From Nakamurella panacisegetis (lineage in GTDB: Bacteria > Actinomycetota > Actinomycetes > Mycobacteriales > Nakamurellaceae): a stretch of 64,000 nt of DNA. The stretch is from contig NZ_LT629710.1 in the NCBI RefSeq assembly GCF_900104535.1, forward strand, positions 2,108,001 to 2,172,000, read 5' to 3'. Shown piece by piece: positions 1-64,000 of this stretch. The stretch's first letter is position 1. Each line of letters begins with the position of its first letter. Both the position numbers and the translations under genes were made by a program. Below the pieces are notes generated by a model. That model was not told where the DNA came from. It was given only the letters and a program-made list of their open reading frames with translations, and made no database searches.

Positions 1-380
1 TGCGCTGCAACATCTGGCGGCAGGCCGCCGAGAACGTGGCCGAGTCCCTCACCCGCGGCTCGCGCGTCATCGTCTCCGGTCGTCTCAAGCAGCGTTCCTT
101 CGAGACGAAGGAAGGCGAGAAGCGCACCGTCATCGAGCTCGAGGTCGACGAGATCGGCCCCTCGCTTCGCTACGCCACGGCCAAGGTCAACCGCGCGAAC
201 CGCGGTCCCGAGACCGGCGGCGGCGGCGGATACGGAGCGGGTGGTGGCACCGGCGGTGGCAACTCCGGCGGTGCCGGTTACTCGGGTGGCGGTCGCACCG
301 GCGGCAGTGCACCGGCCGACGATCCCTGGGGCTCCGCGCCTCCGGCCGGCGGCGGGTACAGCGACGAGCCACCCTTCTGA
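1..380 (+). CDS. ssb: Single-stranded DNA-binding protein, 5' truncated by window edge
   Basis: SSB coats single-stranded DNA during replication, repair and recombination. The reading frame is open from base 3, so the true start lies before the window; the first visible residues are [16 protein letters not shown], the second half of the OB fold. The fold ends near TAKVNR and is followed by a Gly-rich disordered linker typical of actinobacterial SSBs. The C-terminus ends in SDEPPF, the acidic tip that recruits partner proteins. It is followed by rpsR and rplI on the same strand, the conserved rpsF-ssb-rpsR-rplI order, so rpsF should lie just outside the window. Identity is firm; only the N-terminus is missing. 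Confidence 0.97.
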
Positions 381-463
381 CCTTCGGCCCCGCCGATCGG
401 TCGGGACGCGCCTCACGCGTTGCGTTCTTTCACAGCATCTTGAACAGCTAACAATCAACAACA

Positions 464-486
464 CACGACAGACTTCGTCCGTCGTG
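464..486 (+). promoter_or_regulatory. Hairpin in the ssb-rpsR intergenic leader
   Basis: Bases CACGACAGACTTCGTCCGTC and the following GTG fold on themselves: CACGAC pairs with GTCGTG, then an A-C mismatch, then GAC pairs with GTC around a TTC loop. It lies about 20 bases before the rpsR start, just ahead of the GGAG at 498-501. It could be an attenuator, a processing site or a leader structure tuning ribosomal protein output. It does not look like the S6:S18 recognition motif, which is normally found upstream of rpsF. Function is inferred only from symmetry and position. Confidence 0.35.
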
Positions 487-506
487 CATCGATTTCGGAG
501 AAATCA

Positions 507-743
507 ATGCCCAAGCCCCCAGTACGGAAGATCAAGAAGAAGGTCTGCGCGTTCTGCAAGGACAACGCAGCCCCCATCGACTACAAGGACACGAACCTGC
601 TTCGCAAGTTCATCTCCGACCGCGGGAAGATCCGCGCCCGCCGGGTCACCGGCAACTGCACCCAGCACCAGCGCGACGTCGCCACGGCCGTGAAGAACGC
701 CCGTGAAGTCGCCCTGCTGCCGTACACCTCGACCGCTCGATAA
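507..743 (+). CDS. rpsR: 30S ribosomal protein bS18
   Basis: bS18 binds bS6 on the platform of the small ribosomal subunit. The product is 78 residues, a normal length, with the basic N-terminus ([13 protein letters not shown]) and the conserved core [18 protein letters not shown]. Cysteines at 14, 17 and 51 mark it as the cysteine-containing form; some actinobacteria also carry a cysteine-free, zinc-starvation paralogue, and this is not that one. The start is an ATG with GGAG upstream at 498-501. It sits between ssb and rplI, 14 bases from rplI, and is presumably cotranscribed. Confidence 0.98.
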
Positions 744-757
744 GGAAGGGACCACTC

Positions 758-1207
758 ATGAAGCTGATTCTGACGACTGATGTCCCGAACCTTGGTGCCC
801 CTGGCGACATCGTCGAGGTCCGTGACGGCTACGGCCGTAACTTCCTGCTCCCGCAGGGCAAGGCCATCGCCGCCACCAAGGGTGCCGAGAAGCAGGTCGC
901 GACCATCAAGCGCGCCCAGCTGGCCCGCGAGATCCGCGGCACCGAGCACGCCAACGAGGTGAAGCAGGCCCTGGAGAAGCTCAACGTCTCCATCACCGCC
1001 CGCACCACCGGCGACGGCACCAAGCTGTTCGGCTCCATCACCACGGTTGACGTCGCCGCCGCCATCAAGGCCGCCGGCGGTCCGACGCTCGACAAGCGCA
1101 CCATCGACACCGCCGGACACATCAAGTCCATCGGGTCGCACCCGGTCTCGATCAAGCTGCACCCTGGCGTCACCGCCACGGTGTCGCTGGTCGTCAAGGC
1201 CGGCTGA
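758..1207 (+). CDS. rplI: 50S ribosomal protein bL9
   Basis: bL9 binds 23S rRNA near the L1 stalk and helps keep the reading frame. The 149-residue product has the N-terminal RNA-binding signature LILTTDVPNLGAPGDIVEV and the GYGRNFLLPQGKAI segment, then the long connecting helix and the C-terminal domain ending in VTATVSLVVKAG. AAGGAAGG precedes the ATG (743-750). It is the last gene of the ribosomal block and is followed by a strong terminator. In many actinobacteria dnaB follows closely; here dnaB is about 24 kb away behind a polysaccharide locus. Confidence 0.98.
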   Translation: MKLILTTDVPNLGAPGDIVEVRDGYGRNFLLPQGKAIAATKGAEKQVATIKRAQLAREIRGTEHANEVKQALEKLNVSITARTTGDGTKLFGSITTVDVAAAIKAAGGPTLDKRTIDTAGHIKSIGSHPVSIKLHPGVTATVSLVVKAG

Positions 1208-1226
1208 CCGCTCGACAGCACTCCTG

Positions 1227-1260
1227 AAGGGCCCTCGGACCGCGGTCCGGGGGCCCTTTT
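1227..1260 (+). terminator. Rho-independent terminator after rplI
   Basis: A GC-rich inverted repeat, GGGCCC-t-CGGACC followed by GGTCCG-g-GGGCCC, ends in TTTT about 20 bases after the rplI stop. Stem, tight loop and T-run form a classical intrinsic terminator closing the ribosomal operon, so the downstream sugar genes need their own promoter. Confidence 0.9.
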
Positions 1261-1352
1261 GCGCTGTCCGGGCGTCGGCTTGCCTACAGGGAGCAATCGA
1301 GCGTGTCCGTTCGGGTGAACGTGACCAGGCTCATGCCCACAGTGTGCCAACG

Positions 1353-1377
1353 GACCGATATTCTCGGTCGGTATGCT
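1353..1377 (+). promoter_or_regulatory. Candidate promoter/operator before the sugar operon
   Basis: GACCGA-TATTC-TCGGTC (1353-1369) is a perfect 6-5-6 inverted repeat. It is followed at once by TATGCT (1372-1377), which fits the actinobacterial -10 pattern TAnnnT. A repressor on the palindrome would cover the -35 to spacer region. The first start codon is about 105 bases downstream. This is inference from sequence symmetry and position. Confidence 0.35.
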
Positions 1378-1482
1378 GGCCACGACATGCGGCAAACGTG
1401 TGAAGAACATCAGATGAACGCGACAAGCTAACGCGGCGTGATCAGGCCGGGTGGGGGCGCGTCGGACCTGGGAGGAAGGCTC

Positions 1483-2745
1483 GTGACGAGCTGCCGTTTG
1501 TGCGGGCACCACGACTTGATCAGTGTGCTGGACCTGGGGGCCACCCCGCCGTGTGAGTTGTTCCTGACGGCGGACGCACTCGACTCGCCGGAAATGACAT
1601 ATCCGCTGCACCTGCGGTTGTGCCCGGAATGCCTGCTGCTGCAGATCCCGGCGCTGATCACCCCCGAGGACACCTTCACCGACTACGCGTACTACGCCTC
1701 GTACTCCACGTCCTGGGTGGAGCACGCAGGCCGGTTCGTGACCGCCGCGGTCGAGCGGGCCGGCCTGACGTCCGACTCTCTCGTCGTCGAGGTCGCTTCC
1801 AACGACGGCTATCTGTTGCAGCACGTCGTGCGGAGGGGCATCGAATGCCTGGGCATCGAGCCCTCGGTGAACGTCGGACAGGCCGCTCGTGAAATCGGCG
1901 TACCCACCCGCACGGACTTCCTGGACGAGAAGGTCGCGGCCGAGGTCCGCGCCGAGCACGGGCCGGCCGACCTGGTGGTGGCCAACAACGTCTACGCGCA
2001 CATCCCCGATCTGCTCGGTTTCACCCGGTCGCTCCGCACCCTGCTGGCCGACGACGGCTACCTGTCGATCGAGGTGCACCACGCGCTGAACCTGGTGCGG
2101 GAGGCCCAGTTCGACACGATCTACCACGAGCACTTCCAGTACTACACGGTGCTGTCGGCCCAGCGGGCCCTGGCCACCGCCGGGCTCACCGTGGTCGACG
2201 TCGAACTCCTGCCGACCCACGGTGGATCGATCCGCGTCTGGGCCCGCCCGGAGACCGCCGCCGCTGACATCGCCCCGTCCGTGCAAGCGGTGCTGGACCT
2301 CGAACGCGAGGCCGGGCTGCACCAGGTCGATGGATACCTCGACCTGGCTCCGCGGGCCGCCACCATCCGACAGGAGTTGCTGGGCTTCCTGCTGGACTGC
2401 GCGAAGACCGGTACCACCGTCGCCGGATACGGCGCGCCGGGCAAGGGCAACACCCTGCTGAACTTCTGCGGCATCCGACCCGACCTGCTGCCGTACACGG
2501 TGGACCGCAATCCGTACAAGCACGGACGTTTCACCCCGGGTACCCGCATCCCCATCCTGCCCCCCGACCAGATCGACCTCGACCGGCCGGATGTCGTGCT
2601 GGTGCTGCCCTGGAACCTGAGACCCGAACTCACCGCCCAACTGGCCCACATAGCGGAGTGGGGCGGCCGGCTGCTGTTCCCGCTGCCCACCCTCACGTTG
2701 ATCGACCCGGCCGACCGCCCGACGGAAATGGAGCTCACGCGATGA
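1483..2745 (+). CDS. NDP-hexose C-methyltransferase (zinc-binding, TylCIII/NovU type)
   Basis: Probably transfers a methyl group from SAM to a ring carbon of an NDP-keto-deoxysugar, giving a branched sugar. From the chosen start the protein has 420 residues: a zinc site C4/C7/C47/C50, a Rossmann SAM-binding motif VVEVASNDGYL near residue 103, and YHEHFQYY at 214-221, whose Tyr/His/Glu cluster is catalytic in characterised relatives. The C-terminal domain (YGAPGKGNTLLNF) is the usual partner domain. GTG at 1483 is chosen because GGAGGAAGG sits at 1471-1479; the longer GTG start at 1438 has no such site. It overlaps the next gene by ATGA, so it opens an operon. The exact sugar is unknown. Confidence 0.85.
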   Translation: MTSCRLCGHHDLISVLDLGATPPCELFLTADALDSPEMTYPLHLRLCPECLLLQIPALITPEDTFTDYAYYASYSTSWVEHAGRFVTAAVERAGLTSDSLVVEVASNDGYLLQHVVRRGIECLGIEPSVNVGQAAREIGVPTRTDFLDEKVAAEVRAEHGPADLVVANNVYAHIPDLLGFTRSLRTLLADDGYLSIEVHHALNLVREAQFDTIYHEHFQYYTVLSAQRALATAGLTVVDVELLPTHGGSIRVWARPETAAADIAPSVQAVLDLEREAGLHQVDGYLDLAPRAATIRQELLGFLLDCAKTGTTVAGYGAPGKGNTLLNFCGIRPDLLPYTVDRNPYKHGRFTPGTRIPILPPDQIDLDRPDVVLVLPWNLRPELTAQLAHIAEWGGRLLFPLPTLTLIDPADRPTEMELTR

Positions 2746-3545
2746 AGGTCGTTCTGTTCTGCGGCGGGTTCGGCATGCGGATGCGGGAAGGACGCCCGGG
2801 CGAATCGACCGTCGAGATCCCGAAGCCGATGCAGATGGTCGGGCCCCGGCCGCTGCTCTGGCACGTGATGCGGTACTACGCCCATTTCGGCCACACCGAG
2901 TTCATCCTCTGCCTCGGCTACGGAGCGCAGGCCATCAAGGACTATTTCCTGCACTACGAGGAGACGGCCTCCAACGATTTCGTCCTCCGCGGCGGGCAGG
3001 TGGAGCTGCTCTCCACCGACATCAGTGCCTGGACCATCAAATTCGTGCACACCGGCACCGCATCGCCGATCGGTGAACGGCTCCGACGGGTGCGATCGCA
3101 CCTGGACGGTGACGAGATGTTCCTGGCCAACTACGCCGACGTCCTGTCCGACGCCCCGCTGGACGTGATGATCGACCAGTTCAAGAACTCCGGCGCCGCC
3201 GCCTCGATGACGGTGGTCCCGCCCCAGTCCTCCTTCCACTGCGTCGATCTCGGGGCGGACGGCAACGTCACCTCGATCACCCCGGTGAGCCGACTGCCGC
3301 TGTGGGAGAACGGCGGATACTTCGTGCTGACCCAGGAGGTGTTCGACCACCTCCCGGAGAACGGCGACCTGGTCGAGGATGCATGCGGTGCCCTGGCCGC
3401 GCAGGGCCGGCTGATGGCCTACCGTCACGAGGGATTCTGGAAGCCGGCCGATACGTTCAAGGAACGGGCCGAGCTCGACGCGGCCTGGGCTTCCGGTGAC
3501 CGACCGTGGATGGTCTGGCGTGACGACAAGCCAATTCCGGTCTGA
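2742..3545 (+). CDS. Sugar-1-phosphate nucleotidyltransferase, RfbF-like (glucose-1-phosphate cytidylyltransferase family)
   Basis: Likely activates a hexose-1-phosphate to an NDP-sugar in the cytoplasm. The 267-residue protein starts MKVVLFCGGFGMRM, the nucleotide-binding loop of the family, followed by PKPMQMVG (signature lysine) and PLLWHVMRYY. The C-terminal GFWKPADTFKERAEL and PWMVW strongly resemble RfbF (DdhA) proteins. Length is close to the 257 residues usual for RfbF. Its ATG overlaps the stop of the C-methyltransferase, implying translational coupling. No CDP-glucose or dTDP-glucose 4,6-dehydratase is visible in the window, so the activated sugar must be processed by an enzyme coded elsewhere, or the nucleotide and sugar differ from the family prototype. 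Confidence 0.8.
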   Translation: MKVVLFCGGFGMRMREGRPGESTVEIPKPMQMVGPRPLLWHVMRYYAHFGHTEFILCLGYGAQAIKDYFLHYEETASNDFVLRGGQVELLSTDISAWTIKFVHTGTASPIGERLRRVRSHLDGDEMFLANYADVLSDAPLDVMIDQFKNSGAAASMTVVPPQSSFHCVDLGADGNVTSITPVSRLPLWENGGYFVLTQEVFDHLPENGDLVEDACGALAAQGRLMAYRHEGFWKPADTFKERAELDAAWASGDRPWMVWRDDKPIPV

Positions 3546-3549
3546 TCAC

Positions 3550-4224
3550 GTGAAATCCTTGACGCCAGGCCGGATCTCCGAGGTGGTCGTCCTCGGCGCC
3601 CACTGCGACGACATCGCCATCGGGGCCGGCGGGATGCTGCTCGGACTGTGTCGGGCCAACCCCGGGGTCCGGGTCACCGCGGTCGTGCTGACCGGCGGCG
3701 GGACCGAGCGGGAGGACGAGGAACACGCTGCGCTGCAGGCATTCTGCCCCGGCGCTGACCTCACCGTCACGGTGTCCGCACTGCCCGACGGGCGGCTGCC
3801 CGTGCACTGGGAGACGACCAAGGACGCCATCGCCGCGGCCCGCGGCCCGGTGCCCCCTGACCTGGTGCTCGCGCCCCAGCGTCTCGACGCCCACCAGGAC
3901 CACCGGCTGGTGGCCGAGATCGCCCCGACCGTCTTCCGGGACAGCCTGATCCTCGGATACGAGATCCTCAAGTGGGAGGGCGATCTCCCGACGGTCACCG
4001 TGTACCAGCCGCTCGCCGACGAGCTCGCGCAGGCCAAGGCCGACCTGCTCGGGCAGCACTATCGCAGCCAGGCCGGACACGACTGGTTCGACCGCGAGGC
4101 CTTTCTCGCTCTGCTGCGGATCCGCGGGGCACAGTGCCACACCCGTTACGCCGAAGGCTTTGTCACCGAGAAGATCACGGTGGACCTCACCTCCGGTTCC
4201 CTTCACCCGAAAGAACGAGTCTGA
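3550..4224 (+). CDS. PIG-L family deacetylase
   Basis: PIG-L/LmbE enzymes are metal-dependent amidases that remove acetyl groups from N-acetyl sugars or conjugates. The 224-residue product has the N-terminal metal motif GAHCDDIAIGAGG (usual form HxDD) and the downstream histidine motif LDAHQDHRL. The start chosen is GTG 3550, five bases after the previous stop. It sits in the NDP-sugar operon, so the substrate is probably an acylated amino sugar of the polysaccharide rather than a mycothiol precursor. An aminotransferase in the same cluster fits an amino-sugar pathway. Confidence 0.8.
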   Translation: MKSLTPGRISEVVVLGAHCDDIAIGAGGMLLGLCRANPGVRVTAVVLTGGGTEREDEEHAALQAFCPGADLTVTVSALPDGRLPVHWETTKDAIAAARGPVPPDLVLAPQRLDAHQDHRLVAEIAPTVFRDSLILGYEILKWEGDLPTVTVYQPLADELAQAKADLLGQHYRSQAGHDWFDREAFLALLRIRGAQCHTRYAEGFVTEKITVDLTSGSLHPKERV

Positions 4225-4226
4225 CC

Positions 4227-5258
4227 ATGCGCGTACTTCTGACCGGACACCTCGGCTACCTGGGCACGGTGATGGCGCCGATCCTGTCCGCCGCCGGCCA
4301 CGACGTCCTCGGTCTGGATTCCGGGCTGTTCGCCGGGTCGATCCTGGGCGAGGTCCCGGCCGACCCCAAGGGCCTCGCGGTCGACCTGCGGGACGTCCAG
4401 CCCGAGCACCTGGCCGGCTTCGACGCCGTCATCCACCTGGCTGCGCTGTCCAACGACCCGCTCGGATCGCTGGCCCCCCAACTGACCTACGACATCAACC
4501 ACACGGCGTCCACCCGGTTGGCCCGGCTGGCCAAAGACGCCGGGGTCTCGCGTTTCCTTTACGCCTCGACCTGTTCGGTGTACGGCACGGCCGGTGACGC
4601 GCTGGTCGCCGAGGACGCTCCGCTGCGTCCGGTCACGCCGTACGCGGAGTCGAAGGTACTCGTCGAGGATGATCTGCGAGCTCTGGCCGACGAGGACTTC
4701 TCGCCGGTCTTCCTGCGGAACGCGACGGCTTTCGGCTTCTCGCCGCGGCTGCGGGCCGACATCGTGCTCAACAATCTGGTCGGGCACGCGGTGCTCACCG
4801 GCACCGTACGGGTGATGTCGGACGGCACCCCGTGGCGTCCGCTGGTGCATGCGCGAGACATCGCCGGGGCCTTCGCCGAGGCGCTGGTCGTCCCGCGGGA
4901 AGCCGTGCACAACAGGGCCTTCAACGTGGGTACCGAGGTGAACAATCTGACCGTGGCCCAGATCGCTCAGCACGTGGTCGAGGCGGTCCCCGGGTCGGAG
5001 TTGCTGATCACCGGCGAGAGCGGCCCCGACCCGCGTTCCTACCGGGTGGACTTCTCCGCGATCCGGGCCGCGATGCCGAACTACCGCGCGAGCTGGTCGG
5101 TGCCCGACGGCGCCCGGGAGCTGGCCGAGAAGTACGTGGCCTCGGGCCTCACCGCCGACGGGTTCGCCAACGACTTCGTGCGGCTGGCCGTCCTCAACCG
5201 CCGGCTGGCCGCCGGGAGCCTCGGCGCCGACCTGCGGGTCGCCCAAGCGAACGCATGA
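4227..5258 (+). CDS. NAD(P)-dependent epimerase/dehydratase (extended SDR)
   Basis: An extended short-chain dehydrogenase acting on nucleotide sugars, probably a 4-keto reductase or epimerase. The 343-residue protein begins MRVLLTGHLGYLG (cofactor loop), has STCSVYG with the catalytic serine, and PYAESK as the YxxxK motif. It lacks the T-D/E pair expected of a 4,6-dehydratase at the STCS site, so I do not call it RmlB or RfbG. ATG 4227 lies two bases after the deacetylase stop. The C-terminal 40 residues extend past the fold with no recognisable motif. Confidence 0.82.
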   Translation: MRVLLTGHLGYLGTVMAPILSAAGHDVLGLDSGLFAGSILGEVPADPKGLAVDLRDVQPEHLAGFDAVIHLAALSNDPLGSLAPQLTYDINHTASTRLARLAKDAGVSRFLYASTCSVYGTAGDALVAEDAPLRPVTPYAESKVLVEDDLRALADEDFSPVFLRNATAFGFSPRLRADIVLNNLVGHAVLTGTVRVMSDGTPWRPLVHARDIAGAFAEALVVPREAVHNRAFNVGTEVNNLTVAQIAQHVVEAVPGSELLITGESGPDPRSYRVDFSAIRAAMPNYRASWSVPDGARELAEKYVASGLTADGFANDFVRLAVLNRRLAAGSLGADLRVAQANA

Positions 5259-5308
5259 CGTCCGGTCCACCCGTCAGCCCGACCGGCGGCCACCCGGCCG
5301 GGCGCCGC

Positions 5309-5860
5309 CTAGCGGCCGAGCTGCGCTCGGAGTTCGGCGAAGCTCCCGGCCGCATCGTCACGGGCGCTGACCGTGCCCACCGGCAGCGGCCAGGCGATGG
5401 CCAGATCGCGATCGGCGTGGTGGACGGCCAGATCCTCGTTCGGCGCGTGCGGCCGGTCGATGCGGTAACAGATGTCGGCCGCGTCGGTCAGCACCTGGAA
5501 GCCGTGCAGGAAGCCGGTCGGCACATAAAGGTGCCGCATCTCGACGTCGTCGAGCCGGAAGGCCAGGGACCGGCCGAAGGTCTTCGAATCGGGGCGGATG
5601 TCGACGATGACGTCGTGCACCGCCCCGCGACCGCAGCGGACCAGCTTGGCCTCGCCGGCCCCGGATCGGCTGTGCATCCCGCGCAGAGCTCCGCGTCCGA
5701 TGGTCCTGGACTGGGAGTCCTGGCGGAACATGCGCCCGTCCAGCCCGTGTGCGGCGGCGACGTCGACGTCGAAGGTGCGGGAGAAGAAGCCGCGGTCGTC
5801 GCGGTGGACCTGGGGGACGAAGATCAGCACGCCGGCCAGGTCGGAGGTGAGAACCTGCAT
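5309..5860 (-). CDS. dTDP-4-dehydrorhamnose 3,5-epimerase family protein (RmlC-like)
   Basis: RmlC-type cupins epimerise C3 and/or C5 of NDP-4-keto-6-deoxyhexoses. The 183-residue product has the family landmarks DRGFFSRTFD near the N-terminus, GALRGMHSR with the catalytic histidine, HDVIVDIRPDSKTFG and PTGFLHGFQVL. It is the only minus-strand gene in the NDP-sugar cluster. Its ATG at 5860 faces the start of the next plus-strand gene at 5870, leaving nine bases between them. The residue after GMHS is R rather than the usual aromatic-glutamine pair, so reaction specificity (3,5-, 3- or 5-epimerase) is open. Confidence 0.82.
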   Translation of the reverse strand: MQVLTSDLAGVLIFVPQVHRDDRGFFSRTFDVDVAAAHGLDGRMFRQDSQSRTIGRGALRGMHSRSGAGEAKLVRCGRGAVHDVIVDIRPDSKTFGRSLAFRLDDVEMRHLYVPTGFLHGFQVLTDAADICYRIDRPHAPNEDLAVHHADRDLAIAWPLPVGTVSARDDAAGSFAELRAQLGR

Positions 5861-5869
5861 GATGTGATC

Positions 5870-6982
5870 ATGCCCGTTGGACGGTGCCGCGCCTGCACCG
5901 CGGTCGACCCGGTGGTGGTGCTGGACCTCGGGACGCAGCCGGCGGCCGACCACTTCCCGCTGATGACCGACCCGGGACCGGATGCGGCCTTCCCCCTGGC
6001 GATGCGGCTCTGCCGGTCGTGCGGGTTGGCGCAGCTCGACGACGACTTGAGCGAAGCCGACGAACCGCGCGCGGTCGAGCCGGAGGCCCTGCGGCTGCAG
6101 GCCGCCCAGGCCGTCGGACTCGTCGAGCGCGCCGGGCTCCTGACCGCAGCGCGCACGGTCGCCGAGTTCGGCTCGCCGCACGGCGGCAGTGTTGTGCCGC
6201 TGTTCACCGCTCGCGGGTTGACCGAGGTGCCCGGTGGCCCGGCCGATGTGGTGTTCGATTCGTTCGGGATGATGCACGAGGCGGACCAGGCCGATGCCGT
6301 CGGTCGCCGGGCGGCCCGGCTGGCGATCGAGGGGACGTTGTTGCTGCAGTTCCACTCGCTCGAGGCCATCCTCCGCCAGGGGCAGTGGAATGCGTTGCGG
6401 CACGGGCACTATGCCTACTACTCGCTGACCTCCGTTGTCCCGTTGCTGGCCGCGGTCGGACTGCGGGTGGTCACCGCCTGGGAATTCGACCTGTACGGCG
6501 GGACGGTCCTGCTGGCGGCGCGGCGGGACGGCCGGCCGGACGCCGCGGTGCAGCGGATCCTGGAACGCGAGGCCGCAGCCGGGGTCACGGACCCGGCGGT
6601 GTCGGCTCGCCTGCAGCAGGCGGTCGACCTGGACGCGTCCGCCCTGCATGCCCATCTGAGCGACCAGAAGCGCAGCGGCAGAACGGTTTTCGGCTACGGC
6701 GCGGCGTCCCGGGCAGTGGCCCTGTTGGCCGTGGCCGGGGTCGATGCCGAGCTGCTGGCGGGCGTGGCCGACGCGTCGCGGGCGAAGCAGGGACGGCGGA
6801 TGCCCGGCAGTGGCGTGCCGGTGATCAGTCCGGAGCAGCTGGTCGCGGCCGACCCGGACGAGGTGCTGCTGTTGCTGCCCGATCTGCTTCCCGAGGTCGA
6901 GCGCAACTATCCGGCGCTGGCCGGACGATGGCGCGTGCATCGGGTCCCGGAGCACTCCGCCGACGATGGGCTCGGGACATGA
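5870..6982 (+). CDS. Methyltransferase-family paralogue with degenerate SAM-binding and catalytic motifs
   Basis: Same architecture as the C-methyltransferase at 1483 but shorter (370 versus 420 residues). The zinc site (CRAC near residue 6 and CRSC) and the C-terminal partner domain (FGYGAASRAVALL, SGVPVISPEQL) are kept. The SAM loop is changed from ASNDG to GSPHGG (101-106), the following segment carrying the ribose-binding acidic residue is missing, and the catalytic YHEH is replaced by RHGH (177-180), losing the glutamate. I infer a catalytically dead or repurposed paralogue, perhaps a partner of the active enzyme. ATG 5870 is used; GTG 5864 is in frame. It overlaps the aminotransferase by ATGA. 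Confidence 0.7.
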   Translation: MPVGRCRACTAVDPVVVLDLGTQPAADHFPLMTDPGPDAAFPLAMRLCRSCGLAQLDDDLSEADEPRAVEPEALRLQAAQAVGLVERAGLLTAARTVAEFGSPHGGSVVPLFTARGLTEVPGGPADVVFDSFGMMHEADQADAVGRRAARLAIEGTLLLQFHSLEAILRQGQWNALRHGHYAYYSLTSVVPLLAAVGLRVVTAWEFDLYGGTVLLAARRDGRPDAAVQRILEREAAAGVTDPAVSARLQQAVDLDASALHAHLSDQKRSGRTVFGYGAASRAVALLAVAGVDAELLAGVADASRAKQGRRMPGSGVPVISPEQLVAADPDEVLLLLPDLLPEVERNYPALAGRWRVHRVPEHSADDGLGT

Positions 6983-8385
6983 CGCCGGCTTCCCGGCCGC
7001 CGGATTCCCCGAAACCGGCGTTGCCGCAGCAACGCTCGGACCGGCTCGGTCCGCGCTTCGGCTTCGCCGAGTCCAATCGGGCCCAGCGACGGCTGCACGA
7101 GCTGGTCCCCGGCGGCGCGCACACCTACGCCCGCGGCAGCGACCAGTACGCCGACGGACGCGCCCCGGTGCTGACCCGCGGGCTCGGAGCGCGGGTCTGG
7201 GACGTCGACGGCAACTGCTACGTCGAGTACGGCATGGGTTTGCGGGCGGTCACCCTCGGACACGCCTACCCCCAGGTGGTCAAGGCAGTGACCGAGGCGA
7301 TCGGGCTGGGTACCAACTTCACCCGCCCGACCGTCCTGGAAGAGGCTGCGGCGCAGGACTTCCTGGACAACGTGCCGTTCGCCGACATGGTGAAATTCGC
7401 CAAGAACGGCTCCGATGTCACCACCGCAGCGCTCCGGCTCGCCCGCGCGGCCACTGGCCGGAGCCTGGTCGCGGTCGCCGACCAGCCGTTCTTCTCGGTC
7501 GACGACTGGTTCATCGGCACCACCGGCATGGACGCCGGCATCCCGGCGTCCGTCACGGATCTGACCCTGCGGTTCACCTACAACGACCTGGAGTCCCTTC
7601 GGGCGCTGTTCGCGGGGCACCCGGACGGTATCGCCGCCGTGTTCATGGAGGCGGCCACGGCGACGGCCGAGCCGGCGCCCGGATTCCTGCAAGGGGTCCG
7701 CCGGCTGTGCGACGAGCACGGCACGGTGCTGGTCTTCGACGAGATGATCACCGGATTCCGGTGGGCGGCCGGCGGGGCCCAATCGGTGTACGGCGTGGCC
7801 CCGGATCTGTCGTGCTGGGGCAAGGCGATGGGCAACGGGTTCCCGATCTCCGCCCTCGCCGGGCGGCGGGACCTGATGGAGCTCGGGGGATTGCGTACCG
7901 ACGCCGACCGGGTGTTCCTGTTGTCCACCACCCACGGCCCGGAAACGGCCGGACTGGCCGCCTTCCGGGCCGTCGTCCGGGCCTACCGGGACACCGATCC
8001 GGTGGCCGCCATGGAGCGGGCCGGGACGATGCTGGCCCGGGGGGTGGCCGAACTGGCTGCCGACGCCGGCCTGAGCGATCAGATCGGCACCACCGGTCGT
8101 CCGTCGTGCCTGATCTACACGACGCGGGATGCCGACGGAGCACCGTCGCAGGCCTACCGGACGCTGTTCCTGCAGGAACTGGTGGAGCGGGGCGTACTGG
8201 GACAATCGTTCGTCACCTCGGCCGCGCACACCGACGCCGACGTGGACCACACGCTGTGGGCCGTTCAGCAGGCGCTGCCGGCCTACCGGCGCGCGCTGGA
8301 GCAGGGCGGGGTGCACGGCGTCCTGCGCGGTCGTCCGGTGGCGCCGGCACTGCGCCGCTCGGCCGCGCCCCGTCGCGAGGCCTGA
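6979..8385 (+). CDS. Class III aminotransferase (glutamate-1-semialdehyde aminomutase-like)
   Basis: A PLP enzyme of fold type I, class III, 468 residues. Seen: GGAHTYARGSDQY and GARVWDVDGN near the N-terminus, NGSDVTTAALRLAR (phosphate-binding region), FDEMITGFR (aspartate to the PLP ring nitrogen) and CWGKAMGNG with the Schiff-base lysine at 282. It resembles HemL-like proteins but lies in an NDP-sugar operon, coupled by ATGA to the preceding gene. Sugar aminotransferases are usually of the DegT/DnrJ/EryC1 type, so a class III enzyme suggests amination of a side chain, of a non-sugar substituent, or of an unusual keto sugar. A role in tetrapyrrole synthesis is unlikely from context. Confidence 0.8.
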   Translation: MTPASRPPDSPKPALPQQRSDRLGPRFGFAESNRAQRRLHELVPGGAHTYARGSDQYADGRAPVLTRGLGARVWDVDGNCYVEYGMGLRAVTLGHAYPQVVKAVTEAIGLGTNFTRPTVLEEAAAQDFLDNVPFADMVKFAKNGSDVTTAALRLARAATGRSLVAVADQPFFSVDDWFIGTTGMDAGIPASVTDLTLRFTYNDLESLRALFAGHPDGIAAVFMEAATATAEPAPGFLQGVRRLCDEHGTVLVFDEMITGFRWAAGGAQSVYGVAPDLSCWGKAMGNGFPISALAGRRDLMELGGLRTDADRVFLLSTTHGPETAGLAAFRAVVRAYRDTDPVAAMERAGTMLARGVAELAADAGLSDQIGTTGRPSCLIYTTRDADGAPSQAYRTLFLQELVERGVLGQSFVTSAAHTDADVDHTLWAVQQALPAYRRALEQGGVHGVLRGRPVAPALRRSAAPRREA

Positions 8386-8484
8386 CACCCTCTCGGGTGA
8401 ACCCGTCATTCCTTCGGGTAGCATTTCCGTGCACGACGAACCTGGGCCGGATCGGCGTCATTCCGTTGGAGGCTCGCGGTCGAC

Positions 8485-10008
8485 ATGGTCGTGACCAGTG
8501 TCCTGCTGTCGGAGCCGACGTCGGCCGGATCCCCTCACCTTGGAGTATGCGACTTGTCAGTTCGCCTGTCCGTGCGCACGCGCCACCGTGTCGGTGCTCT
8601 CCTCGTCGTCGGCCTGTTGGGCGTCTCCTGCGGTGTGACCACCCAAGCCGGGCCGGGCACCACCGGTGGGACCACTCGTACGAGTGCGGCTGTGTCGCGG
8701 GCCGCTGACCCCGCGCCGATCGTCCGGTCCTCGGATCCCACGCCGGCGGCGCGCGCCTCCTCGACATCGTCCAGGGTCCCGGTCACCACCAGCCGCGGCC
8801 CTTCACCGTCGCGTGCGAATCCGGCCAAGGCCTCCGGGACGACCGGCCCCACGAAACGCACCGGCCCGACGTCCCGGGAATCGCGGTCGAACGGGGCGGG
8901 GTCGGGCACGGGGCGAGCGGACCAATCGGCCGGACCGTCCACCACCCCGGCCCAGCCGGCGAGCGGCGTGACGACCGGGGCCGGCGACCCAGCGGCGATC
9001 AGGACCAGCCCGACCGCGACGGTCAGAACCACCGCCACCGCGGCACCGACCTCCCGGTCCACGAGTCCTTCCACGACCCGGCGGAGCAGTGTGCCGCCGA
9101 CCGCCTCGGCCGCCGTCGTCGCTCGACCGGCTGCGCTCTCCGGTGTGCTCTATGCCGACCCGTCCAGCAGCCCGGCCGCGTGGGTGGCGGCCAATCCGTC
9201 GGATCGACGGACCGCGGCGATCAAGACCAAGATCGTGGGTGTGCCCACGGCACGTTGGTTCCTGCAGGCCACCGATGCGCAGTACGTCGCCAACTACGTG
9301 GGGGCAGCGGCGAGCGCGGGCCGCGTTCCGTTGCTGGTGGCGTACGACATTCCGTTGCGGGACTGTGGCAGCTACTCGGCGGGCGGGGCCTCGTCGTCGT
9401 CGGCCTATCAGTCATGGATCCGTCAATTCGCGGCCGGTATCGGCCGGGCATCGGCGGTCGTGCTGCTCGAACCCGATTCCCTCTACTACTCTTCGTGTCT
9501 CACGGCCGCACAACTGACCGAGCGCCTGCGACTGCTCAACGACGCCGTCGCGGTGTTGCGCGCCGCCGCTCCGAATGCCGTTGTGTACCTCGACGGCGGC
9601 ACGCCGGTCCACGGCACGACGGTGGCTCAGATGGCCTCTCTGCTGAAGCGCGCCGGGGTGGCCGGTACCCGCGGATTCGCCGTGAACATCAACAACTTCA
9701 AGACCGAAGACGTGGCCCACAACTATGCGGCGTCACTGCGAACCGCGCTCACCGCGGCCGGCGTGAGTGGCTCGCATTTCCTGATCGACACCAGCCGCAA
9801 CGGCCGGCAGATTGCGGACACGCTCTGGTGCAACCCGAGCGGCGCCGCGGTCGGGGCCAGGCCGGCCTGGAACTACGGCACCGACGGTCTGGACGGGAAT
9901 GTGTGGTTCAAACATCCGGGCGAGTCCGACGGCGCGTGTGGCAGTGCCGCGGCGTCGACCTCCGGGCAATTCGTCCCGGACCTCGCGTACGCGTTGGCGA
10001 CCAACTGA
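8485..10008 (+). CDS. Secreted glycoside hydrolase family 6 (beta-1,4-glucanase)
   Basis: GH6 enzymes hydrolyse beta-1,4-glucans with inversion. The protein has an N-terminal hydrophobic segment (VGALLVVGLLGVSCG; the Cys could be a weak lipobox), a long Ser/Thr/Pro-rich linker to about residue 215, then the GH6 domain: YDIPLRDCGSYS with the acid aspartate, LLEPDSLYY, YLDGG, GFAVNINNF, FLIDTSRNG, LWCNPSG and WFKHPGESDG. No carbohydrate-binding module is visible. ATG 8485 has GGAGG 12 bases upstream; TTG 8554 with GGAG would give a cleaner signal peptide. A second GH6 gene lies at 17746-19002 with glycosyltransferases between, suggesting trimming of an exported glucan-like polymer. Confidence 0.88.
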   Translation: MVVTSVLLSEPTSAGSPHLGVCDLSVRLSVRTRHRVGALLVVGLLGVSCGVTTQAGPGTTGGTTRTSAAVSRAADPAPIVRSSDPTPAARASSTSSRVPVTTSRGPSPSRANPAKASGTTGPTKRTGPTSRESRSNGAGSGTGRADQSAGPSTTPAQPASGVTTGAGDPAAIRTSPTATVRTTATAAPTSRSTSPSTTRRSSVPPTASAAVVARPAALSGVLYADPSSSPAAWVAANPSDRRTAAIKTKIVGVPTARWFLQATDAQYVANYVGAAASAGRVPLLVAYDIPLRDCGSYSAGGASSSSAYQSWIRQFAAGIGRASAVVLLEPDSLYYSSCLTAAQLTERLRLLNDAVAVLRAAAPNAVVYLDGGTPVHGTTVAQMASLLKRAGVAGTRGFAVNINNFKTEDVAHNYAASLRTALTAAGVSGSHFLIDTSRNGRQIADTLWCNPSGAAVGARPAWNYGTDGLDGNVWFKHPGESDGACGSAAASTSGQFVPDLAYALATN

Positions 10009-10935
10009 TCAGAGCGTGGCGCCGAGCCTCGTGGCCCCGAACAGCAGGGCTCTGCGCAGCCCGGCGAGCGGCGCACCGACGGCCGAGACGGTCGTGTCCC
10101 ACCGGCGGATCTGCCAATGCGGATCGCGGATCACCTGCTGGATCAGCAGTCCCTGCTCCTGATATTGCACTCGACTCACGCGGGCCGACAGGGACGTCCG
10201 GCTGACCCGGAAGGCCGCCAGCGATTCGCTGTGCCCGAAGAAGGACCCGAGCTTGAGGAGCTTGATCCACAGGTCGAGGTCCATCGGGAACAACAGGCGC
10301 CCGTCGAAGCCGCCGACCCGCTCGAAGTCCGCTCGGCGAAACATCGCTCCCGCGGTTTCACCCAGCGGGTTCCCGCCGTTTCGGACGACATTGCGCACGA
10401 CCTTCTGACTGTCCTGGGGCCCGAAGAGCCCGGCCAGACCGCGGTCGAGGGCGACGATGACTCCGTCGTCATCGACCAGGTGCCGTCGGCTGGCCACCAA
10501 CGACACATCCGGGCGGGACATCAGAATCCGCTGTTGCCGCTCGACGGCATCGGGCCGTATGAGATCGTCCGCGCACACGACCTTGACCAGAGTTCCTTCG
10601 GCCAGGCTCAGGAGCCGATTCCAGTTGTCCACCAACGGAAGGACCTCAGAATTTCGTACCACGCGCATTCTGGGATCGGCGTGATCGCGCAGGATCTCGG
10701 CCGTGCCGTCGGTCGTGGCATTGTCGAGTACGACGACCTCGAAGCTGTCGGCCGTCTGGTTGAGTACCCGGCGCAGGGTGTGTCGCAGGTGTCGTTCGGC
10801 CTGGTAGGCCGGAATGCAGATCGAGACGAGGGGACCGGTCACCGGCGCCACCGTATGACGGTCGAAGCGAGTCTCATTCCGTGCCTGCTCCTGAACTAGA
10901 GGGCGACGAAGCCACCTGGCGGTGACCGGCGGCAC
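10009..10935 (-). CDS. Family 2 glycosyltransferase
   Basis: A GT-A fold transferase that adds a sugar from an NDP donor, probably to a lipid-linked glycan at the inner face of the membrane. Of 308 residues, the fold begins at about 34 with LVSICIPAYQAERHL; further marks are VVLDNATTDGT, the metal-site region VVCADD and PMDLDLWIKLL. There is no membrane segment. The GTG start at 10935 has no convincing ribosome site, and GTG codons about 30 residues in would better fit the fold. It converges with the GH6 gene with no gap and follows the small cysteine-rich gene on the same strand. Confidence 0.82.
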   Translation of the reverse strand: MPPVTARWLRRPLVQEQARNETRFDRHTVAPVTGPLVSICIPAYQAERHLRHTLRRVLNQTADSFEVVVLDNATTDGTAEILRDHADPRMRVVRNSEVLPLVDNWNRLLSLAEGTLVKVVCADDLIRPDAVERQQRILMSRPDVSLVASRRHLVDDDGVIVALDRGLAGLFGPQDSQKVVRNVVRNGGNPLGETAGAMFRRADFERVGGFDGRLLFPMDLDLWIKLLKLGSFFGHSESLAAFRVSRTSLSARVSRVQYQEQGLLIQQVIRDPHWQIRRWDTTVSAVGAPLAGLRRALLFGATRLGATL

Positions 10936-10962
10936 CGCGAGGACGAAACGGACGACGAACGG

Positions 10963-11109
10963 TCAGATCCGTCGAAACCGTCGGCAGGCCTCCGGTGCGC
11001 ACAACGAGCAATCCGTGCCCCTTCGCAGATGCTCGTGGGCATCGTACTTGTGCCCGCATCGGCACAGGTCGTTCGGATCGGGGCGACCGAACGGCCAATG
11101 CGTCCTCAT
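10963..11109 (-). CDS. Small cysteine-rich conserved protein (zinc-knuckle-like)
   Basis: A 48-residue protein with DLCRCGHKYDAHEHLRRGTD followed by CSLCAPEACRRF. Five cysteines and three histidines in CxCGH...AHEH...CSLC...C order suggest a small zinc site; similar CGH-x-HEH-CxxC proteins are common in actinobacteria, function unknown. The start at 11109 is chosen because GAGGGAG lies five bases upstream on this strand; a longer frame reaches 11238 but runs over that ribosome site. It ends 27 bases before the GT2 frame on the same strand, so they may be cotranscribed. Confidence 0.6.
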   Translation of the reverse strand: MRTHWPFGRPDPNDLCRCGHKYDAHEHLRRGTDCSLCAPEACRRFRRI

Positions 11110-11436
11110 GATCTCCCTCGTCGAATCCGCATCGACCCCGGCCACCTCGATCGCTGACCAGAGGCCGCGTTCAACATCGCGCTCGCCCGTGAACATACAG
11201 GCTCCGCCCGGCGAACACCGGGCTAACCCGGGGGTCATGAAAGGTTACGCAGCGCGTTCGCTTCGGCGGCATGTGAGCTACGTGATAGGCGAGGGGGTTG
11301 CCAGTTGGCCTCCAATTTGGTTACCTAGTGTCGACTGCATCGAGATTTTGAGGACCAAACGGGTGATCGCGGTTTGGTCGACTAGTCCAACGGCACACAG
11401 GAGCTACCCAGAGTAGCCAAAACAGGAGGGGTCCGC
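11110..11436 (+). promoter_or_regulatory. Intergenic region with inverted repeat before the glycosyltransferase operon
   Basis: About 330 bases without a convincing gene, AT-richer than the flanks. GACCAAAC (11353-11360) and GTTTGGTC (11372-11379) form a perfect 8-base inverted repeat with an 11-base spacer, 58 bases before the GT2 start. A TAGTGT at 11326-11331 could be a -10 element. CTAGTGTCGAC (11325-11335) and GTCGACTAG (11377-11385) form a second, imperfect pair enclosing the first. The region presumably carries divergent promoters for the small cysteine-rich gene and the glycosyltransferase operon. Confidence 0.4.
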
Positions 11437-12285
11437 ATGACCCGGACAGCTCGACCAACGGTGAGCATCATCGTTCCCGTCAAGAACGAGGCGCACAATC
11501 TGCGTGTTGTCCTCCCGACCCTCCCGAAGGTTCACGAGGTCATCCTCGTTGACGCCCATTCGGTCGACGGAACGGTGGAGACGGCCCGCGAGGTCCTACC
11601 CGGCATCCGCGTCGTCAACCAGACCCGCAAGGGCAAGGGCAATGCCCTGGCCTGCGGATTCCTGGCCGCCAGCGGCGACATCATCGTCATGTTCGACGGT
11701 GACGGTTCGGCCGATCCGGCCGAGATCCCCGCTTTCGTCGACGCACTGGTCGCCGGCGCCGACTTCGCGAAGGGCTCCCGCTTCGCCGACGGTGGCGGAA
11801 GCGACGACATCACGCCGCTTCGACGGGCCGGCAACTCGGCTCTTCATGCGGTCGCCAACACCGCGTTCCGCACCCGCTTCTCCGACCTCTGCTACGGCTA
11901 CAACGCCTTCTGGCGCGACCTGGTGCCGGTGTTGGACCTGCCGGCCATCGATCTGCCCGTGCCGTCGGGCGAGATGATCTGGGGAGACGGCTTCGAGATC
12001 GAGACGGTCATCAACTGCCGGATGGCCGCGGCCGGCGTCCGCATCACCGAGGTGCCGAGCGTCGAGAAGCGGCGGATCTTCGGAGAGAGCAACCTGCGCA
12101 CCTTCGCCGATGGAACGCGCGTGCTGCGCACCATCTTCGCCGAGCGCCGCCGCCTGTCCGCTGCGAACCGTGTCCGGACCACCGGACTGCACCTGGACTT
12201 CAAGCCCCAGCGAGCCCTCCTGGCCCCGCGCACCGATCTGTTCCAGCCGCGCGTGGACCTACTGGCGATCCAGGACTCGGCATGA
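11437..12285 (+). CDS. Family 2 glycosyltransferase (DPM/polyprenyl-phosphate type)
   Basis: A 282-residue GT2 protein resembling dolichol/polyprenyl-phosphate sugar transferases: TVSIIVPVKNEAHNLR at the N-terminus, VILVDAHSVDGT, RKGKGNALACGF and the metal-binding MFDGDGSADP. The C-terminal part (GDGFEIETVINCR, EVPSVEKRRIFGESN) matches acceptor-side elements of this group. It has no membrane anchor. AGGAGG stands eight bases before the ATG. It opens a plus-strand run of ATGA/GTGA-coupled genes reaching 17707. It may make a lipid-linked sugar donor for the GT-C domain encoded downstream. Confidence 0.85.
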   Translation: MTRTARPTVSIIVPVKNEAHNLRVVLPTLPKVHEVILVDAHSVDGTVETAREVLPGIRVVNQTRKGKGNALACGFLAASGDIIVMFDGDGSADPAEIPAFVDALVAGADFAKGSRFADGGGSDDITPLRRAGNSALHAVANTAFRTRFSDLCYGYNAFWRDLVPVLDLPAIDLPVPSGEMIWGDGFEIETVINCRMAAAGVRITEVPSVEKRRIFGESNLRTFADGTRVLRTIFAERRRLSAANRVRTTGLHLDFKPQRALLAPRTDLFQPRVDLLAIQDSA

Positions 12286-13253
12286 TCGGGTCGGTCACCT
12301 GCAGCGTGGTGGTCTGCGCGTACACCCTGGACCGCTGGGACGATCTGCGCGCCTCCCTGCTGTCGGTGTCCGACCAGAGCGTCCAGCCGGACGAGGTGAT
12401 CCTGGTGATCGACCACAACGATCTTCTCCTTTCTCGCGCGCGCACCGAGTTTCCGGGTGTCCGCGTCATGGAGAACCGTTACCGGCAGGGTCTTTCCGGT
12501 GGCCGCAACACGGCCATCGCCGAAGCGCGAGGGGATGTCGTCGTCTTTCTGGACGACGACGCGACCGCCGATCCGGGCTGGCTCGCCGCGTTGATGAAGC
12601 ACTACGAGGATCCGGCCGTGATCGGCGTCGGTGGGGCGGCCGCGCCGCGCTGGCCGGCCGGGCGTCCGGCTCACCTGCCCGCAGACACCGAATTCGATCG
12701 CGGTGAGCTGGACTGGGTGGTCGGCTGCACCTACGCCGGCCAGCCGGAGACCCTGACCGAGGTGCGAAACCTGATGGGGTGCAACATGTCGATGCGCCGC
12801 TCGGTATTCGCCTCGGTGGGCGTGTTCAGCGAGGGGCTCGGCCGCATCGGCAAGGTCCCGCTCGGCTGCGAGGAGACCGAGTTGTGCATCCGGGCACGGC
12901 AGGCCGATCCGAGTGCTCGCATCCTCTTCGAGCCCGCCGCACTGGTCCACCACCGCGTCACCCCGGACCGGGTGCGGTGGAACTACCTGATCTCCCGCTG
13001 CTGGGCGGAGGGACTCTCCAAAGCCGTCGTGTCACGGATGGTGGGCCAGGGCGACGCACTGTCGACCGAGCGCACCTATGTCGGTTCGGTGCTGCCCCAC
13101 GCCGTCGGCCGTGAACTGGGCCGGGCGGTGCGCCGTCGCCGCGTTCGTCACCTTCGGTCGGCCGGTGCCATCGTGATCGGCCTGGCCAGCACGTGCGCCG
13201 GATACGCCCGCGGGTCGATGGCCCGGAGCCACGGGAGCCGAGGGTCGGGATGA
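12282..13253 (+). CDS. Family 2 glycosyltransferase
   Basis: 323 residues. VTCSVVVCAYTLDRW begins the GT-A fold, LSGGRNTAIAEARGD binds the nucleotide, VVFLDDDATADPGW is the metal site, and GCEETELCIRARQ is the acidic motif near the acceptor. The C-terminal 100 residues, RVRWNYLISRCWAEGLSKAV and a weakly hydrophobic stretch (AGAIVIGLASTCAGY), may contact the membrane. Its ATG overlaps the previous stop by four bases. It probably extends the same exported glycan as its neighbours; donor and linkage are not readable from sequence. Confidence 0.84.
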   Translation: MIGSVTCSVVVCAYTLDRWDDLRASLLSVSDQSVQPDEVILVIDHNDLLLSRARTEFPGVRVMENRYRQGLSGGRNTAIAEARGDVVVFLDDDATADPGWLAALMKHYEDPAVIGVGGAAAPRWPAGRPAHLPADTEFDRGELDWVVGCTYAGQPETLTEVRNLMGCNMSMRRSVFASVGVFSEGLGRIGKVPLGCEETELCIRARQADPSARILFEPAALVHHRVTPDRVRWNYLISRCWAEGLSKAVVSRMVGQGDALSTERTYVGSVLPHAVGRELGRAVRRRRVRHLRSAGAIVIGLASTCAGYARGSMARSHGSRGSG

Positions 13254-13648
13254 GCCACAATGTGCTGGTGCCTCGACAGTCCTCCGCGCCCGCGATCGGC
13301 ACCAGGGCGACTGCCGTCGGGTTGCTGGGATTGACGATTGCTCTACTCCTCCTGACCGCCTTCGAGGTCGATTCGCCGATCCGGCTGCTGGTCACTCTGC
13401 TCTTTGCCCTCACGACGCCCGGTTGGGCGCTGGCGGCGTACCTCACGGACCGGACGCCCGCCATCGAGTGGACCATCGCGACCTGCGCGAGCATCGCCAT
13501 CGTGATCGTGGTCAGCATGACCATGCTGGTGCTCCACGCGTGGCAGCCGGTCTGGGGCATGTCCGGGCTGGCCGTCGTGACGGCCGGAGTGTTGCTTCAC
13601 CACGTCGTGCGGTCATCCAGGGTGCGCGCGCCGGAGCAGCGACCGTGA
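13250..13648 (+). CDS. Small polytopic membrane protein
   Basis: 132 residues with about four predicted transmembrane segments: GLLGLTIALLLLTAF, LVTLLFALTTPGWALAAYL, WTIATCASIAIVIVVSMTML and VWGMSGLAVVTAGVLL. The FALTTPGWALAAYL stretch resembles the N-terminal part of DUF1616-type proteins seen near polysaccharide genes, but I cannot assign it firmly. ATG 13250 overlaps the stop of the preceding glycosyltransferase, and its own stop overlaps the GTG of the next gene, so it is tightly built into the operon. It may help anchor or assemble the export complex. Confidence 0.65.
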   Translation: MSHNVLVPRQSSAPAIGTRATAVGLLGLTIALLLLTAFEVDSPIRLLVTLLFALTTPGWALAAYLTDRTPAIEWTIATCASIAIVIVVSMTMLVLHAWQPVWGMSGLAVVTAGVLLHHVVRSSRVRAPEQRP

Positions 13649-16600
13649 GTGCGGTCATCGATGTGCAGCCGGGGTCGACCCACGAGCACGAGCAGGCCAG
13701 ATCCGGAATGCTGGGCGACGGGCTTGCGCTGGGCGCCAGTGCGCTGCTGACGGCCGGGGCGGGCATGGTCGGATGGCTGCTCGCCGCGCGGTTGCTGACC
13801 GCATCCGAGGTCGGTGCCACCTCGTCGTTCGTCAACTCCTTCATCCTGGTAGCGGCCATCGCCGAGCTCGGCCTCGGCCCGGCGTTGCTGCGATGGCTGC
13901 CGCTTTCCGGGGGCCGGACGGCAGATCTGCTCAAGCGGGTCTACCTCCTTGTCTCGGTGGTCGCCGTCGCCGTTGGCGTCGGTTGGCTGGTGCTGGCCGG
14001 CGGTTCCGTGACCGCGGCGGTCCCGGTGGTGGGAGGCCTGCTCTTCGTCCTGGCCAGTTTGGGCTGGACCCTTTTTCAGCTCCAGGACCTGGTACTGACC
14101 GGAGTCGGAGCGGCCCGTTGGGTCCCGTTGGAGAACCTGCTCTTCAGTGCGGCCCGCATCGTTCTCCTGTTGCTGCTCGGACCCTCGCTCGGGGCCAAGG
14201 GACTGGTTCTGTCCTGGGTGATCCCGACCCTGGTCGGAGTGGTCGTGGTCAACCTGGCGCTGGTGGTCAAGGGCCGCTCGCGCCCAGCGACCGACGGCGT
14301 CCTGCCCACCCGACGGGAAGTCGTCAAGCTGGTCGGGCCGACGTATCCGGCCACGGTCTTCTTGGCCGTCCTGTACAACGTCGTCCCGTTGGTCGTCTCT
14401 GCGCGCTACGGATCCGCGCTGGGAGCTGTCTTCTTCATCGTCTGGACGGGCCTGAACGCGCTGGACCTCGCGGCGACCGGCTTCGTCAACGCCATGGTGA
14501 TCCGGCTGGCCCGGTTCAGCTCCGACTCGCGCCGGCTGATCAGGGAGTCGATCCTCCGCTCGCTCGCGATCTTCCTGCCGCTGCTGGCCGTCGGATTCCT
14601 GCTGTCGCACTGGGTGCTCGGCTGGTTCGGTCCCACCTACGCGGCCGTCGGCACCGACCTCCTGCGAGTGATCTTGATTGCCTTCCCGGCGCGACTGATG
14701 GTGGTGCTGGTCACGGGCGCGCACCTCGCCGCTGGTCGCGGCACGGTGGTGGCTCTGCTGCAGGGCCTGAATGCCGCTGGCATGATGGCCGTGATCAGCT
14801 TGATGCCAACGCCGGACCTCGTGTGGATCGGCTACGGGTTTCTGGCCATCCAGGCGGTCATCGCCGCAGCCGGTCTACTGGATCTCCGCCGGCGTTCGGT
14901 GCTGGCCGGCCCCGGCCTGGACGCCGCGGCGGTGGGCTCGGAACTGTCGATGATCAACGTGCAGGCGCACCAGGAGGAGGTTTTCACCATTTCCGTTCCC
15001 CCCGCCGCGGTGTCGTCCGCCGTCGAAGTGTTGTCCGGGACCGGGATCCGGCCGGCGCAACCCGAATCGACCCCACCGACGGGCCGGAGTCGCCACGCGC
15101 GCCCGGCGGCGGCCGGTGCGACATCTGACGTTCGGGCGTGGCTTCCGATTCTCCTGGCGGCCGCGGCCGTCGTGATGTGGTTCTGCGGCCTCCGGGCGGT
15201 GGGACCACAGCAGCTGCACGGTCTCGGCCTGATCGCCGTGCTCTCGCCCCTGACCATCGCCGCGTATCCGGTGCTCGTCGCATCGGCCGTGCTCGAACTG
15301 TTCGCCGGCCGCCGTCGCACCTGGGTGCTGACCTTGATGACGCTGGCCGCCCTGCTGTTGATCTACGGCCTGCAGCCGATGATCGAGCAGGCGGCGCGGC
15401 TGCCCGTCGGCTGGTTGCACGCCGGCTTCGCCAACTACATCGGGGCCAACGGCCAGATCCTCTCCAACTTCGATACCCGGTTCTCCTGGCCCGGATTCTT
15501 CGCGGTCGCCGCCTTCATCGGACGCGCCGCCGGCATCTCGGATGTGTCCGTCATGCTCGCCTGGGCGCCGGTGGTGCTCACCGGGTTGGCCACGCTCGGT
15601 ATGCGGAGCATCGCCACCGCGGTGTTCGGTCATCGTCGAATCGCCTGGGTGGCCACCTGGTTGTTCCTTCTGGGCAACTGGTCGGAGCAGGACTATTTCT
15701 CCCCCCAGGGCACCGCCTTCATCCTGTTGATCGGGGCACTGGCCGTCACGTTGAAGTATCTCGTCCGGCCGGGAATCATCTCCGGCGGCCGAGTGCGGCT
15801 CCGGGACCGCGTGGTGCCCGAGAACTCCCCCCGCACCCGCCTTTTCGCGCAGGCCGTGGTGGTCCTCCTGGCCACCGCTCTTGCCCCGACCCATCAGCTG
15901 ACGCCGTTCGTTCTGATCGGGATGTTGGCCCTGCTGGTGCTGTGGGGACGGCTCTACAGCACGTGGCTCCCCATCTTCGCCGCCCTGCCCGCCCTGGCCT
16001 GGTTCGCGCTGGGCGCGAAGCAGTTCTGGGTCGGCCAGCTCAGCCTGATCACCTCCTCCATCGGCGACGTCAACGGTTCGGTCACCCAGGGCATCGGGCA
16101 GCGGCTCGACGGAGATTCCGGCCATCAGCTGATGGTCTACCTGCGGATCGGTCTGACCTGTCTGCTGGCCGTCTTGGCGCTGATCGGGTTCATCGTGCTT
16201 CGCCGGCGGGGCGTGCGTACCTGGGTGCTACCGGTTCTGGGCGTGAGTTCGTTCGGGCTCGCGGTGCTGCAACCGTACGGCGGCGAAGTCTTCATGCGCT
16301 GCTTCCTGTTCGCTCTGCCGTGGTTCGCCATCGGCGCGGCCATCGCTCTGGATGCCCTGGCCGGTACGGCCCGGGCGAAGGGGCGGGTCCGGCGTCTTAC
16401 CGCGGTGGGGGTGGTGCTCGCCGGAATCATGCTGAGCACGGTGTCGGCCCGCGGCGGCAATGATGCGTACGTGTCCGTCACCACCGCCGACGTGAATGCC
16501 ATTCACTACGTGTATGCGCACGCCGCCGCCGGGGACAGCGTGATCAGCGCGCTGTGGTACGAGCCGTTGCGTTCGGATCGAGTGGGAGACCTGACCCAGA

Positions 16601-16851
16601 TCAGCACCGACGAGCTGGCGACCGCCGCCAACCCGTGCACGACGGAGGCGCAGATCACCGCTTGCCTGGTCGCGGCGGCACCGAACTACATCCTGATCAA
16701 TCCGCAGCAGGAGGCGGCCGGCGAGATCCTCAACGGGCTGGCCCCGGGCTGGTCAGGGCGCGTACTCACCGCGCTGGAAACCAAGAGCGGATATCGTGTG
16801 GCTTTCGAGCAGGACGATGCGATCGTTCTCCAGCGGAAGGCCACGGGCTGA
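13645..16851 (+). CDS. Polysaccharide flippase fused to a GT-C-like membrane domain
   Basis: One uninterrupted 1068-residue frame. Residues about 20-425 look like a Wzx/MOP-superfamily flippase: a dozen hydrophobic segments starting GLALGASALLTAGAGMVGWLLAARLL, with the usual TASEVGATSSFVNSF after the first helix. Residues 425-492 form a polar Pro/Ala-rich linker. From 493 (TSDVRAWLPILLAAAAVV) a second polytopic block of about 11-13 segments follows, with GNWSEQDYFSPQGTAF and a C-terminal extracytoplasmic domain from about residue 950, resembling GT-C or polymerase-type membrane proteins. The start is GTG 13645 overlapping the previous stop. A fusion suggests flipping and polymerisation or glycosylation are coupled. 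Function of the second half is inferred. Confidence 0.75.
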   Translation: MSAVIDVQPGSTHEHEQARSGMLGDGLALGASALLTAGAGMVGWLLAARLLTASEVGATSSFVNSFILVAAIAELGLGPALLRWLPLSGGRTADLLKRVYLLVSVVAVAVGVGWLVLAGGSVTAAVPVVGGLLFVLASLGWTLFQLQDLVLTGVGAARWVPLENLLFSAARIVLLLLLGPSLGAKGLVLSWVIPTLVGVVVVNLALVVKGRSRPATDGVLPTRREVVKLVGPTYPATVFLAVLYNVVPLVVSARYGSALGAVFFIVWTGLNALDLAATGFVNAMVIRLARFSSDSRRLIRESILRSLAIFLPLLAVGFLLSHWVLGWFGPTYAAVGTDLLRVILIAFPARLMVVLVTGAHLAAGRGTVVALLQGLNAAGMMAVISLMPTPDLVWIGYGFLAIQAVIAAAGLLDLRRRSVLAGPGLDAAAVGSELSMINVQAHQEEVFTISVPPAAVSSAVEVLSGTGIRPAQPESTPPTGRSRHARPAAAGATSDVRAWLPILLAAAAVVMWFCGLRAVGPQQLHGLGLIAVLSPLTIAAYPVLVASAVLELFAGRRRTWVLTLMTLAALLLIYGLQPMIEQAARLPVGWLHAGFANYIGANGQILSNFDTRFSWPGFFAVAAFIGRAAGISDVSVMLAWAPVVLTGLATLGMRSIATAVFGHRRIAWVATWLFLLGNWSEQDYFSPQGTAFILLIGALAVTLKYLVRPGIISGGRVRLRDRVVPENSPRTRLFAQAVVVLLATALAPTHQLTPFVLIGMLALLVLWGRLYSTWLPIFAALPALAWFALGAKQFWVGQLSLITSSIGDVNGSVTQGIGQRLDGDSGHQLMVYLRIGLTCLLAVLALIGFIVLRRRGVRTWVLPVLGVSSFGLAVLQPYGGEVFMRCFLFALPWFAIGAAIALDALAGTARAKGRVRRLTAVGVVLAGIMLSTVSARGGNDAYVSVTTADVNAIHYVYAHAAAGDSVISALWYEPLRSDRVGDLTQISTDELATAANPCTTEAQITACLVAAAPNYILINPQQEAAGEILNGLAPGWSGRVLTALETKSGYRVAFEQDDAIVLQRKATG

Positions 16852-16853
16852 CG

Positions 16854-17486
16854 ATGAGCGGACCGCACGATGACGGTCCCAGACGGTTCGGTTGGATATT
16901 CGCCCAGATCTGGGTGGACCTTTGGTTCCTGACCGCCGGGGCGGTCGTCAACTCGTTGCTGGGCAGCACATTGGTGCCGCGGGTGATCCGGGGGCTCGGG
17001 TACCGAGCCCTCGGCGTCCGCACCGCCACCAGCAACATCTTTCCTGGCCTGACGGTCGGCGGGCGGCTGCGGAACCTCACCATCGGTCGGATGACCTTCC
17101 TGAACCGTGACTGCTTCATCGAATGCGTCGGCGCCGTCGATATCGGCGAGGGCTGCCAGTTCGGTCCCCAGGTCACCATCCTGACGTCTCATCACGGCCG
17201 GAACGCCGATGGGACCATCTCGAGGCGCGCGACGGCTCGGCCGGTGGTCATCGGTGACCGGGTCTGGCTCGGAGCTCGCAGCGTGGTGGTGCCGGGCGTG
17301 ACGATCGGCAGCGATGTCGCGATCGCCGCCGGCGCGGTGGTGGTCAAGGATTGCCTGGAGCCGGGCCTTTACGCGGGTGTTCCGGCACGTTGGGTATCCG
17401 CCGGAGGCTCGAGCGCGCCCGAGCCGGCGAGTCAATGGGCCGGCCCGAAACACCGGTCGGGAGTCGTTGGAGGACTGGAGGAATGA
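16854..17486 (+). CDS. LbH acyltransferase (hexapeptide repeat, maltose O-acetyltransferase-like)
   Basis: A left-handed beta-helix acyltransferase of 210 residues, likely O-acetylating a sugar. N-terminal residues 10-55 are partly hydrophobic (WIFAQIWVDLWFLTAGAVVNSLLG), so it may sit at the membrane. Hexapeptide turns include LTIGRMTFLNRDCFIECVGAVD and VVIGDRVWLGARSVVVPGVT; VTILTSHHG holds the catalytic histidine. The start is ATG 16854, two bases past the previous stop. Its product would decorate the glycan handled by the flippase fusion. Confidence 0.85.
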   Translation: MSGPHDDGPRRFGWIFAQIWVDLWFLTAGAVVNSLLGSTLVPRVIRGLGYRALGVRTATSNIFPGLTVGGRLRNLTIGRMTFLNRDCFIECVGAVDIGEGCQFGPQVTILTSHHGRNADGTISRRATARPVVIGDRVWLGARSVVVPGVTIGSDVAIAAGAVVVKDCLEPGLYAGVPARWVSAGGSSAPEPASQWAGPKHRSGVVGGLEE

Positions 17487-17707
17487 TGGAACAGATCGTC
17501 GGATGGACGGCCGGTGGACTCGTCCTGGCCATGGTGATCGTCGGGGTCGTGCGAACCCTGCGTTCCGAACGCCACCTGGGCGTCCCCGCGGGTGAGGGAC
17601 GGCTTACCCGCCCGGTCGAGGTCATTCGCCTGGATCGCGTCCTGATCGCGCTCGGCGCGGCGCTGGCCGTGGCGCTGGTGGCATACATCGTTCTCGGCCT
17701 GCCGTGA
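17483..17707 (+). CDS. Small two-helix membrane protein
   Basis: 74 residues with two hydrophobic helices, QIVGWTAGGLVLAMVIVGVV near the N-terminus and VLIALGAALAVALVAYIVL at the C-terminus, joined by about 30 polar residues (RTLRSERHLGVPAGEGRLTR). GGAGG-type sequence precedes ATG 17483; ATG 17486 is equally possible. It overlaps the acetyltransferase stop, so it is the last gene of the operon. No family recognised. Confidence 0.6.
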   Translation: MMEQIVGWTAGGLVLAMVIVGVVRTLRSERHLGVPAGEGRLTRPVEVIRLDRVLIALGAALAVALVAYIVLGLP

Positions 17708-17733
17708 GCGTGTTGCTCCCGCTTCGGTCCCTG

Positions 17734-17749
17734 CTGACCTGAAGGTCAG
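17734..17749. terminator. Small inverted repeat between convergent genes
   Basis: CTGACC-tgaa-GGTCAG is a 6-base stem with a four-base loop between the membrane-protein stop (17707) and the stop of the oppositely oriented GH6 gene (17746). Symmetry would let it act in both directions. There is no T-run, which is common in actinobacteria, so the call is tentative. Confidence 0.4.
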
Positions 17750-19002
17750 TGTCCCGCGTTGGTCATGAGGGCGTCGGCCAGGGTGGGGACGAAGTCCCCG
17801 GAGTAGGACGTTGGAGCATCGCCACATGACCCGTCGGACTCGCCTGGGTGTTTGAACCAGACCCAGCCGTCCAGTCCGTCGGCCCCCGAGGCCCACACAG
17901 GGGTGACCCCCAATGCTCGTCCTGCGGGGTTGCACCAATGGATCCCGTCAGAGCCGTTGCCATTTCGGCTGGAGTCGATCAGGAACCTCGTGCCGGGGGC
18001 GGCATAGGTGCCGGCCAGCCGGGTCACCAGGGCTGCCCCATAGGCTCGCGACGTGGCGTCGTCGAAGAAGTTGTTGATATTAACGGCGAATCCTCTTGTC
18101 CCGGCCACTCCGGCCGCAGCGAGCCGCGACGCCATCTGATCGACCGTGGTGGTGGAGATGGGACTGCCGCCGTCCAGGTAGACGACCGTCTTCGGCGCCA
18201 GCCGGGTCAAGATGGCGATCGCGTTCCGCAGCAAGGCTTCTCGGGCCGCGATACCGGTGGCGTCCAGGCAATCGACGTAGAACAGCGAATCCGGTTCCAG
18301 AAGGACGATCGACGGTCGGGACCCGATGCCGGTCGCGAACCGAGTGATCCAGTCGAGGTAGGCCGTGTCATCGGCGGCCCCGCCCGACGAGTAGCTGCCG
18401 CAATCCCGGTTCGGCAGGAAGTAGGCCACCATCAGGGGCACCCGCCCGGCGGCCGCGGCGCCGGTGACGTAGGCGTTGCTCCAGTTCGCGTCGGTGTCGC
18501 GGACGAACCAGCGGGCGGTCGGGATCGACGCGATCCAGGTGGTGAGGCGGGAGGTCAGCGCATCGGCCGGGTTGGCCGAGGCCCAGGATGCGGCCGAACT
18601 CGCCGGATCGACGTAGAGCCGGCCCGTCAGCGCGGCGGGCGATGCCGACGCGGTCGACGTACTGGTGGGCGCGGCGCTGCTGGCCGTCGGGCTGGCGCTG
18701 GTGGTGGGGCTGCTGCTGGCTGTTGGGCTGGCGCTCGTGGTGGGGCTGCTGCTGGCCGTCGTACTGCTGCTCTTGGTTGCGCTGGTGGTTGCGACGGGCG
18801 TCGTCCGGACGTGGTTCTGTGTCGCGTCGATGATCGAGATTCTCGCATCGGCCGATCCGGCGGACGCGGCCAGGTTGACCGATGACCCTGCCTGAGCGCT
18901 GGCCGGCCGGGCCCAGATCACCCCGATGGTCAGTGCGGCGACGGTGAACGCCCCCGTGGCGGACAGGAGCCAGTGGCGACGAACTGCGGAGCGTGAGGTC
19001 AT
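17746..19002 (-). CDS. Secreted glycoside hydrolase family 6 (second copy)
   Basis: 418 residues: signal peptide (SRSAVRRHWLLSATGAFTVAALTIGVIW, then ARPASAQA as likely cleavage site), a Ser/Thr/Pro linker about 85-125 with near-identical repeats, then a full GH6 domain. Key motifs are YFLPNRDCGSYSSGG (acid Asp), LLEPDSLFY, YLDGGSP, GFAVNINNFF, FLIDSSRNGNG, HWCNPAG and WFKHPGESDGSCG. It is a clear paralogue of the gene at 8485, also without a carbohydrate-binding module. It lies on the opposite strand from the glycosyltransferase operon, with 267 bases of upstream space for its promoter. Confidence 0.9.
   Translation of the reverse strand: MTSRSAVRRHWLLSATGAFTVAALTIGVIWARPASAQAGSSVNLAASAGSADARISIIDATQNHVRTTPVATTSATKSSSTTASSSPTTSASPTASSSPTTSASPTASSAAPTSTSTASASPAALTGRLYVDPASSAASWASANPADALTSRLTTWIASIPTARWFVRDTDANWSNAYVTGAAAAGRVPLMVAYFLPNRDCGSYSSGGAADDTAYLDWITRFATGIGSRPSIVLLEPDSLFYVDCLDATGIAAREALLRNAIAILTRLAPKTVVYLDGGSPISTTTVDQMASRLAAAGVAGTRGFAVNINNFFDDATSRAYGAALVTRLAGTYAAPGTRFLIDSSRNGNGSDGIHWCNPAGRALGVTPVWASGADGLDGWVWFKHPGESDGSCGDAPTSYSGDFVPTLADALMTNAGH
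18675..18760. repeat. 36-base tandem repeat encoding the Ser/Thr/Pro linker
   Basis: GGGCTGGCGCTGGTGGTGGG at 18689 recurs with few changes at 18725, a period of 36 bases or 12 residues (unit about SPTTSASPTASS) repeated a little over twice. The period is a multiple of three, so copy-number change would alter linker length without breaking the GH6 frame. Confidence 0.8.
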
Positions 19003-19269
19003 GGGACGCTCGTTTTTCTGCGGTGCAGGGCCAACCGCGTCAGTGTCACTGTCTGTGCAATACCGACTACAGTCTGCGGGATCATTGACTGAGAGTCAAC
19101 GGGCACTACTTTGTGTGACATTCGCTTAACGCGGTACCCAGCAGTCGCTGAAAAGGATGACGCGCTCGAGCTCCGGTAATGCCAGCGAAGATCGACGAGT
19201 CACGGAAGAGTGCTTCTCGACGACGGGGCCGCAGTTGGCGGTCGAGCGGCCGGCCGGGCGAACGCCGAC

Positions 19270-20688
19270 TCAGTCCGATGTGGCTCGGCGGCCTCGGCGA
19301 TACGCGGACCGTTTCCTTGCCACCGCCCGGATGTAGAGGATCGGTCCGACGGCGTAGCCCTTCAGCTCGGTGATGGTGAGCGAGCGCGGATAGTCGGAAG
19401 TCTTCCTGGCGTTCTTGTACGAATTCGCGCTGAACAGCACGTGGACGGCTTTGGGAAGGTTCCGGATGATGCGAGCCGCTTCCCGAGGGCTGCGCAACAG
19501 GTGCTTCGTGACCACGACCGCCATTCCGGCGCCGTAGTCGTAGAGCTGCCGGTTGAGGCTGTCCGCGTCGGCCCGGTGGAAGTGACGGACCAGCGCGGTC
19601 GGGGCGTACACCATGATGTCGCCGGCGTTGATCATCGCGGCGTACACGTCGAGATCCTCACCCCCTCGGGTCACGGTCCCGGGTCCGAGGTCCGGATCGA
19701 AACCACCGATGGCCCGGAGGCGAGCCGTCCGGAATCCCATGTTGTTGCCCGAGCCGACGTCGCCACCGTAAGGAAACAGGACCCCTTTGGAACCCAGTGC
19801 GCCGACGGCCGCGATCTCGGGTGGGACGACCGATGCCAGCGTCCAGATCGCGCGGCCATATCCCTTGTCGAAGGAGCCGAACTCTTCGAAAAGCGTCTGG
19901 TGCCATGTGTGCAGAGATCCCGGGGTGACCAGTCCGGTCACTCCTCCGATCAGCTCCTGAGGGTCTTCCTCGAAGACCTTGATCATTTCGGAGACCCAAT
20001 GCCGGTCGGGGAGCGTGTCGTCGTCGGTGAACAGGGTGATCGCGGACCGACTCGCCCGGAGCCCGGCATTTCGCGCGTTGGACGCCCCGCGTCGTGGCTC
20101 GTCGATGACCCTCACGCGTGGGTCCTGGAGTCCGTTGAGATAGGTCGGGACGCCGCTGCGTCCCGGGTTGTTGTCGACCACGAGTATCTCGAGATGGCCG
20201 TACGTCTGGCGGAGGAGCGCCTCGACCACGCCGCGAAGGCGCGGCTCGGTCCCCAGGGTGCAGATCACCACGGTGACCAACGGGAGGTCGAGGCCCAGGC
20301 CGCGCGGGGCGGAAGGAAGTCGCTCCGCCGCGGCGAGAAGGCCGGCCGGGCCGGCCTCGTCGATCGCCACGCCGGCCGCTCGCAGGTGGTGCTGCAGCGA
20401 ATCGCTCAATTCGCGGGCGGCCGCCCGCCGGAGGAGGTCGCTGCGGGCCGGTTCGGCCGGCGGCAGATCCGACACCTGTATCGAGCCAACCGGTATCCCG
20501 CGGAGCCGAGCGACCACCGAACCGCGTTGCGGGGGGCCGTCCGTCACCGGACATCCGGGCGGTATCGATGCCAAGGACGGTGGCCCGGCCAGTTCGAGGT
20601 CGAACAACTGCACCGGCCGGAAGTCTGCTCCTGCTTTCGTCACGGATATCGGCGCTGACGCCGCTGATCTTCTGAAAACGGATGCCAC
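19270..20688 (-). CDS. Family 2 glycosyltransferase with N-terminal extension
   Basis: 472 residues. The first 130 form an extra domain of unknown role (PVQLFDLELAGPP, GSIQVSDLPPAEPARSDLLR). The GT-A fold starts at LPLVTVVICTLGTEPRL, with ILVVDNNPG, RRGASNARNAGL, the metal site LFTDDDTLPD, and GGEDLDVYAAMINAG as the acidic acceptor motif. The C-terminal tail is basic (RKRSAYRRGRRATSD), which may favour membrane association. GTG 20688 is preceded by AGGAG four bases upstream. It lies 267 bases before the GH6 gene on the same strand and likely belongs to the same polysaccharide system. Confidence 0.85.
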   Translation of the reverse strand: MASVFRRSAASAPISVTKAGADFRPVQLFDLELAGPPSLASIPPGCPVTDGPPQRGSVVARLRGIPVGSIQVSDLPPAEPARSDLLRRAAARELSDSLQHHLRAAGVAIDEAGPAGLLAAAERLPSAPRGLGLDLPLVTVVICTLGTEPRLRGVVEALLRQTYGHLEILVVDNNPGRSGVPTYLNGLQDPRVRVIDEPRRGASNARNAGLRASRSAITLFTDDDTLPDRHWVSEMIKVFEEDPQELIGGVTGLVTPGSLHTWHQTLFEEFGSFDKGYGRAIWTLASVVPPEIAAVGALGSKGVLFPYGGDVGSGNNMGFRTARLRAIGGFDPDLGPGTVTRGGEDLDVYAAMINAGDIMVYAPTALVRHFHRADADSLNRQLYDYGAGMAVVVTKHLLRSPREAARIIRNLPKAVHVLFSANSYKNARKTSDYPRSLTITELKGYAVGPILYIRAVARKRSAYRRGRRATSD

Positions 20689-20874
20689 TGGTCTCCTGAA
20701 GAAATGAACGGGCCAACGCGACCCCGGCCGACCGGACGGACTTCCGGTTCAGCGTACGGAGCCGGAGGCCCGCAAACGGGCCGTTCCGGGGCCGAGGTCA
20801 GCAGAATCACCCTCGACCACGCTGCCGTCCCACGCGCAGTCACGCCGTCCTGACGGACGGTCACCGTACTCGCG

Positions 20875-21630
20875 TCAGGGCCGTTCGTCGTCCGGGTCGA
20901 TCGACGGGATCTCTTCCGATGCGTTGCCGTTGGGCGCGCCGTCCGGGCTGGCCGCGGCCCAGATGGCCGGCCCGATGTGGCTACGTCCGGCGTGCCAGGC
21001 CACGATGTCCAGTGCGCGGAGGCTGGTGATGGGCGGAGTGGTGGCCAGGGCCGCGACCTCGCCGAAGAACTCATGCCCGGTGGTCAGGTCGTCGATGATT
21101 GCCTGACCGAGCAGCGGCAGGAACTCCCGCCAGCTGCGTTTGCGGTCCCGGGACACCGGGGCACCGTCGGCCCCGCGGTAGCAGTAGTCGACGAACCGGT
21201 CGTAGAGCGGGATGAAGGCCGGTCGCTTGCGATGCATGACCTTGGCCAGGATCGACCCGCGCGCGTTGCCGGGAAGGTCGTCGGAATCCAGGACGGAGAA
21301 GAGTTCACCCAGTTTGGCCAGTTCCACCGGACCGGCCTCGACCAGGCGGGCATCGACCGGGATGTCGGCCAGCCAGTGCTCCAGGTGCGGCCGCACCGCC
21401 TCCAGTGCGTAGAAGGTGCGCGAATTCATCTCCGCGTTCAGCAGTACCGGAGCGACGAAGTCGGCGTCGGCGACGCGCCAGGGCCCGCCCTCGGAACCGA
21501 ACGAGTCGTAGGCCGGGTAGCCGAACCGGTCGCGGCGGGAGAGATAGCTGCGGGCCGAATCCAGGGCCGACGCACGGTCGATCTGCACTCCGCCGATCTT
21601 CAGGACGCCATCACTCACCGAGGAAGTCAT
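20875..21630 (-). CDS. DUF6308-type conserved hypothetical protein
   Basis: A soluble 251-residue protein matching my recollection of the actinobacterial DUF6308 group: RFGYPAYDSFGSEGG, FVAPVLLNAEMNSRTFYALE, and the basic segment HRKRPAFIPLYDRFVDYCYRG. The family has no known biochemical role. The C-terminal 25 residues are acidic and low in complexity (EEIPSIDPDDERP). No signal peptide or membrane segment. It is followed 187 bases on by the glycosyltransferase gene but seems unrelated to it. Confidence 0.6.
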   Translation of the reverse strand: MTSSVSDGVLKIGGVQIDRASALDSARSYLSRRDRFGYPAYDSFGSEGGPWRVADADFVAPVLLNAEMNSRTFYALEAVRPHLEHWLADIPVDARLVEAGPVELAKLGELFSVLDSDDLPGNARGSILAKVMHRKRPAFIPLYDRFVDYCYRGADGAPVSRDRKRSWREFLPLLGQAIIDDLTTGHEFFGEVAALATTPPITSLRALDIVAWHAGRSHIGPAIWAAASPDGAPNGNASEEIPSIDPDDERP

Positions 21631-21706
21631 GCCGCCACCCTAGAAGACCCACCTTTCGCCGTTCGGTGGGGTACCTCGGGGCCGGAGCGGGTGGCGGCGC
21701 ACGCTT

Positions 21707-22492
21707 CTAGCCCACGCCGTGCTCGATCACGGTCAGCAACGGCGCCGCATCGCCGACGATCACCGGAGCGGCCCCGGTGGGCCGCCTCCACAGCCAGGCG
21801 TCGAGGTCGGCCGCCGACGCCGTCACCGTGAACGACGGGGTTCCGTGCTGATCGTGCGGGCCGAGACTGATCGTCGGTTCGTCGAAGGGCTGGCCCGTGG
21901 TGCGGCTGGTGCCGGTGAACCGGCCCAGGGTCAGGTCCCAGTGGTGCCTCGTGTCGGCGCTGATCACTCGCCCGAATCCCGGCGCATGGTGGAAGGTGGC
22001 CCCCGCCCGGTGACCGCCGTAGATGACGGTCAGCGCCTCGTCGACCCCGTCCTCGGCCAGGTCGGCGTCGAGCGGGGTGACGGCACCGACGACGAGTTCC
22101 GCGTCCAGGCGGTGGATGAGCACCTCGTGCGCCTGCCGGCGGCGGACGAAGCCGACCGTGTGGTCGTCGGCCCAGGTCCAGACCTCGTCCTCGTCATCGG
22201 CGTCGGCCAAGGCCCGGATCAACTGATCGGTCGCATCCGGAAAGGCCCGGAGCAGCTCCGGGTAGCCACTCGGGCGGGGTGGTTTCGCCAGTTCGGCCGC
22301 CGCCGGGCTGCGAAGCCGGTCGCGGACGACGATCGCCCAGAACAGTTGCACCTCGGTCAGATGCCAGAGCAGGTCGGCGGCGGTCCAATCTGGGCACGTC
22401 GGCACCGGGGCCTGCGGGTCGGCGCCGGAAAGGCACTGGAGGAAACGCGCGGACTCGCGCCGGATGTCGTCCATGTAGTTCGGGGTCGCCAT
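21707..22492 (-). CDS. Maleylpyruvate isomerase (MDMPI) N-terminal domain protein
   Basis: 261 residues of the DinB/MDMPI fold typical of mycothiol-using actinobacteria. The N-terminal four-helix region carries the expected metal ligands: CPDWTAADLLWHLTEVQ, and later FVRRRQAHEVLIHRLDAE. The C-terminal domain (VTASAADLDAWLWRR) is the SCP2-like part found in this family. Many such proteins have unknown substrates and need not be maleylpyruvate isomerases. ATG 22492 is chosen because the fold begins MDDIRRESARFL six residues later; the much longer frame upstream is a shadow of the TPR gene. Confidence 0.78.
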   Translation of the reverse strand: MATPNYMDDIRRESARFLQCLSGADPQAPVPTCPDWTAADLLWHLTEVQLFWAIVVRDRLRSPAAAELAKPPRPSGYPELLRAFPDATDQLIRALADADDEDEVWTWADDHTVGFVRRRQAHEVLIHRLDAELVVGAVTPLDADLAEDGVDEALTVIYGGHRAGATFHHAPGFGRVISADTRHHWDLTLGRFTGTSRTTGQPFDEPTISLGPHDQHGTPSFTVTASAADLDAWLWRRPTGAAPVIVGDAAPLLTVIEHGVG

Positions 22493-22529
22493 GGGCCGGA
22501 CAGTAGCGACCGCCACCGACCGACGCGCG

Positions 22530-23387
22530 TCAGCCCCCGCCGAGGGCCCGCAGGCGCTCCAGCCGATCCGGCTCGTCGAGCCCGGGATCGCCGGCCAGGA
22601 GGTCGGCGGCCCGGGCGAAATGCACCCGTGCCCGCTCCGGGGCTCCAGTGGCCAGCAGCAGTTCGCCCAGTTCCTCCTCGACGTAACCGTCGGGCTCACC
22701 GCCACCGAGCCGGGTCTGGACGGCCAGGGCCTCGTCGTAGCGCCCCAGGGACCGCAGAGCCCGGCCGACGGCCCAGTCGGCGACTCGCTGCTGTTCGACC
22801 GAGCCGTTGGCGCGGTAGGCATCGCGGGCTCGTTCGAACTCTTCCAAGGCGCCGGCGAAGTCACCGCGATCGTGCCGGGCCCAGCCGAAGTTGTTGCGCA
22901 GCGCCCCGATCCAGCGTCGGGTGCGCCGGTCGGTGGTTCGGTCAGTGGCGGCGAGCGCCGCGCGGGTCCAATGCTCGGCGTTGTCCGGGTCGGCGATGGC
23001 CAGCATGTGGAGGGCGTCGACGAGCAGGAAGTCCTCATCCGCGGCCCGAGCGGAGGTCACCGCGGCCTGGAATTGCGGAATCGACTGCGCCGCACGGTGA
23101 TTGGAGTGGTGCAGGCGAGCGCGTTCCAGGTGCAACCGGGTACGGACCCGCGGGTCGGTCGGGCCGTTCGCCTCCACTGCGTCCAGTTCGGCCACGGCCT
23201 CAGCTTCCCGATCCAGCAAGCCCAGCGCCCGGGCCAACTGTGTCCGGAGTTCTTCGTGGGCAACGGATCCCGGGGCCGTCATGGTCAGCTCGGCCCGGAA
23301 CCGTGCGGCGGATTCGGCCGGATCATCGAAGTCCCACAGCTGGTCGAGTCGATCGCCGTCGAGCGGCGTCGGGTCCACTGGGTGCAC
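22530..23387 (-). CDS. Tetratricopeptide-repeat protein
   Basis: A soluble 285-residue protein built of helical pairs: LRTQLARALGLLDREAEAVAEL, VRTRLHLERARLHHSNHRAAQ, ALRNNFGWARHDRGDFAGALEEF and DWAVGRALRSLGRYDEALAVQ have TPR spacing (alanine/glycine/tyrosine at conserved helix positions). GTG 23387 with AAAGGG upstream is preferred; a frame extending to 23558 would overlap the next gene's coding region. Such proteins commonly scaffold protein contacts; no partner is evident. It lies between the MDMPI-like and GlcG-like genes, spacing 37 and 52 bases. Confidence 0.75.
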   Translation of the reverse strand: MHPVDPTPLDGDRLDQLWDFDDPAESAARFRAELTMTAPGSVAHEELRTQLARALGLLDREAEAVAELDAVEANGPTDPRVRTRLHLERARLHHSNHRAAQSIPQFQAAVTSARAADEDFLLVDALHMLAIADPDNAEHWTRAALAATDRTTDRRTRRWIGALRNNFGWARHDRGDFAGALEEFERARDAYRANGSVEQQRVADWAVGRALRSLGRYDEALAVQTRLGGGEPDGYVEEELGELLLATGAPERARVHFARAADLLAGDPGLDEPDRLERLRALGGG

Positions 23388-23439
23388 GACGAAACCCTTT
23401 CTGTGTGTCTGCAAGTAACGACAATCCGGGTGGAGGTCG

Positions 23440-23919
23440 TCAGCCCAGGACGGCGGTGAGGCCTTCGACGACCATCCGGTGGTCGTCGGCCTGGGGCAGA
23501 CCGGACACGGCGACGGTGCCGATCGGGCCGGCTCCGGCCACGGAGATCGGGAAGGCACCGCCGTGGGCCGCGTAGACCGCGGGGTCGAGGAGGGTGGCCT
23601 CGGTCAACGTCTTGCCGGCCAGCGCCAGGCGCCGGCCGAACAGGAACGAGGAGACGCCGAACCGACGCACCAGGGCGCATTTGCGTTCGATCCAGGCGTC
23701 GTTGTCCGCGCTGGACCCGGTCAGCGCGGCGTGGAACAGCCGCTGCTCGCCGCGTTGGATGTCGATCGCCACCGGCGCGCCCTCGGCCTCGGCCCGCGCC
23801 ACCAACGCGCAGCCGAGCCGCCAGGCGTCGACCGGGCCGAATGCCGGGAAGACCAGCGTCGCCTCCTGGTGCTCGATGTCGCTGATCAATCTCCGCAGTG
23901 CTGCCGCATCGTCCGCCAT
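23440..23919 (-). CDS. GlcG/HbpS-like (UPF0303, heme-degrading-domain) protein
   Basis: 159 residues of the YBR137W/UPF0303 family, related to HbpS/GlcG. Marks are ATLVFPAFGPVDAWRLGCAL, PVAIDIQRGEQRLFHAALTG, NDAWIERKCALVRRFG and the glycine-rich GGAFPISVAGAGPIGTVAVSG. Members are annotated as heme-degrading domain proteins, but biochemical evidence for this branch is thin. ATG 23919 starts where the family alignment normally begins. It diverges from ogt. Confidence 0.75.
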   Translation of the reverse strand: MADDAAALRRLISDIEHQEATLVFPAFGPVDAWRLGCALVARAEAEGAPVAIDIQRGEQRLFHAALTGSSADNDAWIERKCALVRRFGVSSFLFGRRLALAGKTLTEATLLDPAVYAAHGGAFPISVAGAGPIGTVAVSGLPQADDHRMVVEGLTAVLG

Positions 23920-23962
23920 CGGTTCATGATGCGGTGTCGGTGCGGGGGCGGACAATCCGGGT

Positions 23963-24520
23963 ATGACGGACGACGGTGTGACGCGCGGGGGCGGGGCCGA
24001 CAGCGGGGTGGCCATCGGTGGCCTGGTCACTCCCGTGGGCCGGCTGTCGGTGGCGGTCAGCGGGATCGGGCTGGTGGCGGTGCGCTGGGGTGACATCCCG
24101 GCCGCCACGAGATGGCCGGTCGTGGACGATCCCGATCGACTGCGACCGGCCCTGGACCAGCTCACGGCCTACTTCGCGGGCCGGCTTCGCACGTTCACCC
24201 TTCCCCTGGATCTGTCCGGGTTGGGGCGCAGTCCGCGGCTGGTCCTGCAAACGCTGTTCGAGCAGGTCGGGTTCGGAACCTCGATCACCTACGGGCAGCT
24301 GGCGCACCGCAGTGGAACCGGGGTTCCGGCCCGGGGCATCGGCGCGATCATGGGGGCCAACCCGATTCCGATCGTGGTGCCGTGCCACCGGGTACTGGCG
24401 GCCAACGGGCTCGGCGGCTACAGCGGTGGGCGGTCCGGAGAGGGGTTGGCGACCAAAAGATGGCTGCTCACCATGGAGGGTGTGCTCCAGCCCACACTCG
24501 ATTGGGCTTCTGCCACGTGA
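23963..24520 (+). CDS. ogt: Methylated-DNA-protein-cysteine methyltransferase
   Basis: Direct reversal of O6-alkylguanine damage: the alkyl group moves to an active-site cysteine in a suicide reaction. The 185-residue protein has the signature VVPCHRVLAANGLGGYSGG, with the acceptor Cys in PCHRV, and the helix-turn-helix region TSITYGQLAHRSG, PARGIGAIMGANPIP. The C-terminal KRWLLTMEG is typical. The first 20 residues are a variable leader. It stands alone; no Ada or AlkA gene is nearby. Confidence 0.93.
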   Translation: MTDDGVTRGGGADSGVAIGGLVTPVGRLSVAVSGIGLVAVRWGDIPAATRWPVVDDPDRLRPALDQLTAYFAGRLRTFTLPLDLSGLGRSPRLVLQTLFEQVGFGTSITYGQLAHRSGTGVPARGIGAIMGANPIPIVVPCHRVLAANGLGGYSGGRSGEGLATKRWLLTMEGVLQPTLDWASAT

Positions 24521-25095
24521 CCGATTCCGGCGCGCGAGCGTAAGCACGACCCGGTTGCGGTAGCGCCGGATGTCGTTGTGTCGATCCGCGGGTGTCGGTG
24601 CCGTGTCGACTCAGTAACGAAAGGGTGTACGAGAGGTTGAGCCGACGGTTCGGGCGACACGCCGCGCGAAACGCCGGAAGCCCTGCGCACACTCTTTGTC
24701 CACACGTGGCCGGATCGGCTCAAGCGGCTTGACCAGCGGAGATGGCCGGAACCGGCGGAGAATTCCCCAGGTTGTGCACATCAGCCCCCGGAGCTGACCT
24801 GCATTGATTCGGGTTCTTCCCCAAATTGTCCCCGGCCCGTCCCACGTCTGTCCACAGTGCACATTTGGCGGCTGGGTCCGGGGCGCCTAACGTCCCACTG
24901 CGCTGAGCAAGCGGTTCTCGGGTGTGGTCGCGTCGATGTCATTCCGGACGCCTATGGTCGGGGCTCCTCCTGCTCAGCCGCGCCCGTCACCGACAGCGCG
25001 GCCGAGCCTCCGGCCGGGTCACTGTCGGTGGCTCCGGGTAGACACGAGTCGGAGCGTCGGCTGATCAGCGAACTGGGTTTGGAGGCGGTACCACG
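24521..25095 (+). promoter_or_regulatory. Non-coding region before dnaB with DnaA-box-like nonamers
   Basis: 575 bases without a believable gene. In the same orientation lie TTGTCCACA (24696-24704, a perfect actinobacterial DnaA box), TTGTGCACA (24772-24780, one change), TTGTCCCCG (24826-24834, two changes) and CTGTCCACA (24848-24856, one change). They sit 240-400 bases ahead of the dnaB start, so DnaA control of dnaB or DnaA titration is plausible. There is no AT-rich unwinding stretch, so I do not call an origin. GGAGG at 25084-25088 is the dnaB ribosome site. Confidence 0.55.
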
Positions 25096-26484
25096 ATGGC
25101 GGTGATCGACGACCGGCGGTCAGGTGAACGTCCGGCGGAACCCACTCGGTTCGACCGGCAGCCTCCGCAGGACATGGCCGCCGAGCAGTCCGTCCTGGGC
25201 GGCATGCTGTTGAGCAAGGACGCCATCGCCGACGTCGTCGAGGAACTGAGCACGGTCGACTTCTACAAGCCGGCCCACGCCACCGTCTACGAGGTCATCC
25301 TCAACCTGTACGCCCGCGGCGAGCCGGCCGACGTCGTTACCGTGGCGGCCGAGCTCGACAAGGCCGGCACGTTGTCCCGCATCGGCGGTGCGGTGTACCT
25401 GCACACCCTGACCAGCGCGGTGCCGACGGCGGCCAACGCCGCGTTCTACGCCCAGATCGTGGCCGAGAAGGCGGTGCTGCGGCGGTTGGTCGAGGCCGGC
25501 ACCCGCATCGTCCAGCTCGGCTACGGCGGCAACGAGGGTGAGGTCGGCGGTGGGGAGGTCGACGAGATCGTCGATCGCGCGCAGGCCGAGATCTACGAGG
25601 TCACCGAGCGCCGCACCACCGAGGACTACGTCGTCCTGGAGGAGTTGCTCCAGCCGACGATGGACGAGATGGACGCCATCGCCAGTCGCGGGGGGATGTC
25701 CGCCGGTGTGCCGACCGGCTTCGCCGATCTCGACGCTCTCACCAACGGTTTCCACCCGGGGCAGATGATCATCATGGCGGCGCGGCCGGGTGTCGGTAAA
25801 TCGACGCTGGCCCTTGACGTGGCCCGGAACGCATCGGTGAAGCACCGGTTGACATCGGTCATCTTCTCGCTGGAAATGTCCAAGACCGAAATCACCATGC
25901 GTCTGCTGTCGGCCGAGGCGCAGATCCGGTTGTCGCAGATGCGCGCGGGCACGATGAGCGAGCAGGACTGGCAGAAGATCGTGCGGCGGATGAGCGAGAT
26001 CTCCGACGCCCCACTGTTCATCGACGATTCGCCGAACATGACCATGATGGAGATCCGGGCCAAGGCGCGCCGGCTCAAACAGCGCAACGACCTCAAGTTG
26101 ATCGTGCTCGACTACCTGCAGCTGATGTCGTCGGGGAAGAAGGTCGAGTCACGGCAACAGGAAGTGTCCGAATTCTCGCGCCAGATGAAGTTGCTGGCCA
26201 AGGAACTCGAAGTTCCGGTGATCGCCATCTCCCAGCTGAACCGTGGTCCGGAGCAGCGCACCGACAAGCGGCCGATGCTTTCCGATCTGCGTGAGTCCGG
26301 CTCACTGGAGCAGGACGCCGACATGGTCATCCTGGTCCATCGGCCGGATGCCTTCGAGGCCGACGACCCGCGAGCCGGCGAGGCCGACCTGATCATCGCC
26401 AAGCACCGCAACGGCCCCACCACCACCATTTCCGTTGCGCACCAACTGCACTACTCGCGTTTCACCGACCTCGCGGCGCAGTAG
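25096..26484 (+). CDS. dnaB: Replicative DNA helicase DnaB
   Basis: The hexameric helicase that unwinds DNA ahead of the replisome. 462 residues: the N-terminal domain begins PPQDMAAEQSVLGGML, a linker follows, and the RecA-like C-terminal domain carries AARPGVGKST (Walker A), LIVLDYLQLM (Walker B region), EVPVIAISQLNRGPEQR and DLRESGSLEQDADMV. No intein interrupts the Walker A site, although inteins are frequent in actinobacterial dnaB. The end overlaps the stop of the convergent LacI gene by 23 bases. Confidence 0.97.
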   Translation: MAVIDDRRSGERPAEPTRFDRQPPQDMAAEQSVLGGMLLSKDAIADVVEELSTVDFYKPAHATVYEVILNLYARGEPADVVTVAAELDKAGTLSRIGGAVYLHTLTSAVPTAANAAFYAQIVAEKAVLRRLVEAGTRIVQLGYGGNEGEVGGGEVDEIVDRAQAEIYEVTERRTTEDYVVLEELLQPTMDEMDAIASRGGMSAGVPTGFADLDALTNGFHPGQMIIMAARPGVGKSTLALDVARNASVKHRLTSVIFSLEMSKTEITMRLLSAEAQIRLSQMRAGTMSEQDWQKIVRRMSEISDAPLFIDDSPNMTMMEIRAKARRLKQRNDLKLIVLDYLQLMSSGKKVESRQQEVSEFSRQMKLLAKELEVPVIAISQLNRGPEQRTDKRPMLSDLRESGSLEQDADMVILVHRPDAFEADDPRAGEADLIIAKHRNGPTTTISVAHQLHYSRFTDLAAQ

Positions 26485-27529
26485 GGCGCGACGAGGGCGC
26501 CGAAGCGGGATGTCGTTGTCCAGAATCCGTCGCCGGGGCGGCGGTGCTGGTGCGAACGGTCAGGGTGCAGTCCATGACGGTCACCGTCCTCGGCCCGGGT
26601 GAGCTCAGTTGGGAGCGGAGCACGCGGGCGGCGGCCGCTCCGGTTTCGGCGAAGGGCTGCCGGATCGTGGTCAGGCCGACCGCTTCGGCGGCCGGTCCGT
26701 CGTCGTAACCCATGATGGACAGGTCCTGAGGGACCCGGAGACCGAGGTCGCGGGCGGCCAGCATGACGCCGAAGGCCAGGTCGTCGAAATGCGCCATCAC
26801 CGCGGTGGGCCGGTTCGGGCCGGTCAGCAGTTGAGCGGCGGCCTCGCGGGCCAGCGGAATGGTCGAACCGGAGAAGGCCAGGATGGGTTCGGCGGCACCG
26901 ACGGATGCGAGTTCGTCACGGAAGCCGGCCAGCCGGATCCGGCCCTGGGACTGGTATTCGGTGGCCTGCCTTTCGGTGAGGTATCCGATGCGGCGATGAC
27001 CGAGGCCGTACAGGTGCGCCGCCGCCATCGCGCCGCCGCGGCGGTCGTCGGTGGTGATCGTGCTGAAGACGTCGCTGGTTGCGTCGACCACGACGGTCTG
27101 CACCTCCCGCTCGAACAGCCGGCGCTCGACGGGGGCGTCGATGCCCTCGCCCATCACGATGATCCCGTCCCACTGCCCGCGGATGGCCGAGGCGGCCAGT
27201 GTCGGCGAGGAGGAGGTGGCGGCCGACTCGATATCGACAACCCTTACTTCGTAGCCACTTTCGCGCAATTCGCCGAGTAGGCCGGAGAGTCGCGTGTAGT
27301 AGGAGGCGTAGGAGGTGAACGGGGCCAGCACGGCGATGCACCCGGCGCCCTGCCGGGCCTGGGACACGGCCGCGGACTTCGGCACGAAACCCAGTTCGTC
27401 GGCCACCCGGAGGACCTTGTCCCGGGTCGCGGCGTTGACCCGGCCGGGTCGGTTCAGAGCGTTGGAGACGGTGGAGATGCTCACGCCAGCTCGGGCGGCC
27501 ACGTCATAGATGGTTGCCTGCTTCGCCAC
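26462..27529 (-). CDS. LacI family transcriptional regulator (locus 1)
   Basis: A sugar-responsive repressor of 355 residues. The N-terminal helix-turn-helix reads QATIYDVAARAGVSISTVSNALN, followed by the hinge helix region, then a periplasmic-binding-like effector domain (CIAVLAPFTSYASYYTR, TDDRRGGAMAAAHLYGLGHRRIGYL, SIMGYDDGP). GTG 27529 is chosen: GAGGGG lies just upstream and the helix-turn-helix starts immediately; the frame to 27685 only adds unrelated residues. It diverges from the esterase/ABC operon, and two palindromes in the gap are candidate binding sites. The C-terminal tail is Ser/Pro/Arg-rich and overlaps the end of dnaB. Confidence 0.9.
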   Translation of the reverse strand: MAKQATIYDVAARAGVSISTVSNALNRPGRVNAATRDKVLRVADELGFVPKSAAVSQARQGAGCIAVLAPFTSYASYYTRLSGLLGELRESGYEVRVVDIESAATSSSPTLAASAIRGQWDGIIVMGEGIDAPVERRLFEREVQTVVVDATSDVFSTITTDDRRGGAMAAAHLYGLGHRRIGYLTERQATEYQSQGRIRLAGFRDELASVGAAEPILAFSGSTIPLAREAAAQLLTGPNRPTAVMAHFDDLAFGVMLAARDLGLRVPQDLSIMGYDDGPAAEAVGLTTIRQPFAETGAAAARVLRSQLSSPGPRTVTVMDCTLTVRTSTAAPATDSGQRHPASAPSSRPTAPRGR

Positions 27530-27566
27530 GGACCCCTCTACCTTCCACACCCCGACATCTTCTAAG

Positions 27567-27578
27567 AAAAGCACTTTA
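27567..27578. promoter_or_regulatory. Candidate LacI operator, proximal to lacI
   Basis: AAAAGCACTTTA contains AAAG-CA-CTTT, close to the LacI-family core AAAGCGCTTT. Its reverse complement shares AAAGTGCTT with the site at 27645. It lies 38 bases upstream of the regulator's own GTG, so autoregulation is likely. Confidence 0.5.
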
Positions 27579-27644
27579 CAGTCAGGGGTCGATGAACGGC
27601 GCCCAGGGGTTGGGCTGCCGGGCGAGGGCATTCCCCAGGTCCAT

Positions 27645-27655
27645 AAAAGTGCTTC
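27645..27655. promoter_or_regulatory. Candidate LacI operator, proximal to esterase operon
   Basis: AAAAGTGCTTC repeats, in opposite orientation, the AAAGTGCTT of the site at 27567; centres are about 78 bases apart. It abuts the -35 element at 27667, where a bound repressor would block the esterase/transport operon. Confidence 0.5.
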
Positions 27656-27666
27656 GATGAAACCTG

Positions 27667-27695
27667 TTGACAGACGCGATGGCATCCGCTTAGCT
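27667..27695 (+). promoter_or_regulatory. Candidate promoter of esterase/ABC operon 1
   Basis: TTGACA (27667-27672) followed after 17 bases by TTAGCT (27690-27695). The -35 matches consensus exactly, the -10 only in part. The transcript would start about 30 bases before the ATG at 27733 and include GAGAGGG at 27721. Confidence 0.5.
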
Positions 27696-27732
27696 GTCGG
27701 CAGTGCTCAAGCCGACCCGTGAGAGGGCCCCG

Positions 27733-28683
27733 ATGGTTTTGGACGACGCAGTCCGAAAGTTCCTGGACACCAAGCTCGATTCCGGCGATCCCGGCCAGCC
27801 GGTCGCGGACCGTCGGCAGATCATCCGGGCCGGCAGTGACGACCTCTTCGGTGCCTTCGGCGCCGCCGGATCGCAGGCCGTCCGCGTCAGCGACCACGTC
27901 ATCGACGCCGACGGCAGCGTCCGGGCTCGGGTCTACCAGCCGTCGGAGCCGGGGCGCCATCCGCTGCACGTGTTCCTGCACGGCGGAGCGTGGTGGCTCG
28001 GTGCGGTCGACGAGTTGGTCAACGATGCGCTGTGCCGCGATCGCTGCCAGGCGTCCGGGTGCGTGGTGGTGTCGGTGGAATATCGCCTGGCCCCGGAGTT
28101 CCGCTACCCGACGGCCGTGGAGGACAGCTACGCGGCCCTGGTCTGGGCCGTCGACCACGCCGAGGAACTGGGCGCGGACCCGGACGACGTCTCGGTCGGT
28201 GGGATCTCCTCGGGCGCCAATCTGGCCGCGGCCGTGGCCCTGCTCGTCCGGGACCGGCACGGACCGAGGCTGGTCGGGCAATTGCTCGAGGTGCCCCCGC
28301 TGGATCTGACCCTGGACACCATGCGGGGAACCGGGATCAGTGACGAGTACGGAATCTCGGCGGCCGATCTCGAGATCGCGATCGCCCTGTACCTGAACGA
28401 TCCGGCCGAGGCCCTCGACCCGCTGGCCTCCCCGCTGCTGGCCGACGATCTGTCCGGGTTGGCCCCGGTCCATGTGATGACGGCCGAATTCGACCCGCTC
28501 CGCGCGGACGGCGAGCGATTCGTCGCACGGGTCCGTGAGGCCGGCGGTGAGGCCTCGATCGTCAACTATCCCGGAGCGGTCCACGGGTCCCTGGCCCTGA
28601 CCGGCGTCTGGGCACCGGCCCGCCGGTGGCAGTCCGACGCCGCCGATGCATTGCGGACCCTTCATGCCGTTCGGGCCGGATAG
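27733..28683 (+). CDS. Alpha/beta hydrolase, HSL-type esterase
   Basis: A cytoplasmic esterase of the hormone-sensitive-lipase family, 316 residues. Seen: oxyanion-hole motif VFLHGGAWW, EYRLAPE, nucleophile elbow GISSGAN (G-x-S-x-G), then an aspartate in EFDPLRADGE and a histidine in GAVHGSL completing the triad. ATG 27733 has GAGAGGG upstream; GTG 27703 adds ten residues. As first gene of a LacI-controlled sugar import operon that also ends in an SGNH esterase, it probably deacylates imported oligosaccharides. No signal peptide is present. Confidence 0.85.
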   Translation: MVLDDAVRKFLDTKLDSGDPGQPVADRRQIIRAGSDDLFGAFGAAGSQAVRVSDHVIDADGSVRARVYQPSEPGRHPLHVFLHGGAWWLGAVDELVNDALCRDRCQASGCVVVSVEYRLAPEFRYPTAVEDSYAALVWAVDHAEELGADPDDVSVGGISSGANLAAAVALLVRDRHGPRLVGQLLEVPPLDLTLDTMRGTGISDEYGISAADLEIAIALYLNDPAEALDPLASPLLADDLSGLAPVHVMTAEFDPLRADGERFVARVREAGGEASIVNYPGAVHGSLALTGVWAPARRWQSDAADALRTLHAVRAG

Positions 28684-28804
28684 GTCCGTCCCTTCCCGGC
28701 GCAGAGCGTTGGTCAACGATTTCTGCTTCGTCTGTGTAGTTCGGCCCGGACCGGTTGCCCGCAGGTGACCGGCCGATCATTGAAAAGCCAAAGGAGGCTT
28801 GCGC

Positions 28805-30289
28805 ATGTCAATCTCGAATCTGTCGAGGACGAAAGGACAGCGAATGTCGAAGCGCTCGGTTCGCTCGTTGATGGTCCTGGTGTTGGGCAGTTCGCTGGCG
28901 GTGACCGCGTGCAGTGCGCCGGGTGACGCAGCGTCGGCCACGAGCAGTTCCTCCCCGAGCAGCGCCTCGAGCGCCGCCGCCGGAACCAGTGGCGCCAGTA
29001 TTGTCTCGTCGGCGCCCGGAACATCGTCGGCCGGAGGTGCCCCCAGCAGCGGCGCGACCGCGGGTGGTGGCCCGACCTGCGGCACGGCCCCGGTCACCAT
29101 GTCCGCCTATTTCGAGACCGGCTTCCCGCTCACCAAGGCGTTGACCGACGAATTCACCAAGCAGTATCCGAACGTGAAGTGGAACATCCGTCAGGACCAG
29201 TTCGCGGTGATCACGCAGAACGCGCCCCGGGTGCTCTCGGACGACCCGCCGGACCTCATGCGGCTGCCGCAGGTCTCGCAACTGGTCAAGGACGGCCTGC
29301 TGAAGAACCTGGACAGCTACGCCACCGCCTACGGATGGGACAAGTGGCCGGCTTCGCAGCTCAGCCAGCTCCGGGTCGCCGCCGACGGCTCGCGCGGATC
29401 GGGCTCCCTGTTCTCCATGGGCCTGAACTTCTCGTTGACCGGTGTCTTCTACAACAAGAAGCTGGCCGCGCAGATCGGGATGACCTCGGCCCCAACCACT
29501 CTGGCCGAGCTGGATACGGTGCTGCAGAAGGCCAAGGCGGCCGGTCTGACGCCGATCGACCAGTTCAACGGCGGAGCCACCGGCGGCCTGGCGTTCCCAC
29601 TGCAGAACCTGATGGCCGTCTACGGTTCCACCACCCCGATCAACGACTGGATCTTCCAGAAGTCCGGGGCCAGCATCGACACCCCGAGCAACCTGCAGGC
29701 GGTCCAGCATCTGCAGCAGTGGATCACCTCCGGCTACTTCGCCTCCGACATCAACTCGCAGGACTACTCGGCGATGATGAGCCGCTTCACCGGCGGCAAG
29801 GCGCTGTTCATGTTCAACGGGGACTGGGAGTCCGGGAACCTGGACAAGCAGATGGCCGGCAACGTCGGCTTCTTCGTCATGCCGCCGCTCAAGGCGGGCG
29901 GGAAGCAGGCGGCCATGTCGGCGCCGTTGACCATGGGCATCAGCGCGAAGGCCGCCCACCCGGACTGCGCCGCCTTCTTCCTGAACTGGGTGGCCACCAA
30001 CAAGACCGCCCGGGAGATCGACGTGACCATCGGCGGTTCCCACCCGATGGGACCGGACAACGCCTACATGCCGCCGTCCAAGGCGGGCACCGTCACGGCC
30101 CAGACGCTGGCCGCGGGATCGAAGATCGGCGCCGACAACGGCGCGATGGACTTCATCGCGAACGCCACCGGATCCATCTACGCCAAGAGCTGGACCCCGG
30201 AGCTGCAGAAGCTGGTCGGCGGGCAGGTTCAGCCCGACGCGCTCCTCAAATCGGTGCAGAGCGACTACCAGAGTCAACTCCAGGGCTGA
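28805..30289 (+). CDS. ABC sugar-binding lipoprotein (locus 1)
   Basis: Extracellular solute-binding protein, family 1, 494 residues. Signal sequence SVRSLMVLVLGSSLAVTACS ends in a lipobox (VTAC), so it is a lipid-anchored receptor on the outer face of the membrane. A Ser/Ala/Gly-rich spacer of about 60 residues separates the lipid anchor from the ligand-binding fold (TMSAYFETGFPLTKALTDEF onward). AAGGAGG at 28791-28797 supports ATG 28805; ATG 28844 is also possible and gives a tidier signal peptide. The ligand is probably a substituted oligosaccharide, judged from flanking esterases. Confidence 0.88.
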   Translation: MSISNLSRTKGQRMSKRSVRSLMVLVLGSSLAVTACSAPGDAASATSSSSPSSASSAAAGTSGASIVSSAPGTSSAGGAPSSGATAGGGPTCGTAPVTMSAYFETGFPLTKALTDEFTKQYPNVKWNIRQDQFAVITQNAPRVLSDDPPDLMRLPQVSQLVKDGLLKNLDSYATAYGWDKWPASQLSQLRVAADGSRGSGSLFSMGLNFSLTGVFYNKKLAAQIGMTSAPTTLAELDTVLQKAKAAGLTPIDQFNGGATGGLAFPLQNLMAVYGSTTPINDWIFQKSGASIDTPSNLQAVQHLQQWITSGYFASDINSQDYSAMMSRFTGGKALFMFNGDWESGNLDKQMAGNVGFFVMPPLKAGGKQAAMSAPLTMGISAKAAHPDCAAFFLNWVATNKTAREIDVTIGGSHPMGPDNAYMPPSKAGTVTAQTLAAGSKIGADNGAMDFIANATGSIYAKSWTPELQKLVGGQVQPDALLKSVQSDYQSQLQG

Positions 30290-30297
30290 CCTGACCG

Positions 30298-31260
30298 ATG
30301 ACCAGCTCAGTTGCTTTCCCGGCCGAGGCTCCGGCGTCCGCCGCCGCCCCGCCGGTCGCTGATCGCCCCCGCCGTCGCGTGCACCGCACGCGGCGGCGGG
30401 GGAGCTGGTGGGGCTGGCTGTTCGCGGCGCCCGCCGTCATCTTCTACGCGGTCTTCGTGCTCCGACCGCTGGTGCTGACCTTCCAGTACTCGTTCTACAA
30501 GTGGGACGGCATCGGACGTTCCACACCGGTGGGATTGCGGAACTACGCCAAGGTCTTCAGCGACCCCGACCTGTTCGGCTCGATCGTCAACTCGCTCGAA
30601 CTGATCATCTTCTTCTGCTTCATCCCGGTCATCCTCGGATTGTTGGTGGCGGCGACCATCCGTCGCATCGCCGAGACCAAGCTGGCCGTGGTCGCCCGCA
30701 CCGTGCTATTCCTGCCGCAGATCATCCCGTTGGTGGCGGCCGGCATCGTCTGGAGCTGGTTGCTGTCCTCGACCGGGCTGATCAACCAGCTCCTGTCGGC
30801 GGTCGGTCTGTCCGGGGCGACCCGTGCGTGGCTCGGCGACTTCAACTGGGCCCTGCCGGCGGTCGGGTTGATCGGCGCCTGGGTGCTCATCGGCCTGTGC
30901 ACGCTGTTGTTGCTGTCCGGAATGAGCAAGATCGACCCCACCCTCTATGAATCGGTCCGTCTCGACGGGGCCGGCGCGGTACGGGAGTTCTTCGCCATCA
31001 CCCTGCCGGCGCTGCGTCAGGAAATCGGGGTGTGTGTCACCGTCACCGCGATCGCCGCACTGGCCAGCTTCGACATCATCTTCATCTCGACCCAGGGCGG
31101 CCCCGGCAACCAGACCATGGTGCCCGGCCTCGAGGTCTACTACCTCGCCTTCAGCGATCGGCAGGTCGGGCTGGCCTCGGCGCTCGCCGTCGTTCTCATG
31201 GTCCTCGTGCTCGTCGTCATCGCGCCCATTCAATGGTTGACCAGGGAACAGAAGTCATGA
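30298..31260 (+). CDS. ABC sugar permease, MalF-like (locus 1)
   Basis: Inner-membrane component of a CUT1 sugar importer, 320 residues with six predicted helices after a basic, Pro-rich N-terminal tail (RPRRRVHRTRRRG). First helix LFAAPAVIFYAVFVLRPLVLTF. The EAA loop reads ESVRLDGAGAVREFFAITLP, the docking site for the ATPase. It follows the binding protein by eight bases and overlaps the next permease by ATGA. No ATPase gene is present in the operon. Confidence 0.9.
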   Translation: MTSSVAFPAEAPASAAAPPVADRPRRRVHRTRRRGSWWGWLFAAPAVIFYAVFVLRPLVLTFQYSFYKWDGIGRSTPVGLRNYAKVFSDPDLFGSIVNSLELIIFFCFIPVILGLLVAATIRRIAETKLAVVARTVLFLPQIIPLVAAGIVWSWLLSSTGLINQLLSAVGLSGATRAWLGDFNWALPAVGLIGAWVLIGLCTLLLLSGMSKIDPTLYESVRLDGAGAVREFFAITLPALRQEIGVCVTVTAIAALASFDIIFISTQGGPGNQTMVPGLEVYYLAFSDRQVGLASALAVVLMVLVLVVIAPIQWLTREQKS

Positions 31261-32081
31261 TCGTCTCCATTCGAGAAAAACTCATCGGGCGGGTCCTGCT
31301 GATCGCGCTGATGCTCATCACCCTGGTGCCGTTCGTCGCCATCTTCACCACCGCGCTCGCACCGGCGGGGACCTACCCGTCCGGCATCACCTGGCCGAGC
31401 CACCCCCAATGGCACAACTTCGTGAATGCGTTCAACGCGGCCAACATGGGCAAGTTGCTGTGGTCCAGCGTGCTCATCGTTCTGGGCGTCGTGCCGGCAT
31501 CGCTGTTGTTCGCGGTGATGGCCGGTTTCGCGTTCGGCTATCTCCGGCCTCCGGGGCACCGTTTCGTGTACCTGCTCATCGTCCTGGGCCTGACCCTGCC
31601 GTTCGAGGGCATCATCACCCCGCTGTACTACCAGGTCCGCGATTTCGGGCTGCTGAACACCAGATGGGCGATCATCCTGCCGCTCATCGCGCTGTTCATG
31701 CCGTTCTCGGTCCTGTGGATGCGAGCGCATTTCGTCAACGTCCCCGAGGAACTGTCCGAGGCGGCGAGTCTGGACGGCGCCAACACCTGGCAGCTGTTCT
31801 GGCGCGTGCACGTTCCGCTGGCCAAGCCCGCGCTCTCGTCGCTGGCCATCCTGTTGTTCCTGTGGACCTGGAACCAGTTTCTGCTGGCCATCGTGCTCGT
31901 CGACGATCCCGGGAAGAGAACCATGGCCGGGGCCCTTGGCGCATTCCAGGGCCAGTACGGAACCGACATCCCGACCCTGTGTGCGGGTGCCCTGTTGATC
32001 ATGGCCCCCACCATCGTCATCTTCATCATCTTCCAGCGGCGCTTCGCGGCCGCTCTTCTCCAGGGGTCGGTGAAGGGGTAA
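31257..32081 (+). CDS. ABC sugar permease, MalG-like (locus 1)
   Basis: Second permease of the importer, 274 residues, six predicted helices: LLIALMLITLVPFVAIFTTAL, VLIVLGVVPASLLFAVMAGFAFGYL and others. The EAA motif is EAASLDGANTWQLFWRVHVPL. It starts at ATG 31257 overlapping the MalF-like stop. The C-terminal IIFQRRFAAALLQGSVKG is typical of MalG-type proteins. With its partner it presumably relies on a shared MsiK-like ATPase encoded elsewhere. Confidence 0.9.
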   Translation: MIVSIREKLIGRVLLIALMLITLVPFVAIFTTALAPAGTYPSGITWPSHPQWHNFVNAFNAANMGKLLWSSVLIVLGVVPASLLFAVMAGFAFGYLRPPGHRFVYLLIVLGLTLPFEGIITPLYYQVRDFGLLNTRWAIILPLIALFMPFSVLWMRAHFVNVPEELSEAASLDGANTWQLFWRVHVPLAKPALSSLAILLFLWTWNQFLLAIVLVDDPGKRTMAGALGAFQGQYGTDIPTLCAGALLIMAPTIVIFIIFQRRFAAALLQGSVKG

Positions 32082-32134
32082 TCACACCCAAGCCGCGACC
32101 GCCCGTCAAACATTCCCGAAGGAGAAGCCCGGCC

Positions 32135-33007
32135 ATGACGGGTGCACCCACTGTGACGACGACCCATCACGGGCTCACGGCCGAGCAGTACAACTTCCTG
32201 CGCTACACGCGCCTGGAGAACTGGTCGGCCTTCACCCGCTTTCCCGTGTCGCCATCGGTCCGAGCAGATCTGCTGGCGGCCATGTGCAATGCCGAACCGG
32301 ACGTGGTCCGGGCCGCCCTGGACGCCATGGCCGCCGAGGTCGACCGGATGGCGAAGGTCCTGTTGTCGGACACCAACTTCCGCGCGGCGGTCATCGGCCT
32401 GTCCGGCGCCGGCGAAACAATCGCCGTGGTCGGGGATTCCATCACGGCCGACCGGCTGGGTTGGTGCGAACTGCTCACGGCGACCGCCACGCGGATCGAT
32501 CCGGCCTCGCCGGACAGGTGGCGCAACTTCGGGGTCAGCGGCGACACCACAGCGAACGTCCTTGAGCGTTTCGACCTGATCGCCGCCGCGGCTCCAACGC
32601 GCGTGCTGATCCTGTTGGGAACCAACGACGCCCGCGAGCACGGTCGCCCGCGCTCGGGCTACCGCATGGCTACGGCGAGCGAGACCGGGAGGAACCTGGC
32701 GGCCCTGATCAACCTGTGCCAGGCCGATCTCGGCGCCCGGGTCACCCTGCTGACCCCGCCGCCCGGGATGCAGGAACGCATCGACGCGACCTTCGCCTCG
32801 GCTGCCATCAGCTGGCAGGCCTCGGCCATCGACGAGCTGGCCCAGGTGGTGCGCGACCTCGACCCGCGCGGCGTCGACATCCACCACGAGATGACCGCGG
32901 ACGGGCCGGCCGACCTGCTCGAGAACGACGGCGTCCACCCCAACGTGCGGGGGCAACTCCTGATCGCGACCGCGGTCGCCCGGCATCTGGCCTACGCCGG
33001 CGCCTGA
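32135..33007 (+). CDS. SGNH/GDSL-family hydrolase
   Basis: 290 residues. An N-terminal helical region of about 95 residues (AEQYNFLRYTRLENWSAFTR) precedes a complete SGNH core: AVVGDSIT (block I serine), GVSGDT (block II glycine), LLGTNDARE (block III Asn) and ENDGVHPN (block V Asp/His). No signal peptide, so it acts in the cytoplasm, probably removing acetyl or other acyl groups from imported oligosaccharides. GAAGGAGA lies before ATG 32135. It is the last gene of locus 1 and is followed by the convergent lacI of locus 2. Confidence 0.85.
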   Translation: MTGAPTVTTTHHGLTAEQYNFLRYTRLENWSAFTRFPVSPSVRADLLAAMCNAEPDVVRAALDAMAAEVDRMAKVLLSDTNFRAAVIGLSGAGETIAVVGDSITADRLGWCELLTATATRIDPASPDRWRNFGVSGDTTANVLERFDLIAAAAPTRVLILLGTNDAREHGRPRSGYRMATASETGRNLAALINLCQADLGARVTLLTPPPGMQERIDATFASAAISWQASAIDELAQVVRDLDPRGVDIHHEMTADGPADLLENDGVHPNVRGQLLIATAVARHLAYAGA

Positions 33008-33062
33008 TCCTCCGAACGAACCGTCGCCCGGTCGGAACCGACGAAATCCGGTCAGGCCGGGG

Positions 33063-34142
33063 TCATCTCGATCGCGAGGAACGGCCGCGTCCGGAGGTGC
33101 TCCGGGGCGGCGCGGTGGAACCGCGCACGATCAGCGAGGTCGCCAGTTCGACGTGGTGCGACTCGATGGTCTCTCCGGCCGCGAGACGCAACGCCGTCCG
33201 GAGAGCGACCGCGCCCATCTCGCGCAGCGGTTGCCGGACCGTGGTCAGCGGCGGGGCGGCCATGTGGGCGAGCTGGGTGTCGTCGAAGCCCACGATGCTC
33301 AGGTCCCGAGGGACGTTCAGGCCGCGGATGCGTGCCGCTTCGATGACACCAAGGGCCACCTCGTCCGACCCGGCGAAGATCGCGGTCGGTGGCTCGGCCT
33401 GATCGAGCATCGAACCGCCGGTGTTCACCCCGGTCTCGTAACTGAAGGCACCGGTGGTGACGTACTCGGGCAACAGATCCAGGCCCGCGCCCTCCATCGC
33501 CGCCCGGAATCCGTGTTCGCGCGCGTGGTTGCAGGCGGCGGTCTTCGGGCCGCCGAGATACCCGATGCGGCGGTGGCCCAACGACAACAGGTGCTGGGTC
33601 GCGGTCAGCCCGCCCGCGAAGTTGGTCGAACCCACACTGGTCAGCCGGGCCAGCGGCATGCCGAGCGGATCCACGACGACGTACGGCACCCGGGCCCGGC
33701 TCATTGCGGCCAGGCGCTCCTCGGTGAGTTCACTGGTGACACCGATGACGGCCCGGCGCCCGGTCAGGGCGAGAGCCCTGGCCCACGCCGCGGGGCGTTC
33801 GGAGGTGAGATTGGCGGCCGCTCCGACCCTGGTGCTGACCACGATGTCGATACCGAGCTGGGATCCGGCGTCGATCACACCCTGGACGATCTCCGATGAG
33901 TACGCGACGAGTGCGGCCTCCACCTGCACCTCGACGATCGCCCGGGTCCCGGACTCGGCCCGGCTGGTGGCCGAGAGCACATAGTTGTGCTGCTGCAACT
34001 TCTCCTGGACCAGAGTGCGGGTCGATTCGGCGACATCGCTGCGGCCGTTGAGGACCTTGCTGACGGTGGCCACCGAGACCCCGGCCGAGGCGGCGACCAT
34101 CGCAAGCGTTGGGCGTGCTGGCCGGGGTGGTGCGCTACTCAC
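33063..34142 (-). CDS. LacI family transcriptional regulator (locus 2)
   Basis: 359 residues; helix-turn-helix PTLAMVAASAGVSVATVSKVLNG, then the effector domain (STNFAGGLTATQHLLSLGHRRIGYLGG, DLSIVGFDDTQLAHM). It lies 28 bases after the GH3 gene on the same strand, so the two are likely cotranscribed and diverge from the transporter at 36855. Palindromes at 36611 and about 36775 are the natural targets. The last 20 residues are Arg/Ser-rich without structure. Confidence 0.9.
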   Translation of the reverse strand: MSSAPPRPARPTLAMVAASAGVSVATVSKVLNGRSDVAESTRTLVQEKLQQHNYVLSATSRAESGTRAIVEVQVEAALVAYSSEIVQGVIDAGSQLGIDIVVSTRVGAAANLTSERPAAWARALALTGRRAVIGVTSELTEERLAAMSRARVPYVVVDPLGMPLARLTSVGSTNFAGGLTATQHLLSLGHRRIGYLGGPKTAACNHAREHGFRAAMEGAGLDLLPEYVTTGAFSYETGVNTGGSMLDQAEPPTAIFAGSDEVALGVIEAARIRGLNVPRDLSIVGFDDTQLAHMAAPPLTTVRQPLREMGAVALRTALRLAAGETIESHHVELATSLIVRGSTAPPRSTSGRGRSSRSR

Positions 34143-34170
34143 GGTCCCTGCTCCTGCTCGACGATCTGGC

Positions 34171-36576
34171 TCACGACACTGGGTTGATGTCCACCGGAGT
34201 CACCAGACGCCGGGTGTGCCCGACGGTCCGGAGCGGACCGGTCAGCCGGAAGACGCCGGCGCACGGGGTGTCCGAGACCGAGGTACCGATGAACACCTCG
34301 ACCTTACCGGGCTCGACCACGAGATTTTCGTCCCGACCGACGAACGCCGTGCGGTCAGCGTGCAGGTGGAAGCAGACATCGGCGGCGGCTCCGGCGTCGA
34401 GGGTGACGCGGGCGAACCCGGCCAACTGCCGCACCGGACGGGTCACCCGCGCCACCTCGTCGTGCAGGTACAGCTGGACCACCTCGTCGCCGGCCCGCCG
34501 GCCGGTGTTCCGCACACGGACGGTCAGGGTCAGCTCACCGTCGGTCGGGATCTCCTCGGCATCGAGGCGAAGCGCGTCGACCTCGAACGAGGTGTAGGAG
34601 CGCCCGAATCCGAACGGAAACAGCGGCGTCGGATCGAGATTGCTGATGCCGACGTTCTCGACCCCCAGCGGTGGCTGCAGATAGGTGCCGGGTTGGCCGC
34701 CCGGGTCGCAGGGGATCTGCACCGGGAGCTTGCCGCCCGGCTGCACCCGACCGCTGAGCACGCCGGCGATGGCCGCGCCGCCCTCCTCCCCGGGCATGAA
34801 CGCCTGGACCAGCGCCGCCGCGCCGGCCTTGACCTCACCCAGCGCATAGGGGCGACCCGACACCACCACGACGACGACCGGAGTGCCGGATGCCACCAGT
34901 TGGGCGATCAACTCGGCCTGGACGCCGGGCAACCTGAGGTCGGGGGCGTCGCAACCCTCACCGGAGGTACCAAGGCCGAACAACCCGGCCCGGTCGCCGA
35001 CCACGACGATGGCCAGGTCGGCGGCGGCGGTGGCCTCGACGGCTCCGACGAATCCGGACCGGTCGTCCCCGCGTACGTCACACCCGCGGGCGTAGGTCAG
35101 CACCGCCTCCGGGAATTCGCTCCGCAGGGCGTCCAGGACGGACGGCGCCGCGATACCCAGACCCCGCGCCGGGTATCGCGGAAGGACGTGATTGGGAAAG
35201 GCGTAGCAGCCCATGAACGTGCGCGGGTCGTCGGCACAAGGTCCGACCACCGCGATCCGGCGTGGCACCGGCCGTTCCGATCCCAGCAGCGGCAGGGTGG
35301 TGCCCGGATCGAGCAGGATGACCGATCGCTCGGCCATCCGCCGGGCGAGGGCCCGGTTGGTGGCCGAATCGAGGTCGATGTCCGCCGCCGAGACCGACGA
35401 CTCCGGTGTCCAGTCCGGGTCCAGCAGGCCCAGGTCCACCTTCTGGCTGAGCAGTCGGCGCGCGGCGCGGTCGATCAGCTCCTCCGGCAACTCCCCCCGC
35501 CGCACCCGGTCCACCAGGTGTGCACCGAACCCGAGGGTGTCGGGGAGTTCGACGTCCAGTCCTGCCTGCAGGGCGAGCACACCGGCGTCCTCGAAGTCGG
35601 CGGCCACCTTGTGCATGATCGTCAGGAACGGGATCGACCAGTAGTCGGACACCACCGTCCCGTCGAACTCCCACTCGTCACGCAGCACCGTGGTGAGCAG
35701 CCATGGATCGGCTGCGACCGGCACTCCGTCGATCTCCGAGTAGGAGTTCATCACCGAGGCGGCTCCTCCGGCGCGGACGGCCATCTCGAACGGCGGCAGC
35801 ATGACGTCGCGGAGTTCGCGTCGCCCCATCGACACCGGGCCGTGATTGCGGGCACCGCGGGACGCCGAATAGCCGGCGAAGTGTTTGAGGGTGGCGATCA
35901 CCCCGGCGCTCTGCAACCCGCGGACGTACGCCGTGCCGAGCATGCCGACGAGGTACGGATCCTCGCCGATGGTTTCCTCGACCCGGCCCCACCGATAATC
36001 CCGGACTACGTCCAGCACGGGCGAAAGTCCTTGGTGCACACCGACAGCCGCCATGTCCCGCCCGATGGCGGCGGCCATGGCCTCGATCAGGTCGGGGTCG
36101 AAGGTCGCGCCCCAGGCGATGGCCGCCGGGTACACCGTGGCGCCCAGGGTGGTGAATCCGGTCAGGCATTCCTCGTGCACCAGGGCGGGAATTCTCAGGC
36201 GCGTACCGGCCAGCACCTCGTGTTGCTGACGGACCAGTTCCGCCGCACCTTCGGCTGCGGTCAACGGAACGCTGCCGAACACGCGGGTCAGATGACCCAA
36301 CCCGTGCGTGCTGGCCTCGGCCAGTGAGACGGCACCCGAAGCGGCGAAGACGTCCTCCATCGGAGCCACGTTGAAGTTCGTGTCCGAGTCCGACGCTTGT
36401 TGCCCGTCGGCCGGGGCCTGCATGTCGTTGCCCACCCATCGGCTGCCCAACTGGGCGACTTTCTCCTCCAGCGTCATCTCCACCAGCAGGGCGTCCACCC
36501 GCTCCCGGGTGGATCGGGTGCTGTCCCGCCAGACGGAGGGAACCAATGGGCCGGCCGGTGCGGACTGGAGAGGCAT
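34171..36576 (-). CDS. Glycoside hydrolase family 3 (beta-xylosidase/beta-glucosidase type)
   Basis: 801 residues. N-terminal (beta/alpha) barrel with MTLEEKVAQLG, GLSPVLDVVRDYRWGRVEET, ATLKHFAGY, the nucleophile region GTVVSDYWSI (Asp), then the alpha/beta sandwich domain (RIAVVGPCADDPRTF, VVVVVSGRPYALGE) and a fibronectin III-like C-terminal domain (TPLFPFGFGRSYTSFEVDAL). There is no signal peptide, so it acts on imported oligosaccharides. The neighbouring xylulokinase hints at xylosides, while the ThuA/Gfo pair hints at other disaccharides. It is transcribed with lacI away from the ABC operon. Confidence 0.92.
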   Translation of the reverse strand: MPLQSAPAGPLVPSVWRDSTRSTRERVDALLVEMTLEEKVAQLGSRWVGNDMQAPADGQQASDSDTNFNVAPMEDVFAASGAVSLAEASTHGLGHLTRVFGSVPLTAAEGAAELVRQQHEVLAGTRLRIPALVHEECLTGFTTLGATVYPAAIAWGATFDPDLIEAMAAAIGRDMAAVGVHQGLSPVLDVVRDYRWGRVEETIGEDPYLVGMLGTAYVRGLQSAGVIATLKHFAGYSASRGARNHGPVSMGRRELRDVMLPPFEMAVRAGGAASVMNSYSEIDGVPVAADPWLLTTVLRDEWEFDGTVVSDYWSIPFLTIMHKVAADFEDAGVLALQAGLDVELPDTLGFGAHLVDRVRRGELPEELIDRAARRLLSQKVDLGLLDPDWTPESSVSAADIDLDSATNRALARRMAERSVILLDPGTTLPLLGSERPVPRRIAVVGPCADDPRTFMGCYAFPNHVLPRYPARGLGIAAPSVLDALRSEFPEAVLTYARGCDVRGDDRSGFVGAVEATAAADLAIVVVGDRAGLFGLGTSGEGCDAPDLRLPGVQAELIAQLVASGTPVVVVVVSGRPYALGEVKAGAAALVQAFMPGEEGGAAIAGVLSGRVQPGGKLPVQIPCDPGGQPGTYLQPPLGVENVGISNLDPTPLFPFGFGRSYTSFEVDALRLDAEEIPTDGELTLTVRVRNTGRRAGDEVVQLYLHDEVARVTRPVRQLAGFARVTLDAGAAADVCFHLHADRTAFVGRDENLVVEPGKVEVFIGTSVSDTPCAGVFRLTGPLRTVGHTRRLVTPVDINPVS

Positions 36577-36610
36577 GACGCTCCTGATCGACTAGTTGGT
36601 AGGTGAGATC

Positions 36611-36624
36611 TCGAAAAGTTTCGA
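36611..36624. promoter_or_regulatory. Candidate LacI operator in GH3/ABC divergent region
   Basis: TCGAAA-AG-TTTCGA has perfect 6-base arms, 35 bases before the GH3 ATG on the minus strand. A related sequence, TCGAAAAACTATCG, occurs at 36775-36788 within the candidate promoter of the opposite operon. Both are natural targets of the LacI protein encoded beside GH3. Confidence 0.5.
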
Positions 36625-36759
36625 AGCCGGACCTGCGAGTGGCGGCGGCGTCAGAGGGGCGATTCGCGGCGTCCGACACTGACATTGCCCATGCCCGACG
36701 CCTGATCATGGCACCTCAGCCTCGAATCCGCACGTGCAATCGCGAAATTGCTGTGGCTC

Positions 36760-36790
36760 TTGACACATGGATTGTCGAAAAACTATCGTT
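36760..36790 (+). promoter_or_regulatory. Candidate promoter of ABC operon 2
   Basis: TTGACA (36760-36765) and TATCGT (36785-36790) with a 19-base spacer, overlapped by the operator-like TCGAAAAACTATCG. The -35 is a consensus match; the spacing is one to two bases long. The translation start follows 65 bases later. Confidence 0.45.
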
Positions 36791-36854
36791 CCCGTTGCGA
36801 TCACCGCAGACCGCACTGCGGGCCTGTGGCACCCCTACGACTACGGAGCTCACC

Positions 36855-38228
36855 ATGGATCCCTTGTCCACGTCCCGCAGGAACTTCCTCCGACTCACCG
36901 CCGCCGCCGGTGTCGGCCTCGGGCTCACCGCCTGCAGCGGCACGTCAGGTCCGAAGGCCGCCGGTTCGGCCGCGAGCAGCGGCGCCGCCGCGGGCTCGGG
37001 CGCAGCCGCCGCGAGCGGGAACGCCAGCTACTGGTATCTCACCGGCCAGCCCGGCGAGGGTATCCGCACCAACACCGTCAAGCGTTTCAACGCCGCCAAT
37101 CCGACCACCCAGATCACCGGGACCACGTTCCAGAACGACGCGTACAAGACCAAGATCAAGACGGCGATCGGGGCCGGCCAGGCGCCCACCATCATCTGGG
37201 GTTGGGGCGGCGGCGGGCTCAAGAGTTACGCCGACGCCGGCCAGGTGGAGGACCTGACCAGCTGGTTCGCGGCCAACCCGGCCACCAAAAACCGGCTGTT
37301 CGCCTCGTCCTTCGGTGCGGCCACGGTCGGCGGCAAGATCTACGCGATGCCCTGCGAGACAGTGCAACCCATTGTCCTCTACTACAACAAGACGGTGTTC
37401 GACAAGGTCGGCGCGAAGCCCCCGCAGTCCTGGGGCGACATCATGGACCTGGTGCCGAAGTTCAACGCGGCCGGCGTCGCGCCGTTCTCGCTCGGCGGCC
37501 AGTCCCGCTGGACCAACATGATGTGGCTGGAGTTCCTCTTCGACCGGATCGGCGGCGGCGACGTCTTCGGTGCCGTCTTCGCCGGCGAGAAGGATGCCTG
37601 GTCGAACCCGGCGTCGATCCAGGCGCTGACCGAGATGCAGAAGCTGATCAAGGCCAACGGATTCATCAAGGGATTCTCCTCGATCACGGCCGACTCCAAT
37701 GCGGACCAGGCCCTGCTGTACACCGGCAAGGCGGCCATGATGCTGCACGGTTCCTGGACCTACGGGAGCATGGCCAGCGACGGCGGCGACTTCGTGTCCG
37801 GCGGTCACCTCGGCTACATGAACTTCCCCGGCGTCGACGGCGGTAAGGGCGACCCGACGGACACCGTGGGCAACCCGGGGCAGTACCTGTCGATCTCCTC
37901 GAAGGCCTCCGACGAGCAGAAGGCCATCGCCAAGAAGTTCTTCACCACCGCGGTGCTCTCGACCGATGAGCAGAAGGAATGGGTCGCCAGCGGCTCGATC
38001 CCGATCTCCACCGGAGCCGACAAGCTCCTGACCGGATCCAAGGACGCCGATTGGCTCAAGTTCATCTACGGGGTCTCCAGTGGCGCAAAGACTTTCGCCC
38101 AGTCGTGGGACCAGGCGATGAGCCCGACGGCAGCCGAGACCCTGTTGGACAACATCGCCAAGTTGTTCCAGCTCTCCGTCTCCCCTCAGCAGTTCGCGAC
38201 CAACATGAATGCGGTCATCGGAAAATGA
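36855..38228 (+). CDS. ABC sugar-binding lipoprotein with Tat-like signal (locus 2)
   Basis: 457 residues. The signal STSRRNFLRLTAAAGVGLGL has a twin-arginine motif (SRRNFLR) and ends in the lipobox LTAC, so it is predicted to be exported folded by Tat and then lipidated. The binding domain follows a short Ser/Ala/Gly spacer and is of solute-binding family 1 (TGQPGEGIRTNTVKRFN, YAMPCETVQPIVLYYNKTVF). GGAG before ATG 36855 supports the start; frames reaching 36603 are not needed. It overlaps its permease by ATGA. Confidence 0.88.
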   Translation: MDPLSTSRRNFLRLTAAAGVGLGLTACSGTSGPKAAGSAASSGAAAGSGAAAASGNASYWYLTGQPGEGIRTNTVKRFNAANPTTQITGTTFQNDAYKTKIKTAIGAGQAPTIIWGWGGGGLKSYADAGQVEDLTSWFAANPATKNRLFASSFGAATVGGKIYAMPCETVQPIVLYYNKTVFDKVGAKPPQSWGDIMDLVPKFNAAGVAPFSLGGQSRWTNMMWLEFLFDRIGGGDVFGAVFAGEKDAWSNPASIQALTEMQKLIKANGFIKGFSSITADSNADQALLYTGKAAMMLHGSWTYGSMASDGGDFVSGGHLGYMNFPGVDGGKGDPTDTVGNPGQYLSISSKASDEQKAIAKKFFTTAVLSTDEQKEWVASGSIPISTGADKLLTGSKDADWLKFIYGVSSGAKTFAQSWDQAMSPTAAETLLDNIAKLFQLSVSPQQFATNMNAVIGK

Positions 38229-39172
38229 CCGCCGGTGCCGCCGCCCCGCCGGTCGACGCCCGACCGGCGGGGCGAGAGCCGCGTCCGAAGGCCCGGCGCA
38301 GCGGATCGTCCGGCTCGGTCACCTGGATGGTGTTGCCGGCGCTGGCCGTCTTCCTCGCGTTCGCCATCGTTCCGTTGTTCGGTGTCCTCGGCCTGAGCTT
38401 CACCCAGTGGGACGGGATCGGCGCCATCCACGCCGCCGGCCTCGACAGTTGGAAGGCCGCGCTGCAGGACCCCGGTCTGCCGCACGCGCTCATGGTCACC
38501 TTCCTGATCATGATCCTGTCCTGGGCCGTGCAGACCCCGGCCAGCATCCTGATCGGCGTGTTCCTGGCCGGACGGCAGAAGTATCGGGCCGCACTGGCCG
38601 TCGCCTACTTCGTGCCCGTCCTGTTGAGCTCTGCCGCCATCGCCGTGACGTACAAGGCGTTGCTGGATCCCAACTTCGGGCTCGGGGCCGGGCTGCACAT
38701 CGATTTCCTCTCGCAGGACTGGCTGGGCCAGAACACCCTGGCCGTCGGCGTGGTGATCTTCATCGTGTCCTGGCAGTTCATCCCGTTCCACTCGCTGATC
38801 TACCAAGGCGCGGTCCGGCAGATCCCGAAGACCATGTACGAGGCGTCGGCCATCGAGGGTGCGGGGCGGATCCGCCAGTTCTTCAGCATCACCCTCCCGC
38901 AGCTCAAGTACACGATCGTCACCTCGTCCACCCTGATGGTCGTCGGTTCGCTGACGTTCTTCGACCTGATCTACGTGCTCACCGCCGGCGGTCCGGGGGA
39001 CGCCACCCGGGTTCTGGCTCTTGACATGTACCAGACCGGCTTCCAGGCGAACCTGATGGGCCCGGCGAGTGCCATCGCCGTCATCCTGGTGCTGGTCGGC
39101 CTGGCCCTGGCTCTGCTGCTGCGCAAACTCGGCGGCGGCAATTCGACCGACAGTCAACTGGAAGGGGCCTGA
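38225..39172 (+). CDS. ABC sugar permease, MalF-like (locus 2)
   Basis: 315 residues with a 40-residue basic N-terminal tail and six helices, the first being WMVLPALAVFLAFAIVPLFGVL. The ATPase-docking loop is EASAIEGAGRIRQFFSITLP. TWMVLPALAVF and FTQWDGIG are typical of CUT1 importers. ATG 38225 overlaps the binding-protein stop. No ATPase gene is adjacent. Confidence 0.9.
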   Translation: MTAGAAAPPVDARPAGREPRPKARRSGSSGSVTWMVLPALAVFLAFAIVPLFGVLGLSFTQWDGIGAIHAAGLDSWKAALQDPGLPHALMVTFLIMILSWAVQTPASILIGVFLAGRQKYRAALAVAYFVPVLLSSAAIAVTYKALLDPNFGLGAGLHIDFLSQDWLGQNTLAVGVVIFIVSWQFIPFHSLIYQGAVRQIPKTMYEASAIEGAGRIRQFFSITLPQLKYTIVTSSTLMVVGSLTFFDLIYVLTAGGPGDATRVLALDMYQTGFQANLMGPASAIAVILVLVGLALALLLRKLGGGNSTDSQLEGA

Positions 39173-39173
39173 G

Positions 39174-40061
39174 GTGGCCACCACGGTGATCGCGAAGCCG
39201 GACGAACCACGCGCGTCGGCGAAACCGAACCGCAACCGCGGAAAGTTGTTGCATCTCAACTGGTTGGGAGGCATCTTCGGTTGGCTCTGGCTGCTCATCG
39301 TGCTGATCCCCATCTACTGGATCGTGATCACGAGCTTCAAGACGCAGTCGAACTACTACGCGAGCAACCCGTTGGTCCCGCCGTCATCCCTGACGTTCTC
39401 CAACTACAAGCTCGTCATCGAATCGGACTTCCTGCGGTACTTCGCCAACAGCGTCATCGTGACGGCGGGAACGATCATCCCCGCGGTCATCATCTCGTTC
39501 ATGGCGGCATTCGCCATCGTCCGGGGCAGCGGTTGGTTCCTGAAGTCCGTCAACGGCCTGTTCCTGATGGGGTTGGCCATCCCCCTGCAGGCGGTGATCA
39601 TCCCGATCTACCTGATCATCATCAAACTGAAGCTGTACGACAGTCTGCTGGCGATGATCCTGCCGTCCATCGCTTTCGCCATTCCGCTGTCGGTGCTGGT
39701 GCTGGCGAACTTCATCCGTGATGTGCCCAAGGAATTGTTCGAGTCGATGCGGGTGGACGGAGCCAGCGAGTGGGTGACGCTGTGGCGGCTGGCCGCCCCC
39801 ATGACGCGGCCGGCCCTGGTCACGGTGTCGATCTACAACGGGCTGGCCGTCTGGAACGGCTTCCTGCTCCCCCTGATCCTGACCCAGAGCCCGGACAAAC
39901 GCACGTTGCCATTGGCGCTGTGGACCTTTCAGGGTCAGTACGGCGTCAACGTCCCGGCCGTTCTGGCCTCGGTGGTGCTGACCACTCTGCCGATCGTCAT
40001 CCTGTACGCGGTGGGCCGGCGGCAGCTGCTCAGCGGGTTGACGGCAGGCTTCAGCAAATGA
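39174..40061 (+). CDS. ABC sugar permease, MalG-like (locus 2)
   Basis: 295 residues, six helices: WLWLLIVLIPIYWIVITSF, NSVIVTAGTIIPAVIISFMAAFA, LLAMILPSIAFAIPLSVLVLA and others. The EAA-type loop is ESMRVDGASEWVTLWRLAAP. GTG 39174 follows GAAGGGG and lies one base after the preceding stop. Pairs with the MalF-like protein. Confidence 0.9.
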   Translation: MATTVIAKPDEPRASAKPNRNRGKLLHLNWLGGIFGWLWLLIVLIPIYWIVITSFKTQSNYYASNPLVPPSSLTFSNYKLVIESDFLRYFANSVIVTAGTIIPAVIISFMAAFAIVRGSGWFLKSVNGLFLMGLAIPLQAVIIPIYLIIIKLKLYDSLLAMILPSIAFAIPLSVLVLANFIRDVPKELFESMRVDGASEWVTLWRLAAPMTRPALVTVSIYNGLAVWNGFLLPLILTQSPDKRTLPLALWTFQGQYGVNVPAVLASVVLTTLPIVILYAVGRRQLLSGLTAGFSK

Positions 40062-40087
40062 TCGCAACGTGATGTGGAGACGAAGTA

Positions 40088-40792
40088 ATGCCTGAGAACA
40101 ACCGAAAATCGGCGCTGGTGGTCCGGGGTGGATGGGACGGCCACCAGCCGGTGGAGGCCACCGACCTGTTCATCCCGTACCTGAGGGAGAACGGGTACGA
40201 CGTCCGGATCGAGGAATCGCCGAAGATCTACGCCGACGCGGCCTACATGGCCGGCGTCGATCTGATCCTGCAGTGCGTGACCATGTCGACGATCGAACCG
40301 GAGGAGCTGGCCGGCCTGCAGACGGCGATCCGGGCCGGGACGGGGCTGGCCGGTTGGCACGGCGGCATCGCCGATTCCTACCGGAACAGCTCTGACTACC
40401 TGCACCTGATCGGCGGCCAGTTCGCCTGTCACCCTGGCAAGCACCCGGACGAGCTCATCGGCGAGCAGTCGGACAACTATCGGCCCTACACGATCAACAT
40501 GCTCCCGGCCGCGGCCGAGCATCCGATCACGGCCGGCATCGGCGATTTCGACCTGCTCACCGAGCAGTACTGGGTACTGGCCGATTCCTATCTGGACGTG
40601 CTGGCCACCACGACGCAGGCCGTGCGGCCCTGGGACCCGTGGACCCGGCCGGTCGTGTCGCCGGCCATCTGGACCCGGCAGTGGGGGAGCGGACGGATCT
40701 TCGTCACCACCGCCGGCCATCGGGTGGAGATCCTGCAGGACCCGAACGTGAAGACGATCATCGAGAGAGGACTGTTGTGGGCGAGCCGCTGA
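40088..40792 (+). CDS. ThuA-like domain protein
   Basis: 234 residues of the ThuA family, a class I glutamine-amidotransferase-like fold. Seen: SALVVRGGWDGHQP at the start, VDLILQCVTMSTIEPEE, GLAGWHGGIADSY and GRIFVTTAGHR. In Sinorhizobium ThuA works with the Gfo/Idh protein ThuB in catabolism of trehalose-like disaccharides through 3-keto sugars. Here too a Gfo/Idh gene follows directly and overlaps by 16 bases, so a comparable glycoside-oxidation step is likely. The substrate is unknown. Confidence 0.82.
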   Translation: MPENNRKSALVVRGGWDGHQPVEATDLFIPYLRENGYDVRIEESPKIYADAAYMAGVDLILQCVTMSTIEPEELAGLQTAIRAGTGLAGWHGGIADSYRNSSDYLHLIGGQFACHPGKHPDELIGEQSDNYRPYTINMLPAAAEHPITAGIGDFDLLTEQYWVLADSYLDVLATTTQAVRPWDPWTRPVVSPAIWTRQWGSGRIFVTTAGHRVEILQDPNVKTIIERGLLWASR

Positions 40793-41862
40793 ACGTCGGG
40801 ATCGTGGGGCTGGGAACGATCAGCAAGCAGTACTTCGACACGTTCGCCACCCTGGACTCGGTCCGGATCACGGCGGTGGCCGACCTCGACGCTGAGTTGA
40901 CCGGTCGTGTCGCCGAAGGGCTGGGGGCAGCGGCCTGCACGGTCCCGGAACTGGTGACTCGCGACGACGTGGACCTGGTGCTGAACCTGACCATCCCGGT
41001 GGCTCACCGCGATGTGGCGCTGGCGGCGATCGCCGGCGGCAAGGGGGTGTACGGGGAGAAGCCGCTAGCTCTGGACACGGCTCAGGCCCGAGAGGTGCTG
41101 ACCGCGGCGGACAACGCCGGAGTCGTGGTCGGCTGCGCCCCGGACACCGTCCTCGGCACCGGGACGCAGACCGCCCGCAAAGCGATCGACGACGGTCTGA
41201 TCGGCCGCCCGATCGCGGCCAGCGCCACCATGTTGGTCCCCGGGCACGAACGGTGGCACCCCAATCCGGATTTCTACTACCAGCCCGGGGGCGGCCCGCT
41301 CCTGGACATGGGGCCGTACTACCTGAGCGCCCTGATCACGCTGCTCGGCCCGGTCGCCGCGGTGACCGGGGCGGCCAGCCGTACCCGGTCGACCCGGACC
41401 ATCGGATCCGGACCGCGTACCGGCCAGAGCATCCCGGTCGCCACCGACACGCACATCACCGCCATCCTGACCCACGAGTCCGGTGCCCTCTCGACCGTGA
41501 TGATGAGCTTCGACGTGGTGGCCACCCGCACCGCGAACATCGAGATCCACGGTGAGCTGGGCAGTCTCGTGGTGCCAGACCCGAACCGGTTCGCCGGTGA
41601 CGTGCAGCTGCAGACGCTGGAGAGCAAGGAGTGGGAGGTGCTGCCGGTGTCGGCCGGCTACCTGAATGCGGGTCGCGGCATCGGGATCGCGGATCTGGCC
41701 GCCACCCCGGACGGTGAGGTACCGCGGGCCGGCGGTGCGCTGGCCTTCCACGTGCTCGACGTGATGGAGGCCGTACTGGCGTCGTCGGTGTCGGGGGCCG
41801 CCCGGACCATCGGCAGCACCGTCGCTCGTCCGTCGGCCGTGCCGTTGCAGACGATGTGGTGA
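40777..41862 (+). CDS. Gfo/Idh/MocA family oxidoreductase
   Basis: 361 residues. N-terminal Rossmann domain: LNVGIVGLGTISKQYFDTF, with YGEKPLALD, where the EKP lysine is catalytic. The C-terminal domain contains YQPGGGPLLDMGPYYL, with the usual GGGxLxDxGxH-like helix. Probably oxidises or reduces C3 of a hexose or glycoside with NAD(P). Start GTG 40777 has GAGAGAGGA upstream and lies within the end of the ThuA gene, so the two are coupled. Likely the functional counterpart of ThuB. Confidence 0.87.
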   Translation: MGEPLNVGIVGLGTISKQYFDTFATLDSVRITAVADLDAELTGRVAEGLGAAACTVPELVTRDDVDLVLNLTIPVAHRDVALAAIAGGKGVYGEKPLALDTAQAREVLTAADNAGVVVGCAPDTVLGTGTQTARKAIDDGLIGRPIAASATMLVPGHERWHPNPDFYYQPGGGPLLDMGPYYLSALITLLGPVAAVTGAASRTRSTRTIGSGPRTGQSIPVATDTHITAILTHESGALSTVMMSFDVVATRTANIEIHGELGSLVVPDPNRFAGDVQLQTLESKEWEVLPVSAGYLNAGRGIGIADLAATPDGEVPRAGGALAFHVLDVMEAVLASSVSGAARTIGSTVARPSAVPLQTMW

Positions 41863-41976
41863 TCAGCCTCGACCGATGACCGGGGCGGCGGGACGACTTG
41901 GATACGCTGGGCGGCAACTCCGGGGCCCCAGAGGATCGTCATCGTCGGGCGAGCAGTTCGCTACCCGATCACGGAA

Positions 41977-43479
41977 GTGGACCAGATCGAGATCATGAGC
42001 ACCGCCTGCGTTCTGCTCGGCATCGACCTCGGCACCAGCTCGGTCAAGGTCGTGCTGACCGACCGGGTCGGCACGGTGCTGGCCCAGGCATCGGCCGAGT
42101 ACCCGGTCGACCGTCCGCATCCAGGTTGGGCCGAGACCGACCCCGAGGCCTGGTGGCGGGCCATCCGCACCGCCGTGGCCCAGGTGCTCGCCGCGGGGCC
42201 CGGCGTCGCCCCGGCCGGCGTCGGATTGTCCGGTCAGATGCACGGTGTTGTCGTGTGTCTGGCCGATGCGACGCCGGCCCGTCCGGCCGTGCTGTGGGCC
42301 GATTCGCGGGCCGAGGACGAACTCGACGTCTACCGGGCGCTGCCCGCTGCCGCCCGGGCCCGGTTGGCCAACCCGTTGAGCCCTGGCATGGCCGGCCCGG
42401 AGCTCGCGTGGCTGCATCGGCACGAACCACGGGTGATGGCCGGTGCGCGGTGGGCCCTGCAGCCCAAGGACTGGATCCGGGCCCGGCTGACCGGCGAGTT
42501 CGCGGCCGAGCCGAGCGACGCCTGCGCGACCCTGCTGTATGACGTGACCGCTCGGACCTGGGACGCCGAAGTGGTTGCGGCGCTGGGGATCCGACCTGAG
42601 CTGTTACCCGAGCTGCTGCCGTTCTCCGGAGTCGCGGCCGGGTCGCTGCTGCCCTCGGTCGCGGCCGAGCTCGGCCTGCCGCCGGGCATTCCGGTGTCGG
42701 CCGGCGCCGGTGACTCGGCGGCGGCCGCTCTGGGCTCGGGCGTGCTGGACCCGGGCACGGTGCAGCTGACCATCGGCACCGGGGTCCAGATCGTCACCGT
42801 GGTGGAGGCGCCCACCCTGGAGACGGTCGGGCACCGGCACGATCCGGTGACTCACCTGTACCGCAGCGCCACCCGGGACGGCTGGTACGCCATGGCAGCC
42901 GGACTGACCGGTGGCCAGTCCCTGGACTGGGTCCGGCGACTGCTGGGCGCCGAATGGGCCGAGTTGTACGCCGCGGCCGACCGCGGTCCCCAGGACGGCG
43001 ACCCGATCTTCCTGCCGCATCTGGTCGGTGAGCGAACCCCTTACCTGGACACCCATCTGCGGGGGTCGTGGACGGGGCTGGATGCGCGGCACGACCGCAC
43101 GGCCCTGCTGTACTCGGCACTGGAAGGGGTGGCGTTCGCCGCGGCCGACGGACTGGACGCGCTGCCGGGCGTGCCGGACGCCGACCGTCATCTCCGGTTG
43201 GCCGGCGGCGGGACCGTGTCCCCGGGGTGGCGGGCGCTGCTGGCGAACGCGTTGAACGCCCACCTGCACGCCGTCGACGTTCCCGGCGCGTCGGCCCGGG
43301 GGGCGGGGCTGCTGGCCGCCCAGGCGGCTGGATGGATCACCGACGCGGAGCTGGTCGAGGTGGCCCGGCCGCACACCACGCTGATCGCGTCGCCCGGCCC
43401 GGGCGCCGACGCGCTCCGGGATCGGCGCCGGCTCTATCTCGACACGCTGCGGGCGTTGCGCCCGTTGCGATCCCGCTGA
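41977..43479 (+). CDS. xylB: Xylulokinase (FGGY kinase)
   Basis: Phosphorylates D-xylulose, feeding it to the pentose phosphate pathway. 500 residues from GTG 41977, or 494 from ATG 41995. Seen: LLGIDLGTSSVKVVLTD (phosphate loop), VGLSGQMHGVV (substrate site characteristic of XylB), QPKDWIRARLTGE, SAGAGDSAAAALGSGV with the catalytic Asp, and LAGGGTVSPGW in the FGGY C-domain. It follows the Gfo/Idh gene by 114 bases and may have its own promoter. No xylose isomerase (xylA) is in the window. It converges with the ABM gene. Confidence 0.88.
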   Translation: MDQIEIMSTACVLLGIDLGTSSVKVVLTDRVGTVLAQASAEYPVDRPHPGWAETDPEAWWRAIRTAVAQVLAAGPGVAPAGVGLSGQMHGVVVCLADATPARPAVLWADSRAEDELDVYRALPAAARARLANPLSPGMAGPELAWLHRHEPRVMAGARWALQPKDWIRARLTGEFAAEPSDACATLLYDVTARTWDAEVVAALGIRPELLPELLPFSGVAAGSLLPSVAAELGLPPGIPVSAGAGDSAAAALGSGVLDPGTVQLTIGTGVQIVTVVEAPTLETVGHRHDPVTHLYRSATRDGWYAMAAGLTGGQSLDWVRRLLGAEWAELYAAADRGPQDGDPIFLPHLVGERTPYLDTHLRGSWTGLDARHDRTALLYSALEGVAFAAADGLDALPGVPDADRHLRLAGGGTVSPGWRALLANALNAHLHAVDVPGASARGAGLLAAQAAGWITDAELVEVARPHTTLIASPGPGADALRDRRRLYLDTLRALRPLRSR

Positions 43480-43487
43480 GACTTCGA

Positions 43488-43814
43488 CTACGCCGTCACG
43501 GCCAGCTCGCCGAGCTCGGACCAGCCGTCCTGGTCGATGGAGAAGCTGATGATCTTCGGGGTGCGCACCAGATGCGGTGGGAGCGTCTCCTGCGCCTTCT
43601 TGAAGTGCGCGGAGTTGACGTGGGCGCCGCCGGCGTCACCGTCGGAGAACGCCTCGACCAGCACGTATTCGTTGCTGTCCTCCACGCTGCGGGACCAGTC
43701 GAACCACAGACAACCGGGTTCGGCGCGGGTGTCGCGGGTGAAGTCGGCGACGATGTCCGTCCAACTGTCGGCGAACTCCGGCTTCACCGGGAACTTCGCG
43801 GTGATGAAGATCAT
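43488..43814 (-). CDS. Antibiotic biosynthesis monooxygenase (ABM) domain protein
   Basis: 108 residues forming one ABM ferredoxin-like domain: MIFITAKFPVKPEFADSW at the N-terminus, EPGCLWFDWSRSVEDSNEYVLVEAF and AHFKKAQETLPPHL. Such dimeric proteins include cofactor-free quinol monooxygenases. GAAAGGA before ATG 43814 decides the start; the frame to 43844 adds ten residues with no signal. It is last in the ADH/DUF59/amidohydrolase row, separated from ADH by a long hairpin. Confidence 0.8.
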   Translation of the reverse strand: MIFITAKFPVKPEFADSWTDIVADFTRDTRAEPGCLWFDWSRSVEDSNEYVLVEAFSDGDAGGAHVNSAHFKKAQETLPPHLVRTPKIISFSIDQDGWSELGELAVTA

Positions 43815-43832
43815 GAGGGTCCTTTCGGGCCG

Positions 43833-43866
43833 CGGTGGGGACACCCGGCTTGGGGTGTCCCCACCG
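43833..43866. terminator. Long perfect hairpin between ADH and ABM genes
   Basis: CGGTGGGGACACCC and GGGTGTCCCCACCG form a 14-base perfect stem around a 5-6-base loop, between the ADH stop (43881) and the ABM start (43814), both on the minus strand. There is no T-run. It could end most ADH transcription or stabilise the upstream mRNA so that ABM is made at a lower level. Confidence 0.65.
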
Positions 43867-43880
43867 TAGTCGGGGCTCGG

Positions 43881-44906
43881 TCAGGGGATGAGGATGGCCC
43901 GGCCGCGCACCTTGCCGGCGCCGAGATCGTCCAACGCCACCTGGAAGTTCTCCAGCGGGTACTTGACCGTGTGCAGCTGGACCCGCTTCTGTGCGGCCAG
44001 GGCCATCAGTTCGACCAGGTCGTTGTAGGAGCCGACCAGGTTCCCGACGAAGCTGATCTCGGTCGAGATGACGTCGATGGTCGGGATGACGATGTTCTCG
44101 CCGTAGCCGACGACGTGGTACTCGCCGGCCCGCCGCAGCATCTTCACACCTTCGCCGGTCGATCCGCCCTCACCGACGAAGTCGATGACCGCTTCGGCGC
44201 CGTGTCCGCCGGTCAACTCCAGCACCTGCTCGATGTGGGTGCCGTCGGCCACGATCCCGTGGTCGGCCCCGATGGAGACGGCCAGGGCCACCGCGTCCGG
44301 GTTGCGGTCCAGCACGATCAGCTCGGCGGCCGAGATGGCTTTGAGGACCTGGATTCCGATGTGCCCGAGACCGCCGGCGCCGATGACCAGACAGCGGTCA
44401 CCCGGGTGCAGTTTCCGGGCCGCCTTGGCGGCCGCGTGGTAGGCCGTGAGCCCGGCGTCGGCCAGCGCCGCGACATCCGACGGCTCTAGGGAGTCGTCGA
44501 TCCGGACCACGCTGCGGGCCGACGTCTTGAGGTAGTCGGCGTACCCGCCGGACGTGTCGATGCCGGGGAACTGCGAGTTCTCGCAGTGCACGTCGTCACC
44601 GAACCGGCAGGCCCGGCACAGCCCGCAGGTGATCAGCGGATGCATGATCACCTTGTCGCCCTCGGCGACATTGCTGACGGCGCTGCCCACCGCGTGGACC
44701 CAGCCGGCGTTCTCGTGACCGATCGTGTACGGCAGGGCGACGCCGGACTTCTCCGCCCACTGACCTTCCAGGATGTGGATGTCGGTCCGGCACACCCCGG
44801 CTCCCCCGACCTTGACGATGACGTCGTGCGGACCGGTGATCTCCGGTACGGGAACGTCCTTCATCTCCAGGTTCTGGTGGTAGCCCACCACCTGCACTGC
44901 TCTCAT
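43881..44906 (-). CDS. NAD-dependent zinc alcohol dehydrogenase (MDR)
   Basis: 341 residues, medium-chain dehydrogenase. Catalytic zinc ligands lie in GVCRTDIH and GHENAG; the structural zinc site is complete (CGLCRACRFGDDVHC, four Cys). The Rossmann motif is VIGAGGLGHIGIQ. It resembles the alcohol dehydrogenases next to propane/acetone monooxygenase operons in Rhodococcus, Gordonia and Mycobacterium, where they oxidise the alcohol product. Here it directly follows the DUF59 gene (one base apart) and the amidohydrolase gene, two other members of that neighbourhood. Confidence 0.88.
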   Translation of the reverse strand: MRAVQVVGYHQNLEMKDVPVPEITGPHDVIVKVGGAGVCRTDIHILEGQWAEKSGVALPYTIGHENAGWVHAVGSAVSNVAEGDKVIMHPLITCGLCRACRFGDDVHCENSQFPGIDTSGGYADYLKTSARSVVRIDDSLEPSDVAALADAGLTAYHAAAKAARKLHPGDRCLVIGAGGLGHIGIQVLKAISAAELIVLDRNPDAVALAVSIGADHGIVADGTHIEQVLELTGGHGAEAVIDFVGEGGSTGEGVKMLRRAGEYHVVGYGENIVIPTIDVISTEISFVGNLVGSYNDLVELMALAAQKRVQLHTVKYPLENFQVALDDLGAGKVRGRAILIP

Positions 44907-44907
44907 G

Positions 44908-45687
44908 TCAGATCACCTTCAGTGGGATCAGCGGATGGTTGTCGTGGACCCGCGGCGCCTGGTCGCGCCCGGAATCCGGGTAGCGGGTGACCAGTAGCCC
45001 GCGGCAGAAGTGGGCGTTCCCGTCGACCGAGATGCGGGTGGACCGGGCCCGGCGCAGCCGCAGCGCCGCCTGGTCCGGGGAACAGGCGCGGCCCTCGTCG
45101 TCGACGAACACCAGCGCATTCCGATCATCGGGCAGTCCGATCGCCGCGCGCCGCTTGCGCAGTGCGTCGGTGAACGGGCCGACCGGCAGGTCGGCCAGGG
45201 TCAGAGCACACAGATCGGCCTCGACCAGGCGAGGGTCGGCCCGGAGCACCGAGGTCAGGCAGCGTTCCATCGCGGCGGTGTGGGCCTTGCGGCGGAACGT
45301 GTCCCGCAGCTCGTCCAGGCTCGCCTCCGCTTCGTGACCGAAGGTGCCGAGGTAGCCGGCGTCGGCGGCCAGGCCGGCATTGATCAGGTGGGAGTCGTGG
45401 TGGTCGTCGAGCTGCACGACCACCCGACTGACCCACTCCAGCCCGCTGATTGCGTCCTTCGCGTCGGAGGCCATCAGGTAGGCGAAGTTGGGCGAGCAGA
45501 ACGACGTCGGCAGCCGCAGGTGCACGACCACCGTCCCGTTGTCCGGGCCTTCCGGCACGACCACCGACCGGACGAAGCCGAGGTCGGTGATCGGCTCGTC
45601 CAGTTCCGGGTCCATCACCGTGCTCAGGGCGGCGGTGATCGCCTCCAGCCGGGCGCGCTGCCGGAGCGGGGTCAGCACGGCCGTCAT
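44908..45687 (-). CDS. DUF59/MIP18-domain metal-sulfur assembly-like protein
   Basis: 259 residues. The first 100 are a DUF59 domain (ITAALSTVMDPELDEPITDLGFVRSVVV, LPTSFCSPNFAYLMASDAK). The remaining 160 residues are specific to the subtype found next to diiron alkane/propane monooxygenases, with RRKAHTAAMERCL and the Cys-containing EADLCALTLADLPVG. DUF59 proteins help assemble metal centres, so this subtype is thought to help mature the hydroxylase. Its ATG overlaps the amidohydrolase stop. Confidence 0.82.
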   Translation of the reverse strand: MTAVLTPLRQRARLEAITAALSTVMDPELDEPITDLGFVRSVVVPEGPDNGTVVVHLRLPTSFCSPNFAYLMASDAKDAISGLEWVSRVVVQLDDHHDSHLINAGLAADAGYLGTFGHEAEASLDELRDTFRRKAHTAAMERCLTSVLRADPRLVEADLCALTLADLPVGPFTDALRKRRAAIGLPDDRNALVFVDDEGRACSPDQAALRLRRARSTRISVDGNAHFCRGLLVTRYPDSGRDQAPRVHDNHPLIPLKVI

Positions 45688-46712
45688 GCCGATGCTCCGA
45701 CCGCGACCTCGGCTTCCGGCTCGGCCGGGATCTGGACCTCCAGGCCCGCCGGCACCTCGAGGTCGTAGAGCCGGGCGGCGTTGAGGCCGAGGATCTTCTT
45801 CTTCGCGTCGGTGGTCAGGGCCGGGTATTCGGTCATGTCGGCCGGGATCTGGAAATCGACGAACGACTCGATGAGCCATTTCGGGGTCCAGATGGCGTAG
45901 TCGGACGAGAAAAGGATCTTGTCCTCGCCGACCCAGTACAGGAGCTCCCCCATGATCTGTGCGAAATAGCGCGGCCGGGTGTGGATGAACGGCATGGCGA
46001 CGGCCAGGCCGGCGTAGACGTTCGGCTCCTGCGTGGCGATCCAGCAGAAATCCTCGAGGCGGGGGAGACCGCAGTGCTCGACGATGAAATTCAGGTCGGT
46101 GAAATCGGTGGCCACCTTGTCGATGTCGGCCACGTCGAACGCGTCGCGGTCCAGCGGGCGGATGGTCGGGCCCTTGTGCACGTGGATGTTCTTGATGCCC
46201 AGTTCCTGGCAGGCCTCGAGGTAGCGGTAGGCCCACGGATCGTCCATCTTCCAGCCGCGGGACTCCCCGTGCCACTCGGCGGTGTACAGCTTGACGCCCT
46301 TGAGGCCGAACCGGGCAGCATCCTCGCGCAGCTGGGTCAGCCCCTGCTCGCCGTTGCGCGGATCGAAGAAGTGGTTGTAGGTCAACCGGTCCGGGTTCGC
46401 CTGGGACAGTTCGAAGGCCTCGGTGGTCTGCCCGAAGCCGTTCTTGTAGAACTCGATCAGATAGGCCGGCTGGAAGATCGCATGGTCGACGTAACCGTCG
46501 GTGAACAGATCCTTCATCAGGCGCTCGCCGCCCTGGTAGAGGTAGTCCTCGTAGGGCCAGACCTCCGACGCCGGGCTGAGGTTGCGGTGGTAGTCGTAGA
46601 AGCAGTCGATGAACTGCTTGCCGTGGATGTTCCGGTGATTCGCCTCCCGACCGTCCCAGAGCGCGATGTGGCTGTCCACGATGAAGTAGTCCTGGCCGTC
46701 CTTGCTGTACAT
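45684..46712 (-). CDS. Amidohydrolase-2 family protein of the Prm/Mim neighbourhood
   Basis: 342 residues. It starts SKDGQDYFIVDSHIALWDG and contains the strongly conserved block HGKQFIDCFYDYHRNLSP, GVKLYTAEWHGESRG, NIHVHKGPTIRPLDRDAFDV, FIVEHCGLPRLEDFCW and FSSDYAIWTPKW. The first metal motif is DSHIA rather than the usual DxHxH. As I recall, the proteins encoded beside PrmABCD/MimABCD share this feature; their role is unproven and may be in hydroxylase maturation. AAGGAGG lies just upstream of ATG 46712, ruling out the longer frame to 46793. Confidence 0.85.
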   Translation of the reverse strand: MYSKDGQDYFIVDSHIALWDGREANHRNIHGKQFIDCFYDYHRNLSPASEVWPYEDYLYQGGERLMKDLFTDGYVDHAIFQPAYLIEFYKNGFGQTTEAFELSQANPDRLTYNHFFDPRNGEQGLTQLREDAARFGLKGVKLYTAEWHGESRGWKMDDPWAYRYLEACQELGIKNIHVHKGPTIRPLDRDAFDVADIDKVATDFTDLNFIVEHCGLPRLEDFCWIATQEPNVYAGLAVAMPFIHTRPRYFAQIMGELLYWVGEDKILFSSDYAIWTPKWLIESFVDFQIPADMTEYPALTTDAKKKILGLNAARLYDLEVPAGLEVQIPAEPEAEVAVGASA

Positions 46713-46758
46713 GAATCCTCCTTGAATCATCACGAGCACTGAGACGGACGGTAGGCAA

Positions 46759-46817
46759 TTCCGGTGATCCGGCGCACCTTTCCGGTGTCTCAATTTGAGA
46801 AGGTGGGGTTTCCGGTG
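46759..46817. promoter_or_regulatory. Repeats and palindrome in the regulator/amidohydrolase divergent region
   Basis: TTCCGGTG occurs three times in the same orientation at 46759, 46780 and 46810, spaced 21 and 30 bases, close to two and three helical turns. TCTCAA-T-TTGAGA at 46788-46800 is a perfect 13-base palindrome between the second and third copies. The array lies between the divergent amidohydrolase and regulator genes, a natural binding array for the AcoR/MimR-type activator and a second factor. Confidence 0.6.
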
Positions 46818-46897
46818 GCCACCCCACTTCGCCCGGCCGCGGCCGGAGGTCCGGAGTAGCGTGATTCACGGAACGAACCAACCTGGGCGGCTGCGAG

Positions 46898-48385
46898 GTG
46901 AGCGTGACCGATCATCGACAGGCGGCCGGTCCGGCCCAGTCCGGGCCCGGGCACCGTGGTGTGGCCGTCGCCTCCCGTCTGCGGGCGTCCTGGCAGCGGA
47001 GCGAGCACTACGGGGTCTCCCCGGAACACGTCCAGCCGGTGTTCACCGGCCCGCCCGACACGGGCTCCCTGCTCTACGAATGCGGATCGCAGGTCCTGCT
47101 GGGTTTGCATGCCACCCTGGCCAACGAACCGGTCAGTCTGATGATCGCCGACCGCGACGGGCTGGTGCTGACCCGCTTGTGCAACGATTCGGCGATAAAC
47201 TCGGCGCTGGACCGGGTGTACCTGGCCCGTGGATTCTCCTTCGCCGAGCGCCACGCGGGAACCAACGGTCTCGGGCTGGCCCTGGCCGACCGGGCGCCGA
47301 CGCTGGTCCGGGCGCGGGAACACTACTGCGCCGACCTGCAGGGCTACACGTGCGCCGCGGTGCCGGTGCTCGACCCGACGACCGGTGAGCTGGCCGGCAC
47401 GGTCAACCTGACCACGTGGGCCGATTCCCGTCCGGAACTCTTGCTCGCCCTGGCCCAGTCGGCGGCCAGCAACACCGCCGCGCTGATGTTGCTCCGCGCC
47501 ACCGGGCGCAGGCCACGCCCGACCCCCCGTGGCCAGGTGGCGCGGGTCTGGCCCGGCCGGCTACCGGCCGGCGCCGGCGATCCCTGCGGGTCTGCGCAGT
47601 GGCTCGGGGCGATGGCCCAGGCCGAGCGGGCCATGTCCGGTGGTCAGGTGGTGGCGGCGATCGGCGAACCCGGAGCCGGGAAGACCACGCTCTTGTCCGC
47701 GGCCCGGCGGGCCGCGGCCGGGCCGGAACGGCTGCTCGTGGTTCGCCCGCCGGAGGCCGGGCCGCTGGACGGCTGGCTGGACCTGTGGACCCCGGAGCTC
47801 CGCCACGACGACACGTTCGTCCTGATCACCGGAGCCGAGACGCTGCCGGCCTGGACGGCCGGCGAGTTGGCCGGAGCCCTCGGAGCGGCGGCCTCGCGTC
47901 CGGGCGGCCCCGGGTTCGCCTTCGCCGCCACGGAGTTCGGCCCCATGCCCGAACCGCTCAAGGATCTGGTCGGCACGGTGGTCGAGGCGCCGGCGCTGCG
48001 CCGGCGGCCCGACGACGTGCTGCCGTTGGCCCAGCACTTCGCCCGCCGCGAACGTCACCGCGAGGTGGTGTTCACCCCGATGGCATCGAAGGCGTTGGTC
48101 GCCTTCGACTGGCCGGGGAACGTGCGTCAGCTCGAGCGGGTGGTGATCCATGCCTCGGCCCGGACCGACATCGTCGACTCCCAGCACCTGCCGCCCGAGG
48201 TGTTCAGCGGAAGCGCGCGCCCGCTCAGCCGGCTGGACAACCTGAAACGGGACGAGATCATCCGTTGCCTGACCGAACCCGGCGCCACGGTCGCCGGGGC
48301 CGCCGCCCAGCTCGGCATGAGCCGGGCCACCGTCTACCGCAAGATCGCGCAGTACGGGATCAAGCTGCCGCGAGGTTCCGCCTGA
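46898..48385 (+). CDS. AcoR/MimR-type regulator (GAF, AAA-like, Fis HTH)
   Basis: 495 residues. N-terminal part with RLRASWQRSEHYGVSPEHVQP and a GAF sensor domain (LIADRDGLVLTRL, GTNGLGLAL, HYCADLQGYTCAAVPV, TVNLTTWA), then a shortened AAA region with AAIGEPGAGKTTLL (Walker A), DWPGNVRQLERVV, and a Fis helix-turn-helix at the end (GAAAQLGMSRATVYRKIAQYG). The sigma-54-contacting GAFTGA loop is absent and the Walker B stretch is degenerate, as expected in actinobacteria without sigma-54. MimR-type relatives activate propane/acetone monooxygenase operons. It diverges from the amidohydrolase operon. Confidence 0.85.
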   Translation: MSVTDHRQAAGPAQSGPGHRGVAVASRLRASWQRSEHYGVSPEHVQPVFTGPPDTGSLLYECGSQVLLGLHATLANEPVSLMIADRDGLVLTRLCNDSAINSALDRVYLARGFSFAERHAGTNGLGLALADRAPTLVRAREHYCADLQGYTCAAVPVLDPTTGELAGTVNLTTWADSRPELLLALAQSAASNTAALMLLRATGRRPRPTPRGQVARVWPGRLPAGAGDPCGSAQWLGAMAQAERAMSGGQVVAAIGEPGAGKTTLLSAARRAAAGPERLLVVRPPEAGPLDGWLDLWTPELRHDDTFVLITGAETLPAWTAGELAGALGAAASRPGGPGFAFAATEFGPMPEPLKDLVGTVVEAPALRRRPDDVLPLAQHFARRERHREVVFTPMASKALVAFDWPGNVRQLERVVIHASARTDIVDSQHLPPEVFSGSARPLSRLDNLKRDEIIRCLTEPGATVAGAAAQLGMSRATVYRKIAQYGIKLPRGSA

Positions 48386-48391
48386 ACGGGC

Positions 48392-48577
48392 CTAGCCGAA
48401 CAGCCAGATCAGGGGCAGGAAGAACACCGCGCACGCGACGATGACCAGCAGGAAACTCAGCGACCACAGCTGGAGCATCTGGCGCACGGGGATTCCGGGC
48501 CCCTGGAACCGGGCCGTGTACGCCTCGATCCACGCCTGCCACCGGGGCTGACCGCCGGCGCTCGGATGCTCGGTCAT
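48392..48577 (-). CDS. Small single-span membrane protein
   Basis: 61 residues: a polar N-terminal half (TEHPSAGGQPRWQAWIEAYT), then one membrane helix, WSLSFLLVIVACAVFFLPLIWLFG. ATG 48577 is preceded by GTGAGG. It lies 57 bases after the flavoprotein gene at 48635, so it may be the last gene of the polyol operon. No family recognised. Confidence 0.6.
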   Translation of the reverse strand: MTEHPSAGGQPRWQAWIEAYTARFQGPGIPVRQMLQLWSLSFLLVIVACAVFFLPLIWLFG

Positions 48578-48634
48578 GCCTCACGCTAACACCGCCCGTG
48601 CCGTGCGGCACCGGGGTCGGACGGCCCCGTCCGG

Positions 48635-49882
48635 CTACTCGCCGAGGCCGATGGTCACGTCCCCCGCCGCGAGGTCGACCTCGGTCAGGATGCTCGATGG
48701 CACCCGGAACACCCGGCCCGGTGCGGCCGGCCACCACAGCCGTTTCCGGGCGACGATCCGGCCGTTCTGCCGGATCACCACCAGGGGGAAGGGCACGTAC
48801 CGATCGCTCCACACCAGCAGCCGTCCCCGGGGTGGTTCCGGATCGGACCCGCGGAGTACGCCCGGGCTGGCCCACCTCAACGGAGCCGCGGCGCGCAGCC
48901 GGGTCCGGTCGGCGGCGGGACGGGAGCCGCTCAGGTGGGCCAGGACGTGCTCGGCCACCGCGGCCCCGTCCAGGGCGGCCACATCGGCCGTGTCGACCGG
49001 GTGCACGAGGTTGCCGATGGCGAACACGCCGGGGCGACTGGTCCGCAGGGCCGGGTCCACCAGCGGTCCGCGGCTGGCCCGGTCGAGGTCGAGTCCGCCC
49101 GCGCGGGCCAACTCGTTGTCGGGGATCCAGTCGCCGGTGAGCACCACCGTGTCGCAGGCGACGGTGCGGCGCTCGCCGGTGTCGATGTTCTCGATCTCGA
49201 CCCCGGTGACCTGCCCGCGACCGATGATGCGGCTGATCCGGGTCCGGGTGGCCACCGTGGTGCGCAGCCAGGGGACGCCGATCCGGGAGAAAAGCCAGTA
49301 GGCGTCGGGCTTGGGGTATTCGGTGGTCATCAGGACGGTGCGGCAGCCGGCCTGCCGGAGGGTCATCGCGGCCGAGAAGCTGACCAGCTCCGATCCGACG
49401 ACGACGGCCCGTCGCCCCACCGATCCGTGCTTGAGGTGCACGACGTTCTGCAGGTGACCGGTGGTGTACACGCCGCCGGCCCGGTCGCCCGGGATCAGCC
49501 GGGCGGCCCGCGGCCGTTCCCGGGCTCCGGTGGCCAGTACAACGGCCTCGGCGGTGACGGTGATGCGGCCGCCCGGTGTGGTGACGGACAGGCTCAGATC
49601 GCCGGCCCAGTCGGTCACCGTCGCGTTCTCCATGACGATCGCGCCGGCCCGCAACGCCGTGTCCCGCAGGGCCTTGGCGTAGCGCGGTCCGCTCAGGAAG
49701 CGGTGCCGGTCGCGCAGTCCGTAGCCGGGATGGTCGCTGTGCCGGGGAATACCTCCGGCCACCGATTCGCGTTCCAGTACGAGTACCTGACCGTTCACCC
49801 GGGGGGCGAGTTCGGCGGCGGCGCGCAGTCCGGCCGGGCCGCCGCCGACGATCAGCACCGTCGGGCTCAGGGCGGTGGTCAT
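48635..49882 (-). CDS. NAD(P)/FAD-dependent oxidoreductase (GlpB-like partner)
   Basis: 415 residues of the pyridine nucleotide-disulfide type: LIVGGGPAGLRAAAELAP (FAD), VVLATGARERPRAARLIPG, VVVGSELVSFSAAMTL (NAD(P) domain) and GVFAIGNLVHPVDTADVAALDG. The C-terminal 80 residues after the fold (RLLVWSDRYVPFPLVVIRQN) may substitute for the separate DUF1667 protein that often follows such genes. It is coupled by ATGA to the GlpA-like gene. Together they likely form a sugar- or polyol-phosphate dehydrogenase complex. Confidence 0.8.
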   Translation of the reverse strand: MTTALSPTVLIVGGGPAGLRAAAELAPRVNGQVLVLERESVAGGIPRHSDHPGYGLRDRHRFLSGPRYAKALRDTALRAGAIVMENATVTDWAGDLSLSVTTPGGRITVTAEAVVLATGARERPRAARLIPGDRAGGVYTTGHLQNVVHLKHGSVGRRAVVVGSELVSFSAAMTLRQAGCRTVLMTTEYPKPDAYWLFSRIGVPWLRTTVATRTRISRIIGRGQVTGVEIENIDTGERRTVACDTVVLTGDWIPDNELARAGGLDLDRASRGPLVDPALRTSRPGVFAIGNLVHPVDTADVAALDGAAVAEHVLAHLSGSRPAADRTRLRAAAPLRWASPGVLRGSDPEPPRGRLLVWSDRYVPFPLVVIRQNGRIVARKRLWWPAAPGRVFRVPSSILTEVDLAAGDVTIGLGE

Positions 49883-51279
49883 GTCCGGTCCCGGCCCGAG
49901 GTCCGCAGGAGTTCGTCGATCTCGGCGCCACAGAAGAAGCCCTGGCAGCGGCCGTTCTGGGCGCGGGTCCGACGACGCAGTCCGTTCAGGCCGCGTGGCG
50001 GGATCGGCGTGCGCATCGTGTCCCGGATCTCGCCGGCGGTGACCCGCTCGCAGAAGCACACGATCCGCCCGTAGGCCGGGTCGGCGGCGATCCGGTCCGC
50101 GTCCTGGTACGGCCGGGTGAAGGCCTCGCCGATGTTCGGCATCCGCGGCGGGGCGGGCAGGTCGGCCCGGGCCGCCGCGGTCATGTGGCCGCCGGTTCGC
50201 AGCGCCTCGTCCACGTACTCGCCGATGGCCAGGCTCGCGGTCAGGCCGGTCGAGCGGATGCCGCCGACCAGCACGTACCGCTGGGCGTCATCGATCTCGA
50301 TGAGGTAGTCCGGGTGGCTGCCGGCCGCGCGCAGGCCGGCGTAGCTCGCCGTCACCTCCTCCTGGAGGAGTTGCGGCATCAGCTGCCGGCCCTTGCCGAG
50401 CAGGAACTCCAGACCGGCCTCGGACGTGGCGGTGTCGCCCCGGTCGGTCAGATCCTCCGAGGTCGGGCCGAGCATCACGTTGCCGTAGATGGTCGGGCTG
50501 ATCAGAACCCCCTTCCCGCGCGAGGTGGGCACCGGCAGGACGATCTTGTCGGCCAGCGCGCGGGACTGCTTGTCGTACACCAGGAGTTCGCCCCGGCGCG
50601 GGGTGATGGTGAAGCGGTGGTGACCGAACATCGCATCGATGACGTCACCGCCGAGACCGGCCGCATTGATCACCCACCGGGCCCGCACGTCGCCGCCGGT
50701 GGTCCGCAGGGTGGTGGCGTCGTCGGCGACCTCGACCGCGATGACCCGGTGCTCGAGCAGCAGGGCGGCGCCGCGGCCGACCGCTTCGGTGGCCAGCGCC
50801 AGATTGGTGGTCCAGGTGCAGGTGATCGACTCGTCCGGAACGGACAGGCCGCCGAGCGCCCCGGTCCCCAGATGCGGTAGCTGCCGGTAGATCTCGTCCG
50901 CACTGAGCAGGACGCAGTGGTGGTAGCCGTTCTGCTCCGCCTTGGTCCGCAGGCCGGGCAGGGCGTCGAGTTGCTCGGCGTCCCAGGCCACCAGAATGGC
51001 GCCGGTGCGTTCCACCGGAATGCCGGTGGCCCGCGCGTACTCCGACAGCAGGTGGTAGCCGCGGCGCACCAGCCGTGACTCGAGAGTGCCCGGTGTTGCG
51101 TCGAACCCGGTGTGCAGGATCGCGGTGTTCGCCTTGCTGGTGCCGTCCCCGACGTCGTCGCGGGCCTCGATGATCACCGTCGTGAGTTCGTATCCGGAGA
51201 GTTGCCGGGCGATGGCCGCCCCGACCAGGCCGGCCCCGATGACGGCGACGTCGAACGGGGCACCCTCGTCGGGCGTCAT
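49879..51279 (-). CDS. FAD-dependent glycerol-3-phosphate dehydrogenase-like protein with BFD-type Fe-S domain
   Basis: 466 residues. DAO fold: FDVAVIGAGLVGAAIARQLSG (FAD), KANTAILHTGFDATPGTLES, VINAAGLGGDVIDAMFG, and GGIRSTGLTASLAIGEYV. A C-terminal bacterioferritin-ferredoxin-like domain carries CFCERVTAGEI and GRCQGFFC, four Cys for a [2Fe-2S] cluster. This arrangement is that of alternative anaerobic-type G3P dehydrogenases that work with a GlpB-like flavoprotein. ATG 51279 overlaps the kinase stop; the frame to 51339 is not needed. Substrate depends on what the unusual upstream kinase phosphorylates. Confidence 0.85.
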   Translation of the reverse strand: MTPDEGAPFDVAVIGAGLVGAAIARQLSGYELTTVIIEARDDVGDGTSKANTAILHTGFDATPGTLESRLVRRGYHLLSEYARATGIPVERTGAILVAWDAEQLDALPGLRTKAEQNGYHHCVLLSADEIYRQLPHLGTGALGGLSVPDESITCTWTTNLALATEAVGRGAALLLEHRVIAVEVADDATTLRTTGGDVRARWVINAAGLGGDVIDAMFGHHRFTITPRRGELLVYDKQSRALADKIVLPVPTSRGKGVLISPTIYGNVMLGPTSEDLTDRGDTATSEAGLEFLLGKGRQLMPQLLQEEVTASYAGLRAAGSHPDYLIEIDDAQRYVLVGGIRSTGLTASLAIGEYVDEALRTGGHMTAAARADLPAPPRMPNIGEAFTRPYQDADRIAADPAYGRIVCFCERVTAGEIRDTMRTPIPPRGLNGLRRRTRAQNGRCQGFFCGAEIDELLRTSGRDRT

Positions 51280-52688
51280 CGGGACACCGCGGCGGACATC
51301 CAGCGGGACCGGAAGTCGGTCGCGCGGGCGGCGCTCCACTGTGGTTCGTAGGTGGTGACGGGCTGCCAGGCGATCACCGCGTCGGGCAGCTCGAGCGTCG
51401 GGTCCATGGCCATCCGAGCCAACGCGGCGGCGCCCAGCGGGGTGGCGTGGGGGGACGGGTAGATGTCGATCGGGATCTGCATCAGGTCGGCCACCGCCTG
51501 CATCAGGACCCGGCTGCGGGTCAGGCCGCCGTCGGCCCGCAGGCGCTGCAGCGGCACCGCGGCATCCTGGCCGACCAGCCGCCCGAGTTCGGCCACCTGA
51601 GCGGCAATGCCCTGCAGCACAGCCAGGACGATGTGCTCACGCCCGGTCGAGAGCGTCATGCCGGTCAGAGTGGCGGTGGCATCCGGTCGCCACCAGGGCG
51701 CGGCCAGGCCGGCGAAGGCCGGAACGCAGAGCACTCCGCCGGCGTCCGGCGCGGCCGCCCCGTCCAACTCGGCGGCCGAGCCGATCAGGCCGAGCTGTTC
51801 GAGCCACCGCACGGCCGATGCCGCGGTGTACACCTGGCCGTCGAAGCAGTAGGTCGGGTCGCCCTTGATACTCCACGCGACCGACGCGGCCAGGCCGGCC
51901 GCCGACCGGGTGGCGGTGCGGCCGGTGTTGGCCAGCAGGAAGGCGCCGGTGCCGAAGGTGCACTTGACGTCGCCTGCGGTCAGGCAGCTCTCGGCGAGCA
52001 GGGCCGCCTGCTGGTCGACGACCAGACCACCGACCGGCGTCCGTCGCCCGAAAGCGTCGGTGTGGCCGGCGATCTCGTCATTGCCCAGGATCCGCGGCCG
52101 GGCCTCGGACTCCAGGTCGAACAACTCGAGCAGGTCGTCGTCCCAGTCGGTGGTGTCCAGATCGGTGACCAGCGAGCGGCTGGCGGTGGACACGTCGGTG
52201 ACGAATTCGCCGGTCAGTTCGTGCAACAGCCAGGTGTCGGAGGTGGTGACCACCCCGGCGGCGGTGACGTTCCGCCGCAGCCAGGCCTGTTTCGGGGCGG
52301 AGAAGTAGGGGTCGAGCACCAGGCCGGTCCGGGCCGCGATGGTGGCCGCCTGCCGGGACAGGCCGGCGCAGACACTGTCGGCCCGGCGGTCCTGCCAGAC
52401 GATCATCGGCGACAACGGGGCTCCGGTGACCGGGTCCCAGGCCAGGACCGTCTCTCCCTGGTTGGCCAGGGTGACCACGTCGACCGGCGTCGGCGACTGC
52501 GCGATCGCCGCCCGCCCGGCGGTCAGCACCGAATCCAGCAGGGCCTGCGGATCCTGTTCGACCCCGCCACCGGGTAGGTATCGAGGCCGGATGGTCACCT
52601 CGGCCAGGCCCAGGATCTCGTCGTCCGGCCCGACCACGATCGCCTTCGTACCCGACGTGCCCTGGTCGATCGCCAGCACCGTCGTCAT
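51276..52688 (-). CDS. GlpK-like FGGY kinase with altered glycerol motif
   Basis: 470 residues, nearest in layout to glycerol kinase: TVLAIDQGTSGTKAIVVG, GGLVVDQQAALLAESC with the catalytic Asp, TFGTGAFLLANTG and RADGGLTRSRVLMQAVADL. In glycerol kinases the segment NQRETT binds glycerol through its Arg; here it is NQGETV (76-81), with Gly in place of Arg, and GAPYWD becomes AAPWWR. So glycerol may not be the substrate, and erythritol or another polyol or ketose is possible. It overlaps the deoR and flavoprotein genes by four bases each. Confidence 0.82.
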   Translation of the reverse strand: MTTVLAIDQGTSGTKAIVVGPDDEILGLAEVTIRPRYLPGGGVEQDPQALLDSVLTAGRAAIAQSPTPVDVVTLANQGETVLAWDPVTGAPLSPMIVWQDRRADSVCAGLSRQAATIAARTGLVLDPYFSAPKQAWLRRNVTAAGVVTTSDTWLLHELTGEFVTDVSTASRSLVTDLDTTDWDDDLLELFDLESEARPRILGNDEIAGHTDAFGRRTPVGGLVVDQQAALLAESCLTAGDVKCTFGTGAFLLANTGRTATRSAAGLAASVAWSIKGDPTYCFDGQVYTAASAVRWLEQLGLIGSAAELDGAAAPDAGGVLCVPAFAGLAAPWWRPDATATLTGMTLSTGREHIVLAVLQGIAAQVAELGRLVGQDAAVPLQRLRADGGLTRSRVLMQAVADLMQIPIDIYPSPHATPLGAAALARMAMDPTLELPDAVIAWQPVTTYEPQWSAARATDFRSRWMSAAVSR

Positions 52689-53467
52689 CGGGTCGCACCT
52701 TCGGCCACGATCACTCGCCCGCCCCCGTCCTCGATGGCCGCACGGATGTCACCTGGCGGTTCCTCGTCGGTGATCAGCCCGGCCAGCCCGCGCAGGGCGA
52801 CCACGCGATGACGGGCGATCCGGCCCAGTTTGGTGGCGTCGGCCAGCACGAAGGCGGCGGCGGCGTTCCGGATGATCGTCCGGCGCACGGCCGCCTCGTC
52901 CAGGTGGTAGTCGGTCAGTCCGGCGTCGGCATGAACCCCGCCGGATCCGAGAAAGGCGACGTCGGAATAGAAGTCGGCGAAGAACTCGGCCGTCGAGCCG
53001 TTGGACAGGGCCAGGTCCCCCGGCCGCAGGCGGCCCCCGGAGACGAGCACCTCGGCATCCGGCCGATGGGACAGTTCGACCGCGGCGAGCAGCGAACAGG
53101 TGGCCACGGTGCCGTTGAAGGCGGCGGGGAGAGATCGGGCGACGGCCAGTGCCGTGGTGCCGACGTCGACGACCAGAGTGCCTCCGGGCGGGGCCAGCGC
53201 CGCGGCGGCCCGTCCGATCCGCTCCTTGGCCACCGCGGCCAGGCCGGTGCGGTCGACGAAGGCCGGTTCCTGCCCGGTGAGACTCGGCAGGCCGATCGCG
53301 GCGCCGCCGCGGATCCGGGTCAGAGCGCCCTGCTGTTCCAGCGTCACCAGATCGCGGCGGATGGTCTCGGCCGACACCTCGAGCTGGTGGGCCAGCTCCT
53401 CGGTGCTGGCCACCGTGGCTGCCCGCAGGCTCGACACGATGCGGGTATGGCGTTCGGCGACGAGCAC
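52685..53467 (-). CDS. DeoR/GlpR family repressor
   Basis: 260 residues. N-terminal winged helix: RHTRIVSSLRAATVASTEELAHQLEVSAETIRRDL, then the sugar-phosphate-sensing DeoRC domain (LVVDVGTTALAVARSLP, FLGSGGVHADAGLTDYH, LADATKLGR). Start GTG/ATG at 53467. First gene of the operon with the kinase and two flavoproteins, so it presumably represses them until a phosphorylated polyol accumulates. The gap of about 100 bases to the divergent arsR gene should hold its promoter. Confidence 0.9.
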   Translation of the reverse strand: MLVAERHTRIVSSLRAATVASTEELAHQLEVSAETIRRDLVTLEQQGALTRIRGGAAIGLPSLTGQEPAFVDRTGLAAVAKERIGRAAAALAPPGGTLVVDVGTTALAVARSLPAAFNGTVATCSLLAAVELSHRPDAEVLVSGGRLRPGDLALSNGSTAEFFADFYSDVAFLGSGGVHADAGLTDYHLDEAAVRRTIIRNAAAAFVLADATKLGRIARHRVVALRGLAGLITDEEPPGDIRAAIEDGGGRVIVAEGATR

Positions 53468-53571
53468 GTCAGCCGAGCCGAACCGATGGCCGTGGAATCA
53501 TGTGGGGAAGTATGGAGTTCTGTGGCGCGGTGGGTCAAGGGCGGGCGACCTTCTGATGCCAGGATGGGTCC

Positions 53572-53943
53572 ATGGACTCCTCGTCGGACCGGACCGACCC
53601 GCCACCGGACGACGCGCGGGTGGCGCAGGCCCGGGTGGCGCTCGACGAGGCCGGCGAGCTCCGCACCTGGGCCGTGCGGTTCGGCCTGATGGGCGACGAG
53701 AACCGGTTGAAGATCCTGTTGGCCCTGCATCGCGCGCCGGGCATCACCGTCGGCGACCTGGCCCAGGCGGTCGGGATGAGCGACAACGCCGCCTCGCACG
53801 CGCTGTCTGCGCTCCGCATCGCCGGGGTGGTGGCCGGGTCCCGCGACGGGCGGTTCCGTCGGTGGGCGATCACCGATCAGGAGATCCACAGCATCCTGCA
53901 CCAGACCGGGGCCAGTCACTCGGAGTTGCATCCACAGCACTGA
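53572..53943 (+). CDS. ArsR/SmtB metal sensor, NmtR/KmtR-like
   Basis: 123 residues. Winged helix GDENRLKILLALHRAPGITVGDLAQAVGMSDNAASHALSAL, with the DNA-recognition helix MSDNAASHAL. The C-terminal helix and tail are rich in acidic and histidine residues: DQEIHSILHQTGASHSELHPQH, with Asp/His spacing like the alpha-5 and tail nickel/cobalt sites of mycobacterial NmtR/KmtR. There are no cysteines for thiol-type sensing. A nickel/cobalt permease gene follows, and a palindrome between them is a likely operator. Confidence 0.85.
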   Translation: MDSSSDRTDPPPDDARVAQARVALDEAGELRTWAVRFGLMGDENRLKILLALHRAPGITVGDLAQAVGMSDNAASHALSALRIAGVVAGSRDGRFRRWAITDQEIHSILHQTGASHSELHPQH

Positions 53944-53977
53944 CCGATGACTGCCCGGCGTTCCCGGCGGACGAAAT

Positions 53978-53995
53978 AACACATGCGCATCTGTT
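53978..53995. promoter_or_regulatory. Candidate ArsR operator before the NiCoT gene
   Basis: AACACATGCGCATCTGTT is palindromic at 16 of 18 positions: AACA and TGTT arms around a perfect ATGCGCAT core. TACATT at 54015-54020 fits a -10 element, placing the operator over the -35 region of the permease gene. It lies between the ArsR gene and the permease. Confidence 0.6.
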
Positions 53996-54061
53996 CCGAT
54001 GACGAATGTGGGCCTACATTGACATCGTGTTCCTCTGCGCTGAAGAAACCCCGGGCCCGGC

Positions 54062-55192
54062 GTGACCACTCCGCCGGCGGTCCCGGCCGAGACCTCCGGA
54101 TCCGGCTTCGCACAGTTCCGCGCGGCGCTGACCCGACGTGATCGACGAACCCTGACCGGCATGTACGGGTTCATCGTGCTGTTGCACCTGGTCGGTTTCG
54201 GCGTGCTGTTCTTCCTGGTCGTACCGCGGTCGTACGACCTCGGCGGCACCACCGGCGTGTACGGGGCCGGGCTCGGGGTGCTGGCCTACACCTTCGGACT
54301 GCGGCATGCGTTCGACGCCGACCACATCGCCGCCGTCGACAACACCACCCGAAAGCTGCTGGAGAACAAGGAGTCCAAACCGCTGGCGGTGGGTTTCTGG
54401 TTCTCCCTCGGCCATTCGAGCGTGGTGTTCGCCCTGACGTTCCTGCTGTCGGTGGGGGTCAAGGCGGTCGCGGGTGAGGTGACCGACGGTGGCTCGGAAC
54501 TGCACTCCATCACCGGCGTGGTCGGAGCTTCGGTGTCCGGCGTGTTCCTGTGGGTGCTCGGCGTGCTCAACCTGGTGGTGCTGGTCGGCATCATCCGGGT
54601 GTTCCGCCGGATGCGGTCCGGCGAGTACGACGAGCAGGAGCTCCAGGCCCAGTTGGACAAGCGGGGCTTCATGAACCGCTTTCTCGGTGGTCTCACCCGG
54701 TCCGTCTCCAAGCCGTGGCACATCTATCCGGTCGGAGTGCTGTTCGGGCTCGGGTTCGACACGGCGACCGAGGTGGGGCTGCTCGTCCTGGCCGGCGGTG
54801 CGGCCGCCTTCAACCTGCCCTTCTACGCGATCCTGGTGCTGCCCATCCTGTTCGCCGCCGGGATGACGCTGATGGACACCACGGACGGGGTGTTCATGAA
54901 CGTCGCCTACAGCTGGGCCTTCGCCAAGCCGGTACGAAAGGTGTTCTACAACATCACGATCACCTCGTTGAGCGTCGTCGTGGCGCTGGTCATCGGCACC
55001 ATCGAACTGTGCGGGGTGCTGGTCGGCCAGACCCATCTGAGATCGGGGCCTTTGGTCTGGGTGGCCGATATCCCGCTGGACTACGCCGGCTACGGCATCG
55101 TCGTCCTGTTCGTCGTGTCCTGGCTGGTGGCCCTGTTGATCTGGCGGTTCGGCCGTATTGAGGAGAAGTGGTCGGACCGGCCGGTCAGTTGA
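54062..55192 (+). CDS. NiCoT family nickel/cobalt permease (HoxN/NixA)
   Basis: High-affinity uptake permease of 376 residues with about eight membrane helices. The family signature RHAFDADHIAAVDNTTRKLL lies in helix II, followed by GFWFSLGHSSVVF (helix III) and LGFDTATEVGLL (helix V). The start is GTG 54062 with no clear ribosome site. It lies 118 bases after the ArsR gene. Nickel or cobalt specificity cannot be decided here; no urease or hydrogenase genes are nearby. The stop overlaps the convergent membrane-protein gene by eight bases. Confidence 0.92.
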   Translation: MTTPPAVPAETSGSGFAQFRAALTRRDRRTLTGMYGFIVLLHLVGFGVLFFLVVPRSYDLGGTTGVYGAGLGVLAYTFGLRHAFDADHIAAVDNTTRKLLENKESKPLAVGFWFSLGHSSVVFALTFLLSVGVKAVAGEVTDGGSELHSITGVVGASVSGVFLWVLGVLNLVVLVGIIRVFRRMRSGEYDEQELQAQLDKRGFMNRFLGGLTRSVSKPWHIYPVGVLFGLGFDTATEVGLLVLAGGAAAFNLPFYAILVLPILFAAGMTLMDTTDGVFMNVAYSWAFAKPVRKVFYNITITSLSVVVALVIGTIELCGVLVGQTHLRSGPLVWVADIPLDYAGYGIVVLFVVSWLVALLIWRFGRIEEKWSDRPVS

Positions 55193-56735
55193 CCCGCTGA
55201 ACGGCCACGTAACCGGCGTCGGAGAAGATCTGCCGATAGGTCACGCCCGGGTGCTGTCGCTCCGCCCAGGCGACCACGTCCGGTCCGCGGTTGTCGCTGT
55301 GCAGGTCGATCACGACGTAGTCCGGCACCACGGCGCCGATGTTGAGGAACCAGTAGACGTCGTAGTCCGTGGCCAGATGGGTCGACAGTCCCATGTTGGT
55401 CTCCACCGTCGATCCCTTCGGGATCAGCGCGGTCAGTTGTCGTTCCGCCGCGGCCGCCGGCCCGGGGTGATAGGTGTCCGCCTTGAACAGGTTGAACAGC
55501 GGTAACTGCAGACACAGGACCAGCGCCACGCCCAGGGCCAGCGTCGGGACGTGTTCGGTGTACCGCCGCACGGCCGCGGCCGCCGGACGTTCGGACGGAT
55601 GCCGCCCCACCCGCTCGATACCGTCGATCATGGCCACGAACACGATCGGCATGAGGATCAACGAGTAGTGGAAGTTGGTCCCCCAGTAGGTGGAGTCGAT
55701 CCCGACCCAGCGCCAGGCCAGGGTCGGCAGCGCGAGGAGTACCCACGGTGAGCGCAGGGCCAGGAACCCGGTGATTCCGAAGGTCAGCAGCAGGGTGACC
55801 GTCTTCAGATCCCAGCCGCTGGCGAAGGTCTGGGCCATGCCGGGGCCGCCGCCCAGGCTGACGTTGTCCCAGTAGTCGAACGAGCCGGTGGCGTTGAACG
55901 CCGGGATCACCACGAACAGAATCAGGGCGGTGCCGGCGATGCCGATACCGGCCAGGACGATCCCGAGCCGGCGCGCACCCACGATGATCAGCACCACGCC
56001 GATCGCGGCCAGGGTGACGCCCAGGTCCTCCTTGACCAGCAACAGCGGGAGCGACCAGGCGGCAACGGCGCGCCAACGGCGCCGGAGGAACGCCTCGCCG
56101 GCGAACGCGATCAACGGGGCCGCGAACGCCACCTCGTGGAAGTCGGTGTAGACGGCCGACTGCAGGCCGAAGGAGATGCTGTACGCGACGGCGACCGCGC
56201 AGCCGGCGGCCGGTCCGAGATGGCGCAGCGCGGCCCGGGCGACCGGGATGATCGACGCCGCGATCAACACCGCCTGGGCCACCAGCAGGGTCTGGGCGTG
56301 GGGAAACAACCGATAGAACGGGGCGACGAGCGCGATGACGGGCGAGAAGTGATCGCCCAGGATGTTGTACCCGGGGCCCTTGATGTCCACGATCGGGGCC
56401 CGGAAGTGAGCGTAGGCCCGGATCGCCTGCTCGAAGATGGCGTTGTCCCAGGAGGGCGTGGAGATCAGTGCGAACCGGGTCAGGGAGAGCAGGGCGTACG
56501 CGCCGGCCAGCAGCACGGCCAGGACATACGGCAACCACCGGAGCGACGAACGCATGGTGTCCGGCGTATCGACCCGCTCGATCGCTGGTGTCTCCACCCG
56601 CCGCCTCCGCCCCTTGTGCCGTCCGACGTGAATCCCCCGGCGCCCACTGAACCACATCGGATGTGGGCGAACCAGAAACTCGGCGGATGCTGCCGGGGGT
56701 GGAGGGGCCGTCGTGGGTGGGCGCCGGCCGGACAA
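55185..56735 (-). CDS. DUF2079-type polytopic membrane protein
   Basis: 516 residues in this frame, about ten membrane helices, GT-C-like layout: first helix WLPYVLAVLLAGAYALLSL, then TPSWDNAIFEQAIRAYAHFRAPIVDIKGPGYNILGDHFSPV, the conserved extracellular loop of DUF2079 proteins, and a soluble C-terminal domain (VPDYVVIDLHSDNRGPDVVAW). The true start is probably nearer ATG 56555 (RSSLRWLPYV) or GTG 56597, since the upstream 60 residues are Pro/Arg-rich and overlap the promoter of the divergent gene. Function unknown, probably a membrane glycosyltransferase. Confidence 0.75.
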   Translation of the reverse strand: MSGRRPPTTAPPPPAASAEFLVRPHPMWFSGRRGIHVGRHKGRRRRVETPAIERVDTPDTMRSSLRWLPYVLAVLLAGAYALLSLTRFALISTPSWDNAIFEQAIRAYAHFRAPIVDIKGPGYNILGDHFSPVIALVAPFYRLFPHAQTLLVAQAVLIAASIIPVARAALRHLGPAAGCAVAVAYSISFGLQSAVYTDFHEVAFAAPLIAFAGEAFLRRRWRAVAAWSLPLLLVKEDLGVTLAAIGVVLIIVGARRLGIVLAGIGIAGTALILFVVIPAFNATGSFDYWDNVSLGGGPGMAQTFASGWDLKTVTLLLTFGITGFLALRSPWVLLALPTLAWRWVGIDSTYWGTNFHYSLILMPIVFVAMIDGIERVGRHPSERPAAAAVRRYTEHVPTLALGVALVLCLQLPLFNLFKADTYHPGPAAAAERQLTALIPKGSTVETNMGLSTHLATDYDVYWFLNIGAVVPDYVVIDLHSDNRGPDVVAWAERQHPGVTYRQIFSDAGYVAVQRVN

Positions 56736-58399
56736 CGTCGCGCCGCGGGCGGGTCCAGTGGTCGCTGGGGGTGTTCGCGGCGGCGCTGCTGATCATCGCC
56801 GTGCTCTATCGCGAACTATGGGCCGACCCGACCCACACCACGCTGGGCAGCGTCGATCACACCAACGACCCGATGCAGATGATGTGGTTCCTGGCGTGGG
56901 TCCCGTTGGCACTGCGGCACGGTCACGACCCGTTCGTCACCGATGCCCTGTTCTATCCCGGTGGGGTGTCCTTGGCGTGGAACACCGAGGTCCCCACCCT
57001 CGGGCTGCTCGCGGCGCCACTGACGCTGGTGGCGGGCCCGGCGCTGACCTTCGCCGTACTGATGACCCTCGGCCCGCCGTTGACCACGCTGACCGCGTTC
57101 TGGTGGCTCCGCCGCCACGTCCGGCGACCATGGCCGGCCGCCGCCGGGGCGTTGTTGATCGGGTTCGGCCCGTACATGAGCGGGCACATGCTCGGGCATC
57201 TCAACCTGGTGTTCGCCCCCCTGCTCCCGCTGATCCTGATGCTCGCCGAAGATCTGCTCTGGCGACGTCCGCGTCCGCCGGTTCGGTCCGGGTGTCGGCT
57301 GGGTCTTCTCACGGCGGCCCAGCTCGGGATCAGCGAGGAGTTGGTACTGATCCTGCTGGTCGGGGTGGTTCTGGCGGTGGTCGCCGCGGCGGCGGTGCGA
57401 CGGGCGCTGGTCGGGTCGGCCATCCGACGATCGCTCGCCGGGACGGCAGTGGCGGTCGCTGTGGCCGTGGTGCTCGCGTCACCGTTGCTGATCGCCCAGC
57501 TGGTCCGGTCGTCCGAGGTGGTCGTCGACACGTCCCGTTTCCGCGCCACGCCCGGTGATTTCGTCCATGGTTCGGCCCGTCAGGTTTTCGGATCGTCAGT
57601 GCCGTCCGCCCTGGGCGGCGCCGAGCACGGGGTCTACCTGGGCTGGCCGATGGTGGGGGTGCTGGTGGTCGGGCTGGCCTTGACCTGGCGCGATCCGGCG
57701 GTCCGGGTGGCCGGGGCGACCGGTCTGGGCCTGGTCGGGCTGTGCGTGTTCCCGGTGTTCGCCGGTGTCCCGGCGCTGGAGTCGGTCATGCCGGCGCGGT
57801 TCTCGTTCGCCCTCTTCTTCGTTGTGGCTGCTCTGATCGCCCGGTGGCTGGATCGTCTGGCCGCCTCGTGGCCGACCGCTCGGGCGTCCCGTCGGGGGCG
57901 GTGGTTGGTGGCTGGATCGATTGCCGTGGTGGGTGTTTCGATCCTGAGCCTGAGCCCGGCGTCAGTGACCAGCTACCCGCTGCCGGCGGGCGTTCCTTTC
58001 TTCGGCTCGGCCTGGCAGCGGAACCGACTGCCGGCCGGATCGGCGGTGCTGTTGCTCCCGGCCGGCGACGCCAGGGGGATGTACTACCAGCACCAGGCGG
58101 GCTTCTCCTTCGTCCAACCGGGCGGCTACGCGCTGCGGCCCCCGGAGCGCGACGCGGCGGCCCGCTCGGGTGATCTGCTGGTGCGGCTGGCCGACGAGGC
58201 AAGGGCGGCCCGGGTGACCGACCGGTTGGAGCTGATCGCCGGGCGAGACGCTCTGTGTGCGCTGCGGCTGCGCGCAATCGTGGTGGTGCGGAGTGATTCC
58301 GAGGCCGCCCGTCTGGCCGATCTGGCGACCGACCTCACGGGTCGGCCGGCCGATCACGACGGCGACGGCGCCCTGGTCTGGCTCGTTCGCTGCGCTTGA
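56663..58399 (+). CDS. GT-C-like membrane protein
   Basis: 578 residues with about eleven membrane helices. VQWSLGVFAAALLIIAVLY is the first; the following loop WADPTHTTLGSVDHTNDPMQ holds acidic residues at the usual GT-C catalytic place. HDPFVTDALFYPGGVSLAWNTE and the C-terminal soluble part (GVPFFGSAWQRNRLPAGSAVLLLP) are typical of uncharacterised actinobacterial mannosyl/arabinosyltransferase-like proteins. GTG 56663 is used; the helices would be kept with later starts. It pairs divergently with the DUF2079 protein and overlaps the next gene's end by 46 bases. Confidence 0.7.
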   Translation: MGEPETRRMLPGVEGPSWVGAGRTTSRRGRVQWSLGVFAAALLIIAVLYRELWADPTHTTLGSVDHTNDPMQMMWFLAWVPLALRHGHDPFVTDALFYPGGVSLAWNTEVPTLGLLAAPLTLVAGPALTFAVLMTLGPPLTTLTAFWWLRRHVRRPWPAAAGALLIGFGPYMSGHMLGHLNLVFAPLLPLILMLAEDLLWRRPRPPVRSGCRLGLLTAAQLGISEELVLILLVGVVLAVVAAAAVRRALVGSAIRRSLAGTAVAVAVAVVLASPLLIAQLVRSSEVVVDTSRFRATPGDFVHGSARQVFGSSVPSALGGAEHGVYLGWPMVGVLVVGLALTWRDPAVRVAGATGLGLVGLCVFPVFAGVPALESVMPARFSFALFFVVAALIARWLDRLAASWPTARASRRGRWLVAGSIAVVGVSILSLSPASVTSYPLPAGVPFFGSAWQRNRLPAGSAVLLLPAGDARGMYYQHQAGFSFVQPGGYALRPPERDAAARSGDLLVRLADEARAARVTDRLELIAGRDALCALRLRAIVVVRSDSEAARLADLATDLTGRPADHDGDGALVWLVRCA

Positions 58400-59391
58400 C
58401 CGTGGCCGGCGCAGCCCAGCGTGACGACGGCACCCGTGCGCATGCTCTCGTCGGCCGCCTCGGCCAGGGCCAGGGCGGCGCGGCCGTCGGCGAAGCTCGG
58501 CGAGGGCGCGCGGCCGTCCTCGACGGCGCGCAGGAAGTGGTCGAGTTCGGCCCGGTAGGCCGGGGTGTAGCGCTCCAGGAAGAATCCGACGTACGGGTCG
58601 GCGGCGTCGGTGCGCTCGGGACCGTAGTAGCGGACCATGGTCGGGAGCTGATTGCCGGCGCTCAGCATGCCGGTGGCGCCGAAGGCCTCCAGGCGCTGGT
58701 CGTACCCGAAGGCACAACGGCGGGAGTTGGTGATCTGGGCCAGCGCGCCGCCGGCACTACGCAGGACGACGATGGCGCTGTCGATGTCACCGGATTCGGT
58801 GATCAGGTTGGCGCCGGTCGCGTGCACCGAGACGATGTCGCCGAGGAAGTAGCGGGCCATGTCGAAGTCGTGGATCGTCATGTCCCGGAACAGCCCGCCG
58901 GAAGCGGTGACATAGCCGTCCGGGGGTGGCGCGGGGTCGCGGCTGGTGATGGCCAGCTGTTCCAGGCGGCCCACCTCGCCGGCTGCGACCCGATCACGAA
59001 TGGCCCGGAAGGACACGTCGAATCGACGGTTGAAACCGATCATGACGGTGTGCGGGATGTCTTTGATCTCCGCCCAGCAGGCATCGACGCGGGCGAGGTC
59101 GAGGTCGATGGGCTTCTCGCAGAGGGCGGCCTTGCCGGCTCTGACCGCGCGGGTCAGCAGATCGACGTGGGTGGACGTCGGCGAGCCGATGATCACCGCG
59201 TCGACGCTTTCGTCGGCCATCACGGCGTCGATGTCCGTGGTGGGGACGCCCCCGAACCGGTCGGTCAGGGTGGTGGCCGCCTCGGTCGCCGGGTCGCAGA
59301 TGTAGGCCAGGTCGGCGCGGGGATCGGCGGCGACCGATGCGGCGTGCACCTGACCGATGCGGCCGGCGCCGAACAGGGCGACACGCAACAT
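58354..59391 (-). CDS. iolG: Gfo/Idh/MocA oxidoreductase, inositol 2-dehydrogenase-like
   Basis: 345 residues. MLRVALFGAGRIGQVHAASV (Rossmann), ALCEKPIDLDLARVDACW with the catalytic EKP lysine, VMIGFNRRFDVSF and GGLFRDMTIHDFDMARYF are typical of bacterial inositol dehydrogenases (IolG). The last 20 residues run over the end of the convergent membrane-protein gene and are not family-conserved. It is alone: no other iol genes are in the window, so substrate assignment rests on sequence only. A palindrome about 85 bases upstream is a candidate operator. Confidence 0.82.
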   Translation of the reverse strand: MLRVALFGAGRIGQVHAASVAADPRADLAYICDPATEAATTLTDRFGGVPTTDIDAVMADESVDAVIIGSPTSTHVDLLTRAVRAGKAALCEKPIDLDLARVDACWAEIKDIPHTVMIGFNRRFDVSFRAIRDRVAAGEVGRLEQLAITSRDPAPPPDGYVTASGGLFRDMTIHDFDMARYFLGDIVSVHATGANLITESGDIDSAIVVLRSAGGALAQITNSRRCAFGYDQRLEAFGATGMLSAGNQLPTMVRYYGPERTDAADPYVGFFLERYTPAYRAELDHFLRAVEDGRAPSPSFADGRAALALAEAADESMRTGAVVTLGCAGHGQAQRTSQTRAPSPS

Positions 59392-59474
59392 CAGGGCTCC
59401 TTTGTCAGGACAACAGCTCCATCAGTCGGATCCCGCCAGTATGGGGAGGTCGGGTTTGGTCGTCAAGGTAGCGA

Positions 59475-59488
59475 CTAGATCGTTCTAG
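59475..59488. promoter_or_regulatory. Palindrome upstream of the inositol-dehydrogenase-like gene
   Basis: CTAGA-TCGT-TCTAG has perfect 5-base arms, about 85 bases before the ATG at 59391 and 30 bases from the end of the carbonic anhydrase frame. It resembles LacI/GntR-type operators. No regulator gene is adjacent, so it would be served in trans. Confidence 0.45.
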
Positions 59489-59518
59489 AGACAGGAGTTC
59501 GATGGGTCGACCGGAACC

Positions 59519-60007
59519 TCAGACCACTTCGTCCAGGTGAGCGGTACCGATGTCGAAGATGAACCCGCGGACGTCGTCGCGGTGGGGGATCCACTTGCAT
59601 TCCCGCACCCGGAGCAGCGAATCGCGCATGGTGGCGTGCAGGTCGGTGATGCCGGGCACGTCCCAGGTCGGCTTCTCCCCGGACTCGGCCTCCAGCTGCC
59701 GACGGAATGCCGCGTCATCGAAACCCTGCATGCCGCACTCGGTGTGGTGGATCAGCACCACCTCGCGGGTGCCGAGCGAGCGCTGACTCAAGGCCAGGGA
59801 GCGCAACATCTCGTCGGTGGGGAGGCCGCCCGCGTTCCGCATCAGATGGGCGTCACCGATCTCGAGGCCGAGGGCGCCGAACAGATCCAGGCGGGAGTCC
59901 ATGCAGGCGATGATCGCCAGCCTCAGTTTGGGCCGCAGCGGGCGAGGCCCGGGGAACGTGGCGACGTACTTCTCGTTGGCATGCAGGAGGTGGTCGATGG
60001 CCGACAT
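59519..60007 (-). CDS. Beta-class carbonic anhydrase (Rv1284 type)
   Basis: Interconverts CO2 and bicarbonate with a zinc cofactor. 162 residues from ATG 60007 (four more from 60019). Zinc ligands lie in IIACMDSRLD (Cys, with the Asp/Arg dyad) and HHTECGM (His, Cys). RNAGGLPTDEMLRSLALSQRSLGTREVVLIHHTECGMQ and the C-terminal RGFIFDIGTAHLDEVV match the short mycobacterial Rv1284-like subtype closely. Monocistronic in appearance. Confidence 0.92.
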   Translation of the reverse strand: MSAIDHLLHANEKYVATFPGPRPLRPKLRLAIIACMDSRLDLFGALGLEIGDAHLMRNAGGLPTDEMLRSLALSQRSLGTREVVLIHHTECGMQGFDDAAFRRQLEAESGEKPTWDVPGITDLHATMRDSLLRVRECKWIPHRDDVRGFIFDIGTAHLDEVV

Positions 60008-60070
60008 GCCTGCAGTCAACCAGAGATCCGCGGCGATCCGGCGCCCGGGTGGTCGCGACGGCCGCAGAGA

Positions 60071-60991
60071 TCACACCGGGACAGCCAACTCGGGCAGCCG
60101 GCCGGAGCGGGTTCGTTCGACGATGTGTTGACGGAACAACTCGGCCGACGGCAGCGGCTTCCGGTTCGTGGACCAGCCAAGACCGATCTCCCGCGCGGCT
60201 CCCTGATCATCGATCGGCAGATGGTGGACGGCGCCGGTGAGCGCATCCGGCGATCCGGCGTGCAGGGCCGGGACCACGGCGACCCCGAGGCCCGCGGTGA
60301 CGAACCCGCGCAGGGTCGGGATGTCCTCTCCTTCGAAGCCGACCGACGGCTGGAAACCGGCCTGCTGGCACAGTTCCTCGGTCTGGTGTCGAAGCAGCGA
60401 CGGCCGGCGCAGCATCATGAACGACTCGCCGGCCGCCTCTCGCAACCGGACCGACCGGCGCCCGGCCAGCGCGTGATGACGTGGCACCGCCAGCCACAAC
60501 GGCTCGGTGAGAAGCGAGAACCAGGTGACGGTCCGATCGGTCGGCCGGACCGTCGTGATCTCCAGATCGAGTCGGCTGTCGCCCAGTACCGGCGTGGTGA
60601 GCTCGTCGCGAACCTGCTGCAGCTCGAACCGGACGTCGGGGTGGGTCTGACGGAAGCTGCTGATCAGGTCGGGAACCAGCCACGTGCCCAGCGACAGCTG
60701 CGAGGCCAGGGCCACGGTGCCGGTCTCCGGGTCGACCAGCTGGTTGACCGCGGCCAGCCCGTCGTCGAGCACGTGCAGAAGGATGTCGACGTGGCGCTTG
60801 AACGCCGCGCCGGCGCTGGTCATCCGCAGGGTCCGGCCGGTCTTGCGCAGTAACGGCGTGCCGACGTCCGCCTCCAGCCGGGCCAGCGCGCGCGAAACGC
60901 CGGATTGGGTGATGAACTCGATCTCGCTGACCTCGGTCATCGTGACCCCGTCGGCGATCTGCTGAAACCAACGCAGCGCATCCGTCTCCAT
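60071..60991 (-). CDS. LysR family transcriptional regulator
   Basis: 306 residues: ALRWFQQIADGVTMTEVSEIEFITQSGVSRALARLEADVGTPLLRK is the N-terminal winged helix, followed by a LysR effector domain (VALASQLSLGTWLVPDLISSF, RLREAAGESFMMLRRPS, GLGVAVVPAL). ATG at 60991. It diverges from the small gene at 61069 across a 77-base gap, the usual place for LysR targets, so that small gene or a distant operon may be controlled. Effector unknown. Confidence 0.88.
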   Translation of the reverse strand: METDALRWFQQIADGVTMTEVSEIEFITQSGVSRALARLEADVGTPLLRKTGRTLRMTSAGAAFKRHVDILLHVLDDGLAAVNQLVDPETGTVALASQLSLGTWLVPDLISSFRQTHPDVRFELQQVRDELTTPVLGDSRLDLEITTVRPTDRTVTWFSLLTEPLWLAVPRHHALAGRRSVRLREAAGESFMMLRRPSLLRHQTEELCQQAGFQPSVGFEGEDIPTLRGFVTAGLGVAVVPALHAGSPDALTGAVHHLPIDDQGAAREIGLGWSTNRKPLPSAELFRQHIVERTRSGRLPELAVPV

Positions 60992-61068
60992 GACCTATGA
61001 CTCTAGTGCAACGGTAGCCATCCAGATGGTCATTGGACGCATGGATGTTCCTTGGGCACGATAGAGGC

Positions 61069-61338
61069 ATGACCACAACAAGCCACATCGGAACCTTCGC
61101 CGGCACTACCAGCGTCACCACCCCGAACGAGGTCAAGACCGTCTTCGGCGCCGTCCGTACCGCCCTTCGTCACCGTCGGGCCGTCCGCGCCATGCACGCC
61201 CAGATCGTGCGTGAGCTGTCCAGCTACACCACCCCGAACGAGATCGCCGAGCTGGACGCGATGATCGAGCGCTCCGACGTCGAGGCCGACCCCGAGTACG
61301 CGACCCTCATCGAACGGGTACGCTCACGCTCCATCTGA
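61069..61338 (+). CDS. Small conserved actinobacterial protein with TTPxxxAELDA motif
   Basis: 89 residues from ATG 61069 (GAGG just upstream). A basic middle (VRTALRHRRAVRAMHAQIVREL) is followed by SSYTTPNEIAELDAMIERSD. The last motif is shared with the next small gene. No membrane segment. Proteins with this tail recur in actinobacteria with unknown function. Divergent from LysR. Confidence 0.6.
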   Translation: MTTTSHIGTFAGTTSVTTPNEVKTVFGAVRTALRHRRAVRAMHAQIVRELSSYTTPNEIAELDAMIERSDVEADPEYATLIERVRSRSI

Positions 61339-61403
61339 TCCCACCGTCCCACCGGCAGGCCGCCGTCGGCGCCGCCCGCTCCACAAGATCCGAGGTAGTC
61401 GGG

Positions 61404-61595
61404 ATGAATCCCATCATCGAATTGAACTCGTTGCGGCAGAAGCTGACTGACGATCTGACGCCGCAACGGCGACAGGCCCTTCAGCAGGAACTGGCCGAGT
61501 CGACGACGCCGGCCGATCGCGCCGAACTCGACGCCGTGTTGCGTCGCCTCCCCGCGGCGCAGACCGCCGAGATCCGGGATCTCCTCTTCCGCTGA
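61404..61595 (+). CDS. Small paralogue with TTPxxxAELDA motif
   Basis: 63 residues: IIELNSLRQKLTDDLTPQRR, then ESTTPADRAELDAVLRRLP and AAQTAEIRDLLFR, predicted to be three helices. GAGGTAG at 61391 precedes the ATG. It shares the TTP-x3-AELDA-x2-R core with the preceding protein, so the two are related or contain the same small helical module. Function unknown. Confidence 0.6.
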   Translation: MNPIIELNSLRQKLTDDLTPQRRQALQQELAESTTPADRAELDAVLRRLPAAQTAEIRDLLFR

Positions 61596-61692
61596 GCACC
61601 ACCTTCGAGTCGGCTCGCCTCCCCCCCAGGGGATGGCTGAGCGCTCCGAGCGATCGTCCCGCACCGGCGGTCCTTTCCGTATGCTGCCGGCA

Positions 61693-61902
61693 ATGCAGCG
61701 TCATCGGGTCGTGAGTACGACGGTCGCGTCGGTCGGATACGACGACCGGACCGCCGTCCTGCAGATCGAGTTCGTCCAAGGCCAGGTCTACGAGTACTTC
61801 ATGGTCCCGGCGTCGGTGTTCCACGGCCTGATGAAGGCGGCGAGCCCTGGTCGCTTCTTCGGAGAGTTCATCCGGGACAAGTTCCGATTCCGGGCCCTCT
61901 GA
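61693..61902 (+). CDS. KTSC domain protein
   Basis: A 69-residue single-domain protein of the KTSC family: SVGYDDRTAVLQIEFVQGQV, then YEYFMVPASVFHGLMKAASP and GRFFGEFIRDKFRF, with the usual Y-x-Y and A-S-x-G-x-F-F positions. ATG 61693 is preferred; ATG 61681 adds four residues. KTSC domains are often fused to or found near RNA- or DNA-handling proteins, but no partner is evident here. Confidence 0.78.
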   Translation: MQRHRVVSTTVASVGYDDRTAVLQIEFVQGQVYEYFMVPASVFHGLMKAASPGRFFGEFIRDKFRFRAL

Positions 61903-61935
61903 CGGCATCGTCGGGCGCGCACGGAGGCCAAGATC

Positions 61936-61965
61936 GGAGTTCCCTCACCCGAGCGAGGGAACTCC
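61936..61965 (+). terminator. Hairpin terminator after the KTSC gene
   Basis: GGAGTTCCCTC and GAGGGAACTCC form a perfect 11-base stem around the loop ACCCGAGC, 34 bases after the KTSC stop and 36 bases before the next start. No T-run follows, as is frequent in actinobacteria. Confidence 0.75.
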
Positions 61966-62001
61966 AGGCGCGCCGCACTGGGATACGGTTGACGGTGTGC
62001 T

Positions 62002-64000
62002 GTGCGCTCGAACGGCGAACCTGCGACCACCCGGCTGGGCGCGTCGCTGATGTCGGGCGTCGGCGAAACGGTCCGGCAAGCGGTTGCCGAATCCCGTCCC
62101 GCTGAAGCACTTTTCGATGCGCTGGTGGCCCTGGTGTCCCACCGGTTCAGCACCTCGTACGCCAGGGTCTTCCTGCTCGGTCCGGAGTGCGACTGGCTCA
62201 GGGCCGCGCTGGGCGGAAGTGGCGCCGAGATCGCCGCCGAGAACGGTTTCGGCGCGGCAGTCGCCCGGAACCGCGTGACCGTCGTCGTGCCGGACACCAG
62301 TGCCCCGTCCGGTCCCCCAGCGGTCGACGCCGGGCCGGATGCCCGGTTCTTCGCCGGGGTCCCGCTGGTCGGCGTCGACGGAACCCCGCTCGGATCGCTG
62401 TGCACCTGGGACATCGCACCGCGTTCCCCGAGCCGGGACGACATCGCATCGCTCGAGCAATTCGGGCGCCACGCCGCCACCATCCTCGAACTGCACCGTG
62501 TCGCCTTCGAGTTGCACGAGGAACGAGAAGTACTGTCCGCCACCGGTTATCTCCTGGAGATGATCGTCGCTGGGGCGGAGTTGCCCGGTGTCCTCCATTC
62601 CCTTGCCCTGGCCACCGAAGCGGCCATCATCGGGACCCGCTGCTCCATTCATCTGCTGGACGACACGGTGCTCCGCGAGGGAGCAAGTCCCCGCTTGCCC
62701 GAATCGACGAGACGGGCTTTCGACGGTGCGCAGATCGGACCCTGCCATGGCTCCTGCGGCACCGCTGCCTTCACCGGCCAGACCGTGATCGTCTCCGACA
62801 TCGCCGCCGACCTGCGGTGGACCAACTATCGGCACCACGTGTTGCCGTACGGGCTGCGGGCGTGCTGGTCGGTCCCGATCATCGGGGCGGCCGGCCTGGT
62901 CCTCGGGACCTTCGCCCTCTACTACGAAGAAGTCCGGGCGCCCGGGCCGGATGACCTGGACCGCCTGGCCCGTTGGGTGAACCTGGCCGAGGTCGCGATC
63001 ACCCGGGCCCGCGACATCACCGCGCTGCGGGCCGCAGCCACCCGGGATGCCCTGACCGGACTGATGAACCGAGCCGAGGTGACGGCCCGGATCCGCGACG
63101 CGGCGCAGCGCCCGGACAGCCGGATCGCCGTGCTCTTCGTCGATCTCGACCAGTTCAAGTTCATCAACGACACGCTCGGGCACGACGCCGGTGACCAGTT
63201 CCTGCGCATCGTGGCCCGCCGCCTGACCGCGGCCTGCGGCCCCGGTGACACCGTGGCGCGTTTCGGGGGTGATGAATTCCTGGTGCTGCACGAGGACTGC
63301 GCCGACGTGGCCGAGGCGGAGGCGTTGGCCCGCCACATGCTCAACGCACTGCACCGGCCGATGACGATCGACGGTCGGTCCCTGTCGCTCTCGGCCAGCG
63401 TCGGGCTCGCCCTGGAATCGACCGATCACCGGACGGTCGGACCCGATGGTCTGATCAGTGATGCCGATCTGGCCATGTACGCGGCCAAACGCACGGGCCG
63501 CAATTCGGTGGCCGTTTTCACTCCCGCGCTACGGGCCGCGGCGGCCGACCGGCTCAGCCTGGAGGCCGACCTGAACATGGCCATGAACAACGGCGAACTC
63601 GACTGCGTCTTCCAGCCGATGGTTTCGATGGACACCGGCCGGATCCTCGACCTCGAGGCGCTGCTGCGGTGGGATTCGCCGAAGCGCGGCATGGTCGCTC
63701 CGCTGGACTTCATCTCCGTCGCCGAGGACAGCGGCATGATCGGCGCCGTCGGTGAGCTGGTTCTCCGGCGCTCCTGCGCGCAGATGGCGGCCTGGCGGAC
63801 GATCGGCCACGGCTGGGAGGACGTGGTGATGTGGGTCAACGTCTCACCTCGTCAGCTGCTCGACGCCGGGTTCGCGGCGCTGGTCGAGGAGATCCTGCAG
63901 ACCGCCGCGCTGCCCCCGGAGAATCTGGGCCTCGAGGTCACCGAGAGCACGTTCATCGAGGACTCGGTCGCCGTGCGGAACACCGTCCAGCAGCTGCGCG
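62002..64000 (+). CDS. GAF-GGDEF-EAL cyclic-di-GMP enzyme, 3' truncated by window edge
   Basis: An open frame to the window end, 666 residues visible. Two GAF-like domains (about 35-175 and 205-345: PLVGVDGTPLGSLCTWD; CHGSCGTAAFTGQTVIVSDIAAD), then a GGDEF domain starting RDALTGLMNRAEV with RFGGDEFLVLHEDC at about 420-433, and an EAL domain with LEALLRWDSP (about 551). The GGDEF core is intact, but the upstream inhibitory-site RxxD is GPGD, so product inhibition may be lost. EAL continues past the edge. Start is GTG 62002 or ATG 62050, neither with a clear ribosome site; TACGGT at 61984 could drive a leaderless transcript. Confidence 0.88.
   Translation, partial: MRSNGEPATTRLGASLMSGVGETVRQAVAESRPAEALFDALVALVSHRFSTSYARVFLLGPECDWLRAALGGSGAEIAAENGFGAAVARNRVTVVVPDTSAPSGPPAVDAGPDARFFAGVPLVGVDGTPLGSLCTWDIAPRSPSRDDIASLEQFGRHAATILELHRVAFELHEEREVLSATGYLLEMIVAGAELPGVLHSLALATEAAIIGTRCSIHLLDDTVLREGASPRLPESTRRAFDGAQIGPCHGSCGTAAFTGQTVIVSDIAADLRWTNYRHHVLPYGLRACWSVPIIGAAGLVLGTFALYYEEVRAPGPDDLDRLARWVNLAEVAITRARDITALRAAATRDALTGLMNRAEVTARIRDAAQRPDSRIAVLFVDLDQFKFINDTLGHDAGDQFLRIVARRLTAACGPGDTVARFGGDEFLVLHEDCADVAEAEALARHMLNALHRPMTIDGRSLSLSASVGLALESTDHRTVGPDGLISDADLAMYAAKRTGRNSVAVFTPALRAAAADRLSLEADLNMAMNNGELDCVFQPMVSMDTGRILDLEALLRWDSPKRGMVAPLDFISVAEDSGMIGAVGELVLRRSCAQMAAWRTIGHGWEDVVMWVNVSPRQLLDAGFAALVEEILQTAALPPENLGLEVTESTFIEDSVAVRNTVQQLR

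Follow-up and report, generated by a model that had tools for sequence, protein, structure and literature searches.

The window, a stretch of 64,000 nucleotides from Nakamurella panacisegetis, carries a five-gene unit that matches the accessory set of Prm/Mim monooxygenases: an amidohydrolase-2 protein (AH), a long-form DUF59 protein and an Adh1-type alcohol dehydrogenase (ADH) in this order, together with a GAF/Fis regulator and an ABM-domain protein, all five with open reading frames at 43488–48385 (Table 1). The hydroxylase genes prmABCD, with groEL and a second GAF/Fis-type regulator, occupy 2.410–2.419 Mb of the same genome, physically unlinked to the window trio and 259 kb away. We consider it probable that the two loci form one Prm/Mim regulon split in trans, with the hydroxylase unit and the window unit under a common predicted operator. 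For the window unit we favor a downstream step in C3 alcohol or ketone metabolism, with DUF59 serving AH, over a role in hydroxylase maturation.

Table 1. Features of the accessory unit, in window coordinates.
Feature	Position	Strand	Remarks
ABM-domain protein	43488..43814	-	PF03992 E=3e-20; 108 aa; last gene of unit
Zn-dependent medium-chain alcohol dehydrogenase, Adh1-like	43881..44906	-	PF08240 + PF00107; 341 aa
Long-form DUF59 (FeS_assembly_P) protein	44908..45687	-	PF01883 E=2.7e-14 + C-terminal extension; 259 aa
Amidohydrolase-2 (AH)	45684..46712	-	PF04909 E=3.9e-52; 342 aa
Predicted palindromic operator TCTCA-N3-TGAGA	46788..46800	.	between AH and regulator; also at hydroxylase locus
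GAF / AAA-lid / Fis-HTH regulator	46898..48385	+	divergent from AH

The AH start was placed at the first ATG, read from 46712, where the preceding codon (46715–46713) is TTC; AAGGAGG stands just 5′ of the gene, and the AH and DUF59 reading frames have 4 bp in common. Among solved structures, the dehydrogenase best matches Aeropyrum ADH (1h2b), followed by Rhodococcus ruber ADH-A types (2xaa), and the long-form DUF59 is characterized by conserved FCSPNFAYL and C-terminal GNAHFCRGLL motifs. Since the order of a divergent regulator followed by AH, DUF59 and ADH is seen again in most of 80 loci retrieved by AH, the arrangement in the window is not a product of chance. These results bear out an earlier note on this DNA, which described the genes as Prm/Mim companions with the regulator directly facing AH. 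The note had also reported that the monooxygenase components and GroEL are absent here, and indeed a family search of the genome returned two PF02332 (hydroxylase) and three Cpn60 (GroEL) matches, none of them within the window, while neither a reductase nor a coupling protein was seen among the open reading frames read at 38000–54000 of the window.

That the hydroxylase had been lost, one explanation offered at the time, is ruled out by the genome search for PrmA homologues and GroEL, which established the alternative of a location elsewhere: PF02332 alpha and beta subunits, an MmoB/DmpM coupling protein, a 2Fe-2S/FAD/NAD reductase and GroEL were all found at 2.41 Mb. The alpha subunit has two ExxH motifs, EVRH and ESRH, which we take to be the iron ligands. 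This operon does not bring complete accessory genes of its own, AH being single-copy in the genome and the window DUF59 its only long copy. However, a DUF59 remnant persists between PrmD and GroEL (33.2 bits, compared to a maximum of 11.2 in 2000 shuffles), which suggests that this operon formerly included at least a DUF59 gene, since decayed. The deletion scar that the earlier note proposed to look for was therefore found, although it sits in the hydroxylase locus rather than the window. We also reject a recent separation confined to this genome: in the sister species (G445) the two loci are likewise split, each still with the operator, whose sequence at PrmA is identical.

The palindrome TCTCA-N3-TGAGA occurs at four sites in the 5.01 Mb genome, compared to none for the reversed-pattern control: in the AH promoter, in the PrmA promoter, at the gene after GroEL and at fur-katG, the fourth of which may be a Fur-type site. 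Across related loci it is present in 71/82 regulator-AH and 31/33 regulator-PrmA promoters, and these two promoter types contain 115 of the 133 operator sites in 139 loci; the 11/82 and 2/33 promoters that lack it count against a split regulon, and it is also missing from the formate-dehydrogenase-linked form of the locus (L116, L117, L119 and L120). The HTH ends of the two regulators are alike (SRATVYRKI and SRASIYRKI). For the window regulator, presumably AcoR-like and MimR-like, the best NCBIfam match is DhaR, far under that family's cut-off. An operator common to two loci does not prove a common pathway.

The fold of AH is of the ACMSD/dihydroxybenzoate-decarboxylase, i.e. decarboxylase/hydratase, type, with 11–19% identity and query TM-scores of 0.49–0.61 among the 50 matches listed; a sequence search of the PDB gave one match (E=9.6e-5) and no close relative. 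As in the amidohydrolase-2 decarboxylases and hydratases (5-carboxyvanillate and 2,6-dihydroxybenzoate decarboxylase, LigJ, ACMSD), a TIM barrel is combined with H182, H216 and D274 (numbering of the 345-residue query), and the first His of HxH is also kept; the HxH, H, H and D set presumably comprises metal ligands, as in the ACMSD family. Unlike those enzymes, however, the window AH has Ala in place of the second His of HxH, a residue present in 16/55 operon-borne and stand-alone AH rows, which we count against the split-regulon reading. In a thinned tree (59 of 112 AH rows plus 5 outgroup rows, root not resolved), the window AH falls within Prm-operon AH diversity, in a set of 21 rows (SH-aLRT 97), 9 of which are operon-borne copies and 11 stand-alone ones, so that for AH, the protein covered by the tree, a position outside the Prm/Mim clade is not observed. 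The distant homologues used for rooting have very long branches, and the direction of movement, from operon to solo copy or the reverse, is therefore not fixed by the tree.

These features suggest the following scheme. Both GAF/Fis regulators, with their similar HTH ends, would bind TCTCA-N3-TGAGA, the site itself being observed and its binding and inducer predicted, such that the hydroxylase unit (PrmABCD, GroEL and its own regulator) and the window unit (with its own regulator) would be co-expressed. By analogy with known Prm/Mim enzymes the hydroxylase would oxidize a small alkane or ketone, and PrmABCD probably starts propane or acetone breakdown. The window unit may then supply the steps that follow: the ADH would oxidize an alcohol (2-propanol to acetone, or acetol to methylglyoxal), AH may catalyze metal-dependent hydration, decarboxylation or C–C cleavage of a C3/C4 intermediate, and DUF59 could be devoted to AH, acting in its assembly or in metal delivery to it. 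Relatives without the hydroxylase would use the unit for C3/C4 alcohols and ketones of different origin.

The earlier note had tied AH and DUF59 to hydroxylase maturation, and we regard it as unlikely that both are diiron hydroxylase maturation factors acting in trans, with ADH as the sole metabolic enzyme of the unit. Such a role is consistent with the operator common to both loci, with the weak resemblance of the long-form DUF59 to DUF59-domain and CIAO2B assembly proteins (Foldseek, best E 3.4e-3) and with the near-implication of AH by PrmA, which we also count in favor of the split regulon: in an order-wide draw of 397 sampled genomes, AH occurs in 40/44 PrmA+ versus 70/353 PrmA- genomes (Fisher p=6.6e-21, counting genomes, which are not independent events), and lies within 8 kb of PrmA in 31 of the 40 genomes with both. 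Three operons without an orthologous AH have a divergent AH homologue after GroEL (PF04909 checked for one). Nevertheless, AH is not strictly obligatory, as the complete genome G674 possesses PrmABCD, GroEL, ADH and DUF59 with AH only as a 27%-identity match. Moreover, no PF02332 match was found in 66/70 of the AH+PrmA- genomes, which indicates a PrmA-independent role for AH-DUF59-ADH, or in 32/49 module-bearing genomes counted separately. Combined with the fold and conserved metal-ligand-type residues of a catalytic enzyme, this argues that AH and DUF59 are not merely maturation factors. The accessible part of the literature assigns maturation to the GroEL-like MimG, co-expression of which is described there as needed for active MimABCD in a heterologous host. 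With so many relatives lacking a hydroxylase match, Geodermatophilus obscurus and Arthrobacter koreensis among them, the helper genes probably fulfil a separate role, and a function beyond this hydroxylase, also raised in the earlier note, thus holds across the family.

The same hydroxylase-free genomes are compatible with a further departure from the split regulon, namely that the window unit forms a catabolic module in its own right, of the glycerol/dihydroxyacetone, acetoin or propanediol type, descended from Prm companions and without a tie to the hydroxylase here. FGGY kinases, a GlpA-like oxidoreductase and a DeoR regulator near the window unit point this way, as do DhaK/DhaL (L080), GldA with a MIP channel (L082) and acetoin reductase (L089) adjoining the unit in single relatives. 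However, these neighbors vary from genome to genome, and clustering of 119 loci with the window and hydroxylase stretches, using a gene caller that missed starts in A+T-rich loci, yielded no general extra partner of stand-alone modules among the 121 stretches. ABM was present in 30/121, and the largest families beyond the trio, regulators, ABM and hydroxylase genes were an SDR (15 loci) and a small membrane protein (10 loci). Formate dehydrogenase was rejected as a general partner, adjoining the trio only in L116, L117, L119 and L120; its other matches are L040, at 4.1 kb (AH at 10.0 kb), and L107, without AH. Also against independence are the rare operator common to the hydroxylase locus of the same genome, the identical pattern of PrmA and AH in the own genus (the same 3/17 genomes of the draw), and the DUF59 scar in an operon whose genome has no other AH or long DUF59. 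We therefore judge full independence to be quite improbable. A broader proposal, which we hold tentatively and with more doubt than confidence, treats AH-DUF59-ADH as a self-contained actinobacterial catabolic module that has yet to be named and that handles C3/C4 alcohols and ketols. The Prm/Mim hydroxylase would then be an optional addition upstream of it, AH would perform a new non-oxidative C–C or hydration step, and the metal site built by DUF59 would be that of AH rather than that of the hydroxylase.

The same companion genes accompany the prmABCD/mimABCD operons (group 5 soluble diiron monooxygenases) of Gordonia TY-5, Rhodococcus RHA1 and BCP1, and M. smegmatis/goodii, as far as the accessible descriptions extend; those of BCP1 and relatives are described with a metal-dependent hydrolase, a metal-sulfur cluster protein, ADH and GroEL, and in several strains with a Fis regulator and ABM (PMC4428276). 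Here, by contrast, the trio is remote from the hydroxylase and has a separate regulator and operator, and the operon retains a remnant of DUF59. The split layout itself is already in print: Mycobacterium sp. AT1, a strain able to grow on propane, is described with an amidohydrolase, a gene of unknown function and ADH at another chromosomal place, and only GroEL is given as immediately downstream of the monooxygenase (PMC6849523, in the accessible text, where the operator, remnant and hydroxylase-free distribution were not found). In our data the ADH of the AT1 operon is a different one, and a DUF59 remnant again stands between PrmD and GroEL. Rhodococcus yunnanensis NBRC 103083 is another strain with the split layout. 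Growth of Actinomycetospora on acetone or 2-HIBA is accompanied by high abundance of AH, Adh1 and a catalase-peroxidase, which, like the AT1 precedent, we count in favor of the proposed regulon. Our literature search found nothing on AH, DUF59 and ADH in combination or as a widespread stand-alone module, no mention of the operator half-site together with propane monooxygenase and, in the accessible texts, no tested function for AH or DUF59 of propane/acetone monooxygenase operons.

Naturally split genomes, together with hydroxylase-free genomes that have the same unit and operator (the latter kept by 27 of 32), make the maturation and downstream-enzyme hypotheses separable. In addition, TCTCA-N3-TGAGA provides a sequence tag by which the full regulon could be traced, perhaps with a catalase-peroxidase gene as a further member.

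The genome of Nakamurella panacisegetis, a single contig of 5,013,870 bp (completeness 99.99%), encodes the amidohydrolase-2 protein AH (PF04909) once and contains one full match to the long-form DUF59 protein, a second match (33% identity) covering only residues 11–108, which correspond to the DUF59 domain. Together with Zn-ADH and the ABM protein (PF03992), these genes form, within the window (contig positions 2,108,001-2,172,000), a minus-strand run divergent from a GAF/AAA-lid/Fis-HTH regulator. The ORFs and domains at 43488-48385 bear out the gene calls of the earlier note, which had described Prm/Mim accessory genes without the diiron monooxygenase. PF02332, the hydroxylase family, has two matches in the genome, 259 kb from the window unit; the PrmA and second GroEL that the earlier note proposed to look for were both recovered in this hydroxylase locus (L003), with PrmA carrying two ExxH motifs and one of the genome's three GroEL genes adjoining the hydroxylase. 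The 181-aa protein encoded after GroEL lacks a Pfam match; its homologues lie close to Prm operons at five further loci (L129, L011, L013, L014 and L132). The region directly upstream of the hydroxylase locus (L003:2517-6290) encodes an aldehyde dehydrogenase whose best match, of the betaine-aldehyde type, scores under the cut-off, together with an IclR-like regulator recognized by eye and PurU. Adjoining the window module, a polyol-type cluster (48635-53467) comprises an FAD oxidoreductase, a GlpA-like DAO/BFD protein, an FGGY kinase and a DeoR regulator.

Features of the window unit, the hydroxylase locus and the operator sites in the genome
Feature	Location	Strand	Remarks
ABM	window 43488-43814	-	
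Zn-ADH	window 43881-44906	-	
Long DUF59	window 44908-45687	-	4-bp overlap with AH
AH	window 45684-46712	-	
Operator 1	window 46788-46800		AH promoter
Regulator	window 46898-48385	+	GAF/AAA-lid/Fis-HTH
Hydroxylase locus L003	genome 2,404,001-2,424,000		second same-type regulator, PrmA, ferredoxin-reductase, beta subunit, MmoB/DmpM coupling protein, GroEL
Operator 2	L003		PrmA promoter
DUF59-like ORF	L003:13120-13371		83 residues; AAGGAGG in front
Operator 3	L003		directly upstream of 181-aa gene
181-aa gene	L003:15701-16246 (genome C1:2419701-2420246)		after GroEL
Operator 4	L160:8247 (genome C1:1992247)		TCTCACAGTGAGA; upstream of Fur-family gene and katG

The two loci share an operator. We screened regulator–AH promoters (n = 82, window included) and regulator–PrmA promoters (n = 33), sets containing a few duplicate loci (e.g. 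L039/L105 and L051/L106), and the palindrome TCTCA-N3-TGAGA was present in 71/82 and 31/33, respectively; in one mononucleotide shuffle per set, the best palindrome reached 4 (regulator–AH) and 3 (regulator–PrmA). Across 139 loci (2.58 Mb), 133 sites were found, 115 within these promoters, versus none for the reversed control pattern; among the remaining 18, several lie in front of ADH in differently arranged loci (L115, L144, L121, L143). Of the 32 genomes in which PF02332 has no match, 27 carry the operator. The whole window genome holds four sites and none of the reversed control. The HTH ends of the window and L003 regulators, which we take to be the recognition helix, are nearly identical, and we infer co-regulation of the window and hydroxylase units. 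The fur-katG operator could place the catalase-peroxidase in the Prm regulon, or could be a Fur-type site; a catalase-peroxidase is reported to rank with the most abundant proteins in Actinomycetospora grown on acetone or 2-HIBA (PMC7176365). A conserved palindrome at prmA promoters has been reported (PMC4428276, in part); the text gives no palindrome letters, so this may be the present operator.

The synteny check for a deletion scar, also suggested earlier, revealed a DUF59 remnant between PrmD and GroEL of the hydroxylase locus; integrated operons (L010, L011, L013, L014, L043) have the order A-B-C-D-AH-DUF59-ADH-GroEL. The reading frame aligns with residues 116–184 of an operon-type DUF59 (51% identity, E=6e-13). 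With a DUF59 profile the ORF reaches 33.2 bits, compared with 11.2 bits for the highest-scoring of 2000 shuffles, 500 having been made per remnant for four remnants. The further three occur in M. komossense (L095), strain AT1 (L096) and genome G274 (L127); in all four genomes the C-terminal part of DUF59 is kept alone between PrmD and GroEL, and the DUF59 domain proper is gone. The L003 ORF may alternatively be a functional small domain. Because the sister species G445, with a PrmA 98% identical to that of the window genome, has no comparable remnant match, the L003 sequence is probably a decaying scar.

The distribution of AH was evaluated in genome contigs. Most of the best 80 of at least 569 relatives with AH, a selection favouring close relatives, are stand-alone regulator<>AH-DUF59-ADH(-ABM) units. 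Fifty of the 80 were chosen for the PF02332 search, leaving out MAGs, operon-type loci and some others; among the 49 genomes tested, 17 have a match and 32 do not, with the similar L030 and L032 perhaps representing one species. Among 397 genomes drawn evenly from the order (E<=1e-100 for each protein), PrmA was found in 44 and AH in 110, including 40 of the 44 with PrmA (Fisher p=6.6e-21, counting genomes rather than events). In the other four, AH is interrupted by a contig end (G528), is a fragment at a contig end (G565), or has a match of only 32% (G486, 550 contigs) or 27% (G674, one complete contig). Conversely, 66 of the 70 genomes with AH and no PrmA lack a PF02332 match, and the remaining four carry hydroxylase pieces; draft gaps or a loose first look may hide some hydroxylases, but hardly in 66 of 70. 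Within the genus as drawn, PrmA occurs in 3/17 genomes and AH in the same three. A class-wide draw of 394 genomes (AH at E<=1e-60, distant homologues included) gave PrmA in 8 and AH in 32; AH is present in 7 of the 8, the missing one being 63% complete. Where both occur in the order, AH lies within 8 kb of PrmA in 31 of 40 genomes, at 10 kb in one, >=93 kb away but still on one contig with PrmA in five (window genome included), and on other contigs in three; in one of these three, G598, a PrmA contig additionally ends in a piece of AH.

A thinned AH tree, read as unrooted, comprised 59 of 112 rows and five outgroup rows. Here the window AH pairs with that of G445 (support 100) within a 21-row set in which 9 operon-borne copies are interspersed with 11 stand-alone ones. 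Operon/stand-alone state changes number five in the full tree and six in the thinned tree, and the module has therefore repeatedly left or joined hydroxylase operons. Other layouts were also seen. In L116, L117, L119 and L120, IclR and an FdhF/YdeP oxidoreductase come after ADH-AH-DUF59, FdhD is divergent and the operator is absent. This variant is linked to a formate-dehydrogenase-like enzyme, and its genomes have no PrmA at E<=1e-100. Hydroxylase operons without orthologous AH (L101:14662-15774, L103:6691-7779, L140:3997-5046) have a divergent homologue (23–25% identity) after GroEL. Three 1.3-Mb genomes (G194, G233, G413; L109, L110, L111) retain an AH homologue (42% identity), with no DUF59 found adjoining. 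In 10 stand-alone loci (e.g. L029, L048, L066), a small membrane protein, presumably DUF1097-like, directly follows ADH.

The predicted AH structure (pLDDT 81, pTM 0.86) matches 5-carboxyvanillate and dihydroxybenzoate decarboxylases, LigJ hydratase and ACMSD. H18, K144, H182, H216 and D274 (345-residue query numbering) are invariant in the aligned in-group rows, one row being gapped at H18. At position 20, where HxH has its second His, the window protein and almost all members of its larger clade carry Ala, in operon-borne and stand-alone copies alike; the deeper branches, as well as L099 and L100, have His there. The DUF59 model (pLDDT 89) matches DUF59-domain proteins and CIAO2B (best E 3.4e-3), with nothing at E<=0.001. 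The complete genome without AH, G674, has PrmABCD, GroEL, ADH and DUF59 (L143). In its DUF59 the FCSPNFAYL motif no longer has its cysteine, a single case that would fit DUF59 serving AH. The reaction of AH, the client of DUF59 and the substrate class of the regulon are inferred. The Actinomycetospora proteome table (PMC7176365, in part) gives AH 3.2%, Adh1 6.1% and MimG 4.0%; for AH this is a catabolic-enzyme level, although GroEL is equally high. According to excerpts of citing papers, mimG co-expression is needed for active MimABCD.

In the parts of the literature consulted, the split layout is known from strain AT1 (PMC6849523) and the Prm operon content from PMC4428276; we found no published account of the stand-alone module, an operator common to both loci, or the scar. 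Genes, single copies, remnant, operator and distribution are observed directly. We read the window unit as the other half of a Prm/Mim regulon, one that has become separated from the hydroxylase but remains connected with it through the common operator.
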